Below, piece by piece: positions 1-20,247 of a stretch of DNA of 20,247 bases. Within the stretch, counting starts at the first letter, position 1. Every line of letters begins with the position of its first letter. The DNA comes from a virus, in IMG/VR virus record IMGVR_UViG_3300037133_000036, positions 1 to 20,247 of that record; one strand, 5' to 3'. The translations under genes were made by a program, and so were the position numbers. The notes beneath the pieces were generated by a model. The model was given only the letters and a program-made list of their open reading frames with translations, was not told the origin of the DNA and searched no databases.

Positions 1-545
1 TCCTCAAGCGGGATGAACCGCATGGGGAGTTCCACCGGCTGAGAGGTTGCCGAGGGATACTGGACCGAAATGCGCTCGATCTTGGAGGGCCGCAGGATGT
101 TCCAGTTGTAGTTCGGGATTGAAGGCGATCCACCCGAGAGGCACAGGCCCATGAGTTCCTGAGCGATGGTCCCGCATTCGGTGCTGAGGACGTAGGACGT
201 GCCGGACCCGCTTATGATGGTCACGTTGGGCGGGATGCCTTCGCCAAGGATGGCGGTCCCGGGCGCGATGGTCTGCGCCACAGCCAGGGTTAGGGCGGTC
301 CCTGAAATGGAGGCTAGAAACTGGTTGGTCGCGCCCACGGTGTATTGCTGGGTTCCCGGAACGAACGGCACAGTATAGGCCGTCACGGCGTAAACCATGA
401 GATTCAGGTTGTTCCAGCTATCGATCATGTCATTCAGAACAGCCAGCCCGGTCTGATACTCGTTTGCCGTCAGCGGAGACGTGCCGTCAAAGACGCCGAT
501 CATGCCATAGGCATCCTCGATGATCTTCTGGGCGGTGATGATCAT
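1..545 (-). CDS. P22 gp4-like head-completion (packaged-DNA stabilization) protein, 3' end beyond the window
   Basis: The reading frame is open from ATG at 545 to the left edge, giving 181 visible residues. The first 70 residues (TAQKIIEDAYGMIGV, then LAVLNDMIDSWNNLNLMVY) match the helical start of P22 gp4-type tail accessory factors, which add to the portal after packaging and help close the DNA-filled head. The typical continuation follows: QYTVG near residue 67, NWNILRPSKIERISVQ near 148 and ELPMRFIPLE near 172. Between QYTVG and the RPSKIER segment sits an extra module of about 65 residues (roughly 74 to 138) rich in G, T, S and V, which the compact family members I know lack. The start overlaps the stop of the upstream gene in an ATGA. 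The family call rests on recognition of the pattern, not on a search. Confidence 0.72.
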   Translation of the reverse strand, partial: MIITAQKIIEDAYGMIGVFDGTSPLTANEYQTGLAVLNDMIDSWNNLNLMVYAVTAYTVPFVPGTQQYTVGATNQFLASISGTALTLAVAQTIAPGTAILGEGIPPNVTIISGSGTSYVLSTECGTIAQELMGLCLSGGSPSIPNYNWNILRPSKIERISVQYPSATSQPVELPMRFIPLE

Positions 546-811
546 TCATGCACCTGCTTGGGCCGGCCCGGACCACGCTTGGCCTGCAATTGCTCAATCA
601 GGATGTCCTTCTCCACCACCTGGAGTTTCAGCGCGACGATCTCTTGCCGCAGCTTCCGGCAGGAGGGGCACTTCTCTTTCACGATGGCCCTGGGTCCGGT
701 GAACGGCTCGGTTTCCCACTCGTCCTTATCCACAAGCGAGTCCAGAAACTCTTGCGAGGGGCAGATAAACGAGTTACCTCCCGGGTGATGCAACCAGCGC
801 GGAAAATCCAT
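542..811 (-). CDS. Small phage protein with CxxC, coiled coil and AT-hook-like tail
   Basis: This 89-residue protein starts at ATG 811, preceded by AGAGG. Its N-terminus (MDFPRWLHHPGGNSFICPS) resembles the short proteins often encoded next to coat genes of P22-like podoviruses, where a FPKWLYH-type start is common. A CPSC pair lies near residue 48 and is followed by a heptad-like stretch (LRQEIVALKLQVVEKDILIE) that should form a coiled coil. The last residues contain RGPGRPK, which has the GRP core of an AT-hook, so contact with DNA is possible but unproven. It lies between the structural repeat protein and the head-completion gene, so a minor virion or assembly role is the best guess. Function unknown. 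Confidence 0.7.
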   Translation of the reverse strand: MDFPRWLHHPGGNSFICPSQEFLDSLVDKDEWETEPFTGPRAIVKEKCPSCRKLRQEIVALKLQVVEKDILIEQLQAKRGPGRPKQVHE

Positions 812-825
812 CGTATACCTCTAGT

Positions 826-834
826 TATATTATA
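826..834 (-). promoter_or_regulatory. Late promoter-like element TATAATATA (copy 1)
   Basis: On the minus strand the sequence reads ACC TATAATATA ACTAGAGGTA and ends 14 bases before the ATG at 811. The same nine-base word occurs at four other gene or operon starts (4420, 6589, 9034, 14559). It contains a perfect -10 hexamer, but no TTGACA-like -35 lies 16 to 18 bases upstream. The AGAGG that follows can serve as the ribosome binding site, so the leader would be very short. Confidence 0.6.
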
Positions 835-838
835 GGTT

Positions 839-869
839 CGGGCCGCCCGATAGTATGCTGGGCGGCCCG
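839..869 (-). terminator. Strong GC-rich hairpin without a U tract
   Basis: A perfect 10-bp inverted repeat (CGGGCCGCCC and its complement, 839 to 848 and 860 to 869) with an 11-base loop lies downstream of the 448-residue structural gene and directly upstream of promoter-like copy 1. No run of U follows on the minus strand. It may be a partial terminator, an RNA-stability or processing element, or a barrier between the two transcription units. Confidence 0.55.
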
Positions 870-889
870 TGGTGGTTTAGTGCTGTGGA

Positions 890-2236
890 CTAGGCGCCAG
901 CGATGAAGCCGGTGGCGACCAGGGCGGTGCGGATGGCGGTAACGAGGTTCGCCATGCCGACGACGAGCTGAGAACCGAACTGCTTGATCCAGGTCCCGGC
1001 GGTCAGCGCCAGATTCGGAGAGTAGACGATGCTGTAGACCTCAGTGGGCGGCACGATGGCGGCGGCGGTGATGTTCATGAAGTTGATCGCCAGGGTGTTG
1101 GTCGCGCTCACACGGACGCCGGCGATGACGATGCCAGGGGTCAGGGTGGGCTTGTTGATGCCAACGAAGGTGCCCGCGATCAGGTTGGGCACGGTGAAGG
1201 TCTGCTCGGCCGAGGTATTCGCAGCGACCGAAATCGGCGCGATGCTGGCGGTCTGAACGGTCGCGGCGGGGAGCTGGTTGTGCCGGATGATCTCGAACTG
1301 CATCATCTCAGCGGTGGGGGTGACACTGCCGGCCGTGGGATTGACGTAGGTCACGGCGATGTTGCCGGCGCTGGAAACCCGGCTGGAGCAGACGCCCACG
1401 CCAGCGTTCAGGGTGGGTTTGGAGCTTCCCACGATGATGTCATCAGCCAGCACCTGGGTAGCGGTGAGAGTGTTTTCCTGGGTGGTGATGGTGCTGACCG
1501 CAGTAGCGACGGCCGGGACGCCGATCTCCAGGACCGGGCCGACAACGCCCAGGCCATTGGTAGCGAAGAACTGGTAGACCTCACCAGCGGTCGGGGTGAT
1601 CGGGGCGGCGGTGAAGTTGACGAAGCTGATCGCCACCTGGTTGTTGCCCACGACGCGGGCATTATGGATGCCGAGGCCAACCTGCGTAGTGGGTTTATTG
1701 ACGAAGACCACCTGGCCGGGGAAGACGCCGGTAACGGTGAAGATCTGCTCGGCAGTAGTGGCAGCGGCAACAGCCGCAGGGGTCAGGGTGGCGGTGAGCT
1801 GAAGGGCCGCCGAGACGGTCACGAACTGGCACACTTCCGAGGCCGGCACGATGGCCGAACCGGTGTTGTTGCCGTAGCCCATCTGGATGGTATTGGCGGC
1901 GGAAACGCGACCGGACAGGACCGCAAGGCCAGCCTGACCAGTCAACTTGTTGTGGGGAATCAGCATGTCGGTAGCCAGGGCGCCCGTCAGGGTGAGCTGA
2001 CGTTCACCCGTGGTATTGGCCGTGACGGTGGTCACGGTGCCTTCAGTCAGGCTGTAGGCGGTGCCGTTGCCGACTGCGCCGTTGATGGGGAACTGGGCCT
2101 GATTGGGGCCGGATGTCTGCGGCGCACCGAAAGCGCCGTAGAACCCCACATAATCGGCCGGGCCAAAGCCGATGGTCGGATTGGGGGCAACGGTGGTGTC
2201 CAGAGGGTCATTCGTCTGGTAAGGGGTCGAAACCAT
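890..2236 (-). CDS. Virion protein with four tandem beta-rich repeats (head decoration or fibre candidate)
   Basis: This is a 448-residue protein with the ribosome site AGGAGACAC upstream of its start. After an N-terminal segment with a YVGFYGAFGAP stretch it has four related domains of about 70 to 76 residues (roughly 66-141, 152-225, 248-317, 335-406). Each has the order: T-rich strand, hydrophobic core ending in NKPT or SKPT, a G-V-R-V segment, an I-x-F-x-N strand, T-A-A or T-A-G, then P-T-x-E-V/M. The composition (A, T, V, G, N) and lack of enzymatic motifs fit a virion surface protein. The C-terminus (IKQFGSQLVVGMANLVTAIRT) is a predicted amphipathic helix. It follows the coat gene by 25 bases and probably shares its transcript. 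Whether it decorates the capsid or forms a head fibre cannot be told. Confidence 0.7.
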   Translation of the reverse strand: MVSTPYQTNDPLDTTVAPNPTIGFGPADYVGFYGAFGAPQTSGPNQAQFPINGAVGNGTAYSLTEGTVTTVTANTTGERQLTLTGALATDMLIPHNKLTGQAGLAVLSGRVSAANTIQMGYGNNTGSAIVPASEVCQFVTVSAALQLTATLTPAAVAAATTAEQIFTVTGVFPGQVVFVNKPTTQVGLGIHNARVVGNNQVAISFVNFTAAPITPTAGEVYQFFATNGLGVVGPVLEIGVPAVATAVSTITTQENTLTATQVLADDIIVGSSKPTLNAGVGVCSSRVSSAGNIAVTYVNPTAGSVTPTAEMMQFEIIRHNQLPAATVQTASIAPISVAANTSAEQTFTVPNLIAGTFVGINKPTLTPGIVIAGVRVSATNTLAINFMNITAAAIVPPTEVYSIVYSPNLALTAGTWIKQFGSQLVVGMANLVTAIRTALVATGFIAGA

Positions 2237-2261
2237 TTTCTGTGTCTCCTATGGGGTTGGG

Positions 2262-3536
2262 TTACTGGACAACGACAGTGGCGAAGCCCTGGCGCAGAGT
2301 GTTGGCGCCCCACAGGACATCGAGGCGATACAGGATCTTGTCGTTGACACCGTCATACCAGAACAGCGAGCGGCAGCGCAGACCGGACATATCGTCCTTC
2401 ATGCGGCTGGAGGTGATCGCAGCGCCGGCGCCACCCATGCCCGAGGTGTCCTTCAGGTCGGCGAGGCCGAGGGCGAAGGCGTCTTCGTGGAACACGAGGG
2501 ACTGTTTGACGATCTGGCCAGTGCCAGCGGCCAGGGCCAGGGCAGGGGTCACGCCCCAGGGATAAAGGGCAGCGCCAGCCACGGGCAGGGCGTTGACGTT
2601 CTGGAGAGGGCCGGTGAGGCGCAGCGCAGGGGAGAAGGTCAGGAGGGTGCCAACCTGGGATTCCACCACGAAGTGCTTCAGTTCAGCCTGCACACCCTTG
2701 CCGCTCGGGTTCACGGCGTTGACGCCCGCGATGGTGAAATGCTCGCCCGGGTTGAAAGCGCCGGTCATGCCGGAAAGCACGATGGAGTTTCCGCCATCAG
2801 AAGCGCCCGAAGCATACAGGATGGTGCCGGACCAGGTGCCGAGGGTAAGGGAGGGGGCGTTGGCGGTGCTGTAGAAGTCCACGCCACCAGCGTTGCCCAT
2901 GGAACCATTGCGGTACTGTTCGCTGATCTCCTTGGAGGGGAGCAGCAGGCCGGTCAAGCCCTGGAACAGCCCGGCGTTCATGTGGGGGTTGAGCATACCG
3001 CTGACCCGCTCATCGGTATGGGCCGCGCTCTGGGTCTGCGCGTAGGCGTAGCCATCCACGAACGGCTGAAGGGTGGTAACAGGGGTGCCGGGGACACCGA
3101 TCCACTGGTTGAGACCCTGGCCAGCAAGCGGGTTGGCCAGAGTAATGGCAGCATTGGGCATCATGGTCGAGATGATCCCGGCGTCCATCTGCTGCCACAG
3201 GGTGGCCGCGAGAGGGTCCGAAACGTTGCGCTGGAACTCGTCCACGTTCAGGGCCAGCTCTTTGCTGGTCAGTTCGATGTCGCACCCGCCCTGAGCCAAC
3301 TGGAGGGGCACATAGGTGTCGTTGTAGCCGCCAGGATTGGCGGTAGGGCCGGAACGGTAGGCGTAGAAGCCGGGCACGCGGATGTTGAGCGTGTCGCCGA
3401 TCCGGAAGCTCTGCGCCCAGTCACCGTCCCAACGGCGGGCAACGCGGCTCGCCATCTTCAGGTTGTTGCGCACGGTCCGCAGGGACTTCGCGGTGATCAT
3501 GCTGACGTTGTTAAAAAGACTGCTCGAAGCAACCAT
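2262..3536 (-). CDS. Major capsid protein, P22 gp5-like
   Basis: This 424-residue protein is close to the roughly 430 residues of P22 gp5. The N-terminal segment (SMITAKSLRTVRNNLKMASRV, then DTLNIRVPGFYAYR) and the C-terminal segment (QIVKQSLVFHEDAFALGLADL, ending KILYRLDVLWGANTLRQGFA, here with one residue changed at each boundary of family blocks) have the order seen in P22-type coat proteins, which use the HK97 fold with an added insertion domain. The G/S-rich middle (about 215 to 300) would hold that insertion domain. The start is preceded by TAAGGAGTTCAATA, a strong ribosome site. It lies just after the scaffold gene, as in P22-like heads. No promoter-like word sits in the short gap, so it is probably expressed with the scaffold. 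Confidence 0.88.
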   Translation of the reverse strand: MVASSSLFNNVSMITAKSLRTVRNNLKMASRVARRWDGDWAQSFRIGDTLNIRVPGFYAYRSGPTANPGGYNDTYVPLQLAQGGCDIELTSKELALNVDEFQRNVSDPLAATLWQQMDAGIISTMMPNAAITLANPLAGQGLNQWIGVPGTPVTTLQPFVDGYAYAQTQSAAHTDERVSGMLNPHMNAGLFQGLTGLLLPSKEISEQYRNGSMGNAGGVDFYSTANAPSLTLGTWSGTILYASGASDGGNSIVLSGMTGAFNPGEHFTIAGVNAVNPSGKGVQAELKHFVVESQVGTLLTFSPALRLTGPLQNVNALPVAGAALYPWGVTPALALAAGTGQIVKQSLVFHEDAFALGLADLKDTSGMGGAGAAITSSRMKDDMSGLRCRSLFWYDGVNDKILYRLDVLWGANTLRQGFATVVVQ

Positions 3537-3547
3537 TATTGAACTCC

Positions 3548-4369
3548 TTAGTACTCGGTGAACTCGTGGGAAGTGGCCCGCGTCCCAGGAACGGTCTTAA
3601 CTGGGGCGATGGGGGCCGGAAGGGTTGGTTTCTTGACTGGCGTTTCGGCCCTGGGGCCCGGGGTGGGAGCAGGAGCGGTCAACTTGGCCTCGATCTTTCC
3701 AATTGCCTTGGCGGTCTGGAGGGGCGAAAGGCGGGCGATGCTGATTGCCTCGTCCTGGTGGGCCAACAGGTAGTGCCAGAGGTCCGCACCGGCACCGGCT
3801 TCCGAACCCCTGATCAGGCTTACGACCGTGGGATTCGCGGTGGGGATGCCCTGGGCGTCCAAAGCGTTGGCGGACTCGATCAGTTCGGGAAGTTCAGGGT
3901 GAGCAGCGATGATGGCTTTCTGCTTAGCCTGGAACTCCACAGCCTTGGTCCGCTGGTCTCGCTCCCAGAGTTTCAGATCGACCTTGTAATCGATCGGATC
4001 CTCATAGGCGGCGGGGTCAGGGGGCGCAGTCGAGTCCATGATCTGGGCCTGGGGCTGCGGGACGTTCTGCTTCTGCTGGGAAAGAGCGGCGACTTGGCCC
4101 TTGAGCCGTTCGCGTTCCTTGACGAGATCCGCGATGCGCTTCTCAGCGGCACGGCTCCGTTTGTGTTCATCCGCTTCCGGCGCGGCCTCCCCTTCCGGGG
4201 TTTCGGGAGTCTCGGCAGCGGCGAGCGCGGCATCTTCCGCCACTTCGGAGGCTTCGGCTTCCACGGGCACTGCTTCGGGTTCTGGGAGTGCTGGAGTCTC
4301 AGGGGTTTCGACTACCGGAGTAGCCGCAGCGGTCAAAAAGGCGTTAAAATCTTGCACGTCATCTGGCAT
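3548..4369 (-). CDS. Capsid scaffolding protein
   Basis: This 273-residue acidic protein begins MPDDVQDFNAFLTAA and has a long low-complexity stretch rich in E, A, P and T (about 17 to 70). A highly charged coiled-coil segment follows (KRSRAAEKRIADLVKERE near 70 to 90), then a Q-rich linker, then an alpha-helical C-terminal half. This plan (disordered acidic N-terminus, coiled coil, basic C-terminal end) and its place between portal and coat identify the internal scaffold that directs procapsid assembly, functionally like P22 gp8. TTGGAG lies six bases upstream of the ATG. Sequence conservation in scaffolds is weak, so position carries much of the call. Confidence 0.82.
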   Translation of the reverse strand: MPDDVQDFNAFLTAAATPVVETPETPALPEPEAVPVEAEASEVAEDAALAAAETPETPEGEAAPEADEHKRSRAAEKRIADLVKERERLKGQVAALSQQKQNVPQPQAQIMDSTAPPDPAAYEDPIDYKVDLKLWERDQRTKAVEFQAKQKAIIAAHPELPELIESANALDAQGIPTANPTVVSLIRGSEAGAGADLWHYLLAHQDEAISIARLSPLQTAKAIGKIEAKLTAPAPTPGPRAETPVKKPTLPAPIAPVKTVPGTRATSHEFTEY

Positions 4370-4419
4370 GGATCACTCCAAGGTGTATGGGCGGTGTTTA
4401 AAGGGTCACGGTCCCTATA

Positions 4420-4428
4420 TATATTATA
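4420..4428 (-). promoter_or_regulatory. Late promoter-like element TATAATATA (copy 2), upstream of scaffold and coat
   Basis: On the minus strand CTATAATATATAT is followed by AGGGACCGTGACCC. The copy upstream of the small terminase has the same CTATAATATATAT followed by GGGACTGTGACCC, so at least 25 positions are nearly shared. The element begins right after the portal stop codon and lies about 50 bases before the scaffold ATG. No -35 hexamer is seen at the usual distance. Confidence 0.65.
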
Positions 4429-4430
4429 GT

Positions 4431-6572
4431 TCAGGAATTCCCGGGTAGGATTGGCGCTATCTGATCTCCAGGTTCATTATATTCGGGAGGCTGCGCAGCC
4501 TGGGCGACGGCCGCCTTGTGGACCTCCATGTCCTTGCCCAGAACATGCTTCTGGATGTTGATGATTGCTTCGTGATGCTGCTGGTTGTGCAGCTTCAATT
4601 CCTCGACCTGGGCCTGGAGCAGGGTCTTATTGCTGTCGTGCTGCATCTGGGCCGCGCTGCGCCTGATTTCCGTGTCGTTGTCGAGTTGGGCAATCGCAAG
4701 CTTGGTCTTTTCGCTGGCCTGCACCTTGTCCGCAAGCTGGGTTTCGAGCTGGAGCTGCTGGGTGAGTTTCTGGCACATGGCCTGATACTGGGCAAGCTGC
4801 TGCTGGAGGGCCTGCGGGTCGGGGCCCTTCTTCGGGGGCTGGAGGTTGGCTGGCAATGCCTTCTCAAGTCGTTCAGCAAGAGGCTTGGAAATCGGGGAGT
4901 CCAGAAGCGATGCGAGGATGTCCCCGGCGAGGCCCATGAGTTGGGGGTCCTTCGACGCGAGCTGGAACAGGATGTCCCGCTCCTGCTCGCGCTGCGTCTG
5001 GTAGCTCGGGCCAGATTCCACGACCAGACCGTATTCACCAGTCGTCAGGTCGTAGATTTTCTTGATGCCTTCTTCGTTGGCCTCGTTGATCTCGTCCTCG
5101 GCGCCGGTCCCGTTGATGGTGACCAGGCTATTTTTCTTGTCGATGGACATGATCGCCATGACCTGCTTCTCTTTCAGCACCTTGGGGATCAGGTCCACAA
5201 TCTGCCTGGAGCTGGCACGGATGGCCCTGGTCAGGTTGTCGCTGAAATGGTAATTGGCGATGCTACCGGCCTTCTGGATGGCCTTGATGGCCAGGCCAGA
5301 CTGGTCGTTGGCCATCTTGTTGCCCATGGTGGGGTCAAACATCGAGTTGGTAGCCTTGATGTCATTCTCGATGCTGTTTGATACCTCCAACATGCCTTGA
5401 ATAGGCGCTTCCTGGATGTTCCGGGTTGGCGCAGCCAGGGGGTTATTCAGGTCATCGTAGGATTCATAGGTCAAATATGCCTTATTGGTCATATTGGCCT
5501 CCGCCCAATCGTCCTTCATGTCCCCGACGAACCCGGCCGGCCCGATCCAGGGGGTCTTGGGCGCCGCTGCGATCATTTCGATGATGCTGGTCTTCACCAC
5601 GTTGAGCATCATCTGCTCTTCCTTACTGTTCCGGACCAGACCAGCATAGATGCGCTGGCCGGAAACCATCAGAGGATCCCCGAACACTGGTATAATGGGG
5701 ATGCTGGAGCCCACCCATTCGGTTTCCTCCAGTATCTCGATGCCATTGATCTTATACCACTTGATTTTGGGCACGACACAGGACCGTTCGTCGTCAACAT
5801 ACTGCACTTCGCCCGCGTCCAGTTCGTCCTTATACTTCACTTCTCCGGTATGGCTCAGGTGGACTAGCTTCCGGGTCTCGTATTCCTTGACGAAGTATTC
5901 CGCCACGACACAGGCCCGCTTTTCGGTGTCGAACCAATCAGGCAGGCGGTTGTTGAGCCCAAGCCAGCCCTGGTAATCCCGGCCAGCCATCTCCGAGTCT
6001 TTATACTCGCGCTTATACTGGTCTTCGGTAACATAGTTGATGATGAAGGCATACTCGATATCGGACCCGTCCAGCGCCTTATACGTGGGATCGATGAACA
6101 CCTGGAACGGATTGTTGATCGAGTCGATACGGATTCTCTGGTTGAATGACTTCTCTTTGTATTCGGTCAGAATGCGCCAGAAGCCTATGCCAGAGCGGAC
6201 AGCCCACTCGAACGCCTCATCATAGGCCATATCCGCGCTCGACTCGTTCTCGATCTGGCGGACGATGCCTTCCATGACGTTCGCGGTGTCCTCGTTTGCC
6301 GCGTTGTTCGTGGGGTGAATTGAGGCCGCAGGGCGGTTCTCGCGTTGGGCGTTGGTAAGCTGCTTGACTTGTGCGTTGAGTCGATCAGCCGCAAGTGTCG
6401 GCCTCCCCAACCGCTGGTCTCGCACGCCCTGGGGCCATTGGTTATCGGGAGAACAGAAGTCAACGTCAGCCTGGCTGAGTTGATACTGCTTCTCCCATGC
6501 TTTCTTGGCTGCGCGGAAACGTTCTTGGGTTTCGTCCATAAAGGACCTGGACTCAGATTCGCCTTCCGCCAT
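4431..6572 (-). CDS. Portal protein, P22 gp1-like
   Basis: This 713-residue protein has a length typical of P22-type portals (P22 gp1 is about 725). The N-terminal part is characteristic: a region with DFCSPDNQWP (about 38-47), then RPTLAADRLNAQVKQLTNAQ and RENRPAASIHP, then a stretch ending in FEWAVRSGIGFWRI. The middle carries the wing and stem regions. The last 110 residues are Q-rich and strongly helical (PQALQQQLAQYQAM onward), matching the C-terminal helical barrel that extends into the head in P22. The dodecameric portal forms the DNA channel and the terminase docking site. The start is preceded by AGAGGTAGATCAAT. Its own promoter-like element lies 16 bases upstream. Confidence 0.88.
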   Translation of the reverse strand: MAEGESESRSFMDETQERFRAAKKAWEKQYQLSQADVDFCSPDNQWPQGVRDQRLGRPTLAADRLNAQVKQLTNAQRENRPAASIHPTNNAANEDTANVMEGIVRQIENESSADMAYDEAFEWAVRSGIGFWRILTEYKEKSFNQRIRIDSINNPFQVFIDPTYKALDGSDIEYAFIINYVTEDQYKREYKDSEMAGRDYQGWLGLNNRLPDWFDTEKRACVVAEYFVKEYETRKLVHLSHTGEVKYKDELDAGEVQYVDDERSCVVPKIKWYKINGIEILEETEWVGSSIPIIPVFGDPLMVSGQRIYAGLVRNSKEEQMMLNVVKTSIIEMIAAAPKTPWIGPAGFVGDMKDDWAEANMTNKAYLTYESYDDLNNPLAAPTRNIQEAPIQGMLEVSNSIENDIKATNSMFDPTMGNKMANDQSGLAIKAIQKAGSIANYHFSDNLTRAIRASSRQIVDLIPKVLKEKQVMAIMSIDKKNSLVTINGTGAEDEINEANEEGIKKIYDLTTGEYGLVVESGPSYQTQREQERDILFQLASKDPQLMGLAGDILASLLDSPISKPLAERLEKALPANLQPPKKGPDPQALQQQLAQYQAMCQKLTQQLQLETQLADKVQASEKTKLAIAQLDNDTEIRRSAAQMQHDSNKTLLQAQVEELKLHNQQHHEAIINIQKHVLGKDMEVHKAAVAQAAQPPEYNEPGDQIAPILPGNS

Positions 6573-6588
6573 ATTGATCTACCTCTAT

Positions 6589-6597
6589 TATATTATA
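6589..6597 (-). promoter_or_regulatory. Late promoter-like element TATAATATA (copy 3), upstream of portal
   Basis: The minus strand reads CTACC TATAATATA ATAGAGGTAG, with ATG 16 bases after the word. CTACCT and AGGTAG form a perfect inverted repeat around it. The layout copies that of the element at 826: word, then AGAGGTA, then start codon. A TTGACA nearby is on the other strand and belongs to the rightward promoter. Confidence 0.62.
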
Positions 6598-6612
6598 GGT
6601 AGACATTTTCTC

Positions 6613-6641
6613 TTGACACGGTATGCGGACTGACCGATGAT
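6613..6641 (+). promoter_or_regulatory. Sigma70-type promoter for the rightward moron
   Basis: A perfect TTGACA (6613 to 6618), a 17-base spacer and GATGAT (6636 to 6641, four of six matches to TATAAT) point rightward. Transcription would start near 6648, a few bases before the first stem of the structured leader. Unlike the late elements it has a full -35, so the host polymerase could use it without phage help. Confidence 0.55.
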
Positions 6642-6653
6642 TGCCTCGTTGGA

Positions 6654-6748
6654 GTTGAGCCCAACCTTATCCCTCACATCTCGCCATCCTGCCTATCCGT
6701 CCAGTTTGCCCATTCATTGGGGCTCAACCAAACAGGAGATAGGCAGGA
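6654..6748 (+). ncRNA. Pseudoknotted 5' leader RNA, copy 1 (candidate cis-regulatory element)
   Basis: Two perfect inverted repeats cross each other. Stem A is GTTGAGCCC (6654-6662) with GGGCTCAAC (6720-6728). Stem B is TCCTGCCTATC (6687-6697) with GATAGGCAGGA (6738-6748). The order A, B, A', B' is that of an H-type pseudoknot or of two mutually exclusive folds. A small hairpin CCCA/TGGG (6709-6712, 6718-6721) abuts A'. The element lies just after the predicted transcription start and ends 15 bases before the GTG of the next gene, beside its ribosome site. A second copy with different stem sequences but the same plan is at 14453-14550 on the other strand. Function and ligand unknown. Confidence 0.75.
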
Positions 6749-6763
6749 CCTTTGGAGTCCACC

Positions 6764-7102
6764 GTGGACATCGATACCCTCACCATCAAGGAAGCGCGTC
6801 AGATCGCCAATCTATTCGCTATTGAAAAGACAGTGGCAGCGCTCCACGTCCCGTTCGAGGTCGGCAAGGCTTACCTCATCCGCACCGTGACCATGGCGTG
6901 GACCGGCCGCGTGACCGCCATTTACCCCGAATTCCTCACCATGGAAGACGGCGCCTGGATCGCTGATACCGGCCGCTATCATGAGGCCATCGCGCAAGGC
7001 GTGTTCAGCGAGGTCGAGCCGGCCGGCAATGTCATCATCGGCATCGGGTCCATCGTGGACGCCATCGAATGGAAGCACGATCTCCCGATGAAGGTTAAGT
7101 GA
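6764..7102 (+). CDS. Moron protein of unknown function (KEAR...AWIADTGR family)
   Basis: This gene lies on the strand opposite to the late genes that flank it. I choose GTG 6764 because GGAG lies six bases upstream; an in-frame TTG at 6752 has no proper ribosome site. The 112-residue protein begins MDIDTLTIKEARQIANLF and has a central YLIRTVTMAWTGRVTAIYP segment, then AWIADTGRYHEAIAQG, VEPAGNVIIGIGSIVDA and a terminal WKHDLPMK. I recall this pattern from small proteins in other phages and prophages, often followed by a gene made of dipeptide-like repeats, as here. It has no signal peptide or membrane segment. Its stop overlaps the next ATG by one base. Function unknown. Confidence 0.72.
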   Translation: MDIDTLTIKEARQIANLFAIEKTVAALHVPFEVGKAYLIRTVTMAWTGRVTAIYPEFLTMEDGAWIADTGRYHEAIAQGVFSEVEPAGNVIIGIGSIVDAIEWKHDLPMKVK

Positions 7103-7302
7103 TGAACGCCGCCATTGGAAGAACCGGGTATGTAATGTCGCGGTCGCGGTCGTGGTCGGGGTCGGGGTCGGGGTCGTGGTCGCGGTCGCGGTCGCGGTCG
7201 CGGTCGTGGTCGTGGTCGTGGTCGTGGTCGCGGTCGCGGTCGGGGTCGCGGTCGTGGTCGGGGTCGTGGTCGGGGTCGGGGTCGCGGTCGCGGTCGCTCT
7301 AA
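7102..7302 (+). CDS. Ultra-low-complexity (RS/WS/GS)n protein
   Basis: ATG 7102 shares a base with the stop of the upstream gene (TGATG), which argues that it is translated. After a short unique start (MNAAIGRTGYVMS) nearly every second residue is serine, alternating with R, W or G, up to a final L. There is no known fold for such a sequence and it is probably disordered. The 66-residue product could be a peptide with its own role, or the repeats may matter as DNA or RNA. The ORF stops 21 bases before the terminator that ends this unit. Confidence 0.5.
   Translation: MNAAIGRTGYVMSRSRSWSGSGSGSWSRSRSRSRSWSWSWSWSRSRSGSRSWSGSWSGSGSRSRSL
7138..7296 (+). repeat. Hexanucleotide tandem array (HGG TCG, H or G in first place)
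   Basis: About 26 units of six bases read tcg followed by cgg, tgg or ggg. Only the first base of the second codon varies. The array is in frame with the 7102 ORF and keeps all three plus frames and one minus frame open. Such an array is prone to slippage, in units that preserve the frame. Confidence 0.95.
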
Positions 7303-7323
7303 GCAAAAACAGGGAATACAAGG

Positions 7324-7346
7324 TGCCCCATTCGTGGGGCATTTTT
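7324..7346 (+). terminator. Rho-independent terminator of the rightward moron
   Basis: TGCCCCA (7324-7330), loop TTCG, TGGGGCA (7335-7341) and five T form a textbook terminator pointing right. The stop codon of the large terminase on the other strand (TAA, 7347 to 7345) lies inside the T run. In the leftward direction the hairpin is not followed by a T run. Confidence 0.88.
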
Positions 7347-8679
7347 ATGTCATCCATGCGTTTGGGCTGGACCGGCGCGGCCTATCGTCGGCAGGTTTCT
7401 TGGGTGCCTTGGTTAGCGCGGGGAAAAGCTCGGTAAGCAACCATACCAAAGCATCCGCCCGGTTGGGCGATCCCTGGCCTAGATACCCATTGGTGGTGAA
7501 TCCGGCCAGTTCTTCTTCCATCTCTGGGAAATACCCTACGTGCGACACCTTCCCGCTCTCATAGAGGGCGCTGATTGGCTCGGCCCGCACTACCTTGCCA
7601 CGGCTCGCGCTCACAGCCTTGTAGTGCGTTCTGGGCCGCGCCGTCTGAATAGTAAATCGGACCATCTCCCCGCCGAAATTGGACTCACCGATGATAGCGT
7701 CGGCTTCATGGCGGTCGAAGGCGCTGGTGGCCACCTTTCCCCACGTCGCCGGCCCGGCTTTGACGGTCAGATCCTCCAGAATGTAGGCCCGGCCATCCGT
7801 CCCCAGGCCGCCCACCATGATACCGATGGCGTCGTTATCCGCATTGTCGGTATCACCGGCTCCACTTGGGTCCACGGCGACAAGCACACGCACCAAGTCA
7901 GGGATCTCGCTGCCTGTGACGCGCCATTTGTCGATGTCCGTCTCATTAAACAAGGAATTCGGGTTTTCGTCAGACCATTCCCCCCGAAGGAACCTTTTCT
8001 GTTGTCTCGCGCCGAGACCATTCAAAGTCTTGATGTAGGTATCGGAAAGATTCACCAGGTTATCCGCTGGGTTCATCTGGAAATAGGCGTAATCATCCGG
8101 TGATTCCAGTTTTACTTTGGTATCAGGGTCTAGGTGCTGGTGGAACATCTTATAGCCCCAGTGACCCTTGCCTGTGGGGTTCAGATCGTAATACATCCGA
8201 ACAGGCATCGGGCGCTTTACACCGTCGATCTCCTGATCCACCTTCTGGGCTAGGCGCGTCACAGCCATGTTCCGCGACTCGAAAGGTATCTGGCTGATCT
8301 CATTGAGGTAAATGGTCACAAACTCCCGCCCGAGGATCTTCTCAACCCGGGCCTTGTCATCCAGGCCACCGAACCATATCTCTGAGCCATTGGGCAGCAG
8401 AGCCATCCAGTCCGTCTTGTTCAGGTCGTAGGGCACATCCGGGAAGCACGTGGCCATGACCTTCGGAAACGTGTCCTGGATGATGCTAGCCTTCACATGG
8501 CTGAACCGGAACCGCAGGATGCAGTGCCGGCTGTTCTTGGCCTTGAGCGCCCGCATAACCACGGCACGGACCAGAAGGTAGGTTTTGCCAGAGCGCGATC
8601 CGCCCTCAAGCATGATATGGGTGGCATTGCTCGCGAGGACCTTCTGCTGCGCCGTGGTCTGGGCCGGAGTGAGGCTCAC
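7345..8679 (-). CDS. Terminase large subunit
   Basis: This 444-residue packaging motor has both expected halves. The ATPase has a Walker A at residues 26-33 (GGSRSGKT) and a Walker B ending in acidic residues at about 121-127 (VTIYLNE). The C-terminal RNase H-like nuclease has the acidic residues D270 (in VAVDPSGAG), E332 (in GESNFGG) and D409 (in NRADALVW). It cuts concatemeric DNA and drives it through the portal. The start is GTG at 8679, overlapping the small-subunit stop as GTGA, with AGAGGA upstream. Family: Terminase_6-type. The head genes suggest headful packaging, but cleavage style cannot be read here. Confidence 0.92.
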   Translation of the reverse strand: MSLTPAQTTAQQKVLASNATHIMLEGGSRSGKTYLLVRAVVMRALKAKNSRHCILRFRFSHVKASIIQDTFPKVMATCFPDVPYDLNKTDWMALLPNGSEIWFGGLDDKARVEKILGREFVTIYLNEISQIPFESRNMAVTRLAQKVDQEIDGVKRPMPVRMYYDLNPTGKGHWGYKMFHQHLDPDTKVKLESPDDYAYFQMNPADNLVNLSDTYIKTLNGLGARQQKRFLRGEWSDENPNSLFNETDIDKWRVTGSEIPDLVRVLVAVDPSGAGDTDNADNDAIGIMVGGLGTDGRAYILEDLTVKAGPATWGKVATSAFDRHEADAIIGESNFGGEMVRFTIQTARPRTHYKAVSASRGKVVRAEPISALYESGKVSHVGYFPEMEEELAGFTTNGYLGQGSPNRADALVWLLTELFPALTKAPKKPADDRPRRSSPNAWMT

Positions 8680-8993
8680 AGGAGTTCATCCTCTGGGGTT
8701 GACCGCACAATCAGGGCTCCGCCGTCCCTCCCTGTTAGTTCTGTCCTGGCCAGCTTAGGCACCCCGAATTCGAGCAGGGCCGTGAACGCTGCAAGTGCGC
8801 CTTTGGGGTCCGTCTCGGCAATCGCTTCAAGCCATCCCTGCACCGAGGGGGCATTCCCGTCCAGCAGCTCTTGGATGACTTCCCTGGCTTTGGTTGTCAC
8901 TTTGTTAGGTTTGCCCTTCCTTGAACCCCCACTATTTGCCACTTTGGGAGTCCCCTTGGGGGGTCCTGGCCTTTTCCGATTATTGGAGTCCAA
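8676..8993 (-). CDS. Terminase small subunit
   Basis: This 105-residue protein overlaps the large subunit start by four bases. It is basic at the N-terminus (MDSNNRKRPGPPKGTPKV, then GGSRKGKPNKVTTKAREV), followed by helices containing VIQELLDGNAPSVQGWLEAI and LAAFTALLEFGVPKLAR. The pattern K-x-N-K-x-T-x-x-A-R-E/D is common in small terminase subunits that recognise DNA and regulate the motor. It starts with TTG at 8993, chosen because TGAGGAG lies six to seven bases upstream and no ATG or GTG is near. A rare start may keep its level low. Confidence 0.8.
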   Translation of the reverse strand: MDSNNRKRPGPPKGTPKVANSGGSRKGKPNKVTTKAREVIQELLDGNAPSVQGWLEAIAETDPKGALAAFTALLEFGVPKLARTELTGRDGGALIVRSTPEDELL

Positions 8994-9033
8994 CGCTCGC
9001 TCCTCAGTGTTTTTAGTGGGTCACAGTCCCATA

Positions 9034-9042
9034 TATATTATA
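9034..9042 (-). promoter_or_regulatory. Late promoter-like element TATAATATA (copy 4), upstream of the terminase genes
   Basis: The word overlaps the TAA stop of the upstream gene (CTA TAA TATA). It is followed by TATGGGACTGTGACCC, nearly the same as the sequence after copy 2. About 40 bases separate it from the TTG start of the small terminase. It would start the late operon. Confidence 0.65.
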
Positions 9043-9340
9043 GATCGCCGTCACATTCGTGCATAATAGCGCAAGCCTGCTCAATTGCACTATCGGCATC
9101 CCAGTCATATACACTGTATGACCCAACAGGAGTATTCGGATAGAATTGAATCTCCACCACCTGATTCATCGCAATCATCATCCTCCGCGTTTGGGGGTCA
9201 ACGATTGGGGGGCATTCGTCCTGGTCGTGTTCCTTGAACCATTCAGCGGCCGTCTGATAGATGTCTCGATGGACGTTGATATTCAGGTAGAACCCACATT
9301 TGCACCGGCTAAGGAGCCAATTAAGTTTGTCAAAGCTCAT
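9038..9340 (-). CDS. Conserved phage protein of unknown function (CKCG start)
   Basis: I choose ATG 9340, which overlaps the stop of the sigma-like gene as ATGA and has GGAG eight bases upstream. An upstream GTG at 9346 would sit too close to that site. The 100-residue protein has CKCG near residue 13 (a possible metal site with a later ECPP), a central MNQVVEIQFYPNTPVGSYSVY segment and a helical end ending MHECDGDL. I recall similar small proteins with an IQFYP-D/N-T-P-x-G pattern near phage packaging genes, but no function. It is the last gene before the late operon. Confidence 0.65.
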   Translation of the reverse strand: MSFDKLNWLLSRCKCGFYLNINVHRDIYQTAAEWFKEHDQDECPPIVDPQTRRMMIAMNQVVEIQFYPNTPVGSYSVYDWDADSAIEQACAIMHECDGDL

Positions 9341-9654
9341 GGCCACATCTCCACTTCTAGCTGGTCAAGTCTGCTGGTGTATCGCAGGTCTCGCCGATTA
9401 TACGTCTTCCTGGCGAATATGAGGTATGTGTTGATCCAGCTCCAGAGTTTGACCCCCCGGGCTGGATCGTATCGGTGAATGGCGAGGACCAGGTGCAGGT
9501 AGTATTCCGACTCCAGGTCCTCAGGGTCGCGCACGGTTGATTCAGGCATCTTCATGCGGGCCACCACGCAGGGCATGGCGTATTCGATGCAGGCGTCGAT
9601 TCCTACGCCCTTCAGGATGGCTTGTGCTGTGGCCTCATCAAAGAAGCAGGCCAT
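9337..9654 (-). CDS. Short sigma-factor-like protein (region 2 only), candidate late transcription factor
   Basis: I choose ATG 9654 because it overlaps the upstream stop as ATGA and AGGA lies ten bases before it; a TTG at 9672 is less likely. The 105-residue protein contains DLESEYYLHLVLAIHRYDP followed by ARGVKLWSWINTYLIFA. This fits the core of sigma70 region 2 (D-L-x-x-E, hydrophobic helix, A-I/V-x-x-[FY]-D, R-G, aromatic, W or Y, I). A basic segment (RKTYNRRDLR) follows where region 2.3/2.4 would melt and read the -10 element. Regions 3 and 4, which read the -35, are absent. T4 gp55 is a known short sigma of this kind that reads only a TATAAATA box. The gene directly precedes the late operon. 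The match is by eye. Confidence 0.62.
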   Translation of the reverse strand: MACFFDEATAQAILKGVGIDACIEYAMPCVVARMKMPESTVRDPEDLESEYYLHLVLAIHRYDPARGVKLWSWINTYLIFARKTYNRRDLRYTSRLDQLEVEMWP

Positions 9655-10004
9655 CAGAAGTGCATCCTGCAACCGACTGCCGCGTTGCGCTGGCTGACGA
9701 TTACCTCAAACCCGATGGTCGCGCCCTGCCATACGTTCCGGTAGGGGCCGGGAAGCGCCATTGAGATCAGCGGGTGCGCGATGAGCCAGCCGGCGAAATA
9801 CATATTCAGGTTCCCCCGCTTCGGGTGGGAGCCCATGATCTTCTGGTCGATCCCGCAGACACAGGGAGCCGTGGTCATCTGTGCCCATTCGCCGGCCAAT
9901 CCCGCCTCGCTGGCTACCTCCAGGATGGTGTCTGTGGTGGTCCACGGGGTGGACGCAGCCAGGGGCAGGCAGGACATCAGGAGTAACGCGAGAACGTATC
10001 TCAT
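9654..10004 (-). CDS. Small exported or membrane phage protein
   Basis: I choose ATG 10004, two bases after the stop of the upstream gene, because it opens with a signal-like stretch (MRYVLALLLMSCLPLAAS); the longer frame to 10145 overlaps the zinc protein. LMSC may be a lipobox, though methionine before serine is unusual. The 116-residue protein continues with WTTTDTILEVAS, then DQKIMGSHPKRGNLNMYFAGWLIAHPLIS with a second hydrophobic stretch, and PGPYRNVWQGATIGFEV. I recall a family of phage membrane proteins with W-T-T-x-D, L/M-G-x-H-P-x-x-G-x-x-N-x-Y-F and R-x-x-W-Q in this order. Their function is not known to me; a role at the envelope during infection or lysis is possible. Confidence 0.65.
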   Translation of the reverse strand: MRYVLALLLMSCLPLAASTPWTTTDTILEVASEAGLAGEWAQMTTAPCVCGIDQKIMGSHPKRGNLNMYFAGWLIAHPLISMALPGPYRNVWQGATIGFEVIVSQRNAAVGCRMHF

Positions 10005-10006
10005 CT

Positions 10007-10240
10007 TCACAGCCGAATTGAAGTATTGCCGTGCCCCGCAGCACACTTGGCCCGCTCGGCGTCGATCATGTCGATTGCGCGAGCGTTCCCCATGTAAACC
10101 GCAGAGGGGGCGTGAACCTGGCGCCTGAACGATTCCTTCCCGCACGCCGGGCAGTCGCGGAATTCGGAGTTCTGCCCCTGGGATTCGATCAGGTCATTGT
10201 CGGAGTGGCCGCAGAGGATGCAAGCCCTGTCATTTAGCAC
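10007..10240 (-). CDS. Zinc-ribbon-like small protein
   Basis: The protein has CILCG and CPACG pairs 23 residues apart, the pattern of a zinc ribbon, then a basic helical tail (GKESFRRQVHAP, ARAIDMIDAERAKC). The start is uncertain. GTG 10240 has GGGGG six bases upstream and gives 77 residues; ATG 10264 would add eight residues but has GAGG directly touching it. The gene overlaps the preceding short ORF by 11 bases. No function recognised. Confidence 0.6.
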   Translation of the reverse strand: MLNDRACILCGHSDNDLIESQGQNSEFRDCPACGKESFRRQVHAPSAVYMGNARAIDMIDAERAKCAAGHGNTSIRL

Positions 10241-10340
10241 GATATGCCCCCATGGGTTCCGCATCCTCAATCAAGGTGATTCCGAGTTCCGATGCCTTGA
10301 ATTTGTTTCCACGTAAAGTATATATCAAATTCCCTTTCAT
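10230..10340 (-). CDS. Possible 36-residue peptide, related to the NinB C-terminus
   Basis: ATG 10340 follows the NinB stop by two bases. The product starts MKGNLIYTLRGNKF and ends LIEDAEPMGAYRAK. The end of NinB reads FVEDIEPMGKPG, so the two share E-D-x-E-P-M-G. There is no good ribosome site, so translation would rely on coupling to NinB. It fills the gap between its neighbours, which supports it, but it is short. Confidence 0.42.
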   Translation of the reverse strand: MKGNLIYTLRGNKFKASELGITLIEDAEPMGAYRAK

Positions 10341-10342
10341 GT

Positions 10343-10798
10343 TTAGCTTTGTGACGGTTTTATACCCGGTTTTCCCATCGGTTCGATGTCCTCCACAAAC
10401 CGAACTGGTGGATTGTTCTGTGCGCCGATGCAGTAGGCCCGCTCGATTACCTCGCTCATTTCCTTGGAGGTCATGTCGCTGGTGTGGCACCCCAGAATGA
10501 CGACGCCGCCGTCCATACCAGGGACAATCCGCAGTTCCCCGCGCTGAGACGCCATCACGGCGGCCCCCAAAACGTCCTTCCAGTCCTCAACGTCCATGCG
10601 TTGTCCGCAGTATTCCACGTTGCCCTTGACGAGCTGGCCGAGGACCACGTGCATCTTGGCGCTCTGGACGTTCGACCTGGTCGGCGGCTTGATGCTCACA
10701 ACCCAATCGTTTGGGGTTTGCCAGATCGCCTTCACGCAATTCGCGCGGTAAGGGCTAGGAGCGGCCCGAAGGATGAAGTGAACCCCTCTCTGGCTCAT
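10343..10798 (-). CDS. ninB: NinB-like recombination protein
   Basis: This 151-residue protein carries the NinB (lambda Orf) pattern: a helix with QSAKMHVVLGQLVKG, a D-V-E-D-W-K-D-V-L-G-A-A segment, then IVPGMDGGVVILGCHTSDM and TSKEMSEVIERAYCIGAQ. In lambda, Orf/NinB binds single-stranded DNA and works with the annealing recombinase at junctions, replacing the host RecFOR mediator. A RecT/Bet protein is encoded in the rightward operon, so the two may act together although they are transcribed apart. The start overlaps the methyltransferase stop as ATGA. Confidence 0.85.
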   Translation of the reverse strand: MSQRGVHFILRAAPSPYRANCVKAIWQTPNDWVVSIKPPTRSNVQSAKMHVVLGQLVKGNVEYCGQRMDVEDWKDVLGAAVMASQRGELRIVPGMDGGVVILGCHTSDMTSKEMSEVIERAYCIGAQNNPPVRFVEDIEPMGKPGIKPSQS

Positions 10799-11514
10799 AC
10801 TGCCTCCAGTCCAAGGTCTGGAGTCTCTAGTCGCAAAGGGTCTGCCTCAAAAAGTCTTTGCTTTTGATTTTCCGAAGCAAATCTGATGCGCTTGCAGGCA
10901 ATTCCAAAGTATTTGGGTTCACGTTCTATTCCAATAAAATGCCGACCAGAATTAATAGCTGCTTCCCCAGTGGTCCCACTTCCCATGAATGGGTCAAGGA
11001 TTAGTTTGGAATTTGGGAGGAAGCCCAAACACCACTCCATAAGCGGAAGTGGTTTCTCGGTTGGGTGTCCGGTCTTATGGACTCCAACAGGCCCCGACCA
11101 CCTTTTTGTCGGTCGGTCGAAATTAGTCCAGGCCATTTCGCAATCCGCAACCGTATGGACAGCGTTCTGTTTGTCCCAAATTAGCCAGCAGCGGGAAGGT
11201 GGCAGCGCGAAATAATGCCCCCCCCAGATTATACTTGGTCCCATCGCCGCGATCCCCAGAATTGTTTCGTCCAGTGGCGCAACGTCCCATTTCCACATAT
11301 CAGAATATTTATCTGCTGTGCCCCAGGTTCCCCCGCTCATCCTTTTACCAAGACCGTAAGGGGGATCGGTGACAATGGCATCAACCTTTGGGATCGTAGG
11401 CAGAATGTCCCGGCAATCCCCAAGATAAAGCGTGGCGTTGCCTATGACTACTTTTTGCACATATGCGTTGCTATAGGCATTTTGTTTAGATTGGCTATCC
11501 ATTGACAGGTTCAT
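10795..11514 (-). CDS. Amino-group DNA methyltransferase (N6-adenine or N4-cytosine, beta class)
   Basis: This 239-residue enzyme has the catalytic motif TDPPYG (residues 49-54) before the AdoMet-binding motif DPFMGSGTTG (174-183). That order is typical of beta-class enzymes such as those of small phage orphan methyltransferases. HPTEKP (150-155) precedes the second motif, as usual in this family. It modifies exocyclic amino groups, and DPPY is seen with both adenine and cytosine targets. No restriction gene is nearby, so it probably protects phage DNA or marks it for regulation. Both ends overlap neighbours by ATGA. Confidence 0.9.
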   Translation of the reverse strand: MNLSMDSQSKQNAYSNAYVQKVVIGNATLYLGDCRDILPTIPKVDAIVTDPPYGLGKRMSGGTWGTADKYSDMWKWDVAPLDETILGIAAMGPSIIWGGHYFALPPSRCWLIWDKQNAVHTVADCEMAWTNFDRPTKRWSGPVGVHKTGHPTEKPLPLMEWCLGFLPNSKLILDPFMGSGTTGEAAINSGRHFIGIEREPKYFGIACKRIRFASENQKQRLFEADPLRLETPDLGLEAV

Positions 11515-11768
11515 GATGCCTTCCGCTCATCCTGAGCCTTGCTACCTCGTCGTAGCATCCCTTCCTTCCCCATCTTCTCGGTGATATCCATGACAGCCCA
11601 TTCGATGAACTTGGGGATGCCCAGCTCGTGGAGTTCCATCGAGCCGGATTTGCGGTAGTAGAGCAGGTGGTTTCGCCGGTCGATCCTGACGATTTCCCGG
11701 GTGGGGCCTCCCGTTCCGAGATACACGCATCCCTGCTCCAGGTCTTCGGGTTTGATCTTCATGCTCAT
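11511..11768 (-). CDS. Small phage protein of unknown function
   Basis: This 85-residue protein starts MSMKIKPEDLEQGCVYLG and has a beta-rich first half (REIVRIDRRNHLLYYRKS), like a small barrel, followed by a helix (IPKFIEWAVMDITEKM) and a basic tail. Both ends overlap neighbours by ATGA, which supports it as a gene. No function recognised. Confidence 0.65.
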   Translation of the reverse strand: MSMKIKPEDLEQGCVYLGTGGPTREIVRIDRRNHLLYYRKSGSMELHELGIPKFIEWAVMDITEKMGKEGMLRRGSKAQDERKAS

Positions 11769-12031
11769 TTCGTAGGTCCTTCCACTGTCTGGATGTTGAT
11801 GGTCACCTTGACAACCCTGGCCTTGTTCTTCGGGATGCCAATGCGAATGCAGGCAACCCTAGCTTTGGCCCTGGTTTCAAACACTGCTGTCCGGCAGGCC
11901 CCCAGATAATTAGGCACTTTTGCATCCCCAGCTTCCCATGCCCAAAACGAGATGCCACATAAGAACGGCTTTTCTCCTGGCCATTGGCATTGGACTGCCC
12001 AACCTTTGTATGTTTTTTGCACAGGGCTCAT
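11765..12031 (-). CDS. Small phage protein of unknown function
   Basis: This 88-residue protein starts MSPVQKTYKGWAVQCQWPG, contains FETRAKARVACIRIGIPKN and ends in a beta strand (RVVKVTINIQTVEG). The middle pattern T-R-A-K-A-R-x-x-A and the strand ARVVKVTI are familiar from small proteins in replication operons of phages. I know no function. The start overlaps the helicase stop as ATGA. Confidence 0.65.
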   Translation of the reverse strand: MSPVQKTYKGWAVQCQWPGEKPFLCGISFWAWEAGDAKVPNYLGACRTAVFETRAKARVACIRIGIPKNKARVVKVTINIQTVEGPTK

Positions 12032-13383
12032 GCGAAATCCTCCGTGAGGTAGGAAAGTGGCGCGGGGTTGGCGAACCCGGAATCTTCCGAGGTCTGCCGT
12101 TCGAGTTCGATGTAGCGGGTGATTTCAGGTTTGAAGCTGAGGGGCAGCGTCATGCAGGGCCCGTTTCGGTGCTTGGCGATGATGAGTTCCGTGCTGGTCT
12201 GGGCCATGGCCCGGTGAATGAAGATCACCATGTCTGCGTCCTGCTCGATGCAGCCCGAATCCCGAAGGTCTGAAAGCTGAGGCTTGCCGGCCTGGCGCTT
12301 CTCCACCTCGCGGTTGAGCTGGGATAGCAGAACCACAGGAACATGCCGGTCCTTCGCCAGCAGTTTCAGCGCCCGGGTAATCTCCCCGATGCGCACCGTC
12401 TCGCTCTGGTTCTTCGCTCCCGGGGCGGACGTGAGCAACTGGAGGTAATCGATCACCAGGAGATCCAGCTTCCCGTGCCGGCCGATGATCCGGTCAGCCT
12501 GGGCGCAGATTTCAGGGACGGTGATTTTGGCCCGATCCGAGACATGGAGCGGAAGCTCGTCAACCTCCATTTTCCCCTGGGCGAACAGGCTGAAGGATTC
12601 CTGGTCGTGTTCCTCGATCATCTTCCGGGTGTCCACGCCGCTCTTGTCGGAAACCAGACGGTTCCAGAGTTCTTCCTTAGGCATTTCCAGGCTAAAGAAC
12701 GCGGCCCGCTTCCCGTTCATCCCGGCCCGTAGTAGCCAATTCATGGCCAGGGCCGATTTCCCGATGCCTGGGCGGGCCGCTAGGACGATCAATTGACCCG
12801 GCTGGAGCCCATGGGTCAAACCGTTGAATCGGGGCCACCCGTGAAGCCTGGTGCCCATTACGGAGCGTCCCTCGACTTTGTCCAGCATTTCGGCCAGGGC
12901 ATCGTCGCTGAAATTGGCAACAGCCTCGATGTTCCCCTTGTCGCTGCTCTGGGCCATGGCGGAAAGGCTGGCGGACGCCTCGGCGACCACCTCAAGCGGG
13001 TCTGTATCGGCCGCCGTCTTGAGGATCCGATACCCGATGGCCTGGAGTTCCCGCTGTTTCCGGGCCGTCTGGAGGTAGCGGATCAACACTTCCGGCCGGC
13101 CTACTTCCTCGGCCTCCAGGATGGAATGGAGCCCGGTAATGTCCCCCACGATGTTGAGCGTCCCTTGAATGGCGAGCCGGTCCCGAAGGGTCAGGGAGTT
13201 AATTTCCTCGCCTTCGGTCACCAGGGAGCGCAGCGCCACGAAAACGGCCCGGTGGGATGGGACCAGGAAATCATGGTCCTGGAGGGTGGGGACCAGAACA
13301 GCGGCCGCATGTTCGGCACCGGGGGCGCAAAGGGTGGCGATGGTGGAACGCTCGGCTTCAGGGTTCTCCGGGACGGGGATCAC
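12028..13383 (-). CDS. dnaB: Replicative DNA helicase, DnaB family
   Basis: This 451-residue protein has the two DnaB domains. The N-terminal helical domain covers roughly residues 1-100 (NPEAERSTIATLC start, then DHDFLVPSHRAVFVALRSL). The RecA-like motor has Walker A ARPGIGKS (203-210), the H1a-type SLEMPKEELW (231-240), Walker B LVIDYLQL (309-316), LSQLNREVEKR (353-363) and an arginine-finger segment KHRNG (404-408). It is a hexameric helicase that moves 5' to 3' at the fork. Encoding its own DnaB and an initiator lets the phage form its own replisome core. It starts with GTG, overlapping the initiator stop as GTGA. Confidence 0.93.
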   Translation of the reverse strand: MIPVPENPEAERSTIATLCAPGAEHAAAVLVPTLQDHDFLVPSHRAVFVALRSLVTEGEEINSLTLRDRLAIQGTLNIVGDITGLHSILEAEEVGRPEVLIRYLQTARKQRELQAIGYRILKTAADTDPLEVVAEASASLSAMAQSSDKGNIEAVANFSDDALAEMLDKVEGRSVMGTRLHGWPRFNGLTHGLQPGQLIVLAARPGIGKSALAMNWLLRAGMNGKRAAFFSLEMPKEELWNRLVSDKSGVDTRKMIEEHDQESFSLFAQGKMEVDELPLHVSDRAKITVPEICAQADRIIGRHGKLDLLVIDYLQLLTSAPGAKNQSETVRIGEITRALKLLAKDRHVPVVLLSQLNREVEKRQAGKPQLSDLRDSGCIEQDADMVIFIHRAMAQTSTELIIAKHRNGPCMTLPLSFKPEITRYIELERQTSEDSGFANPAPLSYLTEDFA

Positions 13384-14225
13384 ATGGCCTCCAGTAAGAT
13401 CGGTTGCTGCTGTTTGGCCTTTTCATCGGCATGAGCAATAGCTTCCCTAGCCAAGGGGAGAAGTTGCCGGTATGGCTTCTTCTCGGGCCCGTAGAACGTG
13501 GAAACGTGCATGATCGCTTGGTCCCGGTATTCCCAGGCGTCCATGATCCGCTGCTTTAAGTCTGGGTAGAGTTCAGCCTTGGCATAGAGCATCCCGCAGC
13601 CCTTCAACTCACGGGCGGTAGCTTCCCCGGAATCAATGATCTTTTGGAAGGCCCTGGCAGCAGCAGCGAACGGTCCCTTGTGGGCCTTCCCACCATTGGG
13701 GTCCTGGGTTGGCCAAGCTTGGTAAACAGGCCGCAGGGATTCTTCTGCTTCTGGGGAGCAATCCAATTCCACCTTCCCTGGCTTGCCCTTCTTCCCGGAA
13801 GTAGCGGTAGCTACTTCTCGGTCCTTTGGTCCTTGGTCCCTTCCTTGATCCCCCGACGATAGTTCGCGAGTATTCGCGAGGATTCGCGAGGATTCGTCGA
13901 ATGGTGGTATTTTTGACTGGCTTGGTTTGTCTATCTTCTGGTGACTCAACCAGTTACAGATTTGGATATAGGAATCCGAACCATGGCTATAGCGGGAAAT
14001 ACAACCCTCAACCTGGAGTTCCTCAAGCCACCCATCAACCATAGTTTTAGCGTCGTCGTCATAGGGGAAAAGAAGGCTCGCGAGCATTCGCGAATTCCCG
14101 CGAAGCCTCCCCGAATCGTCAGCGAGGGTCCAAAGCATGATGAATGTGAGACGAGCATCCCTGGAAACTCGGCCCATAGATTCAGACTGGGGAAACTCTG
14201 GCTTGATGGTTCGGATTCTAGCCAT
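13380..14225 (-). CDS. Phage replication initiator (winged-helix O-like protein)
   Basis: This 281-residue protein begins MARIRTIKPEFPQSESM and has TFIMLWTLADDSGRLRG and LASLLFPYDDDA, the N-terminal DNA-binding domain typical of phage replication proteins that precede a helicase gene. The middle (about 115 to 160) is a low-complexity linker. The C-terminal part (LRPVYQAWPTQDPNGGKAHKG, then helices) resembles the part that contacts helicase or loader. The start overlaps the upstream stop as TAATG. As in lambda O, clustered 10-base repeats lie within the gene, so it may contain the origin it binds. The role is inferred from the domain and the adjacent dnaB. Confidence 0.78.
   Translation of the reverse strand: MARIRTIKPEFPQSESMGRVSRDARLTFIMLWTLADDSGRLRGNSRMLASLLFPYDDDAKTMVDGWLEELQVEGCISRYSHGSDSYIQICNWLSHQKIDKPSQSKIPPFDESSRILANTRELSSGDQGRDQGPKDREVATATSGKKGKPGKVELDCSPEAEESLRPVYQAWPTQDPNGGKAHKGPFAAAARAFQKIIDSGEATARELKGCGMLYAKAELYPDLKQRIMDAWEYRDQAIMHVSTFYGPEKKPYRQLLPLAREAIAHADEKAKQQQPILLEAM
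13861..13900. repeat. Iteron-like 10-bp repeats, cluster 1 (candidate origin)
   Basis: TCGCGA occurs at exact 10-base intervals (starting 13864, 13874, 13884), with a degenerate fourth unit TCGTCGA at 13894. The unit is about TTCGCGAGGA. Ten bases is one helical turn but not a multiple of three, so the repeat is not caused by a repeated peptide. It lies in the linker-coding part of the initiator gene, as the lambda origin does in O. Confidence 0.6.
14078..14104. repeat. Iteron-like 10-bp repeats, cluster 2
   Basis: TCGCGA at 14078 and 14088 and CCGCGAA at 14098 again fall exactly 10 bases apart. The stretch encodes the RGNSRMLAS segment, which is well kept in the protein family, so part of this cluster may be forced by the protein. 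It lies about 214 bases from cluster 1. Confidence 0.4.
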
Positions 14226-14434
14226 TACCCCACCTGGGGGTAATTCTTGGCGATCTGGTCAAGTCGATAGGCAACCATTCGGAGCACGGGAGCCAGATCG
14301 GGCGTCAGCAGTAGCGGAGTGTCCCCATCTGTAATGAGTTCAACCTTGTCGCCGTAAACTTCGATCCACCCTACATCATAGCCAAGTCCATATCTTTCCA
14401 TGTTGGGGACAGTATTTTCATTCCTCTTAGCCAT
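14225..14434 (-). CDS. Small protein downstream of the structured leader, unknown function
   Basis: This 69-residue protein starts MAKRNENTVPNMERYGLGYD, continues VGWIEVYGDKVELITDGDTP and ends with a helix (LAPVLRMVAYRLDQIAKN). TAGGA lies seven bases upstream of the ATG and the leader pseudoknot ends 18 bases before it. It is the first gene after promoter-like copy 5 and is coupled to the initiator by TAATG. Its control may therefore set the level of the replication genes. No function recognised. Confidence 0.65.
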   Translation of the reverse strand: MAKRNENTVPNMERYGLGYDVGWIEVYGDKVELITDGDTPLLLTPDLAPVLRMVAYRLDQIAKNYPQVG

Positions 14435-14452
14435 AGCATTGTCCTAGCGGTT

Positions 14453-14550
14453 TCCCACCCTTCCTCTGATCGGTTGCACTTGCCCGCACTGGGCAACGAC
14501 GAGAGATAGGGTGGGATGGGGGAGAAATGATGGATAATCCAGGTGCAACC
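14453..14550 (-). ncRNA. Pseudoknotted 5' leader RNA, copy 2 (candidate cis-regulatory element)
   Basis: In transcript order (minus strand): stem A GGTTGCAC (14550-14543), stem B TCCCACCCT (14516-14508), hairpin C TTGCCC/GGGCAA with a five-base loop (14496-14480), A' GTGCAACC (14479-14472), B' AGGGTGGGA (14461-14453). All are perfect, and A and B cross. B can extend by four pairs past one mismatch. Between A and B lies TTATCC, TCA, CATCC, also found in copy 1; after A' lies CAACC then CAG, also shared. Spacings A-B, B-A', A'-B' and B'-start are 26, 28, 10 and 18 here against 24, 22, 9 and 15 in copy 1. Only the stem bases differ, in paired fashion. Confidence 0.78.
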
Positions 14551-14558
14551 CTGATACT

Positions 14559-14567
14559 TATATTATA
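14559..14567 (-). promoter_or_regulatory. Promoter-like element TATAATATA (copy 5), upstream of the replication genes
   Basis: The minus strand reads GATATAATATAAGTATCAGGG, placed right after the stop of the 64-residue gene. Transcription would start near 14555, about five bases before stem A of the leader. It shares the nine-base word with the four late copies but not the CTATAA start or the GTGACCC tail. Confidence 0.5.
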
Positions 14568-14570
14568 TCC

Positions 14571-14765
14571 CTATGCCGGTTTGGCGTCAAGCACTTGCTG
14601 GGGTTCGCCGGCCAACCTGGACGCGCTTTGCAGCTTTGACTTTGCCGCCAAAAGGTCTGTGACGGCGCGGTTTACCAGTGCCCTGGCGGTTCCGTCTGGG
14701 ACTTCGAGCGCGGACGCCTGAACGGTGATCTGGGCCACGATGAGGGACGCTTCCCGACAGTTCAT
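14571..14765 (-). CDS. Small helical protein of unknown function
   Basis: This 64-residue protein (MNCREASLIVAQITVQASAL onward) is predicted to be nearly all helix, with LVNRAVTDLLAAKSKLQSA, and ends in AKPA. Its start overlaps the upstream stop as ATGA, and its TAG stop is followed at once by promoter-like copy 5. No function recognised. Confidence 0.6.
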   Translation of the reverse strand: MNCREASLIVAQITVQASALEVPDGTARALVNRAVTDLLAAKSKLQSASRLAGEPQQVLDAKPA

Positions 14766-15631
14766 GATTTTGCCTTAAACCGGCCCTTGGCGTCTCGAAT
14801 TGGAACATCCTTGGTGCCGAATTTCGCCTTGAGCCAGTCCGCGCACAGCGCCAGGATAAGCCCATATTCAGAGATTTGATCCGCAGTATATCTCTGGACT
14901 TTCCCTATAGACTGGAAGTGCATTTGCCATTGGGAGACCGAGTGGCACTGGCATCCGATCTGGATATGCGTGTGGCTACACGTGGTAACGCCGTGGCGGG
15001 TTCCCTGGATGTAGAGAGGGGAGAACTCCCAGGCATCGCCGGAGACCCTGGCATTGCCGGAGACCTGGGCATCGCCGGAGACCCGGGCATTGCCGAAGAC
15101 CCGGGTATCGCCGAAGACCCGGGCATCACCGTAGACCCTGGCATTGCCGAAGACCCGGGCATTGCCGTAGACCTGGGCATTGCCGGAGACCTGGGCATCG
15201 CCGGAGACCTGGGCATTGCCGGAGACCTGGGCATCGCCGGAGACCCGGGCATTGCCGAAGACCCGGGTATCGCCGAAGACCCGGGCATCACCGTAGACCC
15301 TGGCATTGCCGAAGACCCGGGCATTGCCGTAGACCTGGGCATTGCCGGAGACCTGGGCATCGCCGAAGACCTGGGCATTGCCGAAGACCCGGGCATTGCC
15401 GTAGACCCGGGCATTGCCGGAGACCTGGGCATCGCCGAAGACCTGGGCATTGCCGAAGACCCGGGCATTGCCGTAGACCCGGGCATTGCCGGAGACCATC
15501 CCCTCGACAGTCACGGACGCATCCACATGTGCCGTATCCTGGACCCATCCTCCCCCTTTGATGTGCTGGTGCCACTCCCCACGGACCAAGGGGCCGAGTT
15601 TGGCCTGCAATTCTTTGAATGTGATGCTCAT
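14762..15631 (-). CDS. Hexapeptide-repeat left-handed beta-helix protein (YdcK-like)
   Basis: This 289-residue protein has an N-terminal part (MSITFKELQAKLGPL, GGGWVQDTAHVDASVTVEG), 26 near-perfect hexapeptides of the form [SYF]-G-[ND]-[AT]-[RQ]-V, and a C-terminal domain (CSHTHIQIGCQCHSVSQW, then DQISEYGLILALCADWLKAK). The repeats fit the rule for left-handed parallel beta-helices (aliphatic, two spacers, small residue). E. coli YdcK has a similar plan with GNARVYGNA-type repeats and a C-terminal cap. At three hexapeptides per turn this gives eight to nine turns. It shows no acyltransferase active site that I can recognise. In phages such proteins are known but their role is not. Overlaps RusA by ATGA. 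Confidence 0.82.
   Translation of the reverse strand: MSITFKELQAKLGPLVRGEWHQHIKGGGWVQDTAHVDASVTVEGMVSGNARVYGNARVFGNAQVFGDAQVSGNARVYGNARVFGNAQVFGDAQVSGNAQVYGNARVFGNARVYGDARVFGDTRVFGNARVSGDAQVSGNAQVSGDAQVSGNAQVYGNARVFGNARVYGDARVFGDTRVFGNARVSGDAQVSGNARVSGDAWEFSPLYIQGTRHGVTTCSHTHIQIGCQCHSVSQWQMHFQSIGKVQRYTADQISEYGLILALCADWLKAKFGTKDVPIRDAKGRFKAKS
15030..15497 (-). repeat. 18-bp tandem repeats with 162-bp and 72-bp higher-order duplications
   Basis: Twenty-six 18-base units encode the hexapeptides. A nine-unit block (162 bp) is repeated almost exactly: the sequence starting at 15079 returns at 15241. At the coding 5' side a four-unit block (72 bp) is also doubled. The near identity at silent positions means recent expansion by unequal recombination or slippage. 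Confidence 0.93.
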
Positions 15632-15987
15632 ATATCCTCCAGGATAATGGTTGTTGACGGGTAAATTTTGCGGGATACAACCTGCGGCAAGGCGATTAAT
15701 TCCAGGTGGGTGTCATCGTCGTCAACGATAAGGCGCTCGGCTTTAATGGCGTCGATCAGGGCCTTAAATCCGCCGATGAGATTGTCTCGGTCCAGCCGGC
15801 CGCGTCCAGTGCGCTCGATGGATACGCGGCGCTTCCCCGTTGCCACGGGGATCTGGGCCTGACGGTTCAGGGCCGAGCGCAACGACCAAGCGATCTTCTC
15901 TTTCTCTCGCCGAACCCATGACCAATGCTGCCCCTGCGTCTGATTCAGGCTCATGGTGGCGAAGGGCAGAATGATGGTCCAGGTCAT
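15628..15987 (-). CDS. rusA: RusA-like Holliday junction resolvase
   Basis: I choose ATG 15987, preceded by AAAGGA; the frame is open further upstream to 16086 but that part overlaps another short ORF and is not family-like. The 119-residue protein has an N-terminal strand (MTWTIILPFATMSLNQTQGQ), a basic helix, and the hallmark LDRDNLIGGFKALIDAIKAE with LIVDDDDTHLEL. The two acidic clusters match the metal-binding aspartates of RusA, which resolves branched DNA before packaging. The length matches RusA (about 120). The stop overlaps the hexapeptide protein start as ATGA. Confidence 0.82.
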   Translation of the reverse strand: MTWTIILPFATMSLNQTQGQHWSWVRREKEKIAWSLRSALNRQAQIPVATGKRRVSIERTGRGRLDRDNLIGGFKALIDAIKAERLIVDDDDTHLELIALPQVVSRKIYPSTTIILEDI

Positions 15988-15988
15988 G

Positions 15989-16090
15989 CTAGGCCGTCCT
16001 TTCTTCGCATGAGGGTGCGCCATGCGAGGCAAGCCACTGCTGGAACCCGGCTCCGGCGAAGAGATGCAGTTCACGAAGTGGAACATTCAC
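15989..16090 (-). pseudogene. Internally deleted C5-cytosine methyltransferase remnant (33 codons)
   Basis: A short frame runs from GTG 16090, overlapping the upstream stop as GTGA, to TAG 15989, one base before RusA. It encodes VPLRELHLFAGAGF, which is the motif I start of a phage-type Dcm methyltransferase (RELHLFAGAGGG), followed at once by QQWLASHGAPSC. The latter resembles the extreme C-terminus of the same type (F-x-x-W-x-x-x-H-G). The catalytic PCQ and all other motifs are missing. This reads as an in-frame deletion that joined the first 15 residues to the last 18. Alternatively it is a short peptide of chance similarity. Confidence 0.5.
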
Positions 16091-16614
16091 GCCCCCTTCC
16101 TGCCCGACACCTTCTTGATTGCCCCCATGAATGGGAGTTCGGTTTTCCCATCTCGCATGATTTCCCACGTTCGGACAATGTAGGCGATATCGGAAAGTTT
16201 GGATTCGGCGGCGACAGCACGGCGAGCCTCGAACTTTTCGCGGAACAGCGCAGCCTCAGCAATACGCTTCTGGAGGTCCAGTTCCGCCTTGAGCCGGTCG
16301 CGCTCGGCCGTCGCTTCCCGCAACTCGGCCTCGGTGCGGTAGAGATTGTCGGGGGGACAGGAGCCCGGGCCCTCGGGGTCAATGGAAGGGGAGAGCGCGA
16401 TCTCGTTCGGATAAAAATGCAACCCATCGGGGTAATCCGGGAGGAACGCCACTAATGTCAGCAGACCAAGAGATGGGTTGGGGTGGCTAAGGACGGTCCC
16501 CGTGCTACCAACGACCGTCTCACCGTAACCACAGTGCGGCAACGCGATTACCCGGTCCCCCGCCTTGAACGGCGCGGCCTTTGCGAACTTGCCCTTGGAA
16601 TCGCGGATGGTCAT
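16087..16614 (-). CDS. Unknown protein with SH3-like N-terminus and coiled coil
   Basis: This 175-residue protein begins MTIRDSKGKFAKAAPFKAGD. The N-terminal 75 residues look like a KOW or SH3-type barrel (FKAGDRVIALP, GSTGTVLSHP, LVAFLPDYPDGLHFYPNEI), a pattern often seen in small phage and bacterial proteins. A proline-rich link leads to a coiled coil (about 92 to 135, EAELREATAERDRLKAELD onward). The C-terminus carries IMRDGKTELPFMGAIKK. The function is not known. Both ends overlap neighbours by four bases. Confidence 0.65.
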   Translation of the reverse strand: MTIRDSKGKFAKAAPFKAGDRVIALPHCGYGETVVGSTGTVLSHPNPSLGLLTLVAFLPDYPDGLHFYPNEIALSPSIDPEGPGSCPPDNLYRTEAELREATAERDRLKAELDLQKRIAEAALFREKFEARRAVAAESKLSDIAYIVRTWEIMRDGKTELPFMGAIKKVSGRKGA

Positions 16615-16817
16615 TTCTGCTCCTGTGTGGGTTGTGCGGTGACGTTTCGTGCCCCCGCTGGGTGGTGGTGAAGTGCGTATTGGTGAAGTGCCTCGCGCTC
16701 ATCCGGGGTTGGGGGCGTGTGCTCCAGGATCCAGCACTGCCATTGGGCCGGAGACATGAAGGCGAACCGGATCAACAGGCGGTCCACCACGGGGTTGAAG
16801 TGGTAGTTGGCTACCAT
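16611..16817 (-). CDS. Small protein of unknown function
   Basis: This 68-residue protein begins MVANYHFNPVVDRLLIRFAF and has MSPAQWQCWILEH and a His-rich YALHHHPAG. It starts inside the end of the tiny membrane peptide gene (CAATGGTAG) and ends in an ATGA overlap. No function recognised. Confidence 0.55.
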   Translation of the reverse strand: MVANYHFNPVVDRLLIRFAFMSPAQWQCWILEHTPPTPDEREALHQYALHHHPAGARNVTAQPTQEQK

Positions 16818-16888
16818 TGGAGGATGAGGATGGCGAGCGTCGCGCCGGCCATGAAGCCGAGGAACAACGCGCCGAAGATGGTTTTCAA
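16811..16888 (-). CDS. 25-residue single-pass membrane peptide
   Basis: This ORF is easy to miss because it starts with TTG (16888). GGAG lies seven bases upstream (GGAGACATCCC). The product starts MKTIFGALFLG and ends ATLAILILQW: one lysine, then a continuous hydrophobic span with G-x-x-x-G-type small residues, enough for one membrane crossing. Its stop overlaps the start of the next gene, which is usual for true genes here. It may be a membrane-acting phage peptide; nothing more can be said. Confidence 0.58.
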   Translation of the reverse strand: MKTIFGALFLGFMAGATLAILILQW

Positions 16889-16918
16889 GGGATGTCTCCG
16901 TAAATTGATGGGTTAGGG

Positions 16919-17155
16919 TTACTTTCTGCCGGGTTTTGCCTTGTCAACACGATGCGTCACGGGCTTAATTCGGATAAGTTCTGATGCAAGGATCACGTCA
17001 TTAGACGCAGCCTGGATGGGGTCCGCCACGTCTAGGGTTGGGCGCTTGGCCCCGCTGAAGATCTTGTAGAGGTAGCACCTTGTGATGCCAACTCGGGACG
17101 CGATTTCAGCCGGGTCCATGCCGTGATCTCTAAGGCGCTTCGTAAATCTGTTCAT
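16919..17155 (-). CDS. XRE/Cro-like helix-turn-helix regulator
   Basis: This 78-residue protein starts MNRFTKRLRDHGMDPAEIA and contains a helix-turn-helix at about residues 13 to 40 (PAEIASRVGITRCYLYKIFS, then GAKRPTLDVA). The basic C-terminus (VTHRVDKAKPGRK) may stabilise DNA binding. It lacks the peptidase or oligomerisation domain of CI repressors, so it resembles Cro or a small repressor. It is the first gene of the leftward operon, facing the divergent control region, where it probably binds. Confidence 0.75.
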   Translation of the reverse strand: MNRFTKRLRDHGMDPAEIASRVGITRCYLYKIFSGAKRPTLDVADPIQAASNDVILASELIRIKPVTHRVDKAKPGRK

Positions 17156-17236
17156 GCTACCAAGGATATGAACTAGATGGACTCAACGCAAGTGTAGGGG
17201 AAGCGATATTTGCAATTCGGGTCTCATTTGCGGACG

Positions 17237-17258
17237 TTGTATTTTACAAAGTACACAA
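17237..17258. promoter_or_regulatory. Palindromic operator candidate
   Basis: TTGTATTTT and AAGTACACAA form an imperfect inverted repeat with TTGT and ACAA at its ends. It overlaps the -35 of the rightward promoter, so a protein bound here would block it. The adjacent helix-turn-helix protein is the natural candidate. Confidence 0.4.
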
Positions 17259-17280
17259 TACCCATTGGCACATATATACT
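17252..17280 (+). promoter_or_regulatory. Rightward early promoter
   Basis: TACACA (17252-17257), a 17-base spacer and TATACT (17275-17280) fit a sigma70 promoter with four and five of six matches. Start near 17287 would leave a leader of about 140 bases before the first early gene. Confidence 0.5.
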
Positions 17281-17302
17281 GTAATTGTGAAAAACAGCGA
17301 AA

Positions 17303-17370
17303 ATTTCTACAGGTCGAACGAGACCAGCACTCCACCCGAAAAATATTTCTAACATTTCTACGATTTCCAC
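17303..17370 (+). repeat. ATTTCYA direct repeats in the early leader
   Basis: ATTTCTAC starts at 17303, ATTTCTAA at 17345, ATTTCTAC at 17354 and ATTTCCAC at 17363. The last three are spaced exactly nine bases apart. They lie between the early promoter and the first early gene, where binding sites for a regulator or RNA elements are common. Confidence 0.45.
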
Positions 17371-17428
17371 TTGCCAAATGTGTTCACCTGGGCCATATTT
17401 GCAGGTAGAGAAAACCGCGGAGGACACC

Positions 17429-17635
17429 ATGACCAACACCAAGATCCAGGCTCGCTACGACAAGCTGATTGCCAAGGCTGGCGACGACATGACCGAGCGC
17501 CAGGCCGAGCGCTACTTTCACCAGGTCGTCGCGCTGCTGGACGAGATGAATGAACTCCCGTGCAGCCAAAACAAACGGCTCCAGTTGGCACGCATCGCCG
17601 GTAGCCTCCAGTTCGAGTATCCGAACTTCTGCTAG
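17429..17635 (+). CDS. First early gene, small helical protein of unknown function
   Basis: ATG 17429 has CGGAGGACACC in front, one of the strongest ribosome sites in the window; the longer frame to 17378 is not needed. The 68-residue product (MTNTKIQARYDKLIAKAGDD onward) is mostly helical, with ERQAERYFHQVVALLDEM and a final EYPNFC. It is probably expressed at once after infection. No family recognised. Confidence 0.7.
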   Translation: MTNTKIQARYDKLIAKAGDDMTERQAERYFHQVVALLDEMNELPCSQNKRLQLARIAGSLQFEYPNFC

Positions 17636-17654
17636 ACAGCAACAATTCCCAGAC

Positions 17655-17672
17655 GCCCCGGAAGGGGCCTTT
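17655..17672 (+). terminator. Weak terminator-like hairpin
   Basis: GCCCC, loop GGAA, GGGGC is followed by CTTT. The stem is firm but the T run is short, so it may only reduce read-through from the first early gene into the rest of the operon. Confidence 0.45.
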
Positions 17673-17774
17673 GGGGTATACGGTTGACCCGGAACTTTGA
17701 CAACCCGCCAGCGATCTTAGGTCCAGCGCGGGAATACCTTAACGATTCCAGGATGAAACGCGGAAGAAGCAGGT

Positions 17775-17801
17775 CCGAGTTCGAGTCTCGGTCCCGGCAC
17801 C
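17775..17801 (+). other. tRNA 3'-end-like fragment (candidate attachment core)
   Basis: CCGAG, TTCGAGT, CTCGG form a perfect T arm with a standard T loop. TCCCGGC then A fits an acceptor strand and discriminator base. No matching 5' acceptor (GCCGGGA), D arm or anticodon arm is found upstream, so this is not a full tRNA. Phages that integrate into tRNA genes carry just such a 3' end in attP. No integrase is in the window, which weakens that reading. Confidence 0.4.
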
Positions 17802-17875
17802 TTTCAGTGATGAGCACCCAGCCCAGCCGAAACGCCAGGTTGGCTGAACGCCACCCCAACCTCAAAGGAGACACA

Positions 17876-18199
17876 ATGGGAATCACCCGATACGTCGCAC
17901 GGATCGATGAGCAAACGGATTTCAGCCAGGAACCTCCCAAAGACGGCCGGGCACTAATGGTCTACGCCCACGTCGCGGGCTGCTGCGGTTTCGACTGGCG
18001 CTGGGTTGAGGATTGCCCGGTTGACGTGCTGAACCATCTGGTCCTCACCGGCGAGCTACCCCAGGGGAACGAAACCGTGATCGCCATGAAGTTGGAAGCG
18101 CTCAAAAAGGCGCTCGTCAAGGTGATCGACAACGCCAGCCTGATCCCGGACATCAACGCGGAAGTGGATGCGTTGACGGGTGAAGATGCCCCGTTCTGA
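17876..18199 (+). CDS. Early protein of unknown function
   Basis: ATG 17876 follows AAAGGAGACACA. The 107-residue product starts MGITRYVARIDEQTDFSQ, has a HVAGCCGFDWRWVEDCPVD core with three cysteines, and a helical C-terminus (METK-like AMKLEALKKALVKVIDN) ending in TGEDAPF. A hairpin GGTTGG/CCAACC lies just before the ribosome site (17849 to 17872 region). No family recognised. Confidence 0.68.
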   Translation: MGITRYVARIDEQTDFSQEPPKDGRALMVYAHVAGCCGFDWRWVEDCPVDVLNHLVLTGELPQGNETVIAMKLEALKKALVKVIDNASLIPDINAEVDALTGEDAPF

Positions 18200-18212
18200 A
18201 TAGGTAGTCAAC

Positions 18213-18428
18213 ATGACACCGATTCAGGAAGCAGCCGAAGCAATCGCAGAACGGCTCCTGATCTGGCACCGACTCGCCCAGCAATGCCACGAACGCGGCG
18301 AAGAAGGCGAGTGGATCGACCTGCGGGACATGTGGAACCCGGCAGATCAGGCAGCCATAGACAAATTCACGGAGGCCAAGGCCAGAGCGCAGGGCCTCCG
18401 TCCGCTATTCAGAGAGGATGCGTCATGA
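18213..18428 (+). CDS. Small protein upstream of RecT
   Basis: This 71-residue protein (MTPIQEAAEAIAERLLIWHR onward) has an acidic middle (ERGEEGEWIDLRDMWNPADQ) and a helical end. The ribosome site is weak (AGGT). Its stop overlaps the RecT start as ATGA, so it may be coupled with recombination. Function unknown. Confidence 0.62.
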   Translation: MTPIQEAAEAIAERLLIWHRLAQQCHERGEEGEWIDLRDMWNPADQAAIDKFTEAKARAQGLRPLFREDAS

Positions 18429-19300
18429 ACGCTGAGCTGCGAACCACCACGCCCATGGGGTTGACGGGGTTCACCCGTGATTCCGTGGACCTGCTGAAGA
18501 CCACGATCTGCAAGGGCAGCACGGATGACGAACTCAAGTTGTTCGTTCAGGTCTGCCAGCGCACCGGACTAGACCCCTTCGCCCGCCAAATCTTTGCCGT
18601 CCACCGGAAGGACAACAAGACCGGAACAATGGTAATGAGCATCCAAACCAGCATCGACGGGTTCCGGCTGATCGCCGAACGGTCCAAGAATTACGCCGGC
18701 CAGCGCGGGCCATTCTGGACGGCTGACGGGGAACACTGGAAGGAAGTCTGGTTGGCCAAAGATGCGCCAGCAGCGGCGAAGGTTGGCATCATGCGCCGGG
18801 GGTTCTCCGAACCGCTCTGGGCCGTTGCCACCTGGGAAGAATTTTGCCCCACCTATAATGGCCAGCCAATGGGCCTATGGCGGAAGCTGGGGCCGCTTAT
18901 GCTGGCCAAGTGCGCAGAGTCCCAGGGCCTTCGTAGGGCCTTCCCACAGGACCTGAGCGGGATCTACACCGAAGAGGAAATGGCCCAGGCCGTGGAGGCC
19001 GTGGAGGCCGAGACAGTCCCTGAAGTAGTGGAATGGACGGACGATGAACGGCAGGAGGCTAGACTCCAGGTGGCTGACCTGGCCGATGCGCTGATGGAGG
19101 CCGGATGCGATGAAGATGAAATGAAAGATATCGTGGCAAAGCCTACCGCGACGATTGGAACAACCGACACCTTCGACCGATGGGCAAACCGGCTTCTGGG
19201 TTACCGGGATCGGGTCATGGCGAAACACAAGCCTGCGCCTAAGGCTAACTCCGAAGAAGTGGCCAATCTGGCCGAAACCTACGCGAAGAATCCGGCATGA
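18425..19300 (+). CDS. bet: RecT/Bet-family single-strand annealing protein
   Basis: ATG 18425 has GAGAGGA upstream and overlaps the preceding stop. The 291-residue protein has the Bet pattern: LKLFVQVCQRTGLDPFARQI (about 37-56), VMSIQTSIDGFRLIAERS (about 71-88), GFSEPLWAVATW and KLGPLMLAKCAESQGLRRAF, then GIYTEEEM. Beta-type proteins bind and anneal complementary single strands. A partner exonuclease is not seen; it may lie to the right of the window. The C-terminal third is acidic and variable, as usual. Confidence 0.87.
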   Translation: MNAELRTTTPMGLTGFTRDSVDLLKTTICKGSTDDELKLFVQVCQRTGLDPFARQIFAVHRKDNKTGTMVMSIQTSIDGFRLIAERSKNYAGQRGPFWTADGEHWKEVWLAKDAPAAAKVGIMRRGFSEPLWAVATWEEFCPTYNGQPMGLWRKLGPLMLAKCAESQGLRRAFPQDLSGIYTEEEMAQAVEAVEAETVPEVVEWTDDERQEARLQVADLADALMEAGCDEDEMKDIVAKPTATIGTTDTFDRWANRLLGYRDRVMAKHKPAPKANSEEVANLAETYAKNPA

Positions 19301-19545
19301 ACATTCTGCAGATCACCCCCACCGAGAAACACACCTGGGCCGTGTTCGACGGCCGACCGGAATTCCCCCACGCCCGAAGGTGCAGTCGCTGCGACGGAGA
19401 AGGCGGTTGGGATGCCATCCCCTGGACAGCGCAAGGCAAGGACGCGGCCTACCACTGGACGGAATGCCCGGTGTGCCAGGGCAAGCGCGAGTGCCCCAGC
19501 CAGATGGCCCGGTGCGTCAGTCGCCACGTTCTGGTGCCGGCATGA
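19297..19545 (+). CDS. Zinc-binding protein with DnaJ-like cysteine pairs
   Basis: This 82-residue protein begins MNILQITPTEKHTWAVFDG and has CSRCDGEGGW and CPVCQGKRECP, two CxxCxG motifs of the DnaJ zinc-domain type, with an additional ARC near the end. It overlaps neighbours by ATGA on both sides. It may be a DNA-binding accessory to the recombination genes. No named family. Confidence 0.65.
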   Translation: MNILQITPTEKHTWAVFDGRPEFPHARRCSRCDGEGGWDAIPWTAQGKDAAYHWTECPVCQGKRECPSQMARCVSRHVLVPA

Positions 19546-19874
19546 AGCAGAAACCCACCCCCGATGAGATTCAGCATATGGGCCGCGTCAAGTCTCTCCC
19601 GTGCATCGTCTGTGAGATGCGCGGGGAGGTGCAGACCAGCGTGACAGACTGCCATCACATTCACCGCGACCCCGGAACAGGGCAACCCATTGGCGGAAGC
19701 CAGCGGGCCAGCCATTACGCCACGTTGCCTCTGTGCCAAAAAAATCATCATTGGAATTCCGCGAACGTTCACATGGGTTCCCGAGAATTCGAGTCCCGCT
19801 ATGGTAACGAACTGGATTTGCTGCGGCTCACATACGAGCGGCTAGGGGTCCCTTACCCATGGAGCAGACCATGA
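19542..19874 (+). CDS. Ref-like RecA-dependent HNH nuclease
   Basis: ATG 19542 overlaps the upstream stop. The 110-residue protein has CIVC (21-24), CHHIHR (37-42), LPLCQKNHH (62-70) and ANVHMGSREFESRYG (74-88). This is the layout of P1 Ref and related phage proteins, which have an HNH-type fold and cut DNA at RecA-bound sites. The sequence has the expected zinc cysteines and the histidine cluster. Its place after RecT suggests a role in recombination. The longer frame upstream (to 19155) is not part of the gene. Confidence 0.8.
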   Translation: MKQKPTPDEIQHMGRVKSLPCIVCEMRGEVQTSVTDCHHIHRDPGTGQPIGGSQRASHYATLPLCQKNHHWNSANVHMGSREFESRYGNELDLLRLTYERLGVPYPWSRP

Positions 19875-20134
19875 CCCAATTGAGTCCCGAAGCAAATCGC
19901 CTGCGGATGCAGAAATGCCATAACGAACGCCGGGCTGCGCAAAAGTGCATTTTGTGCGGATGCTTCCTCAGGGCGAAAGGATTTGACATCTGCTGGGAAT
20001 GCCGGAAGCGGAAGAACCTGAACCGAAAAAAGAAGACGGGACTAGCCCCGAATATTTCGGTTTGGGAAACGCTGGATGATGGACTTGGAAGGGCCATAAT
20101 GGAAGCAGACCACGACCTTTCCAGAACGATCTAG
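19871..20134 (+). CDS. Small basic zinc-ribbon protein
   Basis: ATG 19871 overlaps the Ref stop as ATGA and has GGAG six bases upstream; an ATG at 19859 would lie inside Ref with no such site. The 87-residue product has CILCGCFL and CWECRKRK, a likely zinc ribbon, followed by a lysine-rich stretch and an acidic end (MEADHDLSRTI). It may bind nucleic acid. No family recognised. Confidence 0.62.
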   Translation: MTQLSPEANRLRMQKCHNERRAAQKCILCGCFLRAKGFDICWECRKRKNLNRKKKTGLAPNISVWETLDDGLGRAIMEADHDLSRTI

Positions 20135-20140
20135 ATTCCG

Positions 20141-20247
20141 ATGATTATGCAAGATCGGAACCACAAAGCCCAGCGCCCGCGCGGCCCGCGACCGAAACCC
20201 GAGCGCACCAACGGTAATGAATTATTTAACATGCAACATCTGTCCAG
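20141..20247 (+). CDS. Possible start of the next early gene, cut by the window edge
   Basis: From ATG 20141 (or 20147) the frame stays open to the edge for 35 codons. The visible part is basic and proline-rich (QDRNHKAQRPRGPRPKP). There is no clear ribosome site, so this is tentative. Confidence 0.3.
   Translation, partial: MIMQDRNHKAQRPRGPRPKPERTNGNELFNMQHLS

Follow-up and report, generated by a model that had tools for sequence, protein, structure and literature searches.

How are the virion genes of a P22-like phage switched on? In lambda and P22, late control is exerted by the Q antiterminator. The window analysed here is a stretch of 20,247 nucleotides (IMG/VR record IMGVR_UViG_3300037133_000036, positions 1 to 20,247) from a P22-like phage that carries NinB, RusA, RecT and DnaB-type helicase genes of lambda-like kinds. 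The sequence-only reading had proposed a late-promoter word at four places within it, falling into two extended subtypes, and a fifth, partial copy. The word's placement and orientation, its conservation at orthologous sites and the presence of a sigma-like protein encoded by the phage support it as a late promoter that marks the on-switches of the virion genes. The best reading, with a probability of roughly three in four, is that a phage sigma factor comprising region 2 only switches on the late genes, following the logic of T4 gp55 and phiEco32 gp36. The genes concerned are as follows.

2262–3536, minus strand: major capsid protein, downstream of scaffold and with no site of its own (phrog_283, E 1.7e-46)
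3548–4369, minus strand: scaffold protein (phrog_8865, E 1.2e-18)
4431–6572, minus strand: portal protein, P22-like (phrog_156, E 1.4e-109)
7345–8679, minus strand: large terminase (phrog_979, E 4.7e-72)
8676–8993, minus strand: small terminase candidate, 105 aa, TTG start, named only from its position before the large terminase, with no family match
12028–14225, minus strand: DnaB-like helicase and replication initiator genes (phrog_19, phrog_1408), in a gene run that ends with the sigma gene

Exact copies of the word lie at all four positions claimed for them, on the minus strand.

826–835, minus strand: putative late promoter with a −10 box only, exact CTATAATATA; precedes an 89-aa ORF (542–811); short leader, predicted 11 nt
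4420–4429, minus strand: putative late promoter with a −10 box only, exact CTATAATATA; precedes the scaffold gene; long leader, predicted 47 nt
6589–6598, minus strand: putative late promoter with a −10 box only, exact CTATAATATA; precedes the portal gene; short leader, predicted 13 nt
9034–9043, minus strand: putative late promoter with a −10 box only, exact CTATAATATA; precedes the small terminase candidate; long leader, predicted 37 nt

With a one-mismatch copy (14559–14568), the window has five matches to CTATAATATA, whereas 100 shuffles averaged 0.15 and never gave more than 1. The core of the word, TATAATATA, has plus/minus counts of 0/5 in the window and 0/7 in G001, a 38.6-kb relative (shuffle means 0.000), and of 5/0 in another relative, G002. 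Every copy in these three sequences is on the coding strand of the genes downstream, and the word thus stands before genes rather than occurring as often in random places. TATAAT lies 17, 19, 43 and 53 nt from the start codon at the four late sites and 127 nt from it at the fifth.

The four late sites differ from full host promoters. Taking a TTGACA-like −35 at 16–18 bp or an extended −10 as the mark of host sigma70, none of them has either: the best −35 matches reach 2–4 of 6 bases (spacings 14–20), and no TGn extended −10 is present. At 826, for example, the −35 match is 2/6. The same holds more widely, as 31 sites from this phage and its relatives have TATAATATA[A/T] in common and nothing at −35. 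Their best TTGACA match averages 2.94 versus 2.80 in shuffled sequence (16.5% of shuffles reach 2.94), and the most informative upstream position holds only 0.5 bits, at −15. The six TATAAT columns of this profile are fixed by choice, because only sites with exact TATAAT were admitted; among them are the fifth site, which is of host type, and three terminase sites that are nearly identical. Omitted were G002 27520 (CATAAT), G007 43376 (where the gene start is unclear), G003 9936 (opposite strand), L046 10329 (which nearly duplicates the G012 site) and all further near-identical copies from G001, G005 and G003.

The fifth copy had been described as a partial version of the same word before the replication genes. 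A one-mismatch copy is indeed found there, but it belongs to a different class, having a near-consensus −35 at 17 bp.

14559–14597, minus strand: host-type sigma70 promoter, TTGACG-N17-TATAAT, before the replication genes; includes the one-mismatch copy at 14559–14568

When both strands of the window were scanned, this was the only strict sigma70-like match, and it has the −35 spacing of a host promoter. It has the appearance of a normal host sigma70 promoter serving the replication genes. It favours the best reading, differing from the late sites just as would be expected of a promoter read by the host.

The late sites are conserved among relatives. Orthologues of site 826 are present in G002, G003 and G007; of site 4420 in G002, G004/G003, G013, G012 and G007; and of site 6589 in G002, G004, G013, G012 and G007. 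For each of the six late sites in G001, G002 has an equivalent in front of the orthologous gene (five as TATAATATA and one, at 27520, as CATAATATA), and the proteins encoded by these genes are 43–69% identical (the 43% over 53 aa). A longer relative has late sites before a 232-aa ORF and a Tlde1-domain gene as well. At the terminase site, the window and G005 share an identical block that runs from CTATAATATA (9034) into the start of the terminase gene, while the flanking DNA is unrelated on both sides.

A candidate reader of these sites is encoded between the replication/NinB genes and the terminase.

9337–9672, minus strand: sigma-like protein, region 2 only; 111 aa from TTG at 9672 or 105 aa from ATG at 9654

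The protein matches Pfam Sigma70_r2 (PF04542) with E 1e-05 and 25.7 bits, above the cut-off of 24. This family is the best Pfam match of all eight homologues (E ≤ 0.012); four of them pass the cut-off (window, G001, G005 and G013), and the other four score 15.8–20.4 bits, G002 being under the cut-off at 15.8. It is also the sole Pfam match in seven of the eight, G002 adding AAA_assoc below its cut-off, and the Pfam search gave no region 4 in the window protein or its homologues. Most homologues have 107–112 aa; the ORFs of G013 and G012 are longer (155 and 136 aa), with no further Pfam match. In PHROGs, four homologues each match a sigma-factor family best, with weak E-values (0.006–0.04), and one homologue weakly matches phrog_234, 'late sigma transcription factor' (E 0.067). 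A structure model of the window protein has a pLDDT of 81. The Foldseek matches listed consist of sigma chains and of polymerase complexes that include sigma (E 0.07–0.48), individually weak with a best value of 0.069. Sigma chains also appear in the VIA-align list with Z up to 10.3, and the fold comparison with T4 gp55 (7d7c_F) gives Z 8.8 and rmsd 2.4 over 101 of 111 residues at 8% identity, Z values of a size that also arises among unrelated helical proteins. By profile and model, the protein is assigned to the sigma-70 region 2 family, with a predicted sigma domain 2 fold. None of 50,697 phage records has a protein that matches it. Genome contigs, scanned for a prophage or host home, gave neither a match to the sigma nor a relative.

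The sigma and the word tend to occur together. Of 23 contigs or loci, eight have the sigma, six of them with TATAATATA and two with one TATAATA each. Of the 15 in which no sigma was detected, three are partial contigs of the same clade that do carry sites; the other 12 lack TATAATATA, even though several of these have lower G+C. Because several records are fragments, failure to detect the sigma does not prove that it is missing. The count leaves out loci L023, L025, L027, L028 and L031, where TATAATA occurs five times in L023, three times in L027 (once as TATAATATG) and nowhere in the other three. Since sigma and word share a phylogeny, the co-occurrence is worth few independent events: on the portal tree, the best topology needs two changes, and 7% of bootstraps need one.

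Under the best reading, host RNA polymerase with host sigma70 would first transcribe the replication genes from TTGACG-17-TATAAT at 14567, and the last genes of this run would yield the region-2-only sigma of 105–111 aa. The phage sigma would bind the host core polymerase and, because it is without region 4, is proposed to read no −35. We infer that it starts transcription at TATAATATA[A/T] sites in front of every virion module (small terminase, portal, scaffold and the 89-aa ORF), and in the longer relative also before the 232-aa ORF and the Tlde1-domain gene. Transcripts would start about 7 nt downstream of the box. One kind would be near-leaderless, with the Shine-Dalgarno mostly from +1 to +3; the other would open with a 5′ hairpin, GGG-ACYGUGA-CCC, possibly pseudoknotted via GUG/CAC. 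This reading is preferred because of the excess of sites, their coding-strand orientation, the G001/G002 counterparts and the lack of a −35, together with the region 2 homology and fold, the co-occurrence and the terminase block identical in the window and G005.

Precedents also favour it. For T4, late promoters are described whose −35 is not conserved, and a gp55 that is like sigma in domain 2 only (PMC2988020); for phiEco32, a gp36 without region 4, a single element, tAATGTAtA, and a start 6–8 bp downstream (PMC8948821). The likeness to T4 lies in a phage sigma with only a region-2-like domain and in putative promoters with only a −10 box before late genes. However, the T4 late promoter box is TATAAATA rather than TATAATATA, identity to gp55 is 8%, the protein is shorter than gp55 (185 aa), and a P22-like phage is of an unrelated kind. 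With phiEco32 gp36, as that protein is described, the lack of region 4 is shared, as would be a single promoter element and the short distance from it to the start; the element itself and the phage group differ. The order of replication genes, NinB, late regulator, terminase and head genes is of the kind found in lambda and P22, but here the sigma-like gene occupies the Q position and there are many late promoters instead of one. No Q-like match was found among the ORFs scanned in the Q-position region, nor a Q-like antiterminator among ten ORFs scanned in the sigma-less relative G011.

If the best reading is true, a T4-style late switch, with a region-2-only sigma and −10-only promoters, extends to a small P22-like phage carrying genes of lambda-like kinds. 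Its sigma would barely exceed domain 2 in size, offering a minimal system for asking what is required of a sigma for promoter opening when region 4 is missing. The word itself could be used to annotate late genes in these uncultured phages. A more far-reaching version is tentative and on balance doubtful: that Q was replaced in a lambda-like lineage by the smallest known stand-alone sigma (about 105 aa, domain 2 only), which arose or was captured independently of T4 gp55, and that its late regulon is spread over six or more −10-only promoters, two of which begin their transcripts with the same pseudoknotted 5′ leader, through which the production of terminase and of scaffold is controlled together.

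Against the best reading, the host enzyme alone might read the sites, because TATAAT is exactly the sigma70 −10 consensus, and the same phage has one full sigma70 promoter (14567). The host holoenzyme would then drive them from the −10, perhaps with a phage activator bound elsewhere, and the mini-sigma would have another role. This is nevertheless quite unlikely, given that the four late sites have neither a −35 nor a TGn extended −10, that the 31 sites share no upstream element for an activator, and that the terminase sites of the window and G005 have no common upstream DNA. In addition, the ATA extension after TATAAT is not known to belong to the usual host consensus, and the word (TATAATATA) is missing from the 12 sigma-less records. 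It is very improbable that the word is no promoter but an operator or a recombination boundary for module exchange. Modules do differ on both sides of the identical terminase-site block, and inverted repeats flank some sites, such as TCTACCT..AGGTAGA at the portal. These repeats are not general, however, a shared promoter may itself be a place of exchange, and the strict gene orientation and the short spacing from the word to the Shine-Dalgarno or leader hairpin argue against a mere boundary.

The division into two extended subtypes proved right, with a previously unmentioned one-base length difference within each. The long-leader form at 4420, CTATAATATATAT-A-GGGAC-C-GTGACCC, has one A more than that at 9034, CTATAATATATAT-GGGAC-T-GTGACCC, and the short-leader form at 826, ACCTATAATATAA-C-TAGAGGTA, has one C more than that at 6589, ACCTATAATATAA-TAGAGGTA. 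The subtypes also differ in leader length as had been suggested, with predicted lengths of 11 and 13 nt versus 37 and 47 nt; in that earlier reading the difference could set translation levels.

For the short-leader portal sites, an addition to the best reading is that the promoter sits within a helix. Read-through RNA would form this helix and so conceal the ribosome site, whereas RNA begun at the promoter would lack it, as in T4 gene e. Shine-Dalgarno pairing in read-through versus started RNA is 1.00 versus 0.21 at the G002 portal and 0.99 versus 0.69 at the G004 portal, where the long helices have shuffle p-values of 0.003 and 0.086. T4 offers precedents for hidden ribosome sites, in the leaders of genes e, soc, 49 and I-TevI with their late promoters near the ribosome site (PMC3014915). 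That nearness is shared here, but only one of 20 sites has p < 0.05, which is chance level, and p is 1.0 at the G012 portal and 0.41 at the G001 portal. The addition is rather unlikely, and site hiding as a general device is unsupported.

The long leaders open with a conserved hairpin.

4391–4416, minus strand: 5′ leader element of the predicted scaffold transcript; GGG-ACCGUGA-CCC hairpin, A-rich linker and CACCG; conserved in relatives
9004–9030, minus strand: 5′ leader element of the predicted small terminase transcript; GGG-ACUGUGA-CCC hairpin, A-rich linker and CACUG; conserved in relatives

Rfam gave no match at gathering score anywhere in the window, and two stretches of leader from relatives had no match at E ≤ 1, so an Rfam identity was rejected. 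Folded singly, most of seven leaders showed no clear advantage over shuffles (z −2.3 to +0.8). Pairs were counted over seven type I leader rows, six of them distinct, because a MAFFT alignment of both types misaligned type II (G007, G012). One pair of the hairpin is changed on both sides in a compensatory manner, a modest signal whose score is reached by 17 of 500 shuffles. The hairpin is perhaps closed into a small pseudoknot by a stem seen by eye only, GUG/CAC in type I and UGG/CCA in type II.

The claim of the sequence-only reading that one word recurs in four places was confirmed: exact copies of CTATAATATA stand at 826, 4420, 6589 and 9034, with a one-mismatch copy at 14559, all on the minus strand, against a shuffled-sequence expectation (matches with at most one mismatch) of 0.15 on average. 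The main features of the 20,247-base IMG/VR phage record are as follows.

826, minus strand: late site, 17 nt to the start codon of an 89-aa ORF
4420, minus strand: late site, 53 nt to the scaffold start codon
6589, minus strand: late site, 19 nt to the portal start codon
9034, minus strand: late site, 43 nt to the start codon of a small terminase candidate
9337-9672, minus strand: putative mini-sigma gene, after the replication and NinB genes and directly ahead of the terminase genes
Left two thirds, minus strand, in order: RusA, replication initiator, DnaB-like helicase, DNA methyltransferase, NinB, large terminase, P22-like portal, scaffold, major capsid protein
Right part, plus strand: RecT

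The late sites share a -10 element. Across 31 sites, the conserved core reads TATAATATA[A/T] with purines after it; the six TATAAT columns of this profile are fixed by the choice of sites. The -35 region carries nearly zero information, and TTGACA matches occur there at the shuffled level. At the terminase site, the block from CTATAATATA to the beginning of the gene is identical between the window and G005 (a related contig), while the flanks on both sides are unrelated. Whatever recognises the site thus seems to require no upstream sequence. The fifth, partial copy does lie ahead of the replication genes, as proposed, but belongs to another promoter type: it reads TTGACG-17-TATAAT and is the sole strict sigma70 match in the window. 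A strong hairpin without a T-run (843-869) immediately precedes the -10 box of the 89-aa ORF, and may mark the 3' terminus of the capsid RNA. G002, G003 and G007 also have hairpins at this position, with stem sequences that differ across the four phages.

The protein of 9337-9672 has a single Pfam match, Sigma70_r2, above the cut-off. It has homologues in G001, G002, G005, G007, G012, G013 and L046, and seven of the homologous proteins are invariant at, among others, D52, E56, L61, A64, I65, R67, Y68, L76, W79, I80, Y83, L84 and A87 (window numbering). An AlphaFold model built on six sequences (pLDDT 81) resembles PDB structures of sigma domain 2, and it aligns with T4 gp55 at an rmsd of 2.4 over 101 of 111 residues. 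Such fold scores are not decisive by themselves, and the case for a sigma rests on the sequence family match, the conserved position and co-occurrence with the word. In the sigma-bearing relative L046, the large terminase ORF (11208-12896, plus strand) contains an insert with an opposite-strand ORF inside; by its signature, the insert appears to be intein-like.

Relatives were collected by portal search (G001, 38,628 bases, 98%; G005, 11,139, 99%; G002, 35,278, 69%; G003, 68%; G004, 65%) and alignment search, which added G013 (75%), G006/G007, G008-G011, G012 (47-48%). A sigma homologue was detected in 8 of 23 contigs or loci, and all eight carry the word, six as TATAATATA and two solely as TATAATA. 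Among the 15 in which no sigma was detected, three (G003, G004, G006) have sites and are incomplete stretches from the same clade; from comparison with G007, the sigma gene of G006 would lie just beyond the record end. TATAATATA is absent from the other 12, and the word is absent from the DNA upstream of portal in four of the sigma-less relatives, G008-G011. In the best portal tree, the sigma-bearing G007 and G012 group with these four (support 91/94), which would mean joint loss of sigma and word, but a single change may also account for the pattern. G001 has seven copies of TATAATATA, every one on the coding strand, and G002 has five. All six late-gene sites of G001 are matched before the orthologous G002 genes, one as CATAATATA. 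In the more distant branch (G007 35699, L021 3986, L046 10329), the sigma gene is followed by a site that precedes a cysteine-rich, zinc-ribbon-like ORF.

With a gene order like the window's, a Q antiterminator would be expected, and none of the window ORFs scanned gave a Q-like family match. A cascade is the simplest explanation: host sigma70 would act at 14567, the replication genes would be transcribed, mini-sigma would be produced, and the late promoters would then be switched on. This is the same logic as that of the T4 gp55 late switch (PMC2988020) and of phiEco32 gp36 (PMC8948821). Phage sigmas of region 2 only with -10-only promoters are already known; the open-licence papers searched contained no 105-112 aa sigma family from P22-like phages that carry lambda-like genes.

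The two extended subtypes of the word are present as described, except that the two copies within each subtype differ by one base in length. With the predicted transcript start placed 7 nt past TATAAT, short-subtype leaders in the window are predicted at 11-13 nt, which puts the Shine-Dalgarno at +1 or +2. The predicted long-subtype RNA opens at or beside a hairpin, GGG-ACYGUGA-CCC, which shows one compensatory outer pair (AU to UA); an A-rich linker and CACYG come after it. A search of 2.9 million viral contigs located the long subtype and its leader in eight stretches, confined to the window's clade. At the equivalent leader position, G007 and G012 have GAG-UUCUUGGAC-CUC and AAAACCA. Judged by eye, loop GUG could pair with CAC, and in G007 and G012 loop UGG with CCA, to form a pseudoknot, with RNA stability or joint control of terminase and scaffold as candidate roles. 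In T4 gene e, the ribosome site is hidden in read-through RNA (PMC3014915). Tested across sites, such hiding is not a general device.

Between portal and large terminase, the window has a long GGTCGC/GGTCGT/GGTCGG hexamer run (7139-7300), and the ORFs overlapping it are different in G001. A protein built of many near-identical short repeats (14762-15631, minus strand; phrog_7964, unknown function) has a shorter copy in G001 (211 aa). Lastly, a small helix-turn-helix repressor-like gene (16919-17155, minus strand), with weak matches to phage repressor families, adjoins the divergent early region.

Follow-up and report, generated by a model that had tools for sequence, protein, structure and literature searches.

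A two-gene phage module pairs a predicted Sm/LSm-fold protein with a hypervariable serine-X coding array

Within the Sm/LSm/Hfq superfamily, which includes archaeal SmAP and the eukaryotic Sm and LSm proteins, SmB, SmD1 and SmD3 carry Arg-Gly tails and LSm proteins carry low-complexity tails. We analyzed a phage locus in which a small protein predicted to form the strongly bent beta barrel of this superfamily (gene 1) is encoded next to a basic low-complexity polymer (gene 2). Like the tails, the polymer is tied to an Sm-fold protein, but it is the product of a separate, hypervariable gene and alternates Ser with Arg, Gly or Trp, rather than Arg with Gly. Gene 1 further departs from the known superfamily in being phage-borne beside a separate repeat gene, in being mostly acidic, and in having no significant sequence match in Pfam, NCBIfam or the PDB. 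Another small Sm-like protein is Rof (YaeO), for which we know of no repeat partner. Rof, encoded by a host gene in Pseudomonadota, inhibits the transcription terminator Rho (PMC11018626), whereas gene 1 is without a profile match. VIPR loci (PMC13142463, a 2026 preprint) are minimal phage loci that combine a RAMP/RRM protein with non-coding YNNGG pentamers. They share with our locus a protein, a short hypervariable tandem array containing GG, and a phage setting, but gene 1 models as an Sm fold and not as a RAMP protein (RRM core), and the array described here has a period of six and is coding. Diversity-generating retroelements likewise have hypervariable codons in a phage gene; here, in contrast, variation falls in tandem units at one codon position, and no reverse transcriptase was found among the ORFs scanned in the partial contig. 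Full-text searching, to which supplements and subscription papers are closed, returned no description of the module, and VIPR alone was conceptually close. The module is unannotated, and gene 1 represents a new family.

The window, the whole stretch of DNA analyzed, is the 20,247-base IMG/VR virus record IMGVR_UViG_3300037133_000036. Scanning its ORFs identified a P22-like portal, scaffold, coat protein and large terminase (TerL), as well as a DnaB-like helicase, a replication initiator, RusA, RecT and a DNA methyltransferase; no recognised integrase was among them. Gene 1 and gene 2 lie on the strand opposite to the flanking portal and TerL (Table 1), as a preliminary description of this DNA had it. 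The TGA stop codon of gene 1 (7100-7102) overlaps the gene 2 ATG as TGATG. A longer gene 1 frame is open from a TTG at 6752, but the GTG is the more likely start because a GGAG stands six bases upstream of it and homologues begin MxIDxLT. In the window array, N is C, G or T, and the final unit is TCG CTC. The same phage has a second coding repeat, a gene for a beta-solenoid protein with YdcK-type repeats (14762-15631, minus strand) that contains ~26 copies of an 18-nt unit.

Table 1. Positions of the module and its flanking genes in the window.
Feature	Position	Strand	Remarks
Portal	4431-6572	-	PHROG/Pfam P22-like portal
Promoter-like site TTGACA-17-GATGAT	6613..6641	+	10/12 consensus match, weak evidence
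Leader hairpin CCUGCCUAUC...GAUAGGCAGG, 62 nt	6687..6748	+	Directly upstream of likely gene 1 SD
Gene 1, 112 aa, predicted Sm/LSm fold, acidic (domain net charge -4)	6764..7102	+	AF2, PDB matches; favoured start GTG 6764
Gene 2, 66 aa, MNAAIGRTGYVM + (Ser-[Arg/Gly/Trp])n, net charge about +12	7102..7302	+	
Hexamer array TCGNGG, hypervariable, 27 units	7138..7299	+	26.8 copies, period 6
Intrinsic terminator	7324..7346	+	TGCCCC-ATTCGT-GGGGCA (7324-7341), then TTTTT (7342-7346)
TerL (large terminase)	7345-8679	-	Stop codon at 7345-7347

The gene 1 family is absent from Pfam, PHROGs, NCBIfam and PADLOC, in which weak matches were confined to one to three members. None of 57 gene 1 members matched the LSM, Hfq or Rof families of Pfam at E <= 1, a search that can miss very divergent families, and a PDB sequence search with gene 1 found no match. 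The members fall into two groups, subfamily A ('RTVT...LEDAAWIADTGRF') and subfamily B ('NYIYTGKLVGVN...YETG'). AF2 models had a pLDDT of 91.4 for the window gene 1 with 44 relatives and of 91.2 for the divergent subfamily B. The model consists of a short N-terminal helix and a strongly bent five-stranded barrel, the arrangement that defines an Sm fold. For both models, essentially all of the 50 best-aligned PDB entries were Sm/LSm proteins, with best Z scores of 9.7 (window) and 10.7 (subfamily B) and an rmsd of 2.3 over about 70 residues. We therefore assign gene 1 to the predicted Sm/LSm fold with high confidence, its kinship to Sm proteins resting on the predicted structure, and we regard this fold together with the anatomy of the module as close to certain. 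Of the members, 82% carry a net negative charge (pI 5.2), an uncommon property among RNA-binding Sm proteins. Matches to the gene 1 fold in BFVD included other phage proteins, among them DUF6948 and a Gordonia phage 'RNA binding protein'; Sm-like proteins of phages may be more widespread.

The preliminary description had placed the first protein in a family that occurs in several phages next to a repeat protein, and this association proved far stronger than claimed. Searching IMG/VR with gene 1 alone returned three relatives, each followed by a hexamer-repeat gene, as was the relative MW202573 from GenBank phages. With the DNA hexamer as the sole query, at least 120 stretches were recovered, and an iterative profile search located gene 1 in 86 array loci, where its end nearly always lay 20-60 bases upstream. 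Where arrays found by DNA pattern alone had enough flank, gene 1 adjoined 81 of 92. A profile search of IMG/VR with gene 1, made with one pattern, led to 346 confirmed loci. Since a set of 170 gene 1 matches mixes the two search directions, the loci fetched via gene 1 alone give the fair numbers for linkage. In these 80 loci, a Ser-X tract (detected as Ser at alternate codons, with tract-less loci read by eye in all three frames) lay downstream of gene 1 in 75, upstream in two (L141, L151), was vestigial in one (L142) and was lacking in two that form a near-identical pair (L146, L182). No other kind of hexamer array occurred in the 80 loci.

Other arrangements of the two genes were seen. The order is reversed, with the Ser-X gene upstream, in L030, L048, L079, L089 and L115 as well as in L141 and L151. 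Several phages have two to four Ser-X genes with a single gene 1, and a few Ser-X genes are preceded by another gene instead of gene 1 (e.g. L013, L084). Serial Ser-X genes, or tandem copies of the whole gene 1 and Ser-X unit with differing arrays, are found in L012, L015, L043, L085, L155, L156 and L157. In L073 (5946-6717) and L125/L225, the Ser-X tract is joined, without a change of frame, to a C-terminal domain that bears weak similarity to gene 1, possibly a single-gene version of the module. The fused domain resembles gene 1 marginally, and in L125 a GTG preceded by an SD of its own provides an internal start; with this proviso, the in-frame fusions of L073 and L125 appear to support a partnership of gene 1 and Ser-X.

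Gene 2 has the general form (Ser-X)n, with X being Arg, Gly or Trp, encoded by hexamers such as TCG-NGG. Its start overlaps the gene 1 stop as ATGA in 64 and as TGATG in 16 of 144 cases (together 80/144), and its N-terminus is conserved (MNxAILRxGFD). Serine is encoded by TCG in 125 arrays, AGC in 19, TCT in 7, TCA in 5 and AGT in 2; the codon is 98% uniform within a single array and varies between phages while serine stays. From these features, gene 2 reads as a genuine protein gene that is usually translationally coupled to gene 1. Two other coding schemes were rejected. An Arg-Gly repeat reached by frameshifting into the +1 frame (CGN-GGT, with N as the wobble base) would be lost in AGC, TCT and TCA arrays, which keep Ser-X. 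Coding on the reverse strand, where Pro-Arg would also fit the wobble argument, disagrees with the start codon, the overlap and the N-terminus, all of which are on the plus strand.

The composition of the polymer is also constrained. About 94% of units have Arg, Gly or Trp as X, in an R:G:W ratio near 37:32:31, and the codons of X are almost exclusively NGG. Glycine is encoded by GGG in 97% of cases in arrays vs 23% in gene 1. N uses three bases per array, and in 93 of 100 arrays Arg is either CGG or AGG, never both. G-to-A changes that yield Glu are rare (GAG/GGG 12/1006) compared with those that yield Gln (CAG/CGG 47/764, p = 2.7e-8) or Lys (27/410, p = 3.5e-7); the counts pool related arrays, which makes these p-values approximate. 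Glu is depleted 5-fold, no array of at least 15 units falls under 10% Arg, and the median net charge of gene 2 is +11. Because the same change gives Gln and Lys more often, the rarity of Glu indicates that negative charge is selected against, and together with the stable R:G:W ratio it argues that composition is selected. We conclude that selection on gene 2 preserves serine and positive charge and holds R:G:W in balance. In our reading, the constant GG of the X codon is a by-product of the single Trp codon and of rapid unit turnover that homogenises all but N; some further constraint on the RNA may add to this.

The order of units, in contrast to their composition, is reshuffled very rapidly as the hexamer array turns over. 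Outside the array, the units of the window and L002 are 95.7% identical, whereas their arrays score like shuffled strings; the L002 and L003 arrays both differ from that of the window despite an identity of about 96% in the flanks. In L155, two units stand in tandem whose gene 1 copies are identical but whose arrays are not. Identical neighbouring units are rarer than in permuted arrays (870 observed vs 947.5 +/- 23), and simulated neutral unit duplication gave 87% identical neighbours. Contigs end within 400 nt of gene 1 on the downstream side in 15 of 80 loci and on the upstream side in one, and in that one the array itself is upstream. The array thus seems to break assemblies, which would leave the module probably under-reported, repeats in IMG/VR assemblies being liable to collapse or breakage. 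The pattern suggests array variation within populations, to which read-length limits on repeats could contribute.

The unit had been proposed to be a self-contained moron, with its own promoter, structured leader and terminator. The terminator has a good hairpin and T-run, its site is conserved in L002 and L003, and a region scan found a mirror stem there; its T-run indeed overlaps the TerL stop codon. The leader is also structured as described: the fragment with the hairpin folds at -44.5 kcal/mol (z = -2.15, with 5 of 200 shuffles equally stable). Among three relatives, 2 of 123 leader columns vary vs 16 of 247 in gene 1 (Fisher p = 0.04), and the window unit has no Rfam RNA family at the gathering threshold; the hairpin is possibly an autoregulatory RNA. 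The sigma-70 promoter, however, did not clearly rise above chance in a scan for the sigma-70 consensus, with 3 promoter-like sites in the region vs 1.0 +/- 1.0 expected in shuffles. The TTGACA-17-GATGAT motif itself is retained in L002 and L003.

Comparison of related phages confirmed that the unit comes and goes at this site. It is present in the window, L002 and L003, and absent from L235 and L234, whose TerL is 96% and 68% identical, respectively; its absence beside a 96%-identical terminase indicates that the unit is insertable. L002 has the same portal and unit with a TerL of a different family (3891-5198 vs 7345-8679 in the window), which places a recombination joint at the 3' end of the unit. 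Neighbouring genes hardly recur (the largest cluster is 4 among 142 units), so the unit has no fixed genomic neighbours. Opposite orientation is no rule, as both neighbours share the strand of the unit in 43 of the 87 units with both called. The moron description holds for insertion and for the terminator, with the promoter at chance level. Common in IMG/VR and rare in bacterial genomes, the gene 1 family is not distributed like a typical prophage moron; this and the window ORFs scanned, which include no recognised integrase, lend no support to the suggestion that the unit is expressed from the prophage and alters the host. We found 14 loci among 84,980 species genomes of bacteria and archaea, all in MAGs and nearly all on short contigs; plasmids had no match to gene 1, and by tblastn 2 of 50,697 GenBank phage records carry it, both metagenome-derived. 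Planctomycetota were considered and dismissed as the typical host, since 1 of 392 of their genomes has the family, namely the genome on which the search was centred. The copy most likely to be integrated or carried by a mobile element is that of L219, where the unit sits on an Isosphaeraceae MAG contig of 649 kb with an ArdC anti-restriction gene nearby.

Taken together, the best overall explanation, mechanism included, is that the window unit represents a two-gene phage module that is widespread and insertable, a view we hold tentatively and with somewhat less than even confidence. RNA-granule proteins with FUS-like domains follow a grammar in which Arg and aromatic stickers recur at even intervals among Ser and Gly spacers. 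In the acidic Sm-like protein and the Ser-X polymer, we envisage a ring that would bind the basic polymer as a detachable disordered tail. The evenly spaced Arg and Trp of the tail would act as stickers and its Ser and Gly as spacers, binding RNA multivalently, which would explain why composition matters and order does not. Cation-pi interactions operate in FUS phase separation (PMC5927716). Ring and tail together would form an RNA-protein complex or condensate inside infected cells, which could protect, store or silence transcripts. This is the leading specific mechanism, possible rather than probable. The opposition of charges, gene 1 acidic and gene 2 strongly basic, supports a partnership, whereas the occurrence of several Ser-X genes per gene 1, of Ser-X genes without gene 1, and of an acidic gene 1, unlike most RNA-binding Sm proteins, counts against this mechanism.

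A toxin with its neutraliser is a rival reading. Ser-X would be a membrane- or nucleic-acid-active toxin, rich in Trp and Arg, as in cationic antimicrobial peptides, and aimed at the host or at competing phages; the acidic Sm-like protein would be produced immediately beforehand and would keep it harmless. A small mobile cassette of overlapping genes that recurs in unrelated gene contexts, with opposite charges and selection on composition rather than order, would suit such a pair. However, one gene 1 can accompany several Ser-X genes, Ser-X sometimes comes first and a few copies lack gene 1, and no confident PADLOC family match was obtained; we consider a toxin pair unlikely. Phages often need anti-termination, and gene 1, a small protein of the same fold class as Rof, might inhibit host machinery as Rof acts on Rho, with Ser-X as an accessory tether. 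We find this quite improbable: gene 1 has no Pfam Rof match at E <= 1, Rof is restricted to Pseudomonadota (PMC11018626), and the Ser-X array would be left unexplained.

The array could instead act as RNA, its GG every six bases forming a multivalent site for the Sm-like ring and N perhaps carrying information, as VIPR guide RNAs do (PMC13142463). GG is kept beyond the need of the protein, as in the glycine codons, N is hypervariable, and the locus is phage-borne and in two parts. Against this, serine persists through codons that change the RNA, Glu is depleted, and N is limited to three bases per array, with CGG or AGG but not both. N strings compared as guides with 1.9 Mb of collected loci showed no enrichment over shuffles at skips 0-4. 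At skip 5, 0.85 was reached by 9 of 100 observed vs 16 of 400 shuffled strings within a small target space, an excess that we suspect comes from leftover arrays escaping masking. Action as RNA in place of protein is thus an improbable reading. It is very improbable that the array is read at both levels, the RNA being bound by the Sm-like ring and its translation giving the Ser-X polymer; with its GG period and hypervariable N, the RNA would then be multivalent or carry information, a case of convergence with VIPR guides. Finally, a neutral or selfish microsatellite that is open in one frame by chance would account for the period-6 array, its rapid turnover and the uniform Ser codon of each array, but it is barely credible when partner, start site and N-terminus are conserved, serine is kept via codons two changes apart, Glu is depleted, and identical neighbours fall below the permuted number instead of approaching that of neutral duplication.

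Whichever mechanism applies, hundreds of unrelated uncultured phages share a linked gene pair that has no Pfam, PHROGs or NCBIfam family. Tight linkage, independence of context, and selection on composition and not on order argue for a real shared function. The near absence of the module from GenBank phages would explain why it has been missed so far. If the array were read at both levels, a fast-evolving phage element would set what its Sm particle binds. Gene 1 would make a large phage family of Sm-like proteins, and gene 2 offers a natural experiment on the evolution of disordered proteins, in which a single base per hexamer decides whether the residue is positive, flexible or aromatic.

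Follow-up and report, generated by a model that had tools for sequence, protein, structure and literature searches.

A predicted pseudoknotted 5' leader RNA recurs in two phage lineages and may act on its own message

Two leaders within one phage sequence carry crossing inverted repeats in the same order, which raises the question of whether they represent one regulatory RNA and, if so, what that RNA might do. The sequence is a 20.2-kb virus record (IMGVR_UViG_3300037133_000036, 20,247 nt, referred to here in its whole length as the window), in which leader copy 1 (c1) spans 6654-6750 on the plus strand and leader copy 2 (c2) spans 14549-14449 on the minus strand. An earlier note had described the repeats, and its coordinates for copy 1 were reproduced: A pairs 6654-6662 with 6720-6728 (9 bp) and B pairs 6687-6697 with 6738-6748 (11 bp), both on the plus strand. 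On the minus strand, copy 2 likewise contains A (14550-14543 with 14479-14472, 8 bp), B (14516-14508 with 14461-14453, 9 bp), and the small hairpin beside A' (14496-14491 with 14485-14480, 6 bp). When the two copies are aligned in register, compensatory pair changes appear in both helices A and B, the linkers TTATCC, TCA, and TCTC agree, and the distance from B' to the start codon is 15 and 18 nt, all as that note had said. The window has no other crossing perfect pairs (at least 8 and at least 9 bp inside 110 nt) than these two. At least one such pair was present in 26 of 200 first-order Markov shuffles (mean 0.135 per window), so a single crossing pair could be due to chance, and the case for the element therefore rests on homology.

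A covariance model built from copies 1 and 2 with helix A alone paired (R1) was run on loci collected by terminase and DnaB homology. We found a third member (c3) at L114:353 (49 bits, E 7.5e-9), a locus whose terminase is 96% identical to that of the window, and two members on L177, an 11-kb contig of a distant phage whose DnaB is 38% identical: d1 at L177:14 (E 0.016) and d2 at L177:2711 (E 0.045). The scores of d1 and d2 are weak by themselves; we count both as members because features outside the model are present, namely helix B (8-10 bp), helix C, the CCC/GGG hairpin at A', and the position before a start codon. Indeed, in the members found with R1, helices B and C, which were not paired in the model, are still intact and covarying. 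The covariance-model search of phage genomes proposed earlier thus yielded further homologues with covarying stems, and these independent homologues settle that the matching spacing of the A and B repeats in the two copies, together with their aligned linkers, is not due to chance. Comparison with Rfam, including relaxed thresholds, gave no matching family; in Rfam 15 the only matches were weak, well short of the gathering scores, and involved eukaryotic miRNA, snoRNA, and lncRNA models and a single CRISPR repeat model. Homologues with covarying stems and the absence of an Rfam match bear out the proposal of a conserved cis-acting leader RNA. Judged from sequence comparison, the regulatory RNA is real and previously unlisted.

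The element is rare, with five distinct members (c1 and c2 in the window, c3, d1, and d2), and it occurs in two copies per genome in both the window group and the L177 lineage. Two near-identical relatives of the window (IMGVR 3300037149_000062 and 3300049729_000081) contain both copies. Their copy 1 leaders are 97/97 and 96/97 identical to that of the window, while the copy 1 ORF is 90.6-97.3% and the copy 1 promoter 88-90% identical, and one of the two has another N-terminal module in this ORF. Similarly, the L114 leader is 76% identical while the next gene is approximately 52% identical; the leader is retained and the following gene differs. Models trained on all five members (R2 and R3) found no further member in more than 1 Mb of sequence from related phages or in approximately 150 whole virus records. 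Exact linker patterns run over IMG/VR returned the known records and chance matches, and blastn of c1, c2, and d2 against GenBank phages gave no match. Among cultured relatives identified by terminase or helicase, no copy was found in Synechococcus phages Yong-M4-211 (first 50 kb) and S-H1 (L283, L284), and bacterial genomes of three phyla contained no member among 10 scored candidates per genome.

The alignments show one conserved predicted RNA fold, a pseudoknot of helices A, B, and C and hairpin H closed through linker L1. Its order is A (7 bp), L1 (21-27 nt across all members), B (10 positions), a bulge of 0-2 nt, C (9 positions, usually with 1-2 mismatches), H, A' (7 nt), C', B', and ACC, over a length of about 88-101 nt. 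The earlier description of crossing A and B helices with an adjoining hairpin holds, and what it had overlooked is helix C and the exact 7-nt bulge. When each leader is folded as a nested structure, the segments on either side of the hairpin, formerly read as linkers, pair with each other in all five members to form helix C, and B runs through C into H to give a continuous long stem. Between H and C this stem is interrupted by a bulge of exactly 7 nt, A', whose pairing partner is the 7-nt 5' terminus of the element; a 7-bp helix across this bulge would, by our estimate, brace the stem at an angle. In copy 1 (plus strand), the A 5' arm GTTGAGC (7 nt) occupies 6654-6660, the pyrimidine-rich L1 (27 nt) 6661-6687, the B 5' arm 6688-6697, the C 5' arm TCCAGTTTG 6700-6708, hairpin H (CCC, a 7-nt loop, and GGG) 6709-6721, the bulge A' (GCTCAAC, pairing with A) 6722-6728, the C 3' arm CAAACAGGA 6729-6737, the B 3' arm 6738-6747, and the invariant ACC 6748-6750. 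The GGG of this hairpin coincides with the two innermost pairs of the 9-bp A, which leaves the 7-bp A common to all members. The corresponding parts of copy 2 (minus strand) are the A 5' arm GTTGCAC (14543-14549), L1 (27 nt, 14516-14542), the B 5' arm (14506-14515), the C 5' arm CTCTCGTCG (14497-14505), hairpin H (TTGCCC, loop AGTGC, GGGCAA; 14480-14496), the 7-nt bulge A' GTGCAAC (14473-14479), the C 3' arm CGATCAGAG (14464-14472), the B 3' arm (14454-14463), and AA followed by the invariant ACC (14449-14453). The B' arm is purine-rich and might conceivably form a triplex with L1.

In a padded five-row alignment, 95.3% of cells are paired over 32 pairs, 19 of which show two-sided changes, with 33 further pair types. 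The covariation score was 0.659 versus 0.202 ± 0.041 in shuffles and at most 0.141 in slid registers, for an alignment of five sequences in which B was placed partly by pairing and length differences were filled with N padding. Helix A, which was placed by sequence, has seven of seven Watson-Crick pairs in every member, and its fifth pair occurs as all four pair types. We also scanned approximately 2.07 Mb with an independent descriptor consisting of a 7-mer complement, a hairpin, C, and B. With B of at least 8 bp, this descriptor returned only family members from the real sequences, and with B of at least 5 bp it gave 7 matches in 2.07 Mb of Markov shuffles, which were preferred over a reversed-sequence control because inverted repeats survive reversal. 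Nested folding energy alone lies 1.1-2.2 sd below shuffles. Invariant positions among the five sequences include G-T-n-G, ACC, and CCCA...GGG; invariant bases are scarce among the unpaired positions, which suggests that shape is conserved and not a ligand core.

We found that the element has a constant position between promoter and start codon. Within the 60 nt that precede each element, the best match to a sigma-70 promoter ends exactly 12 nt before A in six of six upstream regions, which represent four distinct members (c1 and its two variants, c2, c3, and d2; d1 lies at the contig end). In the window, these matches are TTGACA-17-GATGAT for copy 1 (6613-6641, plus strand) and TTGACG-17-TATAAT for copy 2 (14562-14590, minus strand). 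The start codon follows ACC by 12-15 nt in all five members. With these two distances, the element makes up approximately the whole 5'UTR, and the fixed spacing implies that promoter, RNA, and ribosome site form one fixed module. A Shine-Dalgarno-like GGAG is read from the sequence at 6754-6757 of the plus strand, between copy 1 and a 112-aa ORF with a GTG start (6764-7102); c3 is without a good Shine-Dalgarno sequence.

The genes behind the element vary. Copy 1 precedes the 112-aa ORF, which encodes a protein of a widespread unnamed family, and copy 2 precedes a 69-aa ORF (14225-14434), followed by genes for a replication initiation protein (13380-14225) and DnaB (12028-13383), all on the minus strand. 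Behind c3 there is directly a replication-initiation-type protein, which shares its C-terminus with that of the window; d1 is followed by a helicase and then a DNA methyltransferase, and d2 by a 67-aa ORF, a replication initiation protein, and DnaB. No mutual homology was detected among the first genes of the element-bearing units. Copy 2 and c3 have the upstream gene and promoter in common and differ in downstream content, which indicates that the leader belongs to the locus and not to a single gene. At L177:2424-3018, the small proteins flanking leader d2 look paralogous (RRKQRELGEVQVAL and RRLQRHLGEIQVAL).

We infer that the element acts post-transcriptionally on the message that carries it. 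A base-paired 5' end, together with a stem that abuts the ribosome footprint, suggests a role in translation and/or mRNA stability. Transcription would start approximately 6 nt 5' of A, and the RNA would fold while its 5' end emerges, tying up that end and placing the folded element flush against the footprint of the 30S ribosome. The fold could then determine how well the first gene of each bearing unit is translated and/or how stable its message is, and one phage or host protein factor might recognise the shape and co-regulate the units, by analogy with T4 gp32 and its leader pseudoknot. The occurrence of two copies in each of two unrelated phages suggests such a common factor; no RNA-binding protein common to the two phages was identified. 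We would give roughly even chances to this reading, a phage family of cis-acting 5'UTR RNAs through which a shared factor co-regulates the bearing units via translation and/or stability. More tentatively, the element could represent a new class of promoter-borne phage RNA with a previously unseen fold, in which the 7-nt bulge captures the mRNA 5' end and the duplicates bind one factor or the transcription or processing machinery. Attenuation is not evident, as there is no U-tailed terminator within the leader, and sequestration of the Shine-Dalgarno sequence is unsupported since the fold leaves it free; the fold thus offers no evident means of switching translation. Few phage regulatory leader RNAs are understood, and those that are, put and the gp32 operator, have come to serve as models for how genes are controlled. 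Because its consensus structure is complete, its boundaries are defined, and each genome offers two natural copies, the mechanism of the present element is directly testable, and a shared factor, if it exists, would define a phage post-transcriptional regulon.

In operators of the gene 32 type, the gene product binds the mRNA from which it is made and represses it. The leader of T4, T2, and RB69 gene 32 carries a 5'-terminal pseudoknot that is the translational operator for gp32 (PMC535899). The phage element is alike in placing a 5'-terminal pseudoknot 5' of the ribosome site, in a phage mRNA for DNA metabolism, and in the ACC(A) that follows the pseudoknot (PMC12710915). In contrast, the gene 32 operator comprises approximately 28 nt and, after these, an unstructured UUAAA region of more than 40 nt where gp32 spreads, whereas the phage element is 88-101 nt long, contains a long stem with an exact 7-nt bulge, has its start codon 12-15 nt away, and serves several units per phage. 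The SAS/ESAS elements of cluster K mycobacteriophages are repeated upstream of some gene starts, half of them with inverted repeats, and are thought to act in translation (PMC3203893). They too lie just before the start codons of a subset of genes; unlike the phage element, they conserve primary sequence and not covarying helices, occur in 11-19 copies, have no pseudoknot described, and, for SAS, contain the ribosome site itself.

In topology, the element resembles HDV-like ribozymes, which have a seven-bp P1 helix whose 3' arm comes directly after the 3-bp P3 hairpin and inside an outer helix. Theta ribozymes are HDV-like ribozymes of phages (PMC10879173). The strand order P1-P2-P3-P1'-P2' is shared, A is 7 bp in all five members, and H joins A' without a gap. 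Unlike these ribozymes, the element lacks P1.1 and the J4/2 junction with the catalytic C at its first position, since A' runs straight into C, and the counterpart of J1/2 is 21-27 nt; we therefore rejected an HDV-like ribozyme. The closest functional parallels are the gp32 operator, HK022 put, and cluster K SAS/ESAS, and the closest topology is that of the HDV-like fold.

Among the alternatives to regulation by a shared factor, a constitutive 5' insulator or stabiliser that works without a factor deserves some weight, and we regard it as rather unlikely. The knot would guard the mRNA 5' end and keep upstream sequence off the ribosome site, giving high expression from strong promoters, consistent with the constant spacing to promoter and start codon, the very stable stem (leader MFE -33 to -43 kcal/mol), and the conservation of shape with few unpaired bases. 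However, a plain hairpin would suffice for this purpose; the bulge of exactly 7 nt, the pseudoknot that it forms, and the unvarying G-T-n-G, ACC, and CCCA...GGG positions call for more. The predicted 5' stub of 5-6 nt is perhaps longer than classic protection of a 5' end would allow.

Antitermination of the put type is improbable. The put RNA binds the zinc-binding domain of the RNA polymerase beta' subunit and suppresses termination, and a nascent leader acting likewise would permit read-through of terminators. HK022 has two early promoters with two related leader RNAs of approximately 70 nt, putL and putR, downstream of them (PMC9378689). The phages studied here also have two copies per genome, on opposite strands in the window, and every copy with available upstream sequence lies just after a promoter match. 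Yet put consists of two directly joined stem-loops in a V shape, with a pseudoknot unmentioned in the putRNA paper (PMC9378689), while the phage element is a long bulged stem with a pseudoknot in all five members. Antitermination, which put exerts through polymerase, needs no constant distance to a start codon and put has none. We reasoned that this mechanism is less likely because the copy 1 unit has a terminator-like end of its own: a terminator-like hairpin (TGCCCC/GGGGCA followed by T5; 7324-7346, plus strand) lies 220 nt past its ORF, and all genes beyond it are on the opposite strand, so that read-through would be antisense. This hairpin was read by eye; the automatic terminator scan scored it in the minus-strand reading only.

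We consider a riboswitch for a small molecule slightly less probable still. A pseudoknotted leader adjoining a start codon would suit one, but few unpaired positions stay invariant among the five sequences, the downstream genes encode replication, DNA-metabolism, and orphan proteins and not metabolism, and no Rfam class matches. Very unlikely, in our view, is a tRNA-like substrate of RNase P, in which B and ACC would mimic an acceptor end and cleavage would fall in L1 at the base of B. ACC is present 3' of B in every member, RNase P cuts loop 1 of a model pseudoknot only with RCCA at the 3' end, and the T2/T4 gene 32 pseudoknot, which precedes ACCA, is a claimed substrate (PMC12710915). Against this, ACC is flush with B in c1, d1, and d2 but follows two extra bases in c2 and c3, ACCA occurs only in c3, and no tRNA is predicted in the window. 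Least probable of all is a signal acting as DNA, for example an origin of replication or a hairpin for single-strand initiation. Here c2, c3, and d2 do lie just upstream of replication initiation genes, but the orientation is always sense and the distances to promoter and start codon are fixed; in addition, c1 is found at a convergent moron-like gene, and a helicase gene follows d1.

Returning to the units that the leaders would control, copy 1 belongs to a self-contained convergent unit of promoter, leader, 112-aa ORF, repeat-rich ORF, and terminator-like hairpin. This unit (6613-7346, plus strand) is moron-like, lying between the portal and terminase genes and opposed to the structural genes. 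The C-terminal domain of the 112-aa protein (YLIRTVTMAWTGRV...EDxAWIADTGR) defines a widespread phage family, found at 95 IMG/VR loci and on 8 genome contigs, with no match in Pfam, PHROG, or PADLOC, no credible match in NCBIfam, and no solved structure. The fold is absent from the leaders of this domain's relatives (80 viral and 8 genomic), although some of these leaders have crossing repeats. Because none of these relatives' leaders share the fold, the RNA does not travel with the 112-aa protein family. At L003:2995-3402, a homologue with another N-terminal module and the same C-terminal domain stands behind an identical leader. The small second ORF of the copy 1 unit (7099-7302, plus strand) overlaps the end of the 112-aa ORF and encodes SR/SG repeats from an array of GGTCGN hexanucleotides, which differs in length in relative L003.

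For copy 2, no promoter-like site reads into the leader from the other side, and antisense control is thus unsupported. A gene for a YdcK-type beta-solenoid repeat protein with internal repeats lies at 14762-15631 on the minus strand of the window. The window also contains a RecT recombinase gene (18284-19300, plus strand) and a divergent gene for a small HTH protein (16919-17155, minus strand), which suggests an early control region near 17.2 kb.

Follow-up and report, generated by a model that had tools for sequence, protein, structure and literature searches.

The gap in front of the replication genes of this phage (14435–14570) had been read from its letters as a leader RNA that controls them, which raises the question of whether such an RNA is present and whether control of replication is its role. 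The window, meaning the whole stretch of DNA analysed, is 20,247 nt long and comes from an IMG/VR virus record (IMGVR_UViG_3300037133_000036); the leader in the gap lies on its minus strand. The surrounding features are:

14562..14590, minus strand: sigma70-type promoter TTGACG-17-TATAAT (consensus scan)
14442..14446, minus strand: ribosome binding site TAGGA of the 69-aa gene (sequence)
14225..14434, minus strand: first gene, 69 aa (weakly similar small proteins in contigs L008 and L103)
13380..14225, minus strand: replication initiation protein, 281 aa, TAATG coupling (PHROGs)
12028..13383, minus strand: DnaB-like replicative helicase, GTGA coupling (PHROGs)

The promoter-like sequence placed in this gap by the original prediction was found as a near-consensus sigma70 promoter, with the −35 box TTGACG at 14590–14585, a 17-nt spacer and the −10 box TATAAT at 14567–14562. 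It matched 11 of 12 consensus bases and was the single promoter site within 3 kb in the consensus scan. The same promoter was 92.5–100% identical in contigs L002, L003, L016 and L103/L104. The predicted transcript start is about 14556–14554, 6–8 nt past the −10 box and 4–6 nt ahead of stem A, which agrees with the five bases proposed earlier. The promoter is followed on the minus strand by CAGGGTTGCACC. The leader contains no T run with an intrinsic terminator, and attenuation is therefore unlikely.

The leader ends as had been described, at the ribosome site TAGGA followed by the ATG of the 69-aa gene at 14434. The TAATG coupling of this gene to the initiator and the GTGA coupling to dnaB were both present, and PHROGs assigned the 281-aa gene to the replication initiation proteins (E 1e-30) and the next to the DnaB-like helicases (E 3e-80). 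The small proteins of 61–71 aa in the window (14225–14434), L008 (2817–3001) and L103 (3342–3557) resembled distant relatives, with 28% identity to the 69-aa protein and a shared C-terminal part; they were located just upstream of the initiator in the window and L008, and first behind the same promoter in L103. In the same gene run, 14762–15631 (minus) encoded a protein with many 18-nt tandem repeats, of the YdcK-type beta solenoid (PF18836).

The structured leader is about 101 nt long (model match at 14452–14553, minus) and consists of the following parts:

14540..14553, minus strand: 5′ hairpin D, CAGG-GTTGCA-CCTG, whose loop pairs with A′
14517..14539, minus strand: pyrimidine-rich linker L1, 23 nt
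14508..14516, minus strand: 5′ strand of helix B1, TCCCACCCT
14498..14506, minus strand: 5′ strand of helix B2, TCTCTCGTC
14480..14496, minus strand: hairpin C, TTGCCC-AGTGC-GGGCAA
14472..14479, minus strand: bulge A′, GTGCAACC, partner of the D loop
14463..14471, minus strand: 3′ strand of helix B2, GATCAGAGG
14453..14461, minus strand: 3′ strand of helix B1, AGGGTGGGA, previously called B′

The three stems named in the original prediction were exact: A (GGTTGCAC/GTGCAACC) paired 8/8, B, here B1 (TCCCACCCT/AGGGTGGGA), 9/9 and C (TTGCCC/GGGCAA) 6/6. Hairpin C, described there as stacked next to A′, was directly adjacent to it, with 0 nt between them. This exact layout of 8, 9 and 6 bp with C flush to A′ had a single occurrence in the window, and 60 Markov resamples produced none. 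The plain three-stem pseudoknot, however, had to be redrawn, since covariation supported both D and B2: stem A (14543–14550) is the D loop plus its closing pair, B continues inward as B2 (TCTCTCGTC/GATCAGAGG) up to A′, and A′ is a bulge on the 3′ side of the long hairpin B1-B2-C. In the general plan, D has 4–5 bp and a loop of 6–8 nt, which pairs with the 7–8 nt bulge. In the nested ensemble A′ was almost wholly unpaired while B and C were fully formed, indicating that the contact between the D loop and A′ is available.

B1′ ends 6 nt ahead of TAGGA, so the closeness of B′ to the ribosome site, from which an effect of folding on initiation had been suggested, was real. However, the ribosome site was in none of the named helices and lay outside the conserved fold, and pairing of linker L1 with it was no better than for shuffled linkers; a role of the pyrimidine linker as an anti-Shine-Dalgarno sequence was thus not supported. 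A triplex of the linker with B was also dropped, as by eye it fitted L016 only.

Covariance model R1 was built from the window leader and L016 only, with helices D, B1, B2 and C, and model R2 from five sequences. R1 retrieved the leader of L008 over its full length (E=7.2e-11) and a second copy in the window at 6649–6749 on the plus strand (E=1.7e-4; 8e-6 with filters off). Both matches were out-of-sample tests of R1. In the five-sequence alignment, which was fitted to the model and so favours pairing (the two out-of-sample E-values are independent of this fit), 94.4% of the cells were paired, compared with 39–54% in slid registers, and 20 of 29 nested pairs were changed on both sides. The values for pairing, two-sided changes and covariation score were reached in 0 of 500 shuffles. 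Between the window and L016 there were compensatory changes in A, C and B2. The pseudoknot pairs of the D loop with A′ lie outside the covariance model; in each of the four sequence types this pairing was perfect across 6–7 bp, and the changes between types were compensatory (GTTGCA/TGCAAC, GTCGCG/CGCGAC, GTGGCA/TGCCAC and, by eye, GTTGAGC/GCTCAAC). Every loop preferred its own bulge, at −10.0 to −15.4 kcal/mol vs. −1.1 to −9.0 kcal/mol with the others. The five contigs supplied four distinct types of sequence, which are enough to support the fold and too few to define a binding site. We conclude that the leader is almost certainly a real structured RNA.

The second copy and its surroundings are:

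6613..6641, plus strand: promoter of the second copy, TTGACA-17-GATGAT
6648..6748, plus strand: second RNA copy (covariance model)
6764..7102, plus strand: lone 112-aa gene behind the second copy

Sequence searches in the window gave no match to this copy, which was found by the covariance model only. It begins about 6 nt past TTGACA-17-GATGAT and comprises D (GTTGG-AGTTGAGC-CCAAC), B1 (TCCTGCCTATC/GATAGGCAGGA), B2 (TCCAGTTTG/CAAACAGGA), C (CCCA-TTCAT-TGGG) and A′ (GCTCAAC, 6722–6728), the helices being assigned partly by eye. It is probably the leader that the original prediction had counted as the first. The 112-aa gene has a GTG start after a GGAG site, and its relatives in L164 and MW202573 were without the element. 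Because the second copy heads this unrelated lone gene, the RNA is not specific to replication, and the idea of a device for replication control specifically did not stand. The interval from the 112-aa gene to the terminase gene contained a long array of GGTCGN hexamers (7137–7300).

Five uncultured phages carry the fold directly behind strong promoters. The leader was 100% identical in two further IMG/VR contigs, 3300037149_000062 (L002/L083) and 3300049729_000081 (L003/L082). In L016 (3300029955_000144) it was 78–83% identical and located directly before a different, chimeric initiator gene. L008 (3300032562_000037) had a very different leader built to the same plan, followed by a small gene and then by an initiator that begins like that of the window. 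The D hairpin, the B1-B2-C hairpin and an A′ complementary to the D loop were found at window 14452–14553 and 6649–6749, in L016 and L008, and in the copies of 3300037149_000062 and 3300049729_000081. The R2 search counted two copies in the window and in each of these last two contigs; the 3300029955 and 3300032562 records had a single copy apiece.

Rfam 15 contained no match to the window (best E 0.47, far under the gathering thresholds), and with E up to 10 it returned chance microRNA-like hairpins only. Cultured phages and plasmids gave no blastn match (E ≤ 0.01 for the phage collection). R2 found none in about 815 bacterial genomes picked from groups carrying relatives of the initiator, a weak negative because strict filters were used for most of them. 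A scan of all viral contigs for the pattern of A, C loop and A′, restricted to the AGTGC type so that other loop types would be missed, gave 31 stretches, with the full fold in the known ones only. The exact C-hairpin sequence had only chance matches beyond the known leaders, and a structure-only descriptor was unspecific, with about 80 matches over 1.14 Mb, as expected from resampled sequence. The element is thus a new, rare family of structured 5′-UTR RNA.

From the promoter through the N-terminal part of the initiator, the DNA was 100% identical in the window, L002 and L003. In these three phages the flanks were 96–99% identical in the upstream gene and 92–100% in dnaB, and the whole initiator proteins of L002 and L003 were 92 and 64% identical to that of the window. 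The second copy was identical or different by one base in L163 and L162 over D to B1′, and about five positions of their promoter spacer and start region differed from the window. In L016 and L103, this promoter and upstream gene were joined to other cassettes. This pattern of identity reads as recent exchange of the cassette.

The initiators were chimeric (window 13380–14225; L016 399–1265; L003 3001–3789): that of L016 differed in its N-terminal part and was close to that of the window in its C-terminal part, and that of L003 was identical in the N-terminal part and diverged in the rest. In L103 and L104 (3209–3345), the same promoter and upstream gene preceded another leader, with a 12–13 bp hairpin before the ribosome site. 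By eye, this leader had a TGCG hairpin with a GTAAC loop, and a GTTAC flush with the 12-bp helix. It is a possible distant analogue of the element; R2 gave no match to it, and it was not counted as a member.

All copies shared their position, with D within about 1–15 nt of the predicted −10 box and each copy just upstream of a start codon, so that effects on ribosome loading, 5′-end decay, or both would follow naturally. In three of four types, a gap of 4–7 nt separated the end of B1′ from the ribosome site. L016 had no good ribosome site, and a tight coupling to Shine-Dalgarno access is therefore not general. The set of downstream genes argues against a role in replication only or in metabolite sensing only.

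We propose that the element is a portable promoter-proximal module, a structured 5′-UTR RNA of a small phage group. During transcription D would form first and the long hairpin B1-B2-C second, and the D loop would then pair with A′ to give a compact hairpin-loop/bulge pseudoknot. The leader would act in cis on its own transcript, setting ribosome loading and/or mRNA lifetime, and a bound phage or host protein would probably mediate this, by analogy with the pseudoknot of the T4 gene 32 mRNA. We infer this step to regulation from the structure. A portable structured module acting in cis is the best explanation overall and a fairly probable one, and an effect on translation or stability is reasonably probable in its own right. 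Control of the replication genes by the leader is plausible. A specific trans-acting sensor is possible, and we hold it with some doubt. More tentatively still, the element might be a new class of sensing leader, in which a single phage or host factor binds the switch formed by the D loop and A′ and co-regulates the replication module and the second gene, the whole moving between phages in a recombining promoter-leader-initiator cassette.

By analogy, T4 gene 32 and the plasmid gene repZ may be taken as the nearest functional precedents. In T4 and RB69, the mRNA of the replication protein gene 32 carries an RNA pseudoknot on the 5′ side of its ribosome site (PMC535899). That operator is a pseudoknot of about 28 nt adjoining UUAAA repeats, and the protein encoded by gene 32 itself binds it, whereas the element here is about 100 nt long, uses hairpin-loop/bulge pairing and occurs in two copies with different genes. 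In the IncI-alpha plasmid pColIb-P9, a 5′ pseudoknot upstream of the initiator ribosome site is required for translation of repZ, and Inc is an antisense RNA (PMC9977716). The repZ leader is alike in where its pseudoknot is placed and differs in belonging to a plasmid rather than a phage. A consensus scan of the plus strand over 13000–16000 found no promoter-like site for an antisense RNA opposite the leader.

Several other readings of the element were weighed against the cis-acting module. The one closest to gene 32 is an autogenous translational operator, in which the leader is bound by the small protein of its first gene or by the initiator. This would fit the travel of leader, first gene and N-terminal part of the initiator as one cassette, and the first genes of the window, L008 and L103, which look like distant relatives (28% identity). 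However, the leader of L016 stands directly before the chimeric initiator without a small gene, and a single self-binder fails for both copies in the window unless there is cross-regulation, since the second precedes an unrelated protein; we regard this reading as rather unlikely. The two copies per genome and the two hairpins near the 5′ end recall the putL and putR RNAs of HK022, of which there are two per genome, about 70 nt long with two stem-loops and downstream of early promoters (PMC9378689). A put-like leader would bind RNA polymerase while nascent and allow read-through of terminators in the long early operon. The put RNAs, however, are conserved in sequence and have a triplex in the first stem, and no loop-bulge pseudoknot is described for them, whereas the element here is conserved in structure and its types share little sequence. 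Moreover, the second copy heads a single gene, beyond which transcription would be antisense to terminase and read-through would serve no purpose. We regard put-like antitermination as quite unlikely.

The original prediction had likened the leader to pseudoknot riboswitches, and this likeness is one of topology only. The preQ1 (preQ1-II/III) and SAM-II riboswitches are pseudoknot leaders near the ribosome site, and a compact pseudoknot lies directly 5′ of the ribosome site here, with the C loop AGTGC identical in three of the four types. A metabolite riboswitch would hold a ligand pocket in this pseudoknot that gates translation of the downstream gene. The likeness did not extend to an Rfam match or to invariant unpaired bases: the second copy has TTCAT in the C loop, the linkers vary as well (across four types only, hence weak evidence), and the single-stranded parts are without the invariant core of a pocket. 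The downstream genes (69-aa, chimeric initiator, 61-aa and 112-aa) have no common metabolic theme and the bacterial genomes searched gave no member, so a riboswitch is very unlikely. The loop pairing also resembles the pistol ribozyme, where the loop of a 5′ hairpin reaches an internal-loop strand of the next hairpin, located on that hairpin's 5′ side; the element likewise joins a 6-nt loop to a strand inside its second hairpin. In all four types, however, A′ follows hairpin C on the 3′ side, Rfam gave no match, and no conserved unpaired core fit for an active site was seen; we give self-cleavage almost no credence. Finally, in favour of an inverted-repeat DNA operator or origin element, the stems are inverted repeats in the DNA as well, and phage replication genes often adjoin origins. 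Against this, the three remaining non-Watson-Crick standard pairs were G-U on the sense strand and the model scored 120 bits on this strand vs. 16–27 bits on the opposite one, which points to an RNA rather than a DNA operator. The helix is mismatched and bulged, the changes are coordinated across D, A, B1, B2 and C, and the element is placed just 3′ of promoters on either strand. A DNA element is thus extremely improbable.

Few phage replication modules are known with structured cis-acting leaders, and a regulatory role, if proven, would place a post-transcriptional layer at the start of phage replication genes. One genome offers two natural copies whose loop-bulge pairs are largely orthogonal, and a covariance model is at hand; together with the comparative evidence for the fold, this makes a reporter test of the leader direct.

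A repeated promoter-like sequence was also observed in the window. Exact TATAATATA occurred five times, on the minus strand only (826–834, 4420–4428, 6589–6597, 9034–9042 and 14559–14567), in each case immediately ahead of a gene. When up to one mismatch was allowed, both strands together had 11 matches, vs. 0.44 expected. By eye, the sites at 826, 4420 and 9034 had no evident −35 box; such sites recall factor-dependent late promoters, e.g., that of T4 (TATAAATA). Behind two of the TATAATATA promoters (4395–4428 and 9005–9042, minus) there were near-identical small hairpins, GGGAC[C/T]GTGACCC, located at the likely 5′ end of the transcripts and ahead of structural-region genes.
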